From contig OX485804.1 in the NCBI GenBank assembly GCA_950295325.1, forward strand, positions 68,982,033-69,046,032: 64,000 nt of DNA. The letters run 5' to 3'. The notes beneath the pieces were generated by a model. It was not told the origin of the DNA and made no database searches. It saw only the letters and a program-made list of their open reading frames with translations. Positions 1 to 64,000 of the stretch are shown piece by piece. The first letter of the stretch is position 1. Every line of letters begins with the position of its first letter. This DNA is from Polytrichum commune. Its lineage: Eukaryota; Streptophyta; Polytrichopsida; Polytrichales; Polytrichaceae. A program made the translations under genes and the position numbers.

Positions 1-2045
1 CGTTAGTTGATGCACTTTGAAGTAGCATGTTACTTCACAAAAATATAAAAAGAGTGAAATGTTAGTCTTAGAAGTACCATGTTGTAAGAGGCTAGGATGT
101 GAGTTGTTATTGTGTTTTTACCTTCGGAAGGATTTGAGTGAATGAGGATAGGTAAGGAGAACTTGGATTGAGTAGTTAGTGAGTAGGCTAGTACAAATGG
201 ATGGAGACAACCAAAGTGACTCAAGAGGCAAGTGCATTCGAATTGGGATGAATGGAGGATCACATGGAGCGCACAAGTGGACCACCTCATCATGGCCACT
301 TAATGGGGAAGGCCCAAGGAAGAATGCAAGGTGGAGGATAAGCAAATTCTCAAAGCACCAATCAAATCACGAGTTAAGCATCGTGGTTTGAATTAAGTGG
401 TGAGCGACGATTTGGGAAAGTAAGGGGAGAAAGTTATGGCGGCGGAAAGCGAAGGAGGCTAAGTTTGGGTTGAAGCATCCCAAGTTTGGTAAAGTGTGGT
501 AGGTAGAAAGCCAAGGCTAGTTAAATGTTCGAATTAGGATCCTTGTTGATCATTTGAGGGAGGAAGGCTTAGAAGATAGAATTGGCGCCTACTAAGTAGG
601 AGGAAATCTCAAGGGCTTATCGTGAGCCTTGAGGGTGCTCACCCCCTCAAGCTTACTATATAATCCCTCATTCTTCCCTCACTCATCCTCTCTTTCCTTT
701 GTGCTCCAAGGCACCCCACGAGTTATAAGTGTGGGTGTGGGAAGCCATATTGAAGCACATGTGTGTGCTTAGTTTTTAGTTTGAGAGCCAAGGCTTGTTA
801 GCCTTGAAGAGGGCTTGACCTCTTGGTAGAATTAGTGTTGACGTGAAGGATTTTAAAGTTAATTCATGATTCCAATTTGTGGTACTTTAAGTTCATGTTT
901 TGAATACACGTGGTTGCAAGTTCCATGTTTAAGAGTTGAGCACTTGATGTTGTGATGAGTGCAAAAATATACTTGTGTGGATTAGTTAGTCTTAGTGAAG
1001 TTAGGAAATTCTCTCTCCCCCTCTCCTCTCTAGGATTTTAGGATTTTAGGATTAGAGAAGAATTGTGTGATTAGAAAGGGGTTGTTAGTAGAATTAGGGA
1101 AATTAGGTAGGAAGATTAGTTAAGGGCTTGAATAATTAGTGAGGTAGTTGGGGATTACAACTACAAAGTTGTGGGTTCATGAAGGAGCTGGGTTTATGAA
1201 GGAGCTGGGTTTGTTTAGTTAGAAAGTAAAGAGCTGGGTTTATGAAGGAGCTGGGTTTATGAAGGAGCTGGGTTTGTTTAGTTAGAAGCTAAGAAGCTGG
1301 GTTCATGAAGGAGCTGGGTTTATGAAGGAGCTGGGTTTGTTTAGTTAGAAAGTAAAGAGCTGGGTTTATGAAGGACCTGGGTTTGTTTAGTTAGAAGCTA
1401 AGGAGCTGGATTCATGAAGGAGCTGGGTTTATGAAGGAGCTGGGTTTGTTTAGTTAGAAGCTAAGAAGCTGGGTTTATGAAGGAGCTGGGTTTATGAAGG
1501 AGCTAGGTTTATGTAATTAGAAAGTAAAGAGATGGGTTCATGAAGGAGCTTAGTAAATAGCCTACCTAATTAGCTCATAGACAAGTAGTTAGTTACATTA
1601 TGCTAGTTAGTGTTATGTGTGGCTTTCACAAGTAAATGTATTTGAGATTGACTATAGAGAATAGTGTTTTTTTTAACACTTGCATCCTCTCTTTAAAAAT
1701 AAACCACGTGCACAACTTAATGGAGAATGTGGAGCACTCTCGCGATGGCAAGACAAAGGAAGCAAAGACCAAAGGTGCGAGGGAGAGATTGACATAAGTC
1801 ACATAAGTATTTCTTAATACTTAAAGGCTTATGTACGGTATGGAGACACCAAGTGAGACCTCTTATAGTAGCGATACGGAATACACAAATGATAGTTCAA
1901 GTGGTAGTATAGAGTCAACGGCACGGACTCCATTTAGGAGAGGGATATCCTTAAGGGCTTGTGTAGCTAAAGCAGCCGGATGGACGTTAGAAGCAAACAA
2001 AGACAAAATAGCACCCGAGCATAAGGAGGTTAAAATAACATAGTT
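1..2045 (+). mobile_element. Possible LTR-retroelement 5' region, truncated by the window edge
   Basis: A TATA-like stretch near 655-662 is followed by a CT-rich run, as in many LTR promoters. A long untranslated, repeat-bearing stretch follows, then a short serine/threonine-rich open frame (1831-2043, 70 residues) that could be the start of a gag-like protein. No primer binding site, second LTR or integrase/RT was found, so the assignment is weak. It could equally be unrelated intergenic sequence. Confidence 0.25.
1174..1550. repeat. Minisatellite with a 17-bp core
   Basis: The core TTTATGAAGGAGCTGGG recurs many times. It alternates with a longer unit containing TTTGTTTAGTTAGAA, giving a higher-order pattern. 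Copies differ by a few substitutions. No long open frame uses the array. Confidence 0.85.
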
Positions 2046-3178
2046 AACTTGTGCATTTTCCACATACGTATTGAAATCGTACATTGAGTTGTTAAAAGTG
2101 AAATTCCAGTTAAATCCAAGACCACTTGAAAGGTGAACCTTGTACTATGGACTCATCCAAGTCCAAATCCAATACCGCGGAGGAATGTGAGCCCAAACCC
2201 ACTACTCGGACTACGGACGCTTAAGGGTGGGGGGTTTGGCCTCACACCTTGCCCGCCCCGTCCGACTTTGAAAAAACCATTGCCCTTGCATTCTTGAAGG
2301 CCACTTATCCATAATTCCCATATTGAGTGCACTTCACCTTCAATGTCCAAAATCCAATATATACGATCACTTCCATTGAGTAAATAAGTAATTGATTGGG
2401 ATTTCATTTTGAAAGTGAAACCGTCAATAAAGCATGTAATTAACTTGCAAGTCAAAAATATCACAAAACCCTCATTAGCATTGAAGTAATATTTTTTGTT
2501 ACTTACCATTGAAAGGGTCTTTGTCATTCTAAAAGGGAAGTAGAATGAGTGTTTTTGTTATTTTTAGTATGTTTATTTCATAATAGTTTAGTTAATACCT
2601 TCTACTTTCACAAAGTATTCATACACATCCAAACTGATCAAGTGTGATTGAATGTAATTAAGTCTAATCAACAGTATTAGAAGGCGATTGAGCGCAAGGC
2701 CTAGGTTTCTACAAGTATTCATACACATTCAAACTAACTAAGCCCGATTAAGTGCAAGTAAAGTGCAATTAGCCTAATTAAGCATAATGAAGCCTAATTT
2801 AGAATCACTAGGATCTTCACCGACTATGCCCCAACACCGTCCCGGGCACTGGCTTGGAGAATACTGGCCTACCTGAGTAGATGCTTCGGTGGAATTATAG
2901 TATTTCATAAAACACCAAAAATTGTGTAATTGTATATCAAACAATCTAGCAAGGGTAGCTCTTAAAGATTTGAGAACTATTGATTTTTTCAAGTTTGTCG
3001 AAATCTGTTTTGGGAAATAAAATCTTTGATTCTTTGGATTTGAAAGCGTCTAGGCAGGACGGTATACGAGGCTTGAAAGATGGGAAACTGCGACACCCAC
3101 ACATGTATCATATTTTTACCCCTACGACTATTTCGGGTTACTTCTTTCAGTCAGACACTTCATATACATGAGTGGTAT
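2046..3178. other. Intergenic, no gene recognised
   Basis: Only short open frames with no recognisable domain. A phrase containing AGTATTCATACACAT occurs twice, near 2615 and 2712, in similar context, which suggests a local duplication of about 100 bp. Confidence 0.5.
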
Positions 3179-3560
3179 GTACACTAAATATGATATTTTA
3201 GTGTCATATGGTATTTCATGTCGCTATGGTAGCTTTTCGGATGACACTTTCTTATGAATAAGTGAACAAATATTGTCATGGATAATGGATGAGTTCATCC
3301 ATTGGCTAACACTCTACCTTCTATTGTCAACAATTTGTGATGGAATATCGTCATGGGTGATTGAAAATTTGGATGAAAAATCACTTGGTGAGTGACAGTA
3401 ATTGCAACACCTGTAAGTCTATAATCCCCCGAATTTTTTACTAGGAACGACAAATGACATGGGGTTAACATTTAGTATTGGTGACGCTACACTGCAGTTC
3501 ACAATTAGTATCGAGCAAGACAAATAGAATTGGTGACACTAAATATCATATTTAGTGTAG
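3179..3560. mobile_element. Small TIR element (MITE-like), family A copy 1
   Basis: The ends are inverted repeats with a core like CACTAAATATGATATTTAGTG, itself palindromic. The interior lacks a coding frame. The left end and interior match 36206-37103 closely, and the same ends occur at 4665-4987 and 46079-46620. No clear target-site duplication was seen. Confidence 0.6.
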
Positions 3561-4260
3561 CTTGGTGTGGCTCTAAGAATGGAGACCAAGAAGGCATGTG
3601 TGAAAAAAGGTTGGGCTGCGTGTTCAAAACATGACAACCATTTTAGGTTCATTATTTGACATAATTGGGGAAGAGGCTTATATGACCATTTAATGAGTAC
3701 GATAATCTTCACTTTGATCATCAACAATATGTTCGTACGAGCTTCAAGAATAACGAGGAAAGTGGTTACGGCCTTGATTTGGATTTGCTACCATTTCATA
3801 ATAATCGCATGTTTCATATCCTAGAAGAAGTGGACAATCACCAAATATAACCATTGTGGACCCATCTATCTTGCATGGCTTAAGAAACCCGGGAAAAGTG
3901 GTTGCAAGCATTTCAAAGTTAATGTGCCTCAATCCAAAATCGATGTTTTTCTTTCTTTGGTTTTTTCACTTGAAACTATACTAATTAGGGTAAGTATGGT
4001 GGTACAATGGTTCTTACCCTGCACAACTCTATAGCGTGGCCCACAATGTACACCATCATACAACGCGGCTATTTACACTGGAATCTTCAACCACTCACTA
4101 TGTTCTCACTCTTGCACTTCTAGTTGTGGGTGAAGTGCCAACTAAAAGCTATTAAGAATGTGAATCCAAAGAGCACAATCTCAAGTCCTACCTCCAAGAA
4201 TGAAGGTAGAAATTTCAAAAGTCGACATGAATAGTAAAATGATCTTCACATGTTCACTAA
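3561..4260. other. Intergenic, no gene recognised
   Basis: AT-rich sequence with only short open frames and no domain or RNA signature that I recognise. Confidence 0.5.
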
Positions 4261-5809
4261 GGGCTGGTTTACACTATGGACCATGAAGTCGGACCATGGA
4301 TGAGGGCCTTTTTCAATGGTTTGTGTTCATGGTCCAACTTCTATGGTCTGACTTCTTAAAAAAATGGTTTTGAAAGCCTTGGGCCCCTCATTAGGTGTAG
4401 ACCGAATGTGGACCAAGAAGAATGACCATGCACCAAAAAGTGAATGTGCAATTTTTTTTGAAATCATGCTTGGAAAAGGCAATTTTGAAAAAAAATTAAG
4501 TTTGACCATTCTCTTCTTTTGGGCTTCACTTGTCTTCACTTCTTGTTAAATGTGTCGAAGATGTGGCTTGCAAATCTTCTCACAACAATTTTTACAAAAA
4601 TATGAGCAATTTAATTTGTAAATGTTCAATCTAATTTACATGTGACATGTACCTTGTGTTGTGACTACACTCAATAGGATATTTAGTGTTTGTTTAAATT
4701 TAATTTTGTTACCACCATACCTTGCTCAACACTAATTTTCAAGACTTCGATAATTAGTGTTAGAAGATTTGCTAGAAGATAAGCTGGAAATTTCCTTTTA
4801 TCATTCTTAAATTTTTGCCATATCCTTACTAACACTAAATTAGAACATGTAACTTCCACATATTATCATAGTTGTTATTTAGTGTTTGAGTCTATATTTA
4901 ATGTTACTTGTTTTCATAGTATTATTGATATTTAGTATATGCGTTCGTATTTAGTGTATCAAACATTAAATATCTTATTTAGTGTAGTAGAAAACTATGC
5001 AAAAAAGAACCGCAATCATTTTCCCATTGCGGTTCTTTTGACCACCCTAATCTATAGTCGCTAGACAACTACACATTTTTCTTTTTCATTTTGCAACTGT
5101 AGATTTTAAAAGTTTTGGGGCGTGTAATATACCTCTGTCAACCATTCTTCTGATTTTTTCGGAGAGGCCTGCAAGAGGAACTTTTTTTGCCCGAAACAAA
5201 TAAAAAAGAACTATGGATCGTTTTCTGACTAGTCACCTTTGTGTTCAGGCTAGGTTGGTCTTCCTCCCCTCGCTTTCAAGACCTTTCCAACATTATATTA
5301 CAAGCCCCCAAATTCCAAATATTTCAGTTGGTAGACCACAACAAAAATCTGCCCTCAAATTCTTGAGTTCTAGATGTCCCACATTGTTTGATGAAGCATG
5401 TGGGAGAAAGTTTTAAGGGCTATGATATGATCTAGGCACATAGAGGGTGGACTTGCTTCTCAAGATTCATAACATCATATAGATGTTGAAAAGTGAGCCT
5501 TGCCTAGTGGGGAGAGTTGCCCACAATAAAAATTTCATTGAAAAGCATTATAATGGCATTTCTTTGCCATGGGCCCTTGCCTTTTCCTACCAGACCACCT
5601 CTCTTGCCTCTCTCACTGCAAAACCCGTTGGACCATGTCGGTGCATTTATTGGGCCTTGAAATTTGTATTTTGGGGACCTCGACCTCCATGGTCCCTTTG
5701 CCATTTTTTCCTAAGTGTAAACCGAAGTGGTCTTGGACGAGTTCAAGAGCCAATCAATGCTCTTACAACGCCATGGTCCGACTTCGTGGTCCATAGTGTA
5801 CACCAACCC
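4261..5809. mobile_element. Non-autonomous TIR DNA transposon, 1.55 kb, PIF/Harbinger-like
   Basis: The left end (GGGCTGGTTTACACTATGG, continuing to about 4300) is mirrored by the right end (about 5771-5809) as an inverted repeat of roughly 39 bp with few mismatches. The flanking trinucleotides are TAA on the left and TCA on the right. That resembles the 3-bp target duplication of PIF/Harbinger elements with one mismatch. The ORFs inside show no transposase motif, so it is probably non-autonomous. A family A MITE sits inside it. Confidence 0.7.
4665..4987. mobile_element. MITE family A copy 2, nested
   Basis: It starts CTACACTCAATAGGATATTT and ends with a near-complement finishing ATTTAGTGTAG. 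It is 323 bp, non-coding, and lies inside the larger 4261-5809 element, so it is the younger of the two unless it moved with it. Confidence 0.55.
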
Positions 5810-5870
5810 TCAGCCCAATTAGCTAGGAATGAGGAGGCTACCTTGGCTTCTACATAAAAGAACACGAAAA

Positions 5871-6195
5871 ACTTTACAATATAGATTGTGTGTGGTGTGG
5901 AAAACGTGCAAGATCAAGCAAATGTCATTATTCAAAGCAAGTGGAGGTGTTTCTTGACGGTAGGTTTTGTAATCACTAACCCAAAGCTAAGAGTAAGGAT
6001 GTGATCCTGGTGTCTATGGAAACAAGACAATAAGATTTACAATATAGATTGTTTGTATATGGAAATTGAGCAAGATTTGAAGGAGATGTCATCATTTGAA
6101 GCAACTATATTAGGCGTTTCTTGAAGCTAGGGTTTTGGTGATTTGCCCAAATGGTTAAGAGTTAATACAACAACATTGGTGTATGTAGAAAGAAA
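5871..6195. repeat. Imperfect tandem duplication, unit about 163 bp
   Basis: The phrase TTTACAATATAGATTGT starts both halves, near 5873 and 6036. The halves continue with matching GCAAGAT, GTCAT, GAAGCAA and GTTTCTTGA blocks in the same order. A run of GAGCRATGAGC-like 8-mers follows at about 6210-6255. No gene was recognised. Confidence 0.7.
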
Positions 6196-6599
6196 GGAAT
6201 GCTATCATATGAGCGGTGAGCAGTGAGCGATGAGCAATGAGCACTAACTAATGAGCGGATTAGGGTGAGAAAAAATCAAGAAACATACCCATCACCGTGG
6301 GTTTGGTATATTATTACCACATACTTGTAGCTCAAATATCAACACATGTTACATGCCGAAAACTAACTTGCCAATCGATTGCTCCAATTTATATGAACAT
6401 TTGAAACAATGATGGAAACTATAAAACAATGATGTTGTGGAAATCATTAGGGTTTAGGGATTTCAGACAATGATTACACAAATCAATGTCCACTCTTAGT
6501 GGTTATTTTATGAAAACTAGATAATTGCCACAAAAAAACATGTGCACATATATACCAAGTCATGTGCAAGACCTCTTCATGCACCTATATTCTATTCTA

Positions 6600-9500
6600 T
6601 TATTTATTATTCTCCTTATTATTATAAACACGAACATTACATTCCTTTGCCTCTGTATCTATGAATGTTAAGATACGAAGATCATAATGTTTAGATCTAC
6701 TTCGCCTTGGAGGTATAATGATGGTTGCTAACCGTATCGCCTCAGACTCGGCATACACAGGGAGAATCAATTGATGAGGGGGGACATCGCTTCCTTCATT
6801 TTTCTACACACAATATCCAAAAATGTTAGAAACAATTGGCAGAAGACTAAGTAGTCTACAAAAAAAAACCAAAATTTGAAAATCATTCAAACCAACAAAC
6901 TTACGTACTTAAGCGAAATTTCCTTGGAACTTTTCGAATATGCTCGTCATCATCTTCGCATGCCATGTTAATTGATTGCAAGCCATTGACAATATTAGTT
7001 GGCAATGAATAACACAAAGGGGCTAATATTGCGTCGAAAATTGCCGAGTCTTTTTCAAATGCAACAAGGTGTCAGCCACTACAACGGCAAACATGAATAG
7101 ATGCACCTGCAATAAATACAATCGTGCACATCATAACATATTTATCATGTACAAAAAACTTAAATTCTAAAACTTACAAAAAAAACAATTTTTTTTTTCT
7201 AACATGTACATGCATAAGCATCAAGGACAATATCTTCTGGTTTAGTCAATGCTTCAATAAGAAATTACAAAGACTTTGGATTTTTTTTATGTGCTTCTCT
7301 TCATGGAATTTTTTCGTGCATCAATTGAATCTTGGACGTAGTACGATTGAAGAAAATATCTATGCCTCCACTTCCATTGGAGATAGACCACCCATTTTGT
7401 TGAAAACAAATTGTGCATAGGGCTCCAATCGAAAGAATATCATGAGCCGAAACCGTCGAGTCTATATACAATGTTGTATCCTCATTATTAGAAAATAATT
7501 ATTTTTCATGATATCAAATAACAAATATAATCCACACATATTCAAAAAAAATACTTGAAGATTTAAGATAGGAGTACACCGTAAGTTTTGTATTTGTTGG
7601 CAAACACAATGACAATTCATTTATTGCCCACCAATCCTTTGCCAATGCAAATCCATACGAAGCAGCACATGCCCTAACATCATCAATAACAATTTTAAAC
7701 TCCGGAAGAAATAATAAAAATGAAGCATCATTTGTGAGAAAACCATCTACAAACTCAAGAAAAACCTCTTTGTCCTTTGAGTTGTATGCATTCCAATATG
7801 GAATTAAATCTGAAGGAGAAGATACATTCAGAACACGTAGACCCTCTGGAAAATCCGCAATGATGAGATCAAACCCACCAAATTTATAAATTTCGAACGA
7901 AACACAAGTCTTGCAAGTTTGGCCAACTTATAGATCAAAATGAAATACATTAGAATTCCATAAACATGAAATAATTTTTTTCAAGCACAAAAAATTGCAA
8001 AACATAAGAAATTAAACAATGTTGTTTTAACTCACTAACATTTCTGACAAATTCAAATGCATACATCAATATTGGGTTGTCGATTGCACCATTCTCTAAC
8101 ATATTGGAGATAGATTCGTTCTTCATTAACGTAGAAACCTTGTGTATATTCGATTCATTAGAAGCTTCAATAACCACATGTTGAGATTGATAAATAAAAT
8201 TTAAAAGTGTTGAAACAATAACAACTTGGGGTGGACTAAAAATTAATACAATATCATCAAGGTGTAAATCAACATTGTGTTTATTGTTTTGTGGCATTGG
8301 TGCAGATGGTGGCGGTAACGGCGACGGTACAACCACTTTCGCAGATACAAAAGAATTTGGTGTAGCATGCGCTTTCCAATTATTTTTACCTCCTCTTCCA
8401 ACATGTTGTTTTTTTTATGAGGTTTATCCTCCATTGATTGTGATGACTCCATTGACAACCTAAGACTTTCTTCTTCGGTGGGATATAAATTTATTGGACA
8501 TTCAATAAACTAGGGATAATAAACCAATAAATTATGAGTCCACAATATTAACTGGAAGGCTAAAAATATGCATTGGTCACTCGACTTGTCAGCCCATGAG
8601 TTCAAGAATGAAGACAATGCTTGCAATTTAATTGCTTTCCGGGATTCAAGCTCCCTTGTTAGATACCTACACAAATTCAATAAAAAAATTTAGTTCGATA
8701 TCACCAATAGACATAAATTTTATTATTTCAAAATAGTCAAGTGTAGCAAAATACCCATATAACACACGTTTCACTGTCAATTTGCCTTCATGATTTTTCA
8801 TAAATATTGTGGATTTTGCAAATGGTGTTGAACCGCGTAACATTGAAGTATACGCTTTATTCTAGATAAAATAACGCAATTTCTCTATATAATGTCCAAT
8901 TTAGAGGACGTTGTTCCAAACCACATCACCCAATTGTGCTGAATATGAAGTACACAATGTAACATAACATATTACAAAAATGAAACAAATAATGTAAAGT
9001 CTTATGTCTTTTACAAAATCAACGCCATTTGCGGGATCCGCAACTGCAAGGAATTTATCAAATTCCTTTGATCTCTATGCCCTCACTGTTTTCCTCACCG
9101 CATTTGCTATAGCCTGCAATTCAAGCCTAGGAGATCTTTGGACCAATGGAATGTTGTCACTGTACGCACAACATGCATTTTCTGATGCTGCAACAATATT
9201 ACGCTGAAAACAACATTAAGAAATTTTAGTTTAAAAAAATAATATAATTTAATATAAAAATATGAAATTGATGTAGACATTGAGATGTTAAAGACTTACC
9301 TTGTAGATGAAAGCTTCAAAAATGTCTGCAATAAGATGATACCATGTAGTTAATGGGTGTTTTTTCTCGCACTTAGCATAATCTTTAGGGGACAAAAAAA
9401 TATTAAATTCTTGTAGCTTCAAAGACTCAAAGCTCCGAATGCGATGAATTTTATAAACCAAATTGGTCTTAACGTGATTATTCTCCGTAGATCTGTCATT

Positions 9501-11770
9501 CAATAAAATAAATTTATAAATATAAAATTCAATTTGACAAAAATAATTGCATTTGACCAAAAAAAATCAAATTAATGGGCTTTAGGCCTTACCTATTGAC
9601 ATCATTTATAACATCCAAGAGAACGCCAATGATATCCATCACATTAAGGCATATACAATCTATACTATAATGCCATTCCTCCTCATCAACACGAACTCTA
9701 TTTATGTGTCGTCTCCATGTTGTAACTCGGTGGTTACCCTCCCATATCCAAAATATTTTACCTTTAAAAACCTTCAAATCTTCATCTTGAAAAAGTGACT
9801 GTTCAAAAATATCGTTCACTTGTTGGCATATTAGATCCCAAAATTCAACTTGTCCTCTGTTACACATAAATTCTCCCCATGATCATTGACGATAGAAATA
9901 TACAAGATATGATCACCTTCTCTATATCCATTGAGAAATTCATTCTCGAACAACTAAATATCAAATTCTAGAATTGGCCTAACCAAAGGCAATGGCTCTA
10001 AATGGCATATAAGAATGGATAAATGAGATTAAGAAAGAGGTCGAATTCACAAACCATTGATGACAGAGTTGAAATTTGTTTTCTTCAAGTTCATTTTTTA
10101 TGCTTCTTCAATGTCGGTGTCCGCTAAAATGTTATCCTACATATGAACAACCAAATAAAAACTTATAACAAACGAAAAAGATCATCCATTTTACTTCAAA
10201 AAATAGCCATATAAAACATAAAAGCCACAGTTGTGACAAAGACATGAAATTAATGAAGAATAAATTTTAATACTTGAAAGAAAATTGTCGAATAGGGGTT
10301 TTGGTACGGAAACCCCTATTCCACAAATGTTTTTCAAGCAATAAGTTTCTCACATTCCCTATTCCAGTGACATCTGTATCACATCGGTATTGAAACTTGT
10401 ATTCCAAGACTTCTTATGAATAAGCAAGCATGAAAGATAAGGAGGGCACCCACTATTGCATGAACATGAAATTGATGAAGAAAAAATTGTTTTTTGAAAG
10501 AAAGTAGTGGAATAGGGGTTTCCGTACCGAAACCCCTATTCCAAAATTTTCTTTCAAAAAACAAAAATAGATAAAATGAAGACAACGACTATGGTATGAA
10601 CATAAGATGGGTAAATAATAAGTGTTTTTTGGAAAGAAAAATTTGGAATAAGGGTTTCAGAACCGAAACCCTTATTACAAATTTTTCTTTTAGAGAATTT
10701 ATAAAAATGATTATGACCACTGATATTTGAAAAATACTTATAGATAGAATAAAAAAAAGATTTTCATGTTGATATGGAGAAGCGTCTGATGATGGCGTTG
10801 CCAACTCGACGTCCATGCCAATCATCGCTTCATCATTGCTATCGGACGTTGTGTACACAGTGGCAGATGTGGATGGGTTGTTCGCCGCTTGATGAAGGAG
10901 CTCGTTTGTCGGAGCAAATGCATTAGCCATTGTTATTCCGCTTGGTTTCTTCATTGATGCTCCACTTGGAGCATTTGCCTCCCTTTGCACTCCGTGTGCC
11001 TCCTACACACAACCCTCACGAAATGGTAATTCCCCCCCTGGCCGTTCCAAAACGTTCAATTTCCCTTAAAGATTATGGCCAAAACGATGTCTATTTTAAG
11101 AATTTGGAGACATAATTCGAATCGGAAGAAAAATCCTCTACGCGAGTGGATTGGAACGGAAAAAATTCCCCGCAAACAGTTGTTTTAAAACGGGAAAAAA
11201 TCCGTTCTGATTTTTAGAGTTAAGGTTTTCATGTTTTTTTTTCACATTGCTCTAGACGTAGTAGCCACTAATCTGCATAGAATGTTTTTTATTGACAACA
11301 TTCCCAATTTTTTTAATATGGTTTTAAGTTTTGAAATCACTTACAATCAAATTTTGTGTAAGAAATACAATTTTTATGTTTGGTAATTTAGAAGTTTAAG
11401 AGGTGATATCAATTGGAAAATTGCCTCATCTATACATAAAAACCATGAAATACTTACCGGTGCATTGTAAATGGAAATACATTCTCCTTCTTGTTTTGCG
11501 TCAGATATATCGTTGGCAGTGTTGCTCATTCGTTTGTCATCATCAATTCCAAAAATGAGGGGTTGTTTGCTATCTTGCGTTTTGATTTCAACATTCTCAT
11601 TTTCTTCTATTGCAGGAAATTCTAGTACGCGTGCAGTGTCTTCGATGTCACATAAAGTGACCCTACCCATTTTGCGTTCTATTTCGGCCCTATGTAATTG
11701 CTTCGTGCTAGAAAACTTCAAGCCCTTCTTCCTTCTTCGCCAAAATTGTGCACCCTTCTTGCATTTTTAA
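6600..11770 (-). pseudogene. Broken multi-exon gene: ParB-like domain plus DNA-methyltransferase-like domain
   Basis: Reading the minus strand from 11770 down, several coding blocks are separated by introns with GT donors and AG acceptors (for example 9494-9299 ending in a GTAAGT donor). The block at about 9990-9590 contains EGNHRVTTWRRHI, which resembles the GxHR motif of ParB/sulfiredoxin folds. The block at about 7905-7560 contains FDLIIADFPEGL, placed like motif IV of N6/N4 DNA methyltransferases. Later blocks give KPEDIVLDAYACT (about 7235) and HLVAFEKD (about 7060), placed like motifs X/I, in the beta-class order. In-frame stops (in the blocks at about 9207-9004, 8700-8300 and 7115-6912) and frameshifts (about 8340 and 9860) make it a relic. 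Motif IV is DFPEG instead of DPPY/W and motif I is degenerate. The two exons at about 11770-11460 and 11015-10745 are joined by good splice sites but assigned to this gene only by position. ParB-methyltransferase fusions are common in bacteria and phages; this link is inference. Confidence 0.6.
10272..10694. repeat. Three tandem foldback hairpins
   Basis: Three copies (about 10272-10338, 10490-10562, 10624-10694) each fold on themselves. The arm is close to GGAATAGGGGTTTC, its complement follows after a short loop, and matched GAAAGAAA / TTTCTTTC extensions lie outside. Similar spacer sequence precedes each copy. They lie in a presumed intron of the ParB-methyltransferase relic. Confidence 0.8.
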
Positions 11771-12103
11771 GTCCTCTTTTATGCACATTTGGTCTTGTTT
11801 AGAAATAATGTTATGATGAAATTATAATCCACATCCCACTAGTGGGTTGGATTCTGTATGATTAGGTTTTCAAATGAGATATTTTTTAGGCTTGGGTTAT
11901 GTATGATTAGCTTTCCTAATGAGATGTTTTTAGGGTTTGTTTAAGGATTTTATGTTTCGTCTACAAATATTTTTTTGTTGTTATTGTGTGTTGTCTATTT
12001 TTGTATCATTAGATGTTATGATGTCATGCATTTCAATTTCATTTCATATTATATTATATAACATTCAACATAAAGAGCCCGTTACGTTCAATAATATTGT
12101 ATA
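11771..12103. other. Short spacer between two divergent relics
   Basis: AT-rich sequence of about 330 bp separates the minus-strand ParB/methyltransferase relic from the plus-strand transposase-like relic. It could have been a shared bidirectional promoter, but no specific promoter element is recognisable. Confidence 0.4.
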
Positions 12104-15100
12104 GTGCATCTATTGCATTCCATATCTATGACCACCATTAGAGCTCATAGATCCTTTGTTCCATTCACGTTGCCACTTCAAGATGATGGTCACGTAGGTG
12201 TCTTAGAGGATCTTCTCAGTTTGAGGTTCAATCTCCAGATGGGAATCATGTATTTAGAGCATGAGATGTTTTTTTGTGGATGGACAAGTCTGTGAAAAAA
12301 TCCTGATCCAAAAGAATAAAACTAAAGATGGTTCGATGTGGATTTTAGGGCATGGTTCGTTTAGAGTGATAGGTCTTTATAAGTCCCAAATGCAAGCTTC
12401 AACTGTTGTATTGACAAACCAATCTAGCGCATCCACAATTCAAATGCCAAATATTGCAAATGTTAAATTGGAGCCTGATGATAATACTGTATGTATATTA
12501 TCATATTCTGATGATAATATTTGTGCAACCATTAATCTGTCGGACATATCGTCATTTCTTTTTATAAATACTCATTCCCAAGTCCCTTTGCATGCATCCA
12601 AATCCTCATGCAGTCCATTGTACAAGAAGTTTGTTTGTCACGACACACTTTCTCAACGTCCTCCACTACACCCTTCGCCTTCATCTATAGGGTTGACTAT
12701 CATTGATGCATTGAAGTTCACAAAATATAGGAAAATGTCAAAGTCGGATCTTACCACAATTGATTTTGATAATATAATGGTTCGCGATGTCATGTATTTA
12801 CCATCTTCTTTTGATAGTGATATTTTATATGTCTTACCCCCTGTGTCACTTGGGATTCCAAGTGCATATGGCCGCTCAATAGATGGTATGGACAATATGT
12901 GCGATGGTCACCCTTGGTGTACCACGCAAACCACAAATATCCAAAATGACTTTGGATTGTCTTTTCAACGATCTACTTGTGCAAGTCATCTCCAATGTCA
13001 GAATGATCACTGCAATTACATGCATCGCAATGGAGGTATGCGCAATAGCACTGAGTGGGCATGTTCAACCCATGTCCCATTTGTTGTGGGTAATGTTGCA
13101 TGTGCTAGATCCACTTATAAGTGTAAGGTATGGCGAGCACCACCTGTGTGCATTGCTTTGTGTCATGTTCGCATATTTTATATCCATTCCACATCTACTG
13201 AGATGTCAAGGGTTTGCATTCATCTTGGTATGTATGATCACAATGTATCCAATGGTATATACCGTGAATCATTAGATATGGCATACCAATGCGTTGCAAA
13301 TGAAGTGTTGAAAACACCCACTGCAACAAATTCAGCTATAGTTTTGGGTGCAAGCAAACAATTCTTGGCCGATTACCTTCTCAAATCTCCCACTATTGGT
13401 GAAGGCCATCATCTAGTTGGTTCATCAGTAGAGGTGGCCATGGACAAATTCTGTACTCTGGCATCCCAAAATTGTCGTAATTTTGTATCTGGATCAAAAC
13501 GCTTTGTGCGTAGTGGAATGAGAACTATGGATAGTATTATGGTACTTAAAGACCATTCCACTTTCAAGTTTGTCCATGGAAGTCGGTTCCCAAGGCAATC
13601 AAAAGACAAAGTGTTTATTTTTAAGATGTCCGTAGATCTTCCAGGCAGTGGTGTGGAGCTTGTAAAAAGAATGCAAGTCAGGGGGGGGGGACATGGAGAA
13701 CTCTTGGATTATGTTTGACCATGTTAAACGTGTGAAAAATTGGACTACAATGACTTGTCCTGTGTACGATAGTCGATATTTTAAAGTGTTGACCATTGCG
13801 TGTTGTGACATGCAATCTGAGGATGATACAACACAAATTCTCTTTTGGAAAAAATTGAATGTTGTAATGGCAGAGAATGGTGTTTCAAAGGTAAACTTCA
13901 AAGGGTTCATGGCAGATAGTGCTCAAGCTAATTGGAATGCAGTGAGAATAATTTACGGTGATGGTGATACAACTTTGCCTATGGTCGCACGTGAGCGTAC
14001 ATATTTTTTTCATTGGTTTGCAAGTTTGGATTAGATGACACAGAATTATATTAAACCATCATTGCAGTTTCAACACAAACAAATATGCAAGGATTATAAA
14101 GACACGAAAAAAATGGACGACGCCGAGACTAAGTACTATGTCATTCGTACTTGGTGGTTGTCATCTGGAGCTGCCACAGAGGAAGGCATCTTCGGCCTTT
14201 CAGAGTGGTTGGGATTTTGGCATTTCCATTACAGACAATGGGGTGGTCACATACTACTTATAAGTGCATAGTAATCTTCATTATTCAATGTCATTGAGTT
14301 TTTGTTGATTTATTTTAATTCTAACATATCTATAATTCATTTTTCCTAATCCTATACTTGTATGTGTTTCATAGGATATGACAATCGAAGAACGTGCAAA
14401 AATGCCAACATACAATCTTGCAGAAACTGTACACAACAAATGGCTCCAACAGTCCGACAACAAGATGGCTTGTTTATATGAAACAACAGTGGATGACATG
14501 ATTCGTGCCTTCATGCAAATTACAAATTATCGGTCATGGTTGAAAGGGGGATTAGATGGTAAAGGCCCGGATTTTGTGTCCTTGAAACTCGAAGCAGCTG
14601 CTAGGTGTGGAGATCCAAAAATGTTGGTTGATGCTATGAAGTCTTACCCAGGGGCAGAAAACGCCAACACCAGAGATTGTGCATTGGAAGGGTCTGAGCT
14701 ATTTGGATCCACCAAACGAAAAGTCAACCTTCCACCCGGTGCCGATTGCGACTCTCATTGACCTGACAAAGTGAATTATTTAATTCCTTGTCCTAACACC
14801 CGTGCAACTCGCCAACGTATAAAATAATCGTTGACTTTTGCAGAGCATATTGTGATTTATACTACATCTGTGTTAGAGATTGAATGTCTCGTTTCCAATT
14901 GGCACATTGCAAGATTACCACCCAATTCAGCTAAACGATGTTGGGCATTGCAAACCATTACATGGACTATGTGCAATGCCAAAGTCGGGAGCAACAAACA
15001 TGACACACCTGCACCAACATACAGAGGGCTCAAGAAGGAATTTCGTTCTACCAACAATGTGGAGTATGAATTTTGGTTTTGCCCTGATGACATCAAGCGT

Positions 15101-15235
15101 TGTGTAAGTGGCATTAAGAAGAAATATGTGTTGGATTGGCCTACAGTGCCCAACACTTGGCCAGTGAAGATGGGTACCAATCTATCAAGAGAGGAGGTGT
15201 TGGCACTGGAGGACGCTGGATTTCAACTACAATAG
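12104..15235 (+). pseudogene. DDE-transposase-like gene, multi-copy moss family, broken
   Basis: A long frame (12261-13718) carries a Cys/His cluster (about 12980-13130; LQCQNDHCNYMHRNGG, then CKV and CIALC) that looks like an N-terminal zinc-binding region. Next come VLTIACCDMQSED (about 13785) and FKGFMADSAQANWNAVR (about 13900), with an FHW block after them. This resembles the D...D and C/H spacing of Mutator-like transposases; the superfamily is not certain. A C-terminal part continues in 14378-14761 and 14831-15235 after a presumed intron. Breaks: frame changes near 12230-12300, a frameshift at a run of ten G (13681-13690), and TAG at 14032-14034 where the frame continues beyond. I recall similar proteins as repetitive in moss genomes; that is memory, not a search result. 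Confidence 0.65.
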
Positions 15236-15924
15236 AGGGAGGCATTGTCCCCTCGTCATAGGCTTTCAACAATACCAACCCTTCCTATCCCTCGCTCGCA
15301 TTTTTGTATGCCACTGAACCCCGATAAGAGGACTAAGTTGGTCAAACCTTAATATCACTACCGGCTAGGGAACCACCTCTAAGTATAGTGCAATATTATT
15401 GGTCACATATAGACTGAATTAGAAAGCTAGAAGTAAATATGGAAGATCAATCATAGGTTGGAGGATTATAATGTTGTTAGTTTAAGAGGGAGTAAATCAA
15501 AAGATATATCACATAACTAATAGAAAGAAATGTTTCAAACCTTGCACAATTGCCAAAATAACTATAGTTAAGTAGATTTTGATCAATACATTCTAGGGAA
15601 CAACTATAATTAACTAGAAAATTTTCAAACTAATTTGAAGAACAACTATAGTTAACTAGAAAAAAATCAAATATTATTATATATTCGAAGAAGTTCGCCT
15701 TTTGATTTGCTTCGGTTGGGGGTCTTCAACATGCTCATGCCACTGAGGATCATCAAGAAATGCCTTTATACGATCACTCACGGTGGTGGGCTCTAGAACA
15801 ACCTCCATGTACACCACCAACACAAATAACACACTAGTACACTACAACACTATAACATAATTCCGTGAACGTGGTGTGCTCAAGTTTAGTTAACTAGATA
15901 TAACTATAATTAATTAATTTTTTG
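15236..15924. other. Intergenic with recurrent ACTATAGTTAACTAG-like motif
   Basis: No gene recognised. A near-palindromic motif, CAACTATAGTTAACTAG and variants, occurs repeatedly (about 15551, 15602, 15642, 15885) and continues beyond the inserted MITE (16357, 16405). This suggests an old repeat that the MITE later entered. Confidence 0.5.
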
Positions 15925-16333
15925 CACGGGTAGATCACTTCATTGTCAAGTTGAACACCACGTGCGACAAAAAAAAATCTTCTTTTGGTAAGTTGCACCA
16001 CCAAAATGGGTCAAAATTTTATCAAATTTTTTCATGAGTAGATATACACAATATCTATGACATAGTCAAAAGTGGTAACTAAATTTGATGATTTATTTTT
16101 TTCATAAAACATACCATTTCTAACTAGAATGACACATAATTGAACTAAAACAATTACTAAAAAAAACAAAGATGACTAAAAATTTCAAAAAAGTATACAA
16201 AAGATACTATCAATGGTTATGTATATGTAGAAAAAATTTCAGACATTTTAAAATTATATATGGCATGTAATATAGGGGTAGCAAACTTTGTCCGCACGTG
16301 GTGTCAACTTGACAATGAAGTGACCTCCCCGTG
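15925..16333. mobile_element. MITE, 409 bp, with exact 8-bp target duplication
   Basis: The left end begins CACGGGTAGATCACTTCATT. The right end is its complement with few mismatches, giving inverted repeats of about 46 bp. The flanks are ATTTTTTG at 15917-15924 and again at 16334-16341. An 8-bp duplication fits hAT or P superfamilies better than Mutator (9 bp). There is no coding capacity. Confidence 0.85.
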
Positions 16334-17259
16334 ATTTTTTGGTAGACTGAATTTAAAACAACTATAGTTAACTACATTTTTTGGTAGGTCAAATCACAAA
16401 CAACTATAATTACGAAAGGCAACCTGTTAACTGATAATTGAATTAATTGTTTAGTTGTTCAAGGTGTGAATTGGTTGTAAGCAGGTCAAATTATAAGGTC
16501 GTACAACTATGAATCTTAACCAATATCAAGGGGTGGGCAATATTGGTACAACTTTCAAGAATAATATCATTGGTAACATGGTAGGAATAGGGTTTAGGTA
16601 GTAGGCTAATGTAGACTAGAAGGGATACCTAACATGGGTAGTAGAGAATTCCAATAGAGCTACCGATTTCAATCCGTTATTCAAACCTACATGAATTCCA
16701 TAAATGCAGCCTACATCATGCTCGATACTCATAACATTATTCAACCCTATGATTTTGTTTCATTCTACATTTAGCATATGGTAGGGGTCTCCACTATCTT
16801 ACCTTCATGAGAAGAAACTTAGAAAATAGAAAGAAGATGACACTGGTACAAACAATGAATAATGACGATATGAAAAATAAGAATGTTGTGAATAGTGTCA
16901 ATAATTTCATTGATAGTGCTGCTATGAAAAATTATTGGGATGAATAGTGATTCCTACACATAGTGCTAAAAATATAACTCCACCCAAAATCCAACTTCAA
17001 CTTGAATGTATGAATAGTAAACAAATATTCTTACTTTATTATGGGGGCCCATGGAATATAAATGACATATGTCATGGTCATGAAACCGACTCACATGGCT
17101 AAATAATGCTATGCTTGGAATGTGCTTGCATTTTGTTTTAAGAAATTAAATATTGAATCCGAAGACAATATTAGAAATCATTTCCAAACTCTCATCCCAA
17201 GCTTGTGGTTGTTGATTCAACAATTAGAATAAAGAATTCATTAGGTTGATGTGCATTTG
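16334..17259. other. Intergenic, no gene recognised
   Basis: AT-rich, with further ACTATAGTTAACTA motif copies at its left side and nothing recognisable after about 16450. Confidence 0.5.
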
Positions 17260-18528
17260 TGAGTCATGTAGACAATTGGAAGTACAAAGTAGACCTCGTT
17301 TAATCTCATACAAACACATGTGGCATTTTATAACACACTTAGCCATTATTGCAAAAGCCTAATCTTATTGTTGAATTAAAAAGTCCATCTTAGCTCCATA
17401 AGTTGTACTACCCATTGGAATTGGCATTTTAAGATTTTGCTTGGGGGAGTACTGGAGCAAGGGCAAAATATACTAACTGCAAGAGGGCAGCTGTGTAAGC
17501 TCCGCCATATGATGTCCCACTAGGACACAAGCTTCCGATGTTATGTTGGAGTCTCTCATGGTGAGACTGCAACAAGAGTGTGTGGGCATGCGTTCCATCT
17601 CTAAGTTTGTCTAAAGCAGCTATTGCTGATCTTAATTCTTTTCCTCTACAGAAAGGTTGCTGAATTGCATCTGCAAGCTGCTCGACCAACCTAGATCTCC
17701 TTTCGGATTAAGGTGTTTGTGAATACGAAGCTACGTCGCGAATTGTCATGCCTTCCTAACCGTTTTAATTTAATCCTTCTTCGACCAATCGATCCCTGTC
17801 ATCAAGGGCCGAAAGTGCTTGATCAACCTTTTTCTTCGCTAGAAGTACGTCAATTATGTCTGGTAATGCCTCTCAACCTCTGTAGGTTCTGGATCATTTT
17901 GAGGAAGATTCTTGTTTTGTGTGTCTACCTTAGATGTGTTGCTTGCAAAATTTGGAGCACCACTTTCTGCTAGACTGCGCACTAGAGCTGCTTGAGATGG
18001 TAGAAGATTCCTCATGGCAAGTAGCTCCTTTAGATCATATTTTTCTTGTGAAGTTTTGCCAGACATAACACATTGAATTTAGAAAAGAGTACAAAAGCAA
18101 GAGACTACTACATACCGGGATTCTTCCTCTTAGTGAACATGACTACGCCATAAGGCAATCTCTCATTGAGCCCATATTGTTCAGTGCCTTCATTTTCAAG
18201 CTGCTAATCCACGCAATCCGTTGCCCACATTTGTCGAATTCGGTTAACAACCTCACTAACAAGGCTAGCACTAGGAAAGGGTATTCAGAGGAGCACTTCA
18301 CAAAGCAGAAGACTAAAACACATTAGAAAAATAATAATAGCAACAATTGCAATTCGGAACAGCAATAACCATAATCAATAGCAATAACCATTATCAGTGC
18401 CAAGGTCAAGTATACAGAAGACAAACGTGGTGATTCAAGATCACATTAGATTTTGACTTTGCCATGACTCTAAGGCAATTTGTTTTCCCATCCCGCATAT
18501 CCTCTCATACATGCAATAAGAAGGGAAG

Positions 18529-20432
18529 TGTAGTGTAAATTTTTGTTACAAACAAACCCAAGAAAACAATCAGGGAAGACTTAAAATGTGACTTGTATAT
18601 CATCTAGGTGTCTCATATAAGTTTTATTAAAAACAAACATGAGGTTATTTTACTTCTTTTCGGATTATAACTAACAATTGGGTTATGGGTAAAAAATTAA
18701 AAACGATTAAAAACCTCTCTACATCAGTATATGCAATTGTACTAGTCACTGACCTCACTTTAATTCCTCAGGCAATAGTCTGGCAGTGAGTTCATTTTAA
18801 TGGGATCAAGTGCGGTGCCCAAGCATACTATTAATGGTCTTGCGTGAGTAACACATTTTTATCTCGTTACCAAAGCCATGGGCACTTTGGTGTTGTCAAT
18901 GATCTTATATTATTTAGTTATATTTAGTGCAACTTAAAATGTGCGTACATTCCTCTAAATTATCCTTAATTCACTTAAGATTTTAATTATCAATTAAAGC
19001 TTACCCATTTCACAAGTGGCATGTCCATTTGTCTTCACTGCACCATATTATCCCTTCGTAATCAATCGTCTCAACTGGTTAACGCTTCACGTCATGTCAA
19101 AGGTTAGTATGACACAAATTCTTCATTTACATTGCAAAGGCCATAGCTTTAATCTTAGTTCAATGCAATGACAATACAACCTCTTTGCTTCATAATCATG
19201 ATCCCCAAAAGAAATATTGATTTATACGAAATGGATTATTTATGTTGACTTTAGATTGGGTTAATGTAAGCATGAGGCAGTAAAGAATTGTTAACGATTC
19301 ACATGAATTGCATACTTGCAGATATTAATTATTATCAAATCATAATATTGCAGAACAATCAATAAACTGTAATTTTAGTACTTGCAACATCTATATATTT
19401 TCACTCTCCGATTTCTCTTAGACTTTTGTCCCTCCTCAAGTAGGTTATACCATCATGAAATTACTCCCGTAATGCCTTAGACCATAGACTCACATATCCA
19501 AGCTACTTGATTTCATTCTATGTAATTATTGTCAGTTTCCAGGCTTAGTTTAAACGACCAGTTCTCTCACAGACAATGGCCTCGGAATCTCTCACGCCGG
19601 TTTTACCTTCCCTGTAACTAATCCGACTAAGTAATAGCAGAAAATGAAATTATACTTAACTTTGCAATTTTGGCCTATTCAATTACTTATGGTCCCTACC
19701 TTGCCTTGCATATAATACAAAAATAGATTTAAAGGTTCGAAATCAGGGTAAGGCAAGGCTATCATCTTATATTTAGTCTTGATACTCCTAAGTTGATTTT
19801 CATGTTTCTTTAATGCTCAACACTCGCAACACGGGACAATTCAGGTCCACTAACAATATCTCAATGTCACTAAGACAATCCCGATAGTGTAACCTGCCAA
19901 ACTTATTTATTGCGATGACTCATAATCACTAGACGATAGACTCAAAGTATAAATCCAGTTTTGTCCTTTATTACTATAATTTCCACTTCCAAACTACGTT
20001 GATTCACTCAACCAATCCTGTTACAAAAATAATATCTCAACACAATCCGAATTCAAACACACCCCAGTATGTACACCCTGGAATTGCAACAAATTACCGC
20101 AAATTGTAGATAAAGATATTTGAACTAATAAATTGAATCAACGTAATTTTAGAAAATCTGATATGTAGAAAAACAATTTCTCTCTCTTTCTCTCGGCTCT
20201 CCCAGTCTCGCTCGTCTCGAGAGAGCTTCTTCTGATTGTCCTACTCCCCTATATGCATGAGAGTCTATCGAGTTCCTATAACTACATTGGCTGCCAACAG
20301 ACTTTAGCCCTTACTACTATGTCTTATGCTCTCACAAGACTATTGCCTTGTCTCACTAGTCCTGTTAGGTAATATCTAGGTTAATAAAGACTTTTTAGTA
20401 TTGAACAGAAAAAACAAAATTTTACTACTACA
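18529..20432. mobile_element. Solo-LTR-like insertion, about 1.9 kb
   Basis: The intact EXO84 intron lacks this block. It begins TGTAGTGTAAAT and ends ATTTTACTACTACA, giving TG...CA ends in short inverted form. The flanks are GGAAG before and AGAAG after, a 5-bp target duplication with one mismatch. No gag or pol frame is present, as expected for a solo LTR. The internal CT-rich/TATATGCAT area near 20170-20260 may be its promoter. Confidence 0.7.
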
Positions 20433-20817
20433 AGAAGGTAATGCACCTAATGAACGGGGCATAATAATTGGAATAAACATTTTTTTGCATCTCCTAGGCA
20501 AATAATTTATTCATATCTTCGTACAATTTTCTTATGCCCTACCAAAGATACCAATCAATTCTAAGTATACCGAGGTGCTGAATTCCAACTTTGGAGCTAC
20601 TAGTGAACATTAACACTCTTATCTTGTTATCCTAGTTCTACACCATGCCATAGAGTTTCCATGTATATATGAAAGTCCAAGATTCATAACAAAATAATCA
20701 CAATCTAGCATACGTGATGATAAGACACAATTTTTTTTTCGCATTAAGGATGGTATTTGATTGCACATAAGTTTGTGCATCAAAATCTTTAGTCTCGAAC
20801 ACGACCAGCTCTTCTTG

Positions 20818-21624
20818 GGGGGCATTCACGGTTGGGGTACTACTTTTGGGTGTCTAACGGTTAAAGGACTAAATTAGATAACTTTACATAGTTGGTGTAC
20901 TTAGATTTGTATTGTGGAGCATATTTTGGATCATACCTACATTTAATATTCCATATTGAATACACCGACAAAGTTAATTTACAAGGAATAAGGTTATCTA
21001 AGATATCATTTTGATTCCTTAACGGACATCCATGGGTGTTGTCAAAATTGTTGACCTTAGGATTAAGAAATGAAAAGGACAACAAAAATTAATTGAAATG
21101 TTCCCAATTTTTTCCCTCACAATTATCGTTCAATTATGTACTAATGAAACTAAACATGTATTGCATACCAATCATATAACTTTACATATGACACCAAACA
21201 TGGCCAACAATACACAATAACATGGCTACATGAAAAATGAATGTTTAGTATTAGAATTGAACATAAAAATATATATGTATGGACACATGACACTTACACC
21301 AAGGTACTAGGATGGAAAACATAAAATAACTCACCTTTGATGTACACTTCAATAATGAAATTGCTATTGATATGGCCCAAACAAGTCATTTGACCTCTTT
21401 ACAAGTCCTATGACCTATCTACTCATTTCATTAAAAATATCAATTATTGGATATTATTTAATAATAAATAATGTTTTTCTTGATAAGTCCTATGACCTAC
21501 CTACTTATTTATTTAAAATTTATTAATCAAATAATAGTAAATCATAATAAACGCCGAGATCCAATGGGACATAGTTCTTAATTCCTTTGTCCCAAAAATA
21601 GTACCCCAATCGTGAATGGCCCCC
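20818..21624. mobile_element. TIR element of 807 bp inside exon 1 of the EXO84 copy
   Basis: Its ends are inverted repeats of about 33 bp (GGGGGCATTCACGGTTGGGG on the left; the right end is its complement with one extra C and small changes). The flanking trinucleotide TTG occurs at 20815-20817 and 21625-21627. The intact gene reads straight through this point. A 3-bp duplication suggests a PIF/Harbinger relative. The internal frames show no transposase motif. Confidence 0.8.
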
Positions 21625-21959
21625 TTGCAAATGGTCGGCATAGTCATCACAAAAAAACGGGGCCATGGCTAACCCACCATTGCTCCCATTCAAATGAAGC
21701 ATACTAGATGGCGCTCCTCTGCCGCTCTGAACCTGGACATAAGGCTTGACTGAGCCCATTGATTCTTCCAAAGCTCTAATAGTGGAGCCTACTAAGTATT
21801 TGCTCTTGTTCATAGAGTTTGTTGCCCTATATGCATTCTAGCTTTAACCTGAATTGATGAAAATTGTCTACACGTTCCATACACGATCACCTCAATCTTT
21901 CAAGTACATCTTTCAAAGCTCGAAAAAAATAAAGTTCGTCTAAGGTAAAAAGGTTGCTC

Positions 21960-23135
21960 AATCCATAGGGAAATTCTCCCAACGTCACACTTCCACATGT
22001 AAAGTTTATTCAGGCATGTCAAAGTTCCAAATCCTTGTGGCGCCTATTTCAAATATAGACATTATGAAGAATTGAGTTCCACCAATGCTACGAGGTTGCT
22101 CAATCCAGATGAAACCATTATCAAAAGCCTCACACTCCCACATGTCAAGCTTTTTCAAAAATCTCAACATTCCAAAGCCATTTGGCACATGTTCTAAAGC
22201 TCGACATTTTAAACAATCAAGTTCCTCTAAGGCTATAAGGTTGTTCAATCTAGAGGGAAACACCTCCAAAGCCTCACATTCCCACATGAAAAGTGTTTTC
22301 AAACATGTCAACGATCAATATCATTCCTCCACATGTTTCACAACTCGACATTTAGAAAAACCAAGTTCCTCCAAGGCTATAAGGTTGTCAATGCAGAGGA
22401 AAACGTTCCCAAAGCCTCACACTCCCTCATGATAAGCCTTTGTTCCAAATCATTCTGGCTTGTGTTTCCAAGCTCGACATTTAGAGAACTCGGGCTTCTC
22501 CAAGGCTATGATGTTGTTCAATCCAAAGAAAAACACTTCCAAAGCCACACAATCTCACATGATAAGTTTATTCAAACATGTCAACGTTCCAAATCAGTCC
22601 TTCACTTGTTTCAAAGCTCAACATTTCGAACAATTGACTTCCTCCAAGGCTATGAGGTTGTCCAATCCCGGGGGAAACTCTTCCAAAGCCTCACACTCCC
22701 ACATGATAAATTTCTTCAAACATGTCAACGTTCCAACTCCTTCCACCATGTATTTCAAAGCTCAACATTAAGAAAAATGGAGTTCCTCCACGACTATCAG
22801 GTTGCTCAATCCACAGGGAAACATTTCCAAAGCCTTACACTCCGACATGTCAAGGTTTTTCAAATATGTCAACATTCCAAATCTTTCTAGTACATGTTTC
22901 AAAGCTCAACATCGAGAAAACTTGATATCTGCAAGGCTATGAGGTTGCTTAGTCCCGATGGAAACACTTCCAAAGCCTCACACTCCAACAAGATAAGCTT
23001 TTCAAAGATGTTAGCGCTCCAAATCCTTCCGGTACATGTTCCAAAACTTGACAATTTAAGAAACCGAGTTCCTCCAAGGCTATGAGGTTGCTCGATCAAG
23101 AAGGAAACACTTCCAAAGTCTCACACTCCCACATC
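21960..23135 (-). pseudogene. Decayed 3' tail of the LRR array
   Basis: Sequence units of about 144 bp still match the array upstream, with frames such as LEHVPNGFGMLRFLKKLDMW. They carry shifts and stops. The break point is an extra A in the A-run at about 23142-23148 (T-run on the plus strand), which turns LKKL into LKKT followed by a stop. About eight more units once followed. Confidence 0.8.
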
Positions 23136-26100
23136 TTAAGTTTTTTTCAAACATGTCAAAGCTCCAAATCCTTCTGGCACGTGCTTCAAAGCTTGACATT
23201 TTGAAAAATTGAGTTCCTCCAAGGCTATGAGGTTGCTCAATCCAGAGGGAAACTCTTCCAAAGCCTCACACTCTGACATAGTAAGTTTCTTCAAACAAGT
23301 CAACGTTCCAAATCCTTCTGGCATGTGTTTTAAAGCTCGACATTTTGAGAAATTGAGTTCTTCCAAGGCTATGAGGTTGCTTAGTCCTGATGGAAACACT
23401 TCCAAAGCCTCACACTCCGACATGTCAAGTTTCTTCAAACATGTCAACGTTCCAAATCCTTCCGGCACATCCTTCAAAGCTCGACATTTTGAGAAATCGA
23501 GTTCTTCCAAGGCTATGAGGTTGCTCAATCCCGAGGGAAACACTTCCAAAGCCTTACACTCAAACATCTTAAGTTTTTTCAAACATGTCAATGCTCCAAA
23601 TCCTTCCGCCACGTATTTCAAAGCTCGACATTTTGAAAAATTAAGTTCTTCCATAGCTATAAGGTTGCTTAGTCCATACGGAAACACTCCCAAAGCCTCA
23701 CACTTCCACATTATAAGTTTCTTCAAGCATGTTAACGCTCCAAATCCTTCCGGCACGTGTTTCAAAACCTGACATTGATAAAACCACAATTCTTCCAAGG
23801 CTATGAGGTTGCTCAATCCCGAGGGAAACACTTCCAAAGCCCCACACTCAAACATCTTTAGTTTTTTTAAACATGTCAACGCACCAAATCCTTCTGGCAT
23901 GTATTTCAAAGCTCGACATCTTGAGAAATTGAGTTTCTCCAAGGCTACCAGGTTGTTCAATCCCGGAGGGAACACTTCCAAAGCCTCACACTCCGACATG
24001 CCAAGTTCTTTCAAACATGTCAACGTTCCAAATCCTTCCGGCACGTGTTTTAAAGTTCGACATCTTGAAAAATTGAGTTCCTCCAAGGCTATGAGGTTGC
24101 TTAGTCCACATGGAAAAACTTCCAAAGCGTCACACTTCCACATGATAAGTTTCTTCAAACATGTCAATGTTCCAAATCCTTCCGGAACGTGTTTCAAAAC
24201 TAGACATTGATAAAACCACAATTCTTCCAAGGCTATGAGGTTGCTCAATCCCGAGGGAAACACTTCCAAAGCCTCACATTCAAACATCTTAAGTTTTTTT
24301 AAACATGTCAACGCACCAAATCCTTCTGGCACGTATTTCAAAGCTCGACATCTTGAAAAATCGAGTTTCTCCAAGGCTATGAGCTTGTTCAATCCCGGAG
24401 GGAATACTTCCAAAGCCTCACACTCCGACATGCCAAGTTCTTTCAAACATGTCAACGTTCCAAATCCTTCCGGCACATACTTCAAAGCTCGACATTTTGA
24501 GAAATCGAGTTCCTTCAAGGATATGAGGTTGCTCAATCCCGAGGGAAACACTTCCAAAGCCTCACACTCCGACATGGTAAGTTTTTTCAAACATGTCAAC
24601 GCTCCAAATCCTTCCAACACATGTTTCAAAGCTCGACATTTTGAAAAATCGAGTTCTTCCATAGATATGAGGTTGCTTAGTCCACATGGAAACACTTCCA
24701 AAGCCTCACACTTCCACATGATAAGTTTCTTTAAACATGTCAATGCTCCAAATCCTTCCGGCACATGTTTCAAAGTGCGACATTGATCAAACCACAGTTC
24801 TCCCAAGGCTATGAGGTTGCTCAATCCCGAGGGAAACACTTCCAAAGCCTCACACTCAAACATCTTAAGTTTTTTTAAACATATCAATGCACCAAATCCT
24901 TCGGGCACGTGTTTCAAAGCTCGACATCTTGAGAAATCGAGTTTCTCCAAGGCTATGAACTTATTCAATCCCGGAGGGAACACTTCCAAAGCCTCACACT
25001 CCGACATGCCAAGTTCTTTCAAACATGTCAACGTTCCAAATCCTTCCGGCACATACTTCAAAGCTCGACATTTTGAGAAATTGAGTTCCTTCAAGGCTAT
25101 GAGGTTGCTCAATCCAGAGGGAAACTCTTCCAAACCATCGCACTCCCACATGATAAGTTTTGTCAAACATGTCAACATCCCAAATCCTTCCGGCATGTGT
25201 TTCAAAGCTCGACATTTTGAAAAATTGAGTTCCTCCAAGGCTATCAGGTTGGTTAGTCCACATGGAAACACTTCCAAAGCATCACACTTCCACATGATAA
25301 GTTTCTTCAAACATTTCACTGTTCCAAATCCTTCCGGCACGTGTTTCAAAGTGCGACATTGATAAAACCATAGTTCTTCCAAGGCTATGAGGTTGCTCAA
25401 TCCTGAGGGAAACACTTCCAAAGCCTCACACTCCCACATCTTAAGGTTTTTCAAACATGTCAACACTCCAAATCCTTCTGGCACGTGTTTTAAAGCTCGA
25501 CATCTTGAAAAATCGAGTTTCTCCAAGGCTACGAGGTTGTTGAATCCCGAAGGGAACACTTCCAAAGCCTCACACTCCCACATGAGAAGTGTTTTCAAAC
25601 ATGTTAACGCTCCAAATCCTTCAGGCACGTGTTTCAAAATTCGACATTTTGAGAAATCGAGTACTTCCAAGGCTATGAGGTTGTTTAATCCCGGGGGAAA
25701 CTCTTTCAAAGCCTCACACTCCCACATGAGAAGCATTTTCAAACATGTCAACGCACCAAATCCTTCTGGCACGTGTTCCAAAGCTCGACATTTTGATAAA
25801 TTGAGTTCCTCCAAGGCTTTCATGTTGCTCAATCCAGAGGGAAACATTTTCAAAGCCTCACACTTCCACATTATAAGTTTCTTCAAACATGTCAACGTTC
25901 CAAATCCTTCTGGCATGTGTTTTAAAGCTCGACATTTTGAGAAATCGAGTTCTTCCAAGGCTATGAGGTTGCTCAATCCCGAGGGAAACACTTCCAAAGC
26001 CTCACACTCCGACATGGTAAGTTTTTTCAAACATATTAACGCTCCAAATCCTTCTAGCACATGTTTCAAAGCTCGACATTTTGAAAAATCAAGTTCTTCC

Positions 26101-29100
26101 ATAGATATGAGGTTGCTTAGTCCACATGGAAACACTTCCAAAGCCTCACACTTCCACATGATAAGTTTCTTTAAACATGTCAATGCTCCAAATCCTTCCG
26201 GCACATGTTTCAAAACTCCACATTGATCAAACCACAGTTCTCCCAAGGCTATGAGGTTGCTCAATCCCGAGGGAAACACTTCCAAAGTCTCACACTCAAA
26301 CATCTTTAGTTTTTTTAAACATGTCAACGCACCAAATCCTTCTGGCACGTGTTTCAAAGCTCGACATCTTGAGAAATCGAGTTTCTCCAAGGCTATGAGC
26401 TTGTTCAATCCCGGAGGGAACACTTCCAAAGCCTCACACTCCGACATGCCAAGTTCTTTCAAACATGTCAACGTTCCAAATCCTTCCGGCACATCCTTCA
26501 AAACTCGACATTTTGAGAAATCAAGTTCTTTCAAGGCTATGAGGTTGCTCAATCCAGAGGGAAACTCTTCCAAACCATCGCACTCCCACATGATAAGTTT
26601 CTTTAAACATGTTAATGGTCCAAATCCCTCTAGCACTTGTTTCAAAGCTCGACATCGATAAAACCACAGTTCCTCCAAGGCTATAAGTTTGTTCAATCCC
26701 GAGGGGAATTCTTCCAAAGCCTCACATTCGCACATGAGAAGCGTTTTTAAACATGTCAACATTCCAAATCCTTCTGGCACGTATTTCAAAGCTCGACATT
26801 TTGAAAAATTGAGTTCCTCCAAGGCTATTAGGTTGTTCAATCCCGGGGGAAACTCTTCCAAAGCCTCACACTCCAACATGATAAGTGTTTTCAAACATGT
26901 TAACGCTCCAAATCCTTCCGGCACGTGTTTCAAAATTTGACATTTTGAAAAATCGAGTTCTTCCAAGGCTATGAGGTTGTTTAATCCCGGGGGAAACTCT
27001 TCCAAAGCCTCACACTCCCACATGAGAAGTGTTTTCAAACATGTTAACGCTCCAAATCCTTCCGGCACGTGTTTCAAAATTCGACATTTTGAAAAATCGA
27101 GTACTTCCAAGGCTATGAGGTTGTTTAATCCCGGGGGAAACTCTTCCAAAGCCTCACACTCCCACATGAAAAGTGTTTTCAAACATGTCAACGCACCCAA
27201 TCCTTCTGGCACGTGTTTCAAAGCTCGACATCTTGAAAAATCGAGTTTCTCCAAGGCTATGAGGTTGTTCAATCCCGGAGGGAACACTTCCAAAGCCTCA
27301 CACTCCCACATGATAAGTCTTTTCAAACATGTCAACGCTCCAAATCCTTCCGGCACGTGTTTCAAAGCTCGACATCGATAAAACCAGAGTTCTTCCAAGG
27401 CTATGAGGTTGCTTAGTCCAAAGGGAAACACTTCCAAAGCCTCACATTCAAACATCTTAAGTTTCTTCAAGCATGTCAACGCTCCAAATCCTTCCGGCAT
27501 GTATCTCAAAGCTCGACATTTTGAAAAATCGAGTTTCTCCAAGGCTATGAGGTTGCTTAGTCCTGATGGAAACACTTCCAAAGCCTCACACTCCGACATG
27601 TCAAGTTTCTTCAAACATGTCAACGTTCCAAATCCTTCTGGCACATGTTTCAAAGCTCGACATTTTGAGAAATTGAGTTCTTCCAGAGCTATAAGGTTGC
27701 TTAGTCCACATGGAAACACTTCCAAAGCCTCACACTTCCACATGATAAGTTTCTTTAGACATGTCAATGCTCTGAATCCTTCCGGCACGTGTTTCAAAGC
27801 TCGACATCGATAAAACCAGAGTTCTTTCAACGCTATGAGGTTGCTTAGTCCAAAGGGAAACACTTCCAAAGCCTCACACTCAAACATCTTAAGTTTCTTC
27901 AAGCATGTCGACGCTCCAAATCCTTCTGGCACGTGTTTCAATGCTCGACATTTTGAGAAATCGACTTCTTCCAATGCCATGAGGTTGTTCAATCCATGGG
28001 GAAACACTTCCAAAGTCTTACACTCGCATATCTTAAGTTTCTTCAAACATGTCAACGCTCCGAATCCTTCCGGCACATGTTTTAAAACTCGACATTTTGA
28101 GAAATCAAATTCCTCCAAAGCTATGAGGTTGGTCAATCCAGAGGGAAATTCTTCCAAAGCGTCACACTCCCACATGATGAGTTTCTTCAAACATATCAAC
28201 TTTCCAAATCCTTCTGGGACATGTTTCAAACCTCGACATTGATAAAACCACAGTTCTTCCAAGGCTATGAGGTTGCTCAATCCAGAAGGAAATATTTCCA
28301 AAGCCTCACACTCCCACATGAGAAGTTTCTTCAAACATGTCAATGCTCCAAATCCTTCCGGCACGTATTTCAAAGCTCGACATTTTGAAAAATCGAGTTT
28401 TTCTAAGGCTATGAGGTTGTTCAGTCCCGGGGGAAACTCTTCCAGAGCTTCACACTCCGACATGGCAAGATCTTTCAAATTACTCAACATTCCAAATCCT
28501 TCCGGAACGTGTTTCAAAGCTCGACATTTTGAAAAATCGAGTTTCTCTAAGGATATGAGGTTGTTCAGTCCCGGGGGAAACTCTTCTAGAGCTTCACACT
28601 CCGACATGGCAAGATCTTTCAAATTACTTAACATTCCAAATCCTTCCGGAACGTGTTTCAAAGCTCGACATTGTGAAAAATTGAGTTCCTCCAAGGCTAT
28701 GAGGTTGTTCAAGCCCGGGGGAAACTCTTCCAAAGCCTCACATTCCCACATGATAAGTTTTTTCAAACATGTCAATGCTCCAAATCCTTCTGGCACGTGT
28801 TTCAAAACTCGACATTGATAAAACAAGAGTTCCTCCAAGGCTATGAGGTTGCTCAAACTAGAGGGAAACACTTCCAAAGCCTCACACTCCCTCATGCCAA
28901 GTTTTTTCAAACATGTCAATGTTCCAAATCCTTCCGGCATGTGTTTCAAAGCTCGACATTTTGAAAAATTGAGTTCCTCCAAAGTAGTGACATTGTTCAA
29001 TCCAGAGGGAAACACTTCCAAAGCCTCACACTCAAACATCTTAAGTTTCTTCAAACATGTCAATGTTCCAAATCCTTCCGGGACGTGTTTCAAAGCTCGA

Positions 29101-29430
29101 CATTTTGAGAAATTGAGTTCCTCCAAGGCTACGAGGTTGCTCAATCCAGAGGGGAACTCTTCTAAAGCCTCACAGTCGCACATGAGAAGTGTTTTCAAAC
29201 ATGTCAACGCTCCAAATCCTTCCGGCACGTGTTTCAAAGCTGGACATCGATAAAACCAAAGTTCCTCCAAGGCTATGAGATTGCTCAATCCAGAGGGAAA
29301 CACTTCCAAAGCTTCACACTCCCACATCTCAAGTTTTTTCAAACATGTCAACCTTCCAAATCCTTCCGGCACGTGTTTCAAAGCTCGACATTTAGAAAAC
29401 TTGAGTTCCTCCAAGGCTATGAGGCTACTT
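22010..29430. repeat. 144-bp coding tandem repeat array with higher-order structure
   Basis: Unit starts recur at multiples of 144 bp. The variant encoding LWFYQCR-type residues lies at 23776, 24208, 24784, 25360, 26224, 26656, 27376, 27808, 28240, 28816 and 29248, all separated by multiples of 144. The block at about 24480-25160 is nearly identical to the block exactly 1440 bp further on (25920-26600). Units at 28424 and 28568 are almost the same, including a rare LSNLKDLAMSE version. This pattern points to unequal crossing-over. Confidence 0.9.
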
Positions 29431-29828
29431 GAAATTTGAACAAAATTTTCAATGTTATCACAATTTATTAGTGATATGCCTTTGAGACAAGGAAACGTGA
29501 ACAAACCTGATGGACTAAAATCAAGAAAATCATAATTATAGATTTGTAAAACACACATTTGATGTAGAAAGGTTTGAGCAATGTTCCAAAAGTTGTTGGC
29601 GAAAGTCTTTTGTTGTTTAATAGACTTGTCATTTTCAAGTGAAAAGTGGATCTTCAACCATCGTAGTTGAATAGAATGCTTTAGAATATCACAAAGAACA
29701 TCCACATCATCACAATTTTGAACGCTCAATAATCGAAGGTTTGGCATATCTTTCATCGTAAAACTTCCTTCATATGTGGACTTATGTTCAAGCCTTTCAA
29801 ATGACATGCCTTGTACACGTTCTATACA
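23136..29828 (-). CDS. Receptor gene exon 3: giant LRR domain (2,230 aa)
   Basis: The exon starts after a TGCAG acceptor at 29829-29833, in phase with the NB-ARC exon. About 130 residues of ordinary, irregular LRR (for example MPNLRLLSVQNCDDVDVL) are followed by near-identical 48-residue units to the end. Each unit is two 24-residue LRRs: type 1 like LKKLKMWECEALEVFPSGL, type 2 like LEELDFSKCRALKHVPEGFG. From about 29430 to 23136 this is roughly 44 units, or 87 LRRs by arithmetic, far beyond the one to three dozen usual in plant NLRs. LRRs of NLRs sense ligands or control activation. The exon ends at a frameshift stop. The long plus-strand frames across it are antisense shadows. Confidence 0.85.
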   Translation of the reverse strand, partial: CIERVQGMSFERLEHKSTYEGSFTMKDMPNLRLLSVQNCDDVDVLCDILKHSIQLRWLKIHFSLENDKSIKQQKTFANNFWNIAQTFLHQMCVLQIYNYDFLDFSPSGLFTFPCLKGISLINCDNIENFVQISSSLIALEELKFSKCRALKHVPEGFGRLTCLKKLEMWECEALEVFPSGLSNLIALEELWFYRCPALKHVPEGFGALTCLKTLLMCDCEALEEFPSGLSNLVALEELNFSKCRALKHVPEGFGTLTCLKKLKMFECEALEVFPSGLNNVTTLEELNFSKCRALKHMPEGFGTLTCLKKLGMRECEALEVFPSSLSNLIALEELLFYQCRVLKHVPEGFGALTCLKKLIMWECEALEEFPPGLNNLIALEELNFSQCRALKHVPEGFGMLSNLKDLAMSECEALEEFPPGLNNLISLEKLDFSKCRALKHVPEGFGMLSNLKDLAMSECEALEEFPPGLNNLIALEKLDFSKCRALKYVPEGFGALTCLKKLLMWECEALEIFPSGLSNLIALEELWFYQCRGLKHVPEGFGKLICLKKLIMWECDALEEFPSGLTNLIALEEFDFSKCRVLKHVPEGFGALTCLKKLKICECKTLEVFPHGLNNLMALEEVDFSKCRALKHVPEGFGASTCLKKLKMFECEALEVFPFGLSNLIALKELWFYRCRALKHVPEGFRALTCLKKLIMWKCEALEVFPCGLSNLIALEELNFSKCRALKHVPEGFGTLTCLKKLDMSECEALEVFPSGLSNLIALEKLDFSKCRALRYMPEGFGALTCLKKLKMFECEALEVFPFGLSNLIALEELWFYRCRALKHVPEGFGALTCLKRLIMWECEALEVFPPGLNNLIALEKLDFSRCRALKHVPEGLGALTCLKTLFMWECEALEEFPPGLNNLIALEVLDFSKCRILKHVPEGFGALTCLKTLLMWECEALEEFPPGLNNLIALEELDFSKCQILKHVPEGFGALTCLKTLIMLECEALEEFPPGLNNLIALEELNFSKCRALKYVPEGFGMLTCLKTLLMCECEALEEFPSGLNKLIALEELWFYRCRALKQVLEGFGPLTCLKKLIMWECDGLEEFPSGLSNLIALKELDFSKCRVLKDVPEGFGTLTCLKELGMSECEALEVFPPGLNKLIALEKLDFSRCRALKHVPEGFGALTCLKKLKMFECETLEVFPSGLSNLIALGELWFDQCGVLKHVPEGFGALTCLKKLIMWKCEALEVFPCGLSNLISMEELDFSKCRALKHVLEGFGALICLKKLTMSECEALEVFPSGLSNLIALEELDFSKCRALKHMPEGFGTLTCLKKLIMWKCEALKMFPSGLSNMKALEELNLSKCRALEHVPEGFGALTCLKMLLMWECEALKEFPPGLNNLIALEVLDFSKCRILKHVPEGFGALTCLKTLLMWECEALEVFPSGFNNLVALEKLDFSRCRALKHVPEGFGVLTCLKNLKMWECEALEVFPSGLSNLIALEELWFYQCRTLKHVPEGFGTVKCLKKLIMWKCDALEVFPCGLTNLIALEELNFSKCRALKHMPEGFGMLTCLTKLIMWECDGLEEFPSGLSNLIALKELNFSKCRALKYVPEGFGTLTCLKELGMSECEALEVFPPGLNKFIALEKLDFSRCRALKHVPEGFGALICLKKLKMFECEALEVFPSGLSNLIALGELWFDQCRTLKHVPEGFGALTCLKKLIMWKCEALEVFPCGLSNLISMEELDFSKCRALKHVLEGFGALTCLKKLTMSECEALEVFPSGLSNLISLKELDFSKCRALKYVPEGFGTLTCLKELGMSECEALEVFPPGLNKLIALEKLDFSRCRALKYVPEGFGALTCLKKLKMFECEALEVFPSGLSNLIALEELWFYQCLVLKHVPEGFGTLTCLKKLIMWKCDALEVFPCGLSNLIALEELNFSRCRTLKHVPEGFGTLTCLKELGMSECEALEVFPPGLNNLVALEKLNFSRCRALKYMPEGFGALTCLKKLKMFECGALEVFPSGLSNLIALEELWFYQCQVLKHVPEGFGALTCLKKLIMWKCEALGVFPYGLSNLIAMEELNFSKCRALKYVAEGFGALTCLKKLKMFECKALEVFPSGLSNLIALEELDFSKCRALKDVPEGFGTLTCLKKLDMSECEALEVFPSGLSNLIALEELNFSKCRALKHMPEGFGTLTCLKKLTMSECEALEEFPSGLSNLIALEELNFSKCQALKHVPEGFGALTCLKKT

Positions 29829-30405
29829 CTGCATGCACAAACAAATGACATGTTACAAATCAATATTTCAAATAATTCATGCAAGTTTGTTTCAATTTCT
29901 TAATTTGTTTTTGGACTTAAGCATGATGATGTTGACAAAACAACTAGTTACACATTCAATCAACATCTATTGGACAAAAAATCCAAAAATGTTTAAATAC
30001 CTTGAATAGCTTTGATATATCATCAAGCTTTATTTGTATAGTGGGGGGGGGGGTCATTAACCTATATCTACTTGCAAAATATACTCAGAAGAAGATGTTA
30101 CACTTGATTGAATCCTACTTCTACACTCGAGTTTTTTTGTTACAAACTTCATACGGTTTATGTACTCTTTTTCAGAGATTTATGAATTTGATACTACAAT
30201 GATTGTATTGAAAGACTATTATATTGATCAATATGTTGGATAATAATTTGTAATGGAACATGGAGAACTTTGGTCATGGATACTTTCCAATTTTCTCTAG
30301 AACGATCAAGAATGGTTTTTTTCACAATGTTTGCATCCTAACTTGTAGAATAATTTGATTCTTCTATAGTGGAAAGCAAAGGGTTGTGTTTTGAATGATA
30401 CTAAC
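29829..30405 (-). other. Intron 2 of the receptor gene
   Basis: 577 bp, GT...AG, phase 0. It holds a run of eleven G at 30043-30053 on the plus strand. No other feature was seen. Confidence 0.8.
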
Positions 30406-31464
30406 CTTTTGCTTACAATGGTCGGTGAATGTTCCCAAACAAAAATTCATAAGTCGAGTTTCTTCAAAATCTCCCAATTTTGCAAGCATACGACCCATGG
30501 TACACAATTGATCATGAATTTTCAAGAATCCATCACCTTGCATTGTCACGAGTGACTTGCTAATTAAAATTTTCAAGGTTTTTTGGGCAATGTTGGCATC
30601 AAGATTGGACATCCTAATTATGTCGTCCCCCCAAAAATAAAAACTCGGAAGGTATGGATCTAGCTGGTTGAAAAAACAAGAGATGTCAATAAACATGTTT
30701 TTTTCTCTATCGCCTAGTTCATCAAAGCTGATCCTCAATGTCTCCCATATTAGTTCATTTGGACTTCCATCATGTCTAGCCTTCAACAATCTATGCAACA
30801 TTCTCTCCCATATTCGTAATCGCCTCTCCCCATGCATGCATTTGCCCATTACCTCCAAACTCAATGGAAGCCCACTGCAAGCATTCACAATCTTCTCCGC
30901 TACATGTTTCAGATAAGGCTCGCATGATTGGTTGGTCCCAAAGGCATGCATGGAAAATAGTTCCATAGCTTTATCACCCTCAAGGGTCTTCACGTTTATG
31001 ATGCCGGCCTTGGGTATGTATTGTCCAAAAGATTGCCAATCACGAGAGCTTGCAATCAACTTATTGCCATTTACATCTTTGAATATGTGATCGCCTAATA
31101 ATTGATGTAAGTCAATTTGTTCGCTCACGTTGTCTATTACAATAAGAATGTTCTTTGTTTTGCAAATATGTTCCATCGCTATTCTTACTTCGATCAATTT
31201 CTTCACTTGAGGTACCTCTTGTAAATCTTCCAACTTATGCTTGAATATGACAGTACATTCATCACCCTTGAAGTCACCTACAAAGAATGTCCCTTCAAAT
31301 TGATGGGAGATATGTACACTTAGAGCATTGGCCAATGTTGATTTGCCGATTCCTCCCATGCCAACAATCCCCAAACTACCAATTTTTTGCAATTGCCTTT
31401 CGAGTTGAAGTATTTGGTCTTTGATACCAATCAATCTCTTAGATCCATTCGTGGTATTATTGAC
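30406..31464 (-). CDS. Receptor gene exon 2: NB-ARC domain (353 codons)
   Basis: It is bounded by a TGTAG acceptor and a GTTAGT donor, both phase 0. The motifs are in standard order: P-loop GMGGIGKSTLA, kinase-2 ILIVIDNVSE, RNBS-B KLIASSRDW, GLPL as CSGLPLSLEVMG, RNBS-D MFIDISCFF, and MHD in the variant form KIHDQL. NB-ARC modules act as ADP/ATP switches in plant NLR immune receptors. All nucleotide-binding residues expected for activity appear to be present, and no stops occur in this exon. Confidence 0.92.
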
Positions 31465-31631
31465 CTACAAGAATTTCAACATCCAATCTTAGTTTAATAA
31501 CAAATTACATGTCGGATCATAACATTTTCAAACTATCCCAAAGATTCAATATCATTGATCTCCCTTACAATGAAATATGATTTGCATACTATATTTGACA
31601 ATGAACAACATAATATCAACAACACAATTAC

Positions 31632-33320
31632 CTTATCATGAATTTGATGCAATGCTGGGTCGTTGCGTGTATCTTGACGTGGACTACCGTATTCTCCAAT
31701 TTTGGGCATGAATCGTAACCATGAGCTAAGGGCCAAAATAACTTGCCACAATAAGACTACTTGACAAAAGGCATTGTAGATTAATCCCATGAAGTTGGTC
31801 CACCATTGCTTGGGATTCATCAACAAATCGTAGCTCCATGATGGTTCGTTATGTTGAAGTATCTCATCCATAGAGATTACATTCTTGCACTTTGCACTCT
31901 TCAACAACCTTAATGTATTGCAAATTTCAAGGAATGTGGGCCTCTCTGTTGGATCCAAAGACCAACAGTCATGTATTAATGACTTCAATTCCTTTGAGCA
32001 ATTTTCTGGTAGCTTTGGTCTCTTGCCATCATGTATTAACTTCAAATATTCATCATTGCGTGAAATCGCACCAAAAGGTTTTCCCCCTGTAAGAATTTCA
32101 AAACTCATCATGGCAAAACTAAATACATCAGTTTTGAATGCATTTACTTCCGATTTTCGATTTTCAAATGCCTCGGGTGCCATATACCGAAAGGTGCCAT
32201 AAGGAAATTGACCCGTGGGCACTTGTGGTGATTCTTTTACTTCAATTTTTGATATACCAAAATCAACCAACTTCACATGCACATATTCAAGGCGACCATC
32301 CGACTTTGAGACATCCATGGAAGTCACAACAACATTATCAGGCTTCAAATCACGATGTGCTACCTTCATATCATGAAGGTAGCACATGCCGCTTGCAATT
32401 TGTAACATAATATCCATTCAAACGGCTTCTGTGATTGAAGTTTTATTTGTGACCAATATTTTGCACAAATCCGACTTTCCGCGTTCCATGACTAATTCAA
32501 ATTTCTCAATTTCTTCATAAAAAAACCCACAACAAAAGAACTTGATAATATTTGGATGATTTAATCCCCCCAATATACTTGCTTCTTTCCATAAAACTCT
32601 CTTGTGTTCAAGGCCTGCAACTTCCATCACCTTTGTCGCACTCTCAATGCCTACCCACCTAGTAGGTAGTACAACACATCCAGATGAGCCTGTTTTACCC
32701 AAAGGAATACCCAACCTTCCTGAAGCCTTAGAATGTGGATAATCATAAGGGAAAACAATTTTATCCAATTCTTCACCTCGAGCCAATTGTAGGCCTGTCA
32801 CTCGTCCCAATAGGTATTGTGCAAGTGCACGATCCTCAATTGTGTCAATTGTCAAATGCTCTGAGAGTCTTCTGTGTAGTGAATTCTCGTCCTCTTCAAC
32901 TTCATCAATAGATGCTGGATAGAATGTAAGACAACTTTGAGTTTGAAGAATATTTTGGCTTTGACCTCGATAACACATTCGAGATATGTCACACATTGTA
33001 TGGAAACAACATTCCAAGTCCAAGAGAAGCTCTCTAAAAGTCTCTTTGTTGTTTATTTCCAACACTGCACCGTGGCACCAATCTTCCTTGCAACATTCAT
33101 CAACCACGTTTTTTGCTTCGATCACAATCCGAACTAAATCTTGTTCAACTTCACCAAAGACATCCCTCTGGGAGCCTTTGTTGATCTTTCGAATTGCTTC
33201 CACACCCTTTCGGAAGTTTGCCACCAAATTGTTGCATTGGTTTTTATTCAACAAAATTGAACTTGACAATCTCATCATATCTTCCACGGTCTCCAAAGAT
33301 TTCTTCATGTTGTCTGACAT
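31632..33320 (-). CDS. Receptor gene exon 1: N-terminal helical region plus protein kinase, interrupted by one TGA
   Basis: ATG at 33320 opens a 563-codon exon ending in a GTAATT donor. Residues 1 to about 130 look helical and resemble the four-helix (HeLo/MLKL-N-like) domain of some plant kinases; this is inference. The kinase follows: glycine loop GKTGSSGCV, lysine in SATKVM, HRDLKPDN, DFGISK, APE as MAPEAF, and DVFSF. An in-frame TGA (32420-32418) lies just before the helix leading to HRD, within a TGAATG that looks like a 6-base insertion relative to the expected EAVDIMLQIASG. Without readthrough only the first 300 residues form, unless translation restarts at the adjacent ATG. With exons 2 and 3 the full reading frame is 3,146 codons. 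The kinase-NB-ARC-LRR order (PNL class) is known from mosses. Confidence 0.88.
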
Positions 33321-34754
33321 TTTGGAAGTGTTACAACCAAAAAAAATCGTTGTTTTGATATTTGGCTTCCCGTGTGAAGATTTGTGATGATAAAATCAAG
33401 GTTTGTAGCACAATACCTATGAATCCACACACTTGTGTATTAATGCAATATAAGAAGAAACCCATATTTTAAGAATGCGGTGCACAATACTCTTCTGTGG
33501 AGACATTGGTATAAAATCATACACGGTTCAAAATTGTATTGGAATTTGTATTACTCATCTTTTTAAATCAATTGATTAAAATAAATAAAAATAAAAACAT
33601 TAAATAGGTTGGGTCATAATGTCCTCGACTCGATCTCAAGTATAATATATCTTCATTATGAACATTTGTCATCCATTGTGAATATGCTCTTCAAACTCTG
33701 TGGACATCTATCAAGACTTACCAACTTTAAGCAAAACACTTCAATAAAGGATTTATATTTATAAATTTTCAGTACAATGTCATAAGTAACTGCCTTTTCT
33801 TTGAGAAAGTTATGGAACTCTTGGAATAAATCGTACATACCTATGAAGATGGTGTTTCTGTGTCAATATCGCCCTTCAAATTCACCTCCAACCTCTCATG
33901 ACATGCCATCATTCTTCATGAAGTCCGTGTAATTTCTACAACAAATGTTCTCATTTGCTCCAGCAGAAGCTTCCTAGGAACAACCACTGCCCAACTCAAA
34001 ATAGCAACCAAGTTCCTGCACTCACAAAAACCACCACTGACAAAATTATGAATTCATAGTCCAATGGGTGCTTCCTCAAAGTTCTTTCAGCTTCAGCTTC
34101 AGCTTCATATACCAAATCTTGGATCCAACAAATCGAAGCAACTTTTGAAACGTGCAAAAAAAATTGATGTTCTTTGCCTCTACCCTATGTTCACCGATCT
34201 GGAATGGAATAATAGCTCCTCCGATAGACAAGGAGCCCAAAGAAATCCACAACACCATGCATGACTCCAACTACCGGAACACTGAGCCCCTACCTCTCAC
34301 TAAGGTATGTGGGTGGTATTCGGTTACTTTTCTTGATCAGATCCCTTAATTTCATTGGTGTGTAGTTGGGAGAGATCAAAGAACAACTACCATAAAACAA
34401 ACACATGCTTAAAAGAGATTGAACTAGTACGGTTTCGGATTTCATTAACTACAACACACTCAATAGTGGACACAATTGGGAGGACCTAATATTTCACTCA
34501 TTAAATCAAGAAACATGCACTTCCAATAACCATAACAAAATTAGGGCGAGGTCTGATTTTCGTTCTGAGTTTTGCTGATGCTCCGTCGTAGCTCTGCTCA
34601 TGCAACACAAGTTTCGTTGTGCAAATCTGAACAGCAGAAGCTGGAGAACACGAAAACAGGGAACCCACTGAATAGCACCCACATACCTTTATAGGAGGCC
34701 TTAAGAGGCAGCAGCAGCAGCAGGAACAGATCCTCCACCACACTTGGAAGTTAT
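33321..34754. other. Upstream region of the receptor gene, no further gene recognised
   Basis: Contains only short frames without domains. The promoter and 5' UTR of the minus-strand receptor gene presumably lie in the first part, next to the ATG at 33320. No clear TATA box could be assigned. Confidence 0.45.
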
Positions 34755-34935
34755 GGTGGACAACGAGAGGCAGCAGCAGTAGCAGCACTCAAGCGAGCCG
34801 TGGCTATGGCAGCAAGAAGAAGAAGAAGGCGGGGGAACAAAGGTGGACAACGAGAGGCAGCAGCAGTCAGGACTCAAGAGAGGCGTGGCTATAGCAGGAA
34901 GAAGAAGAAGAAGAAGGCAGGGGAAGAAAGGTGGG
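34755..34935. repeat. Two tandem copies of an 87-bp CAG/GAA-rich unit
   Basis: GGTGGACAACGAGAGGCAGC occurs at 34755 and 34842. Both copies run on through GTGGCTAT, AGCA/GGAAG and a GAAGAAGAAG run. CAG repeats lie just before. The open frames across it have repeated basic residues only and are not convincing genes. Confidence 0.8.
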
Positions 34936-36205
34936 TTTCCTCTGCACCATCGTGGCTTGCCAAATCCCCGTCCTCAGCGCCCAAAACGTGCAGTGTTGAG
35001 TCACCAAATATTTGGGTTGCTTCCCCCAATGCTAGCATAGTTCTGACGCTGGCACAGGTGTCTCGTGTTATGACTCGAGATTCGCCTCCCTTGTCCTCTT
35101 CTTGAGAAATACAGATACTTTCTAAGGACACGTGACCCCAAGTCACTTGAGGTCAATCCGTTAATCTCAACCGTTGATAGCATGGAAGTTTCGACCTACC
35201 ATTTCATAAGGTGTCCCAAGTCCCAAGTCCCAAGTATGACATGGATGCCTACATGGCATCACTTCTTGGAGGTGAGGCTTGGGAGATGTGTTGAGTGTTG
35301 GGTCGAGCAAAAAGCTAGACCCAACTCTTGCAAATATTTTTGCCTAAAATAATCAAGATCCAACTCTAATGATAATTAGCCATACTTTAATGATTTCTTG
35401 AAGCTCAAAAGTTGGGACTTGGTCCCCATGTGGGGACTTTCTAACATGAGTGGGACTTGGGAGTTGGGACCCCATGTGAACCGGCTCTTAATGTAATGAG
35501 GGAGGGGAGGTCTCGGAGCTCGGTGGAGCCCATCTTCACGAAGGAAATCTAGATGCACTTGCATTGGTGAGGCAAGTTCCAAAACTTAGGACACAATATC
35601 TCTACTCAATTATGACAATCATAATTTAAATGACAAAACAATTCCTTCTTATTCCTTTGCTATGATTGGTTGCTAGGGTGTCGGACTCGAGACACACGGT
35701 GCACAACATTATTCATTGTTAAACTCTTGTTCTATGGGCCCTCAAAATATGACAATGAGGTGCTAAAAAAGATGCCCATGGAGACTCAGATACAAACTAA
35801 CTACCAACATCTCATTGTTATATTTTGAGAGCCCACGTCATTGAGTAATGTTATGTGAGGGTATTTCAAGCCAAGTTAGTATGTAGTAAGCTCACTAGGT
35901 GTCGGTTCCTTGAAGACACATGATGAATGTTTGAAGATAAATTTCGAGGTGGAATATCATATAGTTATAGACAACAATGGCAAATCATTACTCTCTATCA
36001 ATAGGTCTACTTGAAAACTAATATGAGGTGACATAAGGTCCATCATAGATCAACCTAGCATAACAATTTGAAAACTCATAACTAATTCATATAATGTCTC
36101 AAAATATATGAAATAAATGTGGAGACCCAATTCCATTTTCTTGATTTATAGTAAATGTTTCTTGAAGAAACGTAAAATTCTCTAAATGATAGAATTGCTC
36201 AAGAT
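34936..36205. other. Intergenic, no gene recognised
   Basis: Contains CCCAAGTCCCAAGTCCCAAG near 35214 and related GGGACTTGG phrases in opposite sense near 35410-35470, possibly the ends of an old small inverted-repeat element. No coding domain. Confidence 0.4.
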
Positions 36206-37103
36206 GTACACTAAATATTGTATTGAGTGTCATATGGTATTTTATGTCACTATGGTAACTTTCCAAATGACATTTTCTATGAAAAAGTTTACAAGTATTG
36301 TCATGGAAGAGTGAATTGTGAATGCAAAATTTGTGTCAATTCTAACAATCATGTAATGGAATCACCGGGTGTGGACTCTTCATTGGAAACTTAAATGACG
36401 TGCATGGATCCCTATGAAATTAAACTTCCAACATACAACAAGTTTATTATGAAAACAAAATGTATACATATTAACAGTATGCTAGAAAATAGACTCATGT
36501 ATTTATGCTAAGCTTTTCAATTTAATGTGATAAATGCCTCCCCTACATATACAAAACCAAAACTCATGAATTAAATAGACCTTTATTACTTACACAACCC
36601 ACTTTCACTTTCCAATGAGAAAGTCATTGAACATTTCTTCCTTCATAGCATTTAACTCAATAATGCATCAAACAAAGAAAGGCAAGAGCACAATAACCTA
36701 GCCACAATTCAAGAGGAAAACGCAAGAGAGCACATGAGCGATCCAAGTGCCTCCAATTTGTAAATCTAGAATCCAAATGCAAACCTTAACAAAAAAAATC
36801 GACAAGATAGTCATTGTGGACATTGCCATATGACAATAACATATGAAAACAGGAATTGGATGAAACTGACACAACTACTCTCAAATCTTGCTATAAACTT
36901 TAGAGCCCACTTTTGTATATTCGCCTTGACTTCAATTCACAAGTGGCAGTAATTGCAAATCAATTATGCCCTAAATTTTGTGAGAGAAGTGACAAGTAAC
37001 ATTAGGTTCACATCCAGTGTCGGTGACACTACATGGGCAATTTACATTTAATATTAAGCAAGACAAACAAAATAGGTGACACTAAATACAGTGTTTAGGG
37101 TAG
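36206..37103. mobile_element. MITE family A copy 3, enlarged
   Basis: The left 110 bp and right 170 bp match 3179-3560 (for example GTGTCATATGGTATTT at the left and GGTGACACTAAATA at the right). About 500 bp of extra AT-rich sequence lies between them, so it either carries an insertion or is a longer family member. Confidence 0.6.
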
Positions 37104-37830
37104 TTCTCTATAATATGGCAGCATACCTTACTATGCTCAATAACATGGTGTTGCACATCTTGCTTTGGACATCGGGCATTAGGCAACACTTGGATTTGAT
37201 CTGCTCAATTTGCAAACAAGCTTCAAGACTTCAGGCAAATCAATCACCATTTTAGGACTCTAGAATATATCTTAAAAGAGATCAACATGTAACCAATTTA
37301 ACTTGGAAATACTTGGATCTCAACTGCTTTTGCCCCAAATCCCCTCTGACACAGTGCCCAGCATACTCATGCTTCCACTAACACTGCTCAAGTGTCTATA
37401 TCAATACCCCACTCATGCATGGGCGTATGTCGAACATTTCGTCAATTCAAAAATTAACCTCTTGCGTTTCAGTGCAAAAAGCTTTCAAGACACCCAGCAC
37501 TTGGGTAAAGTGTTCTGGGAGAACGTCATGACTCATACACAAGGATAAGAAACCAGTAGAATTGTCACCAGTCGCAAGCCTAGATTTTTGACGAAGAAGG
37601 TGACTTCGTCTTTTCATATTATTATGTTATAAGAGTTGTCAAATTTAAGTGGTTGGACGTTCTTGTTCTGGTTGAACATTGAAGCACACAAGGTGGCTCC
37701 TCAACGTTCAGAAATGTCGGACGATTGCCGCATGCTAGTGGACTGTAAACTAGGTGAATATGTTTAAGATTGTGACCCACTTCAGAGACCTAAAATTAAG
37801 GACATAGTAGACACAAAGGATACTATGTTA
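37104..37830. other. Intergenic, no gene recognised
   Basis: Only short frames; no domain, repeat pair or RNA gene recognised. Confidence 0.45.
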
Positions 37831-37953
37831 CATGGTCTACCAATAAATAAAAAGACCAAGTGGAAAACATAGCATACCCTATGTGCACATACATGGTCTA
37901 CCAATAAATAAATAGACCAAGTGGAAAACATAGCATACCCTATGTGCACAAAT
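37831..37953. repeat. Tandem duplication, unit 61 bp
   Basis: CATGGTCTACCAATAAATAA starts at 37831 and again at 37892. The rest of the unit, through CATACCCTATGTGCACA, is nearly identical. Confidence 0.9.
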
Positions 37954-37954
37954 G

Positions 37955-39103
37955 GCAAATACATTATGTAGTACACCATGACATGAACGATTGAATGGAA
38001 ATTCCAACATACATAAGGCCGTGGCTCTGCGTAATTGAATCGCTTGTTCATTCTCCACATGTGCAGAGCCTTCAAAGGATGTGAAGTGACTGAATTGATC
38101 CACCTACACAATATAGCTCTTACAATTACAACACAGGCACACACTGAAGTCAATAATTGTGTACTTACTGCTCATAAGTCTTTGTGGTACTCTTGGGAGT
38201 TTATTTGCTAACAAAGGACAAGGATGAGAGTAGCATGAGAATGTACTAGGTAGATGGTACAGGTGACGTCCAAATCAAAATTGAGTGAGATGATGCTGGA
38301 TTCTATTTACGTACCTGAAATTGCTTGTAGGACAGTTTGTGCATACAGTGCAATTCCAAAAATGATAAATTACATACCATACCATCAGACAAATTACCTG
38401 TAGTACACGCCACCTGTGCATGGCCATTACAAAACAAGATATTCCTTCCTGAGGTTCTGTCATCATTTGCATAAGTTACAATAATTGATAACCAATTACT
38501 GGTTTCCTGTCAAATTCTTCAAAAACCTGTATCTGCAGGTGATCAAGTTTAAGTTATGAATAAGACTTGAAAGCACCTGACATCAAATGCAAAGTCACCC
38601 ATGAAACCTCCCAACACACCAATAGAGGTTTCGAAAACATGTGTTACAAGTGTTGTGCGAGTGTCTTCACTGAATAACCCAAAGAAGGGTGAACTAAAAT
38701 GATCTAAATCACTAGCCCAGGATAGAAGTACACTGAAGCCCCCCTTTCGTGGTCCTGCTATTCTCTTCAATATTGTTGCTTGAACATCCCCACAACCTGT
38801 GTCATTTTACAAGTGGTCACATAAATCAATGCAAAAATGATCTTCCATTCTGAACTAGAATCTTAGTTGTCCTTCAAACAAACATATGAACGGCAATGAC
38901 TTTACAGAGCAATGGTTGTAATCCAAACCTCATTGCCAAGTTTTCATTCACCTAAGAACGTGATAGAAACGTAATTGGAATGGTGAGATAAATGATGAGT
39001 ATACCTTGGTCATAAGAGGATCACCAGGTTTGTAGCAGGATTTCCTTCTGATATAGTCTCCAGATTGTCTTTGTAAACAAGCAACGCCATCACTTGACAT
39101 CCA
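37955..39103 (-). pseudogene. Unidentified multi-exon gene or remnant downstream of EXO84
   Basis: Four minus-strand blocks look coding and splice-bounded. 39103-39005 contains CLQRQSGDYIRRKSCYKPGD. 38796-38577 contains FSVLLSWASDLDHFSSPFFG and ends in GTGC. About 38511-38400 contains TSGRNILFCNGHAQVACTT. About 38103-37960 contains FEGSAHVENEQAIQLRRATA. The phases do not join cleanly between blocks 1-2 and 2-3, which suggests a missing small exon or frame damage. I do not recognise the family. It could be a decayed gene or part of an unannotated conserved plant protein. Confidence 0.4.
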
Positions 39104-39527
39104 CTGCATAGGAGAACCAATAAGTGTAGACTTTGACTTATTGCTCCACATGCATCAGAAACCCAAGTTTCTACCAGATTACTTTTTGGGGAAGCTCACC
39201 AACTGCAAACCTGCCTAGATCACTATCTTATCTACGTTCTAGGATGAGGGACTTGTGCTAATCAGATGTTCTGCTGGGACACCTAGTTGCTAGTGGGTAA
39301 GAGGCCTTTATGTGCCTCTTACCCTTCTCTACATACTGCTTTTACAACAATTTACTCAGAATTGACATGTTTCAATGTAACCTTCAAAATAAGTGAGATT
39401 GGTGGTGAAGCCATGCACTATTTTGCCTATATGCTTAAAAATGGAGTAAGACTTCCTGTCACATCTAATGCAATTCCGCCGCCACATAGGTAGCCAAATA
39501 CTGATGTTAAGAATCAGCTGTTTGATA

Positions 39528-42500
39528 TCATTCACTCCCATGTGAACGAAATGAGGAGACCGATTGTGCAGATATTGAAGCTGTGGGGCTGCTGACTTGT
39601 CGATTGCAGCCTTCAAGAAGTCTACGCACTGCTTCTTGAGCTGCGTTCAAGAACCACTCGTCCTCTTGTAATACACTGCGGAGCACAAAAGATTCACCGT
39701 GAGCTCATAGGCAAATTGCGTTGAATAAGAGGAATAACTTCGACACGAGGATTTTCTCATTAAGCAGCTACAGTAGCCTATCACTCTCTGTGCTATTACT
39801 ATGGAGGAGGATTTGGCGATGTCGAAATATACTGTGGGTTAAAACATTCTCAATTGTGAAAGACACCTTCATATTGTAGATCAACTCACACTATGAAGAT
39901 TCAGCAGTTGTACACCAACTTTTAGAATGAGTAGCTTGAAATGATTGATCTAAACACAAAGGCTTATGTACAAAAATAACTGCACTATCATTCACTTTCA
40001 TATCAAACCTGTGGGGGTCTCCTCCAGTTGCTGCAAAAGCAGTAACAGCACGGGCTGTGACATCATTGACTACTTGGCGCATGTGTCTCGAGGAGAACCG
40101 ACCATTCATTGCAACCTGAATGACAAATTGCATGTCCAGCACAAACTGGAAACACCAATATTGTTTAGAAACCAATCCCAGCAAAATTTGAACTAGACAT
40201 ATAAAAAGTAAGCTGCAAATGCAGAATCAATTAAACACTAATGGAGCTGCACACCATATTTCTTCAACCTTGAAGGCCTGCACTAATAAACAACGCCATG
40301 TTCCCATCCCACCATTTGCAAGCAAAAATGTTCAATTGACCCAAAAAGACTTTCCACACGCATTGAGAAAGCTACATACTTGTTGCAAACCAATAGGTCC
40401 CAATCTGGTCTCTCCATCTTCAATGGCATCCCAGAAGTCCTGGTCTTCTGACAACCAAATCACTAATGTCTCTGTGAGTCGCATCAGCAATACAACAACA
40501 ACCCTTTCTCTCCCAGCTAGCAATTCTGCTGCCGTCTGTTGTATTGAGGTCAGCTTGTTGAATAATGACTGCAAGTTCCAAATGTCATAAGAATGTCATC
40601 AGACCTCTACATGGTATGGCCCAACACTCATCCATTCCACCTGAGACTACAGGGAACACTACAGTGTGACAAAGGCCATCAATCAGAAATGTATGTAAAT
40701 AGAGTGTCACAGAGGTTGTAGAGCTGACCTGAAAAATAGGAGACGGCATTGGTTCTTGATGCCAATTAGGGTCTCCTCCATCATTGTCAAGCTGCAAGTA
40801 TGTTTCTGGACAAAGCTGAGACTCAGCATCGTTAGAATAATAAATTAGCTCCAAAACATGTTGTCTACAAAGATGATCCCTGAGTCTGTCAACACCCCGT
40901 TGCAACCTCCGACGCCAATCCTTCAACTCTGGAAGTCGATTTGCAGTAGTACCAAAATGATTCCTCTCTGCATGCAAAATCACATGGTGAACTAAATTAT
41001 TACTCGAAAACCCACTACAAGAGCTCTCCAGAAGCTTAAATGCATCTTGTTAAATTCTCATGGGAGATAACAAGGTGTAAGAACAAATTGATTCTCTTAC
41101 TTGATAGACCGGCCTTGAAAAAATTTGAACAAATGAACAAGGACGGGGTGTGTAACAACAGGGTATGAAAGTTTTTCACCCATAGGGTTACTGCCTCCTT
41201 TTAAAGATGGACAGTATCCAACAGCCTTATCTTTAAACCTAGGTCAACTTGATTGCCCAATGTTAAAACCCGCACCACTTGCAAGGTGGACCAAAGTTGT
41301 AACAATTTGAGTTGATGACTCCATGAAAATGTGAACAGATACATGTCGTAACTGTGCATATACTGCATAGAAGAGATCTCCTTCACCAGTCCATGCACAA
41401 GCTATTATTTAGCTTTAGATGGAATAAAGATTACCTTGCTCCCGGCCTCGTCGAGTTGTAGCCCGGAGATCGTCTCGGCTCATTACTGTCTGCATACCAC
41501 CTGGCACCAGCTTTGAGGCAGCACGTGGTAAAAGCTCATCTGCAAGGGCTGAAGCATTTGCAAGTAACGACAGTTGCTGCCCCTCTGTTGTCGCAGTTCG
41601 CACCTGTTACAACTAATGCATTCAAGAGTCGATATGCCACAGGGTTGTGCAGGTGTTCCTAAACATCTCAACTTTGAAAGTAAATGGCAGTAAAGTAAAT
41701 AGAATCCCTTTAAGAAACTAACTCCTGAAGTACAACCTTTTGCATTGTCACCCTACAGATAAGATGCACAAATTGCAGATCAGTTGGTGATCACCACATC
41801 GCTTGTACAATAATAACATTGGTGCAGGAGATTCTATTTTTCTGCAGGTAATGGGTAAATATTATTTAAGGTAATTTATTGTATGTTTCTTAAACATCAT
41901 CATATACCTGATCTAATCTAAGGTTCTTACCTTCCGATCATCTCCATTTTCTGCCCCAACATCCTCATCCTCTCCAGGATTAGGTACAGCCTTTATAAGC
42001 ATATCAATGTACTGGTCGAAGAGCATAGACAAACCATCAAGAGTAGGACCTCCCAGCTGCATGCTTATCAACGGGGCAACATCCTCAAGAAAGTCCTGAA
42101 CCAAAGTTCAACCACGACAAAAATTGATTACAAACAAACAAAACAAATGGACCATTTACTGAATGGTAATGATGAATACCCTACACAACTTTGCTGGAAG
42201 AAACAAGCTCGAGGTTCTCAACCACCACATTTAGGAAAATCCTCGTTTCCCCTGGATTTTGAAAGAAGCACATAGAAATTCTGCTTGCTACACCCAAAGA
42301 AGGCAGTGCATAACATGGCAGGATGAATGTTTGGAAAGAGAACAAACCTGAACCATAAAGTTGAAGCGATGCGCACTGCTAGATAACTTCAAGTATGTTG
42401 CAAGTGCACCAAGGCTACTAGCATGAGAGGACCTGAGTCCATATGAACCTCGTAGCATGGCTCCTGGGTGTGTTAGCACCCAATCATCAGCTGCTGCCAA

Positions 42501-45050
42501 TGCAGCCACACTCTCCTCGATTCTCGTCAAATTTGCTTCCAGTGCCTGCTCTACACTAGGCCTAACAAGCTTGGACAGAACTGGACAGAGAGCCAGACCC
42601 TGGTCTTCTAATAATGAACAATGACCCAGTGCAATCTGCACACATTCAGCAGCAGCACGCAGACCCCCAGCAGCCGCTGATGAAGACAGAACATGGCGTT
42701 TTACTAAGGAGGCATAGTGTTCAGTTTCAGAACGGGCCCATAACACAAGCTCTGAGGCATAGGCAGGGTCTTCACCAAACACTGCAACTGAATCTCTTGA
42801 AGCCTGCAAGATTTAAATACCGCAAAGAAAACAATATATAATAAGTTAGTTAGGGAAAACAATTCCGCACAAAACCAGCACTCACAAAGTACACTAATCT
42901 GCTGAAACTTGCTAGATGACTAGCAAGAATAGACCTTTAAAAAACAATCATGAACATAAAAAATGCACAGTGGCAAGGGAAGGAAGCATCAACTATGAAA
43001 TACAGTTGCAAGTCATGTAGTCCACTGGAACTCCAAAGTGAACCTCGTTTAATCTCATATAATCATATGTGGCATTTATAATGCATGAGCCATTACTGCA
43101 AAAGCCTAATCTTATTGTTCAATCAAAAAGTTCATCTTAGCTCTATAAGTTGTACTAGCCATCAGAACTGGCATTGGAAGACTCTGCTTGGGGGAGTACC
43201 TGGGCAATGGCAGAAAATACTAACTGCGAGAGGGCAGCAGTGTAAGCTCCACCATACGATGTCCCACTAGGACGCAAGCTTCTGATGTTATGCTGGAGTC
43301 TCTCATGGTGAGACTGCAACAAGAGTGTGTGGGCACGCGTTCCATCACCAAGTCTGTCTAAAGCAGCTATTGCTGATCTTAATTCTTTCCCTCGAAAGAA
43401 AGGTTGCTGAATTGCATCTGCAAGCTGCTCGGCCAGCCTAGATCTCCTTTCGGATAAAGCTGTCTGCAAATCTGAAGCTACATCGCGACTTATCCTGCCT
43501 TCATAACCGCTTGAATTTAATCCCTCCGCAACCAATCTGTCCCCGTCATCAAGGGCTGAAAGCGCTTGATCAACCTTCTTCTCAGCTAGAAGTACATCAA
43601 TTATGTCTGGTAATGCCTGGGCCAACCTCTCAACCTCTGTAGGTTCTGGATCATTCTGAGGAAGATTCTTGTCTTGGGTCTCTACCTTAGATGTGTTGCT
43701 TGCAGAATTTGGAGCACCACTTTCTGCTAGACTGCGCACTAGAGCTGCTTGAGACGATAGAAGATTCCTCATGGCAAGTAGCTCCCCTTCAAGATCAGAT
43801 ATTTCTTGTGAAGTTCTGCCGAACATAGCGGATTGAATTTAGAAAAGAGTACAAACGCAAAAAATACTCAAGTACAGCAAGAGACTACTGAATACCAGGA
43901 TTCTTCCTCATAATGAACAGGACTACGCCATAAGCCAGTCCCTTATTGAGCCCTTAACTATGAAAATGATTGTTCAGTGCCTTCATTTTCAAGACACTAA
44001 TCCAAGCAATTCATTGCCCACATTTGTCCAATCCGGTAACAACCTCACCAACAAGGCTAACACAAGACTCAGCTGCCAAAAAGAAGCTTCGACTGGTCAC
44101 TAACTCAAATTCGAATAGAAACTTCTAAATAGCAAGCAAGAAAAATCTCCTCAGAGGCATTCAAAATTTTCTTCACGCCCTAGCCTTATGAAGGCACGCC
44201 CTTGAAATTAGGCAAGGGCGTTCAAAGGAACACTTCACAAAGCAGGAGGCTAAAACAAATAAGAAAAACAAGAGTAGCAGCAATTACAATTTGGAATAGG
44301 CATTAACATAATCAGTGCTAGGGTCACGTATACTGAAGACAAACATGGTGATTCAAAATCACATTAGGTTTTGACTTTGCCATCACTCTAGGGCAGCTTG
44401 TTTTCCAGTCCTGCATACCCTCTCATACAGGCTCTCATACTGGCAATAAAAAAATAAGAAGGGGATGTAATGCACCTAATGAACGCGGCATAATTGGCAT
44501 AAACACTTTTTCGCATTTCCTCGGCAGATGATTTCTTCAGATCCAGTAGGTCCTCGCACAATTTTCTTATGCCCTGCCATAGAAACGCTCAATCAGCCAG
44601 GTTGAGCAGGGCTAAGAAACTCGTATAAATTCAGTAAACATTCTACTCTTGAGCATTCAATGATAAGAGTACCGAGGTACTGAATTCCAACTTTGGAGCT
44701 ACTAGTGAACACTAACACTCTTATATTGTTATCCTAGTTCCACACCCTGCCATAAAGTTTCCATGTACACTCAAAGTCCAAGATTCGGAACAAAATATCC
44801 ACAATCTGGCATACGTGATGATAAGACGCAATACCTTTTCGCTCATAGACTGGCACTTAGATTGCACATAAGTTTGCGCATCAAAATCTTCAGTCTCGAA
44901 CACGGCAAGTTCTTCATGCAAATGGTCGGCGTAGCCATTACTAACAGGAGGAGCCACGGCCAACACACCATTGCTGCCATTCGAATGAAGCACACTTGCC
45001 GGCGCTCCTCCGGCGCTCCGAACCCGGACAGAAGGCTTAACTGAGCCCAT
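39528..45050 (-). CDS. EXO84: Exocyst complex component EXO84 (EXO84B-like), ten exons, 810 aa
   Basis: EXO84 is a subunit of the octameric exocyst, which tethers secretory vesicles to the plasma membrane. Exons on the minus strand: 45050-44835, 44573-44476, 43815-43200, 42803-42348, 42095-41931, 41603-41435, 40967-40729, 40568-40380, 40145-40009, 39675-39528. Every junction has GT and AG and the phases close to 2,433 nt without a stop. Conserved blocks seen include DFDAQTYVQSKCQSMSEK, TSQEISDLEGELLAMRNLL, SSAAAGGLRAAAECVQIALG, HRFNFMVQDFLEDVAP, LLMRLTETLVIWLSEDQDFW and LQEDEWF near the C-terminus. Length is close to plant EXO84B proteins as I remember them. The start is the first ATG (MGSVKP), conserved in the partial copy at 21759. 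Family known; identity by recognition, not search. Confidence 0.95.
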
Positions 45051-45794
45051 CGCTTCTTCCGAAGCTCCAATAGTGGACCCTAATCAGTATCTGATCCTGT
45101 TCATAGAATCTCTCTCCCTAGCTGCATTCCAGCTTTAGCCAGATCTGGTGCAAATCCCCTACACACTCCACGCAGGGCCTGCCAAAGCTCCCCTATGCTA
45201 ATTCACATTCGCGAGCTGCATTGAATCTTTCAGACGTAAACACCTGCTGTGTTTAAGATTATAAAGATGCTTCAACGGGGAAGAAGCCGACTCGTCTATC
45301 TTTTAACCTGATCTGAACCCTAAGCACGCAATTCCCGTGAACTGCACATCACACCGCATTTCGCCTCAAAACGTCGATCTATTCATTTCACAGGCTTTTC
45401 TAGCAGGCGTGGAACTTGTGTTGAAACTCTCCTTGTAACGCGAAGTCCTTCCGATTCAGAGTATAAGCTTAAACCTCTGCAGTAATTCACAAGCAACCGA
45501 GTCATCAGCGCATGCTCCGTTTAAGAAAGATCTCCAACTTAACCCCTTTAGCCTACACACGAACTCGTCCAGAATGCAGCAGAATGGGCCAAATCTCACA
45601 AGAAGAGATTTGTAACGAGCGGAAGAACGACAGTATTGTGTGAACCGGCCAGGAATGGCGAGTTAGGGCGATGTGAAGCGAGCGGTACCGCGATTTCCGA
45701 GCTCGAGATCTGGGACAAACGTTGCCAAGACTCGGCCATGGCCAGCCTCACGCCATAGCCACTCTAACCACCATTATTAACTAGAGGTAGAATT
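45051..45794 (-). promoter_or_regulatory. EXO84: EXO84 5' UTR and promoter region
   Basis: Less AT-rich than its surroundings. The first about 120 bp upstream of the ATG are also preserved in the partial copy at 21760-21890. No TATA box could be assigned with confidence. Confidence 0.45.
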
Positions 45795-46070
45795 CCCGTC
45801 AAATTCGCACCTCAGGTGGACGAACGACGGCGGCGAACGTTATCGTAGTTCGTCCATATTCTTAGGGGGGCCGGGCCCCGTAACCAACAGGGCTTTCTAA
45901 AAGTTCTAATTAGGGTAAACTCTGCACCTCTGGTGGACGAACGACGACGGAAAGTACCCACGACTCGTCCACATTCATCCATATCCTTCAATTTTTATTA
46001 ACCAAAGTTGGAACTACGTTAGGGTGAAATTTGGACCTTGGGTGGACACACAGGGATGGAGAGTAAAAAC
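45795..46070. repeat. Three imperfect repeats of about 110-116 bp
   Basis: GCACCTCAGGTGGACGAACG (45807), GCACCTCTGGTGGACGAACG (45924) and a more diverged GGACCTTGGGTGGACAC (46033) head successive units. The first two also share TTCGTCCA/CTCGTCCA blocks. Confidence 0.75.
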
Positions 46071-46078
46071 GTTAAGTA

Positions 46079-46620
46079 CTACACCGCTTATGGCATTTAG
46101 TGTCACATACACTATTTGCGAAGGGCCTAAACTAGATGTCTAGAGGTCTCAAAGTGTCACATCCGTTAATTGCCAATATGATCTTATTTGTCAACATAAG
46201 TAACTTTTTTAAGTGAAATTTTATTTACATTATGACATTTAGCATAGCGCATTGAGATACTTGAGATGGTGTTTTTTCATTATAATATGAGAGGGAAAAC
46301 ATTATCGAGCATATCAATGGCATGCGACATGTGTTTACAATTTAGTATGCAAGAGGAAAATATTCTCAAGCATTCTATTGCCAAGTGTCATTTGAGTACA
46401 CTTTAGTCAACTTGTAGCTCATTGTGTAACATAGGAATACACCTCATAACATTATTGAACATACTCATGCCAATATTAGCATTTACACTTGAATGCCAAT
46501 TGTCATGAGGTGACACTAACAATGAAGTTTGTTGATCGATCGTGTAACCTAGCATATGTCTCGAAATAGGGTAAGTGACATAAATTACACATGTGACACT
46601 AAATACCAAAATTGGTGTAG
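46079..46620. mobile_element. MITE family A copy 4
   Basis: The left end CTACACCGCTTATGGCATTT, continuing AGTGTCACAT, is mirrored by the right end finishing AATTGGTGTAG. It is 542 bp and non-coding. The end sequence resembles copies 1-3. A convincing target-site duplication was not seen. Confidence 0.6.
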
Positions 46621-47721
46621 TTGACTTATTACACAACCAAAGGCATTGGTAGGAAAGCACGACGAATCGTGGCAATGCCACATGTCTATGAATTGTTTTT
46701 ATCTATATAAATATAGTTGTTTGCAGTTATAATTGACTTATTATTTGTGTGGTTTCGTGCTTTCCAAATTCCAATGGTAATCGGTTGAAAGTTCAACATC
46801 TATAAATAGCGAGTAGATGCCATTCCCATTGGAGGTTCAACTCTTCAATGGAAGTTGCACCTTGACCTCTTGTGGATGTGAACAACAACAAAGGATGACC
46901 CATTCATATCCATATATAAGGTAGGCATGCTTCGGGGTTTATTCTTAAATGGACACATGTATTTGAGTGGTTTATGGTTGGGTATAAATCTAAGAACAAT
47001 CACAACATGTGTGTGTGTGTGTGTGTGTGGACAAAAGAGACAATGCTATATGCTTGAAATTTGTTCATCATTCAAAACGCAATAGTCAACATAAATTGGG
47101 GGGAGGGGGGGGGGGGGGAATATGATCATTTACCATTAACTCATATAACCTTCGTTTGATAATGAATAGAATGTTCATGCATTCTCTGAACATGCACGGT
47201 TTGGATTTGCTAATCATCTACAATAGAAGAAAACTTGTCCATTACAACCGTCTGTTGCAACTTGGCCATTGCTACTCATGCCGTAAATAGCATAGATGAA
47301 CCCATTTTGGTTGTGGTTTTTAAATAATTAGTAATTGAAACCCTCTGGTTGACAATCAAAATGATTTATTAATGTATTTTCACGTCATGAGTCACTATGA
47401 CCAAATCGCAATAGACAATTGTAATAAACAAGTTTTCTTCTAGTGCCCATATCCTACAAGAAGTGAGTATAGAGAGAAAAATCCGTTTAAGACCTGCTTA
47501 CCTTAACATCTGTCACTCTCGTTCACATGTAGGCATGGGGATCAACATTAACTTTGAAATAGCCTTAACCTCATATGTAGTTTATGTTAAATTACCTTAA
47601 CCTCATATGCATTGCAGTAAAAAGAACCAATAAGTGAGTTATTTTGCAAATCACATAAGCGGACCGGGTGTTGAGATTTATTAGCATTTTACGTTTGTGA
47701 GATCAATACGTGCTATTAAGT
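46621..47721. other. Intergenic with simple repeats
   Basis: Holds a (TG)n run at about 47008-47030 and a G-run interrupted by one A at 47098-47118. No gene recognised. Confidence 0.6.
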
Positions 47722-47733
47722 TGAGTGCTATGG
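47722..47733. repeat. Target-site duplication, left copy
   Basis: TGAGTGCTATGG, identical to 60930-60941, directly before the start of the non-LTR element. Confidence 0.8.
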
Positions 47734-47875
47734 GAAAAAGTTCCAATGCACGTTTGAAGAGCGGGATGAGGGCGTAAGCACTAGCGGACGAAGAGCAAGA
47801 GCGGCGAAGTGGAGGCCGGTGGAGACGAAGCATTGCTGGGCGTCTCAGGTGGATTCAACACCGAAACATCACCGT

Positions 47876-48420
47876 GCGTACGAGCTCACTAACGGCTTGG
47901 CTGCAGATCTACAACATACAACACCATGAATTCAAGCATCTGTTGGAAGAGGGTGCCGAATACTGAAGCAGACTGGGCGGCATCCAATTAATGGCTAACT
48001 CCCGGAAGTGTATGTGATAGATCTCAGATTCAGGCAAGCAGAGATCGGGTGCCACCGGTGTACGTGGGCACCAACGGCTGGCTACAGATTTGTAACACAC
48101 ACTAGGGGACTTTAAGCATATGATTGGATCTGGTGTCGAATACTGAAGCAAGCTGGGAGACATTCAGATAAAGGCTAAACTCCCGAAAGTGTGTGTGACA
48201 AATTTTGTGTTCAAGCTAACAGTGCCCGAGCACCACCTTGCGCACGAGGCCACCAACGGCCTGACCACAGATTTGCAAACATACACAAAGGGACTCTGTT
48301 AGATCTGATGCCGAATGTTGAAGCAAGTTGGGCGGCATTCTGATAAAGGCTAACTCCCATACGTGTACGCACAAATCCGTGTTTCAGGGAAGCAGTGGCC
48401 AAGCGCAAACCTGCCTCCGC
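47876..48420 (+). repeat. Three tandem units of about 178-185 bp in the element's 5' region
   Basis: Unit heads contain ACGGCTTGGCTGCAGAT (47893), ACGGCTGGCTACAGAT (48072) and ACGGCCTGACCACAGAT (48256). Each is followed by GCCGAATACTGAAGCA-like, GGCGGCAT-like and TAAAGGCTAACTCCC-like blocks. Such 5' monomers act as promoters in some LINEs. Between 48600 and 48950 the sequence turns into short AGCACCGA-type repeats. Confidence 0.8.
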
Positions 48421-49425
48421 ACCGCCACTCCACGCTCACTGTCCGCACTTCGGAATCAACAGATATTACGAACACTCCTGCGGAGGTGCTCCCTCTGCAA
48501 CCCACATTTCGATCAACGCCCACACTGAGCTCACCGACCACACTTCGATCAACCGACTTCAACAGAGCCAACCCCGGGAGCACACCTCCGTTGGGACCTG
48601 AACCCAAATAGCGCCGAAACGAGCAATACCCGACACAAGCAGCACCGAACTACACAACACCGAAACGAGCAGCATCCAACCCAAACTACATCAACACTGA
48701 ATCAGCACCGAATCAGCACCGAGCTGCAACACCGAGTGCAACATCATCGAGTGCATCACCGAGTGCAGCATCACCAAGATCCAGGTACAAACAGCACCGA
48801 AACGGCACCAGAAGCAGAGGTAGCAAATCCCCAAGCGCAGCAGCACCGAGACTCCAAGCTACATTACAGTCAGCTCCGAACCCAGCATCAACGAGAGTCA
48901 GATACCAGCAACACCAAATCACAAGGGCAACATCATCAAAACTCCAAGGTAAGTTACCGCCACCTACAAAACTCAGTACTATTGAATTTAAGCTTTGTCA
49001 ATACAGTAATAATAAGCTCAATTCCTTGAGCATTCAAAGCAACCCACTGCATGCCTGGGGGCCACTGGCTCCCGGGAGGGCCCCTGCTTCGAATGCCAAG
49101 GTCCGCAGACCACATCAAAAACACTCAATCACATTAGCTCCCCCTAGACACCAAATACCAAAGCTACTAAAGAAAATTTCCCTCACAATTGTATACTTAA
49201 CAACCTTGTGGTGGCATCTTACTCCAAGAAACATGACTGGAGCTTCGAAACCCAGCGCTCGCAATCAAAACCCCAACCCCGAGGTGGTGATGGAGGAAGT
49301 TACGCCTCCGGGCAAGAGGAACTCTCCGCACTCTTCTAAACCATCACACAAAAAAACCCAAGAGCAACACGATATCCCTCTACCGAGATTCATCTAAGAT
49401 AGAATTTTGGTATGGGTACCCGGCC

Positions 49426-50898
49426 ATGGAAACTATTGCATACAAAGCGGGCATCCCACCCATCTCCGTGACCACACTAATTGAGGAATTAGTGGCATCG
49501 GGATATGTTGCAAGTGAGGCGGAAGAGATATGCTCAGCACGCATGTCATTTCCGAGAGTGCAACAAAAGCTTTGGCCAACAAACCGCCCGGACGGCATCG
49601 AAGGCCAACACGTCAACATTACACAACTACCCTTTGACATTGAGGTAAATCTGAAAACCAACCTATCCATGGACTACCACATACTATTGCATTTCGAAAA
49701 ACCCAACACTCCCTTTAGCCAAGAGCAAATCATGAAGAAGATGATAGTGCGCTTTCAAGTCATGCAAATTCCACTTGGGGATCTAATAGGAGAACCAATA
49801 GCAATTCTTTGTTATGGTCCTAAAACGGCTAGAGTATGGTCAGGGATGGCCAAAATTCACCTCAAAAATCCAAGCAAGGATGGCATGGCCCTCTTGAATG
49901 GGAGGAGAATTTTTGCAATTACACTAGATGATGACACTCTCACCATAGCCAAGGTAGCCAAGTCTTACGACCCACTCGCCTCAAGCAACCTTTTGACTAT
50001 CAAGATCCACACTGACAACATCCGCAACCTCGAATCACACCAACTTCTCAAAGCGATCGTGGAAGAAAGCTTCAAGCGCGGTCATGAGTTCGAGCTTACA
50101 CAAGTGCAGAAAGCATCAGGGGAAGCCTATGGATGGCTAATCACGACGTCGCCAGAACAAGTGGAGAAGATCGGCCGCAACAAAATCCCGGTCCTCGGCG
50201 AACTCCTCACTCCGGTAATATCCTCAGGTGATCAACTCTCCCGTGAGGATGTCATTCGCCGCAACTGTCTAGTCTTGCTTGCAAAAGGTCTCAATCTCAC
50301 TAAAGCCACTGAACCAACCACCACAAGTCTACATGCACACTTTGGCACAAAAAACATTGTGTCCGTCTTCTATCCTAGAGCAACAGGTAACATTCACCAT
50401 GGAATAGCAAACGTGGAATGCTTAAACTCGGCCGTGTACAAACAACACTTGAAGAAGTCAGTACGACTTCTAAACAAATGGGTTGTTTTTTCACCACATC
50501 CAAACTCCCTTGACGGAAGTGCAAGGCCTGACGATGCCACATTGAAGAAGTTAGGCTTCACAGACATCAACAATGCCTTGGCCAACACGATCGAAGCCTT
50601 GAAGAATGCCCCCGGTCCAAGCCAGCCACCCCTCACCAAAGCCGACATTGCCACACTTGTGGAAGATGTTGTCTCGAAGGAGAATACTAAGCTAAGGGAG
50701 GAATTCAAGGCGGACATGACACTCCTACGAACGGACATGCGCACGGAAGCACAAAGCTACGCCGACCAAATCAATTTTGAACTCCGTAGTGCTCTCACAA
50801 ACTTGGAACAAGTATTAGGACAAAGCATGCAAGTAGTCAAAAATTTTGTAAGGCCCTCCCTTCCTTCCCCGGATGCACCAAACCCTCGGCCAAACTAG
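49426..50898 (+). CDS. Retrotransposon ORF1 protein, 490 aa
   Basis: An intact frame. The middle part (AKIHLKNPSKDGMALLNGRR and surroundings) is compatible with an RNA-binding fold. The C-terminal 100 residues (LVEDVVSKENTKLREEFKAD) look like a coiled coil, as in trimeric LINE ORF1 proteins. The frame is open for about 130 bases upstream of the ATG. A likely true N-terminus (MTGASKPSARNQNPNPEV, from about 49230) sits in another frame, so a frameshift near 49350 (a run of seven A) is possible. Base composition is normal here, unlike ORF2. Role inferred from position. Confidence 0.75.
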   Translation: METIAYKAGIPPISVTTLIEELVASGYVASEAEEICSARMSFPRVQQKLWPTNRPDGIEGQHVNITQLPFDIEVNLKTNLSMDYHILLHFEKPNTPFSQEQIMKKMIVRFQVMQIPLGDLIGEPIAILCYGPKTARVWSGMAKIHLKNPSKDGMALLNGRRIFAITLDDDTLTIAKVAKSYDPLASSNLLTIKIHTDNIRNLESHQLLKAIVEESFKRGHEFELTQVQKASGEAYGWLITTSPEQVEKIGRNKIPVLGELLTPVISSGDQLSREDVIRRNCLVLLAKGLNLTKATEPTTTSLHAHFGTKNIVSVFYPRATGNIHHGIANVECLNSAVYKQHLKKSVRLLNKWVVFSPHPNSLDGSARPDDATLKKLGFTDINNALANTIEALKNAPGPSQPPLTKADIATLVEDVVSKENTKLREEFKADMTLLRTDMRTEAQSYADQINFELRSALTNLEQVLGQSMQVVKNFVRPSLPSPDAPNPRPN

Positions 50899-51023
50899 TA
50901 GCCAACTACAACTCCATCGCAATAACAACTAGCGTTATAGTACTCAATAGTATTTCAAACCTCACAACTTATCTTCATAAAGTTGTTACACACAACCCCA
51001 TTGCTCAAAACCCATGCTCACCA

Positions 51024-53747
51024 TTGTTTTATGGTAGAACTCCATCCTCACCTCAAGCTCAATACTCCTACAGTTTAGATATCGCATACACTCTACTTCT
51101 ATATGTATCTATTTGTTATATCAATAAAAGTGACTACTATGTGCAAAAATCTCTTCACACCACTCTCAAAATAAAACATATACTCTCAACAAACACAAAA
51201 AACCAAAATCAATATAAATTGGCACAACCATCACACCAAAAATCCAACACCTCCAACATATTCTACTACCCATCAAATACTCTACATAAGAACTACTTCC
51301 AACCATTCCCATCCACCCACATACTTAACACACTACTCACACATATAATCAAAACACCCAAAACAAAACTTTTTCCAATAAAACCCACCCCTCCTAGACA
51401 CACGTACCTAGAAAACCTTACAACACAAGCTTTACTAACACTCATTAAATACATAAACAAACCTAGAATAAAATGCATAATTAACATTCCGAACACATCA
51501 AAATCCTATAAACAAACACCCATCACATACCAAACACAATGGCACTATAGTTTAGACAAAACACACCCCCCGGGGACCTCTCAAAATAAGCAAAAATCCC
51601 ATTACACCTCCCACAAAAAACCACATATATTCTCAAATATCACACTAAACCAAACTTGCTATCACAAAACCCACCACAAGCCCATCATAACTCTTTACCA
51701 TACACTTCCAATTAATCACATACTTTATAGAACTACACATAAAACCTTCAAACACGTGCAATCTAAACTTTCTACATCAAGACCAATACCCATTCAAAAG
51801 GTTTATTTAAACCCTCTTAGCCCCATAACACAAGCTTCGCTAGAATACATTATAACAACAAACAATCCCAATAAAACACATACTCTACGAACCCTCTACA
51901 CAATAAACACCCCCCTAGAAAGCTATAAAAACCTCACACCTACAAATCCTACAAAGCAAACCTACACATACAATTATAACACCATGCAACTACCCATAAG
52001 CATCCCCCCTATAAAACCAAGAACAACACATATACTCACAAAACAAAAATACATAAATAATCAAATCGCACATCCACAAATCAGTGTACTACCCATACAC
52101 ACCCCATCAAAAACAAGAGCAATAACACTCACATATAACCACCCTACCAACTACCCAACTCCTACAAACTCCACTAGCCAAGTAAAAACAAAACCAAAAA
52201 ATAACAACACCCCAACAACCGGCCACTACTTACTCCACCAAAAAGGACCTCCCATCTCAACTATTCCATACTCTATAAAATTATGTATAATCAATCACAA
52301 ACACAAAAAGGTTAAAATTGCACCCAAACACAAAAAGGTTTTAGCCCACCAGCCACACCATAAAAGTTATAAAAACCAATCTACAAACGGAGAGAAACCA
52401 AAAGTAATAAAAATCTACAACATACACCTCTTACCCAAACAACTTGAAGAAATCACACCCATCCTACACTACAATGCCCATCCAACCCACAAACACCCCC
52501 AACCTCACTCAAAATACATATCACATCCAAAACATGGACTCCATCCAAGACACAACTCTCATTCAAAGAGTAAACTTCATCTGAAATATAGAATCCGCTC
52601 AAACCTTAGACTTTACCTTAAAAACAAAGTGCATCCACAACAACGCCGAAAGCATAATACCTACTCAAAACAAGAAACCCAACCTAACCTAGAACCTCAC
52701 CCGCTATCTAAAAAACATCCCAACCTACGCTCAAAAAACACACCATACCCTAGTTTCAAATCCAACCTCCACTCGAAATACAAATCATATCACAAATACA
52801 AAATAACCTTGTCCTACCATCTCCACCACAAGCCAAACCCTATCACAACCAAATGGAAACCACGCATAACTACAAAACACGTACTCCAAGACAACTCCCA
52901 TACACACCTCTTAACCAAATATAACACCCACCAAAACCACAAATCATTCCCCAGAAACCACCCCTACTCAAAACTAAATTTGCACACTAAACAAAAACTC
53001 AACCCGAAAAACAAAGCAACCTCAACCTACCAACCTCACCTCTCAACAAACACCAAAACATACCTACAAAACAAATGCTCCAAAAATAAACCCTACCCTA
53101 ACTTTGAACTCCATCACAAAATCAAAAATCTACTAAAACCTCATACAAAATACCAACCCCACCCAAAAAACACAATGGCCTCGGCCTACCGGCCTCGCCA
53201 CACAAATAATAACAAATACCACTTCATAAATAATTGGAAACCTAATTCAATAACAAGCCAAAAATCTATAAATAATACAAAACCACACTTTTCACCCATA
53301 CAAATAGAAAATACCATACCCGCTATACCTAACCTCTCTACCACAACCAAACTCACAATCAAAATATATCCAAAAATAATCCACTTCCATGGATACTGCT
53401 TCATTACCAAACTAGAACTGCTAAAATGTGGGGACATAGAATCCAACCCCGGACCAATGCCTAACATACTACATACACATCCTGCTACACACAAAAAGAG
53501 AGCCAACATATACTTCATCCCAAACACTATAAAACTACAACCTGAATACCAACACATAGCAAATACATTTGCTCCCATACTAAAAAACACACACCCACTA
53601 CACCATCAAGCAACAAATATCCACCCACATCTACATCAATACATCCAAACACACATGCAATCACCACTAACTCATATGCTATATGCTATAGTCATCACCA
53701 TCCACCCCTCAATAGACACATGCAATAGCATACTAGCCCCACCCTAA
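51024..53747 (+). CDS. Retrotransposon ORF2 N-terminal region, unknown function, ends with a 2A peptide region
   Basis: 907 residues dominated by N, T, K, H, P, I and Y, reflecting a strongly G-poor coding strand. No domain is recognised in the first 790 residues. Short heptad-free repeats such as HPKHGLHPRHNSHSKSKLHL occur. Near the end lies LLKCGDIESNPGP. The frame stops at a TAA (53745-53747) but continues in the same frame into the endonuclease, so the stop is probably a lesion. The true start is unknown; 51024 is only the first ATG of the open frame. Confidence 0.5.
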   Translation: MFYGRTPSSPQAQYSYSLDIAYTLLLYVSICYINKSDYYVQKSLHTTLKIKHILSTNTKNQNQYKLAQPSHQKSNTSNIFYYPSNTLHKNYFQPFPSTHILNTLLTHIIKTPKTKLFPIKPTPPRHTYLENLTTQALLTLIKYINKPRIKCIINIPNTSKSYKQTPITYQTQWHYSLDKTHPPGTSQNKQKSHYTSHKKPHIFSNITLNQTCYHKTHHKPIITLYHTLPINHILYRTTHKTFKHVQSKLSTSRPIPIQKVYLNPLSPITQASLEYIITTNNPNKTHTLRTLYTINTPLESYKNLTPTNPTKQTYTYNYNTMQLPISIPPIKPRTTHILTKQKYINNQIAHPQISVLPIHTPSKTRAITLTYNHPTNYPTPTNSTSQVKTKPKNNNTPTTGHYLLHQKGPPISTIPYSIKLCIINHKHKKVKIAPKHKKVLAHQPHHKSYKNQSTNGEKPKVIKIYNIHLLPKQLEEITPILHYNAHPTHKHPQPHSKYISHPKHGLHPRHNSHSKSKLHLKYRIRSNLRLYLKNKVHPQQRRKHNTYSKQETQPNLEPHPLSKKHPNLRSKNTPYPSFKSNLHSKYKSYHKYKITLSYHLHHKPNPITTKWKPRITTKHVLQDNSHTHLLTKYNTHQNHKSFPRNHPYSKLNLHTKQKLNPKNKATSTYQPHLSTNTKTYLQNKCSKNKPYPNFELHHKIKNLLKPHTKYQPHPKNTMASAYRPRHTNNNKYHFINNWKPNSITSQKSINNTKPHFSPIQIENTIPAIPNLSTTTKLTIKIYPKIIHFHGYCFITKLELLKCGDIESNPGPMPNILHTHPATHKKRANIYFIPNTIKLQPEYQHIANTFAPILKNTHPLHHQATNIHPHLHQYIQTHMQSPLTHMLYAIVITIHPSIDTCNSILAPP
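53403..53456 (+). other. 2A-like ribosome-skipping peptide
   Basis: Codons for ITKLELLKCGDIESNPGP include the consensus D(V/I)ExNPGP. 2A peptides make the ribosome skip the bond between the final glycine and proline (here between 53453 and 53454), releasing the upstream protein. They are known in several AP-endonuclease-type non-LTR retrotransposons. Here it would free the upstream region from the nuclease/RT polyprotein. Confidence 0.88.
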
Positions 53748-55460
53748 AATTACCACTTTAACGACATATGGACCAACACATTAATTATTAGACTAGCTAA
53801 CCTCACCAACCCCCCCGAAAGGCACATATTGACACCTCACCCCTACACAACATTTGTAGGAAACAATCAAGATATAATACTCCCAAAAAATTCAATACAC
53901 ACAGAAATATATGAATTCATTCACAACCAAGATACTACACCCACACCCATCACCCTCCAAAACAAATTTACCTTCTTCCCAAATAAATTAATCACTGAAG
54001 CACTTCGATGCCTAGAAAGCATAAACGAATACTCGCACCCACCCCCAGCTACTCCCGCACCAACCATAAGAATCAACACACATACTGTATACGAAACAAA
54101 CATAATAACATGGAATGCATCATCACTCAACACTTCACTGCCAAACCTACAAAGCCTAATAAACAATTCGCTAAACAACACAGCAATCATACATATCCAA
54201 GAAACCAAACTAACTACAAACAAATCTACAAAATACATACAAAATCTATTTCCGGAATTCAAACTCATTTTTAACAACACACATGCACTTACAAGATGCA
54301 TACAACAAAGAATGCCCTATACACCCGGAAGAGGAGGCCTACTCACACTTATCCACAAAAAATATGCATTCCATGGGAATATTACCAAAATTCCCACACC
54401 AGCAAATATCTCCCCATACCTACAAATAATTAAAATAAACAATCACCCACTAATACCTTGGCTAATAATACATATATATATACCTACACACTTAGAAGAC
54501 ATACACCTCCTCCCACACCTTAAAAACGAAATCACTAATCAAATCACTATAAACCCCAATCATATATATACATTATGTGGCAATTTTAACCGAGATATTG
54601 CACTTAGAAGAAGGCAAAATAACAACATTAACACCCCCCCACAAAAAGAAGACTACCAATGGAAAAAATTTACGACATCACTCAACCTAAAATATATCCC
54701 AACTAACACTCGCATCACCAGACAAGGAGGCTATAATTACACATCAACAAGTCTAATAGATGGATTCTACATCCACTCACCAGACAACAACAAATTCATC
54801 TCCACCACAAATACAAATATAAATCTAAACTCAGACCATTATCCAGTTGCACTACATATCCCCCACAACACCCTTATAGCCAGATCCCCACCCATCACAA
54901 ACATGTCACCAACTAGAATACTAAATCCAATACCATCAGAAAATATCGAAAAATTCAACATAACATTCTTCGAAGAAAACTCTGCCCAAATAAAAACCCT
55001 TACCACATTACTAGAAAACCATCAACACTTAACCCCGGATCAATGGGTAGAAGCCTGTACAACATTTGACTATATTGTAAACAAAATTTCAGAAACAATT
55101 GAAAGAACATGTAAAGCAGACCCGTTACCAAACCTTACGAGTAGAACATCACAACAAGGTGGTTTCCTGCCACAAAAACTGGCCAGAGAATGGAAAAGAC
55201 ACCTCAACACATATCACCTTATAAGAAAAACCATATACATTGCACAACACGATCCACTCTGGCAACCACACCCCATCCTAAACAATATACGAAACCATCA
55301 ACACACAAACATCCCACACCCACCTATCACAACGACACCCCCTACTGAGTGGATTAATATCATAGCAATCATAGCAAAAAAAGAAAATAAAGAAGCCAGA
55401 AAAATCACCACAAAATACACCAAAGACTGCATTCTAAAAGCCGTATCAAAATACAAATAA
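53748..55460 (+). CDS. Retrotransposon ORF2: AP-endonuclease domain
   Basis: In frame with the preceding region. Motifs in order: ITWNASSLN (about 54105), IIHIQETKL (54190), GRGGLLTLIHKKY (54330), LCGNFNRDI (54575, where GDFN is usual, so an active-site Asp may be lost), YNYTSTSLIDGFYI (54735) and NLNSDHYPVALHI (54820). This enzyme nicks the target for primed reverse transcription. The C-terminal 200 residues form the linker to the RT. A TAA at 55458-55460 ends the frame, which continues in phase. Confidence 0.85.
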   Translation, partial: NYHFNDIWTNTLIIRLANLTNPPERHILTPHPYTTFVGNNQDIILPKNSIHTEIYEFIHNQDTTPTPITLQNKFTFFPNKLITEALRCLESINEYSHPPPATPAPTIRINTHTVYETNIITWNASSLNTSLPNLQSLINNSLNNTAIIHIQETKLTTNKSTKYIQNLFPEFKLIFNNTHALTRCIQQRMPYTPGRGGLLTLIHKKYAFHGNITKIPTPANISPYLQIIKINNHPLIPWLIIHIYIPTHLEDIHLLPHLKNEITNQITINPNHIYTLCGNFNRDIALRRRQNNNINTPPQKEDYQWKKFTTSLNLKYIPTNTRITRQGGYNYTSTSLIDGFYIHSPDNNKFISTTNTNINLNSDHYPVALHIPHNTLIARSPPITNMSPTRILNPIPSENIEKFNITFFEENSAQIKTLTTLLENHQHLTPDQWVEACTTFDYIVNKISETIERTCKADPLPNLTSRTSQQGGFLPQKLAREWKRHLNTYHLIRKTIYIAQHDPLWQPHPILNNIRNHQHTNIPHPPITTTPPTEWINIIAIIAKKENKEARKITTKYTKDCILKAVSKYK

Positions 55461-56243
55461 ATGTACGAAAGAAGCCCCAAAAAAATAAATCGGAAAATCT
55501 TCAAGAATACTGAAACCTCACCCCTGGACTCCATCATTGATAGACAAAACAATATACTAACCAACCCAGAAGACATCGCATCAGAAATTTACATACAACA
55601 ATCCATCAGTAACCGTCCTACAGTCCCCACATGCCAATACTAAAATACACACCCTTTACACTGCACATGTAGAGTCCGACAATATCCATGGCATGACCTA
55701 GACGGATACATAATTGACAAGCGAGGAGAACCCCACACCCCTCTACACACGTATTTTGACCAAGAAACATACGACTTTTGTCTTAAAAACCTAAGTAATA
55801 ACAAAACCCCAGACCCAGACAAAATACCTAATTCAATTCTAAAAAATATGCCCCCACGCTTTCACAAATTACTCTTCCTATTATTTAAACACTGTTATAA
55901 ACAAAAACAAATTCCCGCATCATGGAAAACCAGTCTAATAGTATTACTATATAAAAAAGGAAACCCATCACAACTAACAAACCACAGACCTATTGCGCTA
56001 GCTAACACCATATATAAATTTTACACGAGTACACTAACCTCTATTCTATCAACATATGGCGAAAAATACCAAATATTACATGACAGTCAAGAAGGCTTCA
56101 GAGCAGAGAGAAGCACTTCTAGACAAATCCAACTACTCATCGGAGCACTTGAAAACGCAAGACTCACGAACCAAGATATATATATATCCTCTACATTGAC
56201 TTCAAAAACGCCTTTGGCTCTATTGATCACGCCAGACTTTTAG
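55461..56243 (+). CDS. Retrotransposon ORF2: RT N-terminal part (fingers)
   Basis: Continues in the same frame after the TAA. It is interrupted by a further TAA (55641-55643) and then reads PDPDKIPNSILKNM, IPASWKTSLIVLLYKKG, HRPIALANTIYKF and DSQEGFRAERST, matching RT motifs 0 to 3. At the short TA repeat near 56175-56186 the frame shifts, and the RT goes on in another frame. Microsatellite slippage is the likely cause. Confidence 0.85.
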
Positions 56244-59200
56244 CCATAATGAAAGATTTGGGATATCCCACTGATTCCATAAACCTCATAGGAAACATAT
56301 ACTCACAATCCTCAACAATATTCATTGGCGAATACTTCGGAAAAACCTCACCAATCCCTATTCAAAGAGGTACAATACAAGGTGATACCCTTAGCCCATA
56401 TCTATTTATCATATTCCTAGAACCCCTCCTCAGATGGCTACAACAAGGAAATAATGGATACACTTTTGGCACATCAAAAGTAAAAATCTCATTAGCAGCA
56501 TATGCAGATGATCTAGCAGCCATCGCCAATAAACTAGAGACATTACAAACACAACTCAACAAACTAGACAAATTCTGCGAATGGGCAGGAATGGACCTTG
56601 GAATACCCAAGTGTGCAATAACTGGCTGCCCAAACAAATCCAAACTTCACCCCACAACCTTTAAAGCCTTAATCCAATCCACCAATATAAACTACAGGAA
56701 TCAACCTATACCAGTCTTAAACCAACATGAACCATACACGTATCTAGGAATAAACCTTGCACCATCACTCAAATGGAAAACACAAATAAATACTACTACA
56801 ACTAAAATCATCAAACAATGTCAAGCCCTTGCAACATGCCCAGCTACTATGAAACAAAAAATAAACATGGCAGATACAGTCATACGCGCTGGAATAGCAT
56901 ACAGCTTCTATGCAGTACCTTACTCCATACCAGCTATAAAAAAACTAGATAAAAAAATCATAGCACTTCACAAAACGATTTGCGGGATACCCAAATGCAC
57001 ATCTAACATCGCTACACAACTCCCACACAATCTATTTGGAATCGAAGCTTTCTCACTACAAAATGCCTATCTAAGATGCATTGGAGAACAACTACAAAAT
57101 GCCCTCAATGACAAAGGAAGAATTGGGAAAATATATATTGGTCTATTACAATTCATACTCGCCAAATATGGGGATTTTCAAGAAATCACTCACATTAAAT
57201 ACCACCACTGTGTTAGATCACCCATCACTAGAACATTGTTCTTGCTCAAACATAAAGCCGGAGTCCATCTAAAAAGCACAATAAATAACTTTCTACTAAC
57301 CCCATCCTCACTTGAAACTGCATGGATGCAAGAAGCACAAATGATACATGGCCTAGACCCCAACACCTCACTTAAACTACTACACAAACTACTTATACAT
57401 AATATAACCACATTAGACCAAATTACCATCCCTAATGGTACCACTCCAATAAACAAGGACGAATTCAAAATCTACCACTCCACTCCTTCTAAACTTATCC
57501 AAAGCGCACTTAATATAGCTAATCAACTATTCTGCGACCCCCCCTGCAATCAATGCTCCCTACCTTGCCAACAACATCACCCAACAAGATCCCTCAAAAA
57601 CAAATATATAATAAGAAATCACAACATCCTACCTCACACACCGACCGCCCCCGTACACCCCCCTAACCTTCACATCCCCCATCTACCTCCTCCTCCCAAC
57701 AACATGCTTAAAGACCCCCGACAATTTCCCATACACAAAATACTCGATCACAAACAAAAACAATCTAATGACCACAATGGAATAAAAAGAACAATCACGT
57801 CATACCTATGTCAATGGACCACAACAAATAACAATACATATAATAAATGGCGAACCCAAAGGGACCTATACCCCTATTGTGAAGCCAACATATGTAATCA
57901 CAACACACACCTGCTTATCCAATATTACACAGAAAGACAACACAAGCATTTTTCAAACATCATTAACACCTACTTCACCACAGAACAACACCGAGACACA
58001 AGATACGTCACACCAATCACAATGATTCCGTTAGCACATATCTCTATTAGTGAATGCAACCCAGAAAACGACATTGAAACAAACTCTGATACTATCCAAA
58101 CACAATTCGATGTCGCTCACATATACGAAGACAATGGAAGGCATCTCATTACCATCCCGAAAGCTAGACTAACATGGCTATGGAAACAATACCAATTGGC
58201 AAAAAATACCACACATGGTCTAGAACCATCTACCCAATCATTCGAAACTGAAATTGTTTGGCTATACCAAAGATACAAATACTGTATCCCAAAAAACGAC
58301 CCACTCAAAAGAACCCAATATACAATACCAACTCAAATATTGAATCTACTAATTACAACATTCAATATTAACCACTCGTATTTTTCATCTCCAGTTACAT
58401 GTCCTACACAATTCACCCAATTCTACTCACCATTCTCACGAGACATAATATTTGGATCCTTAGGTAAAGTGTTTGACTACAAATGGCAAGGAATCGGATA
58501 CGCACATCCTCACAACCCAACAGACCTACAACAAGCCATTCACTGGGCACGCATGGCGGCCCAAAATGACCCTTACACAATCACTATAATTATATCCCCA
58601 GACAATGATTGGTACCAAAACTCGAACCCACATACAGGCCCATTCCCAGACACACATGTCATTGCCCATTTTGCCGCTGACACAATCACATATGAAGAAC
58701 CAACAATACCCCCCGAGCTCAATATCACAAGGAAAAAACCATCTGCCATGCAAATATTCTGTATCCATCACCAAAATAATAACATAGGTACCTACGAACA
58801 AATGAAGTTAATAAATGACACAACAAATAACCTACAAATACTACAAAGCCACACTCAAATTGCACCACCCACCCCTCCGAACATCACCGTTAACCCTAGT
58901 AAAAAATGGGCTAAATCAAACTACCCAAACACACCCCTACACAATAATATCCCCACCCCACAACTTCCAAACTACCAAACTAACTTACCGCTAAAATTCC
59001 ACCCCCAATTTAGCTACTACACGGACGGATCCTTTATAAAACCCAAAGAAATTGCCCCTGGGGTATGGAGAAGAGAAAGAGCTAGATACGGTATCTATAG
59101 CCCCAAAGGCTTAAATATTGCCAAAAGACTACATGGGCATCAAAACATACTACGTGCAGAAATGATGGCTATACACAAAACACTAAGAATCATCAATACA

Positions 59201-59680
59201 CAATTCCCCAATGAACCCGCATTTATATTCACAGACAGTCTAAACGTATTATACCTACTCAACACACAAATTAAACACCCCACTCTCCATAATAGTCACC
59301 CATACCAAACCACACTCAACTCCATGGTAAAAATCCTTCAAGACCGTATACAGCCAATCACACTATACAAAGTCAGAGCACACGTCAACATTGACGGTAA
59401 TGAAAAAGCGGATAAACTAGCAAAAGATGGGTTAGAATTAGAGCACAGAATTGCCATCCACCCATACGAACATGCCCACGCCACCCCGTACTATTATCAA
59501 AAGGACGTCTGGGCCTCGATGGCAGACGTCCCAGACAAAGGCCCAGTAAGATTCTTAGAAAAACAAATTAAAAAATATGATAGGGAAACCAATATAGCAA
59601 TCATGGCCACACAAACCCCCAACACGTGTAAATGGACAGAAAATATAAACATTGACAAAGAACTATCCAACGAATTCTAG
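56200..59680 (+). CDS. Retrotransposon ORF2: RT palm/thumb, linker and RNase H
   Basis: Begins with LYIDFKNAFGSIDHARL (motif A, about 56197), then QRGTIQGDTLSPYLFI (motif B) and AAYADDLAAIA (motif C, YADD at 56500-56511). A linker of about 750 residues follows, with a CDPPCNQCSLPC cluster near 57535. RNase H then follows: YYTDGSFI (59014), ILRAEMMAIHK (59150), FIFTDSLNVLYLL (59225) and VRAHVNIDGNEKADKLAKDG (59375). All four acidic residues and the late His are seen. An in-frame TAG (59678-59680) ends this piece. Confidence 0.88.
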
Positions 59681-60475
59681 ACAAATCCCTCAATCACAGA
59701 CAAACAAAAATCCTGCCTTATTAAATTCCGCACAAGAACATACATGGGTAATGCTAGAAAACAAATGTTCTTCGGTCACCAGAGGTACCCCTCTATCACG
59801 TGCCCTATATGCAATTCAAATGATCCAGACACTTGGCTACATGTACTACTGAAATGTAACCAACAACATATACACTCACTACGAATTAAAAGACATAACA
59901 AAGCAGTCGGAGAAATTAGGAAGCTCCTAATCTCGTCCGAAAAATCCCGATGCTTTACTCTCATGAATGCCGGTACCTTCAATAATAATCCCCAAGAAAA
60001 TACTGTCCCCAATTGGCTACTCCCCTGCACATGTAACACACAAAGATGTCATTGCAACGCAAGATTTCGACATGATATACTCTGCGTTAAAGGATTACCA
60101 TATCAAAATGACCCACCCATTGACATTGACCCTAACCTCACCATACAATTTATTGAATTCACATATTGTAATGACAGATTCTCCCCAGAAGCAATAGAAG
60201 CAAAAAACAACAAATACAAACCATTGATTGATAGTATCGCTTCCAGAGGATGGAAAATCGAACCACTCATTGTCATCACAGCTGGGGCCCGAGCTACGGC
60301 CCACATCCCATCCATGAAAATACTAGAAGAAAATCTCAAAATACCCATGGTTATTATCAAAAATACCTTTAAAAATATTAATACCATTGCAATACAATAT
60401 GCCATGTCCATCCTCCTTCATAAGAGGAGAATTGAAAACCACCAACCGCTCCCCCAAAACTTAGACCCTCCATAA
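59681..60475 (+). CDS. Retrotransposon ORF2 C-terminus: CCHC finger and restriction-like-endonuclease-like domain
   Basis: Same frame as the RNase H. CPICNSNDPDTWLHVLLKC (59801-59857) is a C-x2-C-x9-H-x4-C finger. A second cysteine group, CTCNTQRCHC, is near 60030. Then FIEFTYCNDRF (60149-60181), KNNKYKPLIDSI and RGWKIEPLIVITAGARA follow the E-V-T...D...K-x2-K-Y...G-W...V-G-A-R pattern of the RLE found in R2- and Dualen-type elements. The frame ends at TAA (60473-60475). Domain recognition is by eye; the RLE call is the least secure part. Confidence 0.65.
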   Translation, partial: TNPSITDKQKSCLIKFRTRTYMGNARKQMFFGHQRYPSITCPICNSNDPDTWLHVLLKCNQQHIHSLRIKRHNKAVGEIRKLLISSEKSRCFTLMNAGTFNNNPQENTVPNWLLPCTCNTQRCHCNARFRHDILCVKGLPYQNDPPIDIDPNLTIQFIEFTYCNDRFSPEAIEAKNNKYKPLIDSIASRGWKIEPLIVITAGARATAHIPSMKILEENLKIPMVIIKNTFKNINTIAIQYAMSILLHKRRIENHQPLPQNLDPP

Positions 60476-60929
60476 AACCCAAAAAACTTATATAATATTT
60501 AAATATCTATTTACAGCTCAGAATGAGGGATTGATGCCGGTTGGTTGGTACAAATTTCCTGCCTTTACTCACTTGCAGCACCAAATCACGTCTTACATTT
60601 TAAACGAGCATACGGACTCGACTGGAATCGAATCCGGAACGTCTTAACTCAAACATCCTCCCACAACCAACCGAGGAATCATGACTTGGTGTTCACTCTC
60701 ATTACAAAACACTAATTATACTTAAAAGGCATGCACCCCCGTGGGCCATGATCAGCCCATGTTATTTGTTTCTCGGTTACTATAGTGTCCATCCTCGAAA
60801 GAGGAGAGTAGTCTTGTCCCAGCTTCCCCATGTCCTGTGGGCATCGGGTTGTTGGCATTACGAACGGACACTCTATTCACGCCGGCCCCCTAAAAGGGAC
60901 CGGAGTTTCTATTTATCTTTCTATCTATC
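60476..60929 (+). other. 3' UTR of the retrotransposon
   Basis: Non-coding, ending in a short CTAT-type repeat tail just before the right target duplication. On the minus strand near 60690-60620 there are weak tRNA-like A-box and B-box resemblances (GGATTCGATTCC). Composition returns to normal here. Confidence 0.6.
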
Positions 60930-60941
60930 TGAGTGCTATGG
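60930..60941. repeat. Target-site duplication, right copy
   Basis: TGAGTGCTATGG, identical to 47722-47733. Confidence 0.8.
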
Positions 60942-63439
60942 TTGTTCTATGGAGGAGTTGTGGCTTCATGGTATTTTAGAATGTTAGCATGATTTGGATT
61001 GTCAATCCTCAATGTCATTAAGGACTTGTGTGGTAGTAGAGAGAGTTTTGACGATGATGTCAACCTACAATTAACGTGAATGAGAGACACTTCATTCTTG
61101 ATCATATCCGCAAGTGTATTGTAGGTATGTTAAACAACCCTAGTAGTGTGGTAGAAATTTAGTGTGGATATAATTAACATGGGCTACACTAAGTTTATAG
61201 TCAAGGTGGAAGTAACATGGGTCTAAAACCTTGGGACTTTCCTTAAATGTTGACGAAGACTTCTGGCCAACACCTCACATAAGCATAAAATAATCACCTT
61301 ACATCAAAAGTAGCACAAAAATAAAACATCACCCACACTAATTTTCTACTAAAAATTGAGTGTGGGCCACAAATTAATGTGGCCCAAGTTAATTACTGTT
61401 ATGAGAATTAGTTTGGGTTCTAGAAACTTATTGTGGCCCACATCAACAAGACTAGTTACTATACTGATCAAATTGCCTCACAAGTTTAATCCTCAAAAAC
61501 TCGGTGAGAGTCTTGTTATCACAATGGGGGAGGGTCACTTTTCTTTGAGAGTTGGAGGAGCCATGTGCATGCGGGACCCTTTATTGAAACCCTCCATATA
61601 CAAAATTTGTACGACCAAACAACGAGACTATACATACAAATTGTAGACTACATAATAGTCTCATGTATGTATACAAAAAATTTCAACCCCTAGAGCAAAT
61701 TACCTCGATTATGTATACAATTGGTAATTTTTGTTTTTAAATGACATTCCTTAACCTCTCCTTGGATATATATATGCTCATGAATCACTTTGTATTGACA
61801 ATGTCATTGAAATATGACGTGATGGGATGACAAATATGGATGTAATACGACTTACGAATCAACACATGTGAATCTATGGGGAGTTATAAGGTAAGTATAT
61901 ATGAAATATACTCATGTTGTGAAAGCCCTTAGAGGGCCTTATGGTATACTTACCTCTCCCAAAGAATTGAGAGTGCGCTATTTATTTGTACAAATCTCGA
62001 GTGGAATAATGTCCCTCCCACATGTATACTTTGTAAGCCAACTTTTTAACCAAAATATTCTTTTGTACATCAACGTGGTATTAAATGGGCTACATTGAGT
62101 GCCCCCCCCCTCCCCATGGGAGCTTATTGTGGACCTCTCTATCAGAGGAAATTGAATTGAGGTGATGCTATTTAATTTTACCACGTCAGAAGTGATTCAT
62201 CATTATCTATTCTAGAAATAGCAAATTCCTTAAAGACAATCTAGTAGCTATTAAGGATTTATGGGTGGGCAATCTTAGGCAACTGTGACAATGGTGACGA
62301 TGTCAATAGAACGGTGTGGACGTTGGGGCAATCACACGAACCAAGTTTCTTTTAGGGGAAGGAAGGGGGGGGGGGGGGAGGGCGACTAAAGAAGGAGACA
62401 TGGTGTGGAATGTATACCTATTATTTGTAGACTCAATGTATTGGCATACATTATAGGCTACATAGGAGTGATGATCATATTCATCATAACATCGACGACT
62501 TTACAAAACCAACTACCCACATGGGTTTACAAGAGAGGCATTATTTAAAGGTAGAAGATAATGCAAAATACACGTAGCTACGTGGTGTTAAATTACTTCA
62601 ATTTGTAGATATACAAGGATGTGTCTAATACAATAAAAGATGAAGCTTATGCTTTGGGTTAAAGCCATCATGTTTTGTTAGATATATGTATGTCAAGCAT
62701 TCCATTTTATCATATTCCAACACATGTGAACACTTGAGGTTGTTTATTACTTATAAGTTTGTACATGTATCTTTATTTTGTGATCTAAACCTTTGGGTGT
62801 TATTTTGGGGGCAACACACACACCATTATATATATATTCAACTTCGTGCTCACTATGTGTGCACTCCCATGTGTTTTCAAGAATCACAAGATGAAATATG
62901 AACCCAAATACAAATACATACTCTATATAGTTGAAGAAATACAGGAGCCCCCACCATCCAAAACCTCGACCTCTTGAGCCTACATTCTCTTCTTTGCATC
63001 TCAATTTACAACCTCAAGCCTCGGGGGGGGGGGGGTAGTCATTGGTTGGAGTAGCAATACACGTGCGAACAAATGATAGGGTATTTTAAAAACATGGGGG
63101 CTAAAAATTATAAATGGACTTAAGAGTAATATAGGGTATCAAAAATGGCACTCGACATCTTTAAAGTACTATAGGGTATGAAATAATAGGTAATTTGGAA
63201 TTATAAGTAATGCAAGCCATTTTTCTATTAACCCAAAGTAGAAATTTACATAATGATAGCATGTGAAAAAAAAAAATTGAAAGTAATACCCCCCTATAAA
63301 ATAGTGGTTGTTCGCACCTATATCCTTAACTTTTTAACACACTGCCCCCCCCCCCCGAGCCTCAAGCACCAAAAGAGTACAATCATAGATCGAGATATGT
63401 TCTTTGCTACACTATATACACTATAAAGTTGTGTGTGGT
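60942..63439. other. Intergenic, no gene recognised
   Basis: AT-rich with several homopolymer runs of G or C (62102-62110, 62365-62378, 63023-63035, 63345-63356). A foldback-like phrase CACACTAATTTTCTACTAAA with its complement lies at about 61333-61368. Short frames only. Confidence 0.5.
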
Positions 63440-63930
63440 CCAATTTGTACCCTCAAATAATTAGCTATTAATGCAAGCCTAGATAAAGGTAGATAGTTCA
63501 CCCATAGTTCAACAAAGACATGAATCCCTCATCATTGTCCCTTACCATCCAAAAGGCTTCACTCTTTGAACCCCATGCATGCACTTTTATCTCTCATCTC
63601 CACAATCACACTACCCTCAACTTAATTCATCTTAATCGGATCCCTATTAAACTCATTTGGAGTCATGAGCTAATTTTGGCGCCAAATTAACCAAAAATAT
63701 ATAACCTATAAAGCACATGATGGATATTACGAGGTGTTTTGTTGGATGAATGAGAAATATGCACACACACAACACGTCAATTCCAAAACACAATTTCAAT
63801 TCCCTCAACTATCTAGTATTTAAATACAAGTATGCCTAGGTAAAGATGGATACTTCACCTTTAAGTTAGTTTAACAAGGACATAAACCCCTCATCATCCA
63901 AAGGCCTCTCTCTCTCTCTCCCTCTACTCA
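63440..63930. repeat. Diverged direct duplication, spacing about 355-365 bp
   Basis: The block with AAGCCTAGATAAAGGTAGAT and ACATGAATCCCTCATCATT (about 63475-63540) recurs as AATGCCTAGGTAAAGATGGAT-like and ACATAAACCCCTCATCAT blocks at about 63832-63900. No gene. Confidence 0.5.
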
Positions 63931-64000
63931 CTTCCCTTAGGGCCACTTCACACACGAGATTGGGAGCCCGTGACCATTACACGTCAAGCGCTCTCATTGG

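Follow-up and report, generated by a model that had tools for sequence, protein, structure and literature searches.

We have found that the window, i.e., the whole stretch of 64,000 nucleotides analysed, contains a full-length LINE in a decayed state, flanked by a 12-nt target-site duplication. It is very probably a member of an abundant family built on the Dualen/RandI plan, a rare arrangement with an AP-endonuclease (APE) and an unrelated restriction-like endonuclease (RLE) in one ORF2. This reading, already proposed in a first-pass annotation, is supported by the presence of both nucleases and by a reverse transcriptase (RT) that falls outside both of the single-endonuclease clades sampled. 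According to the portions of the literature accessible to us, Dualen/RandI elements carry both APE and RLE (PMC4640811, PMC3636483), and the dual-nuclease elements in the literature surveyed belong to green algae and cryptophytes.

Layout of the element and its copies

The interval 53829-60475, to which the element had been assigned in the first-pass annotation, is too short: the copy runs from 47734 to 60929 and takes in ORF1 as well as an extended N-terminal portion of ORF2. The features are as follows.

47722..47733, + strand: 5' target-site duplication TGAGTGCTATGG, with an identical copy at 60930-60941
47734..60929, + strand: whole retrotransposon copy, 13.2 kb, with the 12-nt duplication on both sides
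47870..48366, + strand: 5' UTR, in which units of ~180 nt are repeated in tandem with divergence (self-comparison)
49291..50898, + strand: main open frame of ORF1, without Pfam match, resembling by eye ORF1 of copy c1
50790..60475, + strand: ORF2 (open-frame limits), broken by four stops and a frameshift; copies c1, c2 and c5 have an uninterrupted frame of 2625 codons
53412..53456, + strand: 2A-like motif LELLKCGDIESNPGP; NPGP in 22/22 copies read
54099..54875, + strand: APE domain (alignment A3; Exo_endo_phos_2 in the c1 piece; exonuclease III match)
55956..56758, + strand: RT domain (RVT_1, in two pieces spanning the frameshift)
57713..57952, + strand: chromo-like domain (tentative), positioned via alignment to c1
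58205..58501, + strand: PCIF1-like (methyltransferase-related) domain, PF12237 5.2e-12; NPPF replaced by HPHN
59012..59434, + strand: RNase H domain, PF00075 6e-12
59801..59908, + strand: CCHC finger, then KRHNKAV (alignment A1)
60026..60055, + strand: second cysteine cluster, C-x-C-x4-C-x-C (alignments A1, A5)
60062..60424, + strand: putative RLE; catalytic positions 60068-60076 (RHD; R/K-PD elsewhere), 60155 (E) and 60203 (K)
60780..60905, + strand: 3' UTR RNA structure (predicted) with terminal CCGG...CCGG hairpin, conserved across 14 family A and B copies
60906..60929, + strand: 3' tail, imperfect (ATCT)n
60930..60941, + strand: 3' target-site duplication, 12 nt, matching 47722-47733

The proteins thus show the order 2A-like motif, APE, RT, chromo-like domain, PCIF1-like domain, RNase H, CCHC finger and RLE. 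The earlier claim that the APE lies before the RT, and a CCHC finger and RLE-like domain after the RNase H, is confirmed by profile matches together with the predicted RLE fold. The start codon of ORF1 is unsettled, a same-frame ATG at 49234 being separated from the main frame by a TGA at 49288. The sole Rfam match up to E 1 in 47000-61200 was sR4, which was dismissed as chance (20.3 bits vs a gathering score of 50), and ARAGORN detected no tRNA in the window.

The window copy is dead. Its ORF2 is interrupted by stops at 53745, 55458, 55641 and 59678 and by a frameshift near 56.2 kb, and its active sites have decayed from RPD to RHD in the RLE and from GDFN to GNFN in the APE. Copies elsewhere in the genome keep an open ORF2 of 2625 and 2924 codons, and the intact copies are 99% identical to one another. 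All of the 145 genomic matches to the RLE piece that were scored, out of 5502 first-look candidates, are full or near-full length with 88-100% identity, which rules out chance. In addition, the 3'-end pattern of one family occurs 750 times in the genome, vs 0 for the reversed control. Three families (A, B and C) at 44-64% protein identity have the same domain order. Overall, the element family is abundant and recently active, and the window copy is a worn member of it.

The two endonucleases and the reverse transcriptase

The APE is recognised by several profile matches. When the c1 piece is scanned alone, Pfam gives Exo_endo_phos_2 with E 1.5e-4 and 22 bits, under the cut-off of 27.4, and this match is absent from the Pfam results for the whole c1 or c4 ORF2. 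The same profile reaches 32.3 bits in family C, over the cut-off, and Exo_endo_phos scores 25.5 bits in copy L021 (cut-off 24.5), and a search with the APE profile finds exonuclease III (42 positions, E 9e-4). The window copy's own APE and RLE pieces give nothing in Pfam up to E 1. Alignment A3 has the motifs W-N, E, S-L-I-D and S-D-H in all ten sequences and GDFN in nine, with GNFN in the window copy; L024, L025, L027 and L029 are omitted from it, since their frames are broken, incomplete or shorter there.

For the C-terminal part, the first-pass annotation had proposed to look for an RLE profile match and a PD-(D/E)XK fold. The profile match was not obtained: by sequence, nothing significant was found for the RLE in Pfam, in phmmer or with two profiles against the PDB. 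The fold, in contrast, was predicted. In a Foldseek search with the RLE model, R2 proteins take the first six places among PDB structures (E-values from 7e-6 to 4e-4, with a probability of 1.00 and a query TM-score of 0.45-0.47), followed at weaker E-values by PD-(D/E)XK endonucleases, mostly viral cap-snatching endonucleases. The rmsd values in these rows are 7.6-12.4 and the target range is not given. The best AlphaFold model of the domain has a mean pLDDT of 67.7, with blocks of 67-89 over residues 121 to 230, and the other four models are poor (mean pLDDT 33-56). Of 12 aligned copies, 11 retain P-D (RHD in the window) and all retain E and K; alignment A5, with nine sequences from three families, shows no variation at P-D, E or K. 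Alignments A1 and A5 omit L025, L026 and L031, and A5 also the window copy, L028 and L030 (frame broken, incomplete or shorter). The assignment as an RLE with PD-(D/E)XK fold, which is model-based, rests on fold, motif and position. For the finger region, the sole PDB profile match is R2Bm 939-978, which is weak (E 2.4).

The RT of the window copy matches RVT_1 at 1.8e-22 in Pfam. In the PDB, the c1 RT is closest to R2 (E 7e-30), with no L1 match at E<=0.01, whereas an L1-type LINE from the same genome has human L1 as its top PDB match (E 4e-41). In the RT tree, the element RTs form their own clade (96/92), outside both the R2 (97/99) and the L1-like (98/99) clades, so a placement within a single-endonuclease clade, which would have refuted the dual-nuclease reading, is not seen among the clades sampled. 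The tree has 17 rows, and its reference RTs are limited to the R2, L1-like and group II types, without any I-group RTs; it took in two of the five R2 sequences from the PDB search. NZ_CP104070, an unannotated plasmid record matching these RTs, was not taken as outgroup, and a Caedibacter RT was likewise left out. The tree does not resolve where these RTs stand with respect to R2 and L1 (AU p 0.187 and 0.447). As to the suggestion that such a copy extends or bridges the Dualen group, the extension is supported, but bridging is not shown, because of this unresolved position and because no Chlamydomonas Dualen sequence was compared.

Insertion, selection and alternative readings

Across the 14 family A and B copies, the 3' UTR is predicted to form 29 RNA pairs, 8 of which are changed on both sides. 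The tails that were read in family A consist of (ATCT)n without poly(A), and (TTC)n tails also occur among these elements. At 16 insertion sites, the duplications are 11-14 nt long and the flanks vary between copies. The top-strand cut context is R^TR, with T at +1 in 16/16, a purine at -1 in 15/16 (p 2e-4) and a purine at +2 in 13/16 (p 0.008). These p-values are post hoc, as the motif was noticed before testing, and the 16 sites exclude ten 3'-junction stretches (L011-L020) that lack matched 5' ends.

A possible course of integration can be proposed. The RT/finger region would grip the folded 3' UTR in R2 fashion, and one nuclease would nick the bottom strand at YA^Y. The 3' A of the nick could then pair with U of the (AUCU)n tail and prime reverse transcription, and a second cut on the top strand, 11-14 nt off, would finish integration. 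We prefer a split in which the APE would make the first, weakly sequence-guided nick and the RLE the fixed-offset second cut, though this is untested and the roles of the nucleases are unknown.

We have calculated dN/dS between the intact subfamilies c1 and c4, and the values are 0.072 for APE, 0.052 for RT, 0.091 for the PCIF1-like domain, 0.048 for RNase H, 0.037 for the finger, 0.125 for RLE and 0.081 for the 2A stretch, with 0.56 for the N-terminal part. This shows purifying selection on APE, RT, PCIF1-like domain, RNase H, finger and RLE in this pair. The estimate comes from a single pair: c1 and c2 are too similar (0-6 changes of either kind per domain, ratios 0.14 to 1.19), and several synonymous estimates are saturated for c1-L021 and c4-L021.

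These data bear on two other divisions of the work. One, which we regard as possible though unlikely, is that the APE does all the cutting and the RLE survives merely as a platform that binds DNA or RNA. The RLE ratio is the highest among the enzymatic domains, and the 16 sites have a merely degenerate cut context, unlike most RLE elements, which are described as site-specific in the part of the source available (PMC4640811); however, the P-D, E and K of the RLE are invariant in the nine A5 sequences, the P is lost solely in the dead window copy, and the length of the duplications is narrow. A little less probable still is R2-like cutting by the RLE alone, the APE being the leftover of an intermediate state after APE gain. 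The low APE ratio and the near-complete invariance of its motifs in ten sequences argue against such a relic, even though RT, finger and RLE each resemble R2 most closely and the 3' UTR is structured, as it is in R2.

There is only a slim chance that we are dealing with a conventional LINE of L1 or I type, with a zinc-finger tail at its C-terminus that looks like an RLE without being one. As far as the accessible text of the source goes (PMC4640811), I-group elements are listed with RNase H just as Dualen/RandI are, and the RLE is without significant sequence match in Pfam or PDB. Such a reading leaves unexplained the matches of the predicted fold to R2 and cap-snatching proteins, the conserved R/K-PD...E...K and an RT outside the L1-like clade, with the reservation that I-group RTs were not sampled. 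Nested composites do occur in repeat-rich genomes and the window copy is fragmented, but an order produced by accident, when an R2-like element landed inside an APE element, is refuted, with hardly any doubt left, by the single open frame of 2625-2924 codons covering all domains in intact copies and by the order common to the three families.

Additional domains and relation to known elements

Of the 22 copies, 12, including the window copy (DIESNPGP), conform to the strict 2A motif, D(V/I)ExNPGP; in the remaining 10, E gives way to H or K. In c1 the motif lies ~220 residues upstream of the APE. Ribosome skipping there may separate the catalytic polyprotein from the low-complexity peptide at its N-terminus, an inference for which there are no translation data. 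A cysteine protease is said to be mentioned for the Chlamydomonas elements in the 2005 description of Dualen; no such Pfam match was found in ORF2 or in the ORF1 of the window copy, c1 and c4, families B and C being outside the ORF1 scan.

The chromo-like assignment is weakly supported. Of 13 homologues, a set without the window copy, four match Pfam Chromo (the best at 9e-4); the c1 member scores 14.5 bits vs a cut-off of 25.1. Six of seven PDB matches to the profile are chromodomains, all weak (E 0.16-0.67). The domain may bind chromatin.

The PCIF1-like domain is matched by Pfam PCIF1_WW in 9/9 homologues, with E from 3e-6 (family C; 27.4 bits, under the cut-off of 31.1) to 1e-13, and PCIF1 is its best PDB match, again weak (E 0.03-0.09). 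NPPF is the catalytic motif of PCIF1 methyltransferases. It is replaced by HP(H/P/Y)(N/S/T) in 12/12 family A/B sequences and by FPTD in family C. Judged from sequence alone, the domain is probably not a methyltransferase, unlike PCIF1 itself, the cap m6Am methyltransferase. Since the catalytic motif is missing, binding of RNA (perhaps of the cap) seems more likely than its methylation, although no binding data exist. The AlphaFold model was too poor for a fold search (pLDDT 40), and alignment A2 omits L024 and L028, whose frames are broken, incomplete or shorter there. Neither this alignment nor that of the RLE found relatives in viral contigs.

Compared with Dualen/RandI from Chlamydomonas and other green algae, the element shares the APE upstream of the RT, the C-terminal RLE, the RNase H and a short-repeat 3' tail, which in algal RandI is (ATT)n or (CTATTT)n according to the portion of the source consulted (PMC3747384). 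It differs in its host, a plant, likely a moss, with CCCTAAA telomere repeats and 750 3'-end matches, and in three additions that we have not found described for Dualen/RandI: the 2A-like motif and, placed between RT and RNase H, a PCIF1-like domain and a tentative chromo-like one. With the RLE-only R2 it has in common the nearest PDB RT relatives, the CCHC-RLE fold and the structured 3' UTR, but it possesses APE, RNase H and extra domains, its RT lies outside the R2 clade, and the 16 sites read show no common rDNA target. Like L1-type LINEs, it has an APE upstream of the RT in one ORF2 and makes target-site duplications, but it differs in its RT outside the L1-like clade, its C-terminal RLE and its (ATCT)n tail instead of poly(A) (family A). 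A D(V/I)ExNPGP-type motif is also encoded in non-LTR retrotransposons such as trypanosome L1Tc and sea urchin elements, as stated in the available part of the source (PMC4981915), whereas here it stands in a plant dual-endonuclease element and 2A activity is inferred at most. In the literature searched, no report of a PCIF1_WW or PCIF1-like domain in a retrotransposon was found, and no Dualen/RandI in bryophytes or chromodomain LINE appeared among the titles and abstract starts listed; since this search was partial and noisy, such silence is weak evidence of absence.

A bolder proposal, which we consider quite speculative and more doubtful than either single-nuclease scheme, is a land-plant LINE lineage in which the APE would make the first nick and the RLE a fixed-offset second cut, a dead captured PCIF1 domain would hold the capped 5' end of the element's own RNA, a chromodomain would pick chromatin, and 2A would split the polyprotein. 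If this is true, Dualen would be a working system with divided labour, not a frozen intermediate. The transition of LINEs from RLE to APE and the cutting of the second strand are open questions, which dual-nuclease elements could answer. This plant genome offers 750 3'-end matches, intact copies at 99% identity, three families, mapped junctions and per-domain selection estimates, and therefore the question of which nuclease makes which cut becomes directly testable. The LINE repertoire, in turn, gains 2A-like, PCIF1-like and perhaps chromo modules.

The window copy and its relatives in the genome

We have found one complete LINE insertion in the window, with the following parts.

47722-47733 and 60930-60941: flanks, TGAGTGCTATGG on one side and again on the other
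47734-60929 (+): complete LINE insertion
5' UTR: diverged tandem units
49291-50898: open frame of ORF1, start codon not settled
ORF2: broken, ending at 60475, then the 3' UTR and an imperfect (ATCT)n tail

The interval 53829-60475, which the first-pass annotation had reported as a retrotransposon, does lie inside this single LINE, but does not mark its limits. ORF2 is interrupted by stops at 53745, 55458, 55641 and 59678 and by a frameshift near 56.2 kb. Pfam recognizes RVT_1 (1.8e-22), PCIF1_WW (5.2e-12) and RNase_H (6e-12) in it, with no match for the pieces of the AP-endonuclease (APE) and the restriction-like endonuclease (RLE); the scan of ORF1 gave zero matches. Since the RLE motif reads RHD instead of the R/K-PD of ten other aligned copies, and the APE motif GNFN instead of the GDFN of nine, this copy is dead.

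Elsewhere in the window, the interval 23136-33395 (-) holds a 2238-codon ORF with several dozen leucine-rich repeats (read by eye, without a profile search), adjoining an NB-ARC-like ORF (30364-31464) and kinase-like ORFs (31533-33395). By eye, this is a kinase-NBS-LRR resistance-gene layout, which is typical of mosses and so agrees with a moss as host, without proving it. Exons at 42288-43838 (-) presumably resemble an exocyst EXO84-type protein.

The genome searched has 408 Mb in 64 contigs, seven of which make up 406 Mb. CCCTAAA telomere-type repeats stand at the start of contig 1 and are absent at the end of contig 2; the repeats and the seven large contigs agree with a land plant, without proving it. 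In a search with the RLE piece, all 145 scored matches (of 5502 first-look candidates) show 88–100% identity at full or near-full length. With at most 3 mismatches allowed, the genome also contains 750 matches (382+368) to a 30-nt pattern of the 3' end; reversing the pattern gives 0. Three intact copies of the window element's family (family A), c1, c2 and c5, each have an ORF1 frame of 747 codons and an ORF2 frame of 2625 codons; the ORF2 frame of a fourth, c4, has 2924. The two frames overlap by 22 nt in c1 (7326-7347) and 77 nt in c4 (6429-6505, joined-copy coordinates), and in ORF2 the first ATG comes 49 codons into the frame in c1 and 24 in c4. Subfamilies have the 3' 7.9–8.2 kb in common, at 84–91% DNA identity. 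As c1 and c2 are 99% identical across 10.7 kb, family A has probably been active recently.

Two diverged relatives were also found. Family B, consisting of L021 (open across its fetched extent) and ten other loci with mostly broken frames, shows about 58–65% protein identity to c1 in longer pieces; family C (L055, 2372 codons) shows 43.7% over residues 253-2619. The locus L030 is 78.7% identical to c1 in part of the RT region and 58–64% in its other long pieces, and by sequence looks like a mosaic of families A and B.

The two endonucleases and the reverse transcriptase

The order APE, RT, PCIF1-like region, RNase H, finger and RLE in families B and C is that of c1. In the window element, as proposed, an APE lies before the RT, and a CCHC finger with an RLE after the RNase H. 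For the APE, Exo_endo_phos_2 reaches E 1.5e-4 in the isolated c1 piece, under the Pfam cut-off, and is not among the matches in whole-ORF2 scans of c1 and c4. In family C it scores above the cut-off, and L021 passes narrowly with Exo_endo_phos. Genome-wide, 150/150 scored Exo_endo_phos_2 matches pass, their element family not being checked individually. The APE profile aligns with exonuclease III over 42 positions (E 9e-4).

The RLE gave no significant match in any sequence or profile search. The only two PDB sequences found with its profile including family C are R2Bm entries (E 2.4), matched at residues 939-978, the CCHC region. Of the AlphaFold models for finger plus RLE, made with 11 sequences, the best has a mean pLDDT of 67.7 (others 33–56), with blocks of 67–89 from residue 121 to 230. 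In a fold search against 350,542 PDB chains, R2 proteins take ranks 1–6, the only ones reaching E<=0.001 (probability 1.00, E from 7e-6 to 4e-4, TM-score on the query 0.45–0.47, rmsd 7.6–12.4). Below them are mainly viral cap-snatching endonucleases (E>=0.018), which we take to be PD-(D/E)XK enzymes. That is, the RLE proposed in the first-pass annotation has no profile support, and its predicted fold is nearest to R2 proteins. The P-D, E and K-x2-K-Y residues are invariant in all nine sequences of the three-family RLE alignment, and P-D is kept in 11 of 12 when both RLE alignments are combined. Besides the CCHC finger, a conserved C-x-C-x4-C-x-C cluster (60026-60055) lies directly 5' of the P-D motif.

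Against PDB, c1 ORF2 matches R2 (7e-30) and RNase H1, with no L1 at E<=0.01, whereas for an L1-type LINE of this genome the top match is human L1 (4e-41), followed by R2 (1e-22). We built a tree from 17 RTs, group II introns serving as outgroups. It separates three clades: the six RTs of the dual-endonuclease type (96/92), the seven that are L1-like (98/99) and the two of R2 (97/99). In the best topology R2 and L1 group together without support (73/47), and joining the dual-endonuclease clade with R2 (AU p 0.187) or L1 (AU p 0.447) is not rejected. In this tree these RTs fall outside the sampled R2 and L1-like clades, with their relation to both unresolved; few RTs are included, and several branches are long. 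LINE-type RTs are also matched by part of a bacterial plasmid record that carries no annotation there (NZ_CP104070, E 1e-13 and 4e-12), which could reflect contaminating eukaryotic DNA or an unusual RT.

Additional modules and element ends

All 22 copies read have a 2A-like GD(I/V)xxNPGP motif upstream of the APE, after a hydrophobic run. They comprise six from family A, nine of the eleven family B loci (L027 and L029 not read), L055, and six further loci taken from upstream of APE matches. Twelve fit D(V/I)ExNPGP; the other ten carry H or K instead of E. It lies inside the open ORF2 frame in c1, c2, c5, c4, c1b, L021 and L055. A second 2A-like motif in another reading frame was seen upstream in L055 (near 177 and 613) and L071. 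2A motifs are already known in other LINEs (PMC4981915).

The PCIF1-like region matches PF12237 in 9/9 aligned members, and all 150 scored matches of the genome search (697 candidates) pass its cut-off. The sole two PDB matches of its profile are PCIF1 proteins (E 0.03–0.06). The catalytic motif NPPF of human PCIF1 is replaced by HP(H/P/Y)(N/S/T) in 12/12 family A and B sequences and by FPTD in family C. Within the literature covered, which is partial, we found no retrotransposon described with a PCIF1-like domain. A chromo-like domain remains only a lead: Pfam Chromo matches 4/13 members (best 9e-4), and 6/7 PDB matches of its profile are CDYL-type chromodomains (E 0.16–0.67).

Each of the 16 copies with both junctions (the window copy, five full copies and ten 5'/3' end pairs chosen as matchable) has a target-site duplication, of 11 (3 copies), 12 (8), 13 (4) or 14 nt (1). 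A T stands at +1 in 16/16 sites (0.0002, tail overlap allowed for), a purine at -1 in 15 and at +2 in 13, and positions -7 to -3 are rich in A/T; the sites in which this motif was spotted are also those on which it was tested. In the 126 nt that precede the tail, families A and B have a predicted RNA fold in common (29 pairs in 14 sequences, 8 of them with both partners changed; covariation term -1.84 kcal/mol, without shuffled control). The tail is an (ATCT)n repeat in family A and in six loci of family B, (TTC)n in four others and a T-run in one. From the duplications, cut context, 3' fold and repeat tails, the copies look made by target-primed reverse transcription with 3' structure recognition, the enzyme steps being inferred.

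At the other end, c1 and c5 are 99% identical for 10.7 kb, while the first 1.97 kb of c1 is largely unrelated to c5 except for a single 113-bp stretch (74%). In L001/L002 against L003/L004, copies with 99% identity over 10.7 kb have largely unrelated 5' UTRs. In the genome search, the initial 407 bp of the window copy (47734-48140) gave no match elsewhere, and those of c4 gave one. Judged from sequence comparison, exchange or renewal is faster in the 5' UTR than in other parts of the element, perhaps by template switching.

Relation to Dualen/RandI and selection on the nucleases

The plan of APE plus RLE is that of Dualen/RandI (PMC4640811, PMC3636483), so by its domain plan the assignment of the window LINE to this group agrees with those papers. 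The group is on record in Chlamydomonas relatives (PMC8226300) and annotated in cryptophytes (PMC12747079); among the partial literature results, no report of dual-endonuclease elements in bryophytes was found.

We have calculated dN/dS (Nei-Gojobori) between intact c1 and c4, a single subfamily pair that carries the result. The ratio is 0.072 for APE, 0.052 for RT, 0.048 for RNase H, 0.091 for the PCIF1-like region, 0.037 for the finger, 0.125 for RLE and 0.081 for the 2A stretch, which has just 7 changes. The low-complexity part at the N-terminus reaches 0.56. Changes between c1 and c2 are too few to judge selection (defined ratios 0.14–1.19), and several synonymous values of more distant pairs are saturated. 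Overall, since the ratios of APE and RLE are low, selection has kept both nucleases in the lineages leading to c1 and c4.
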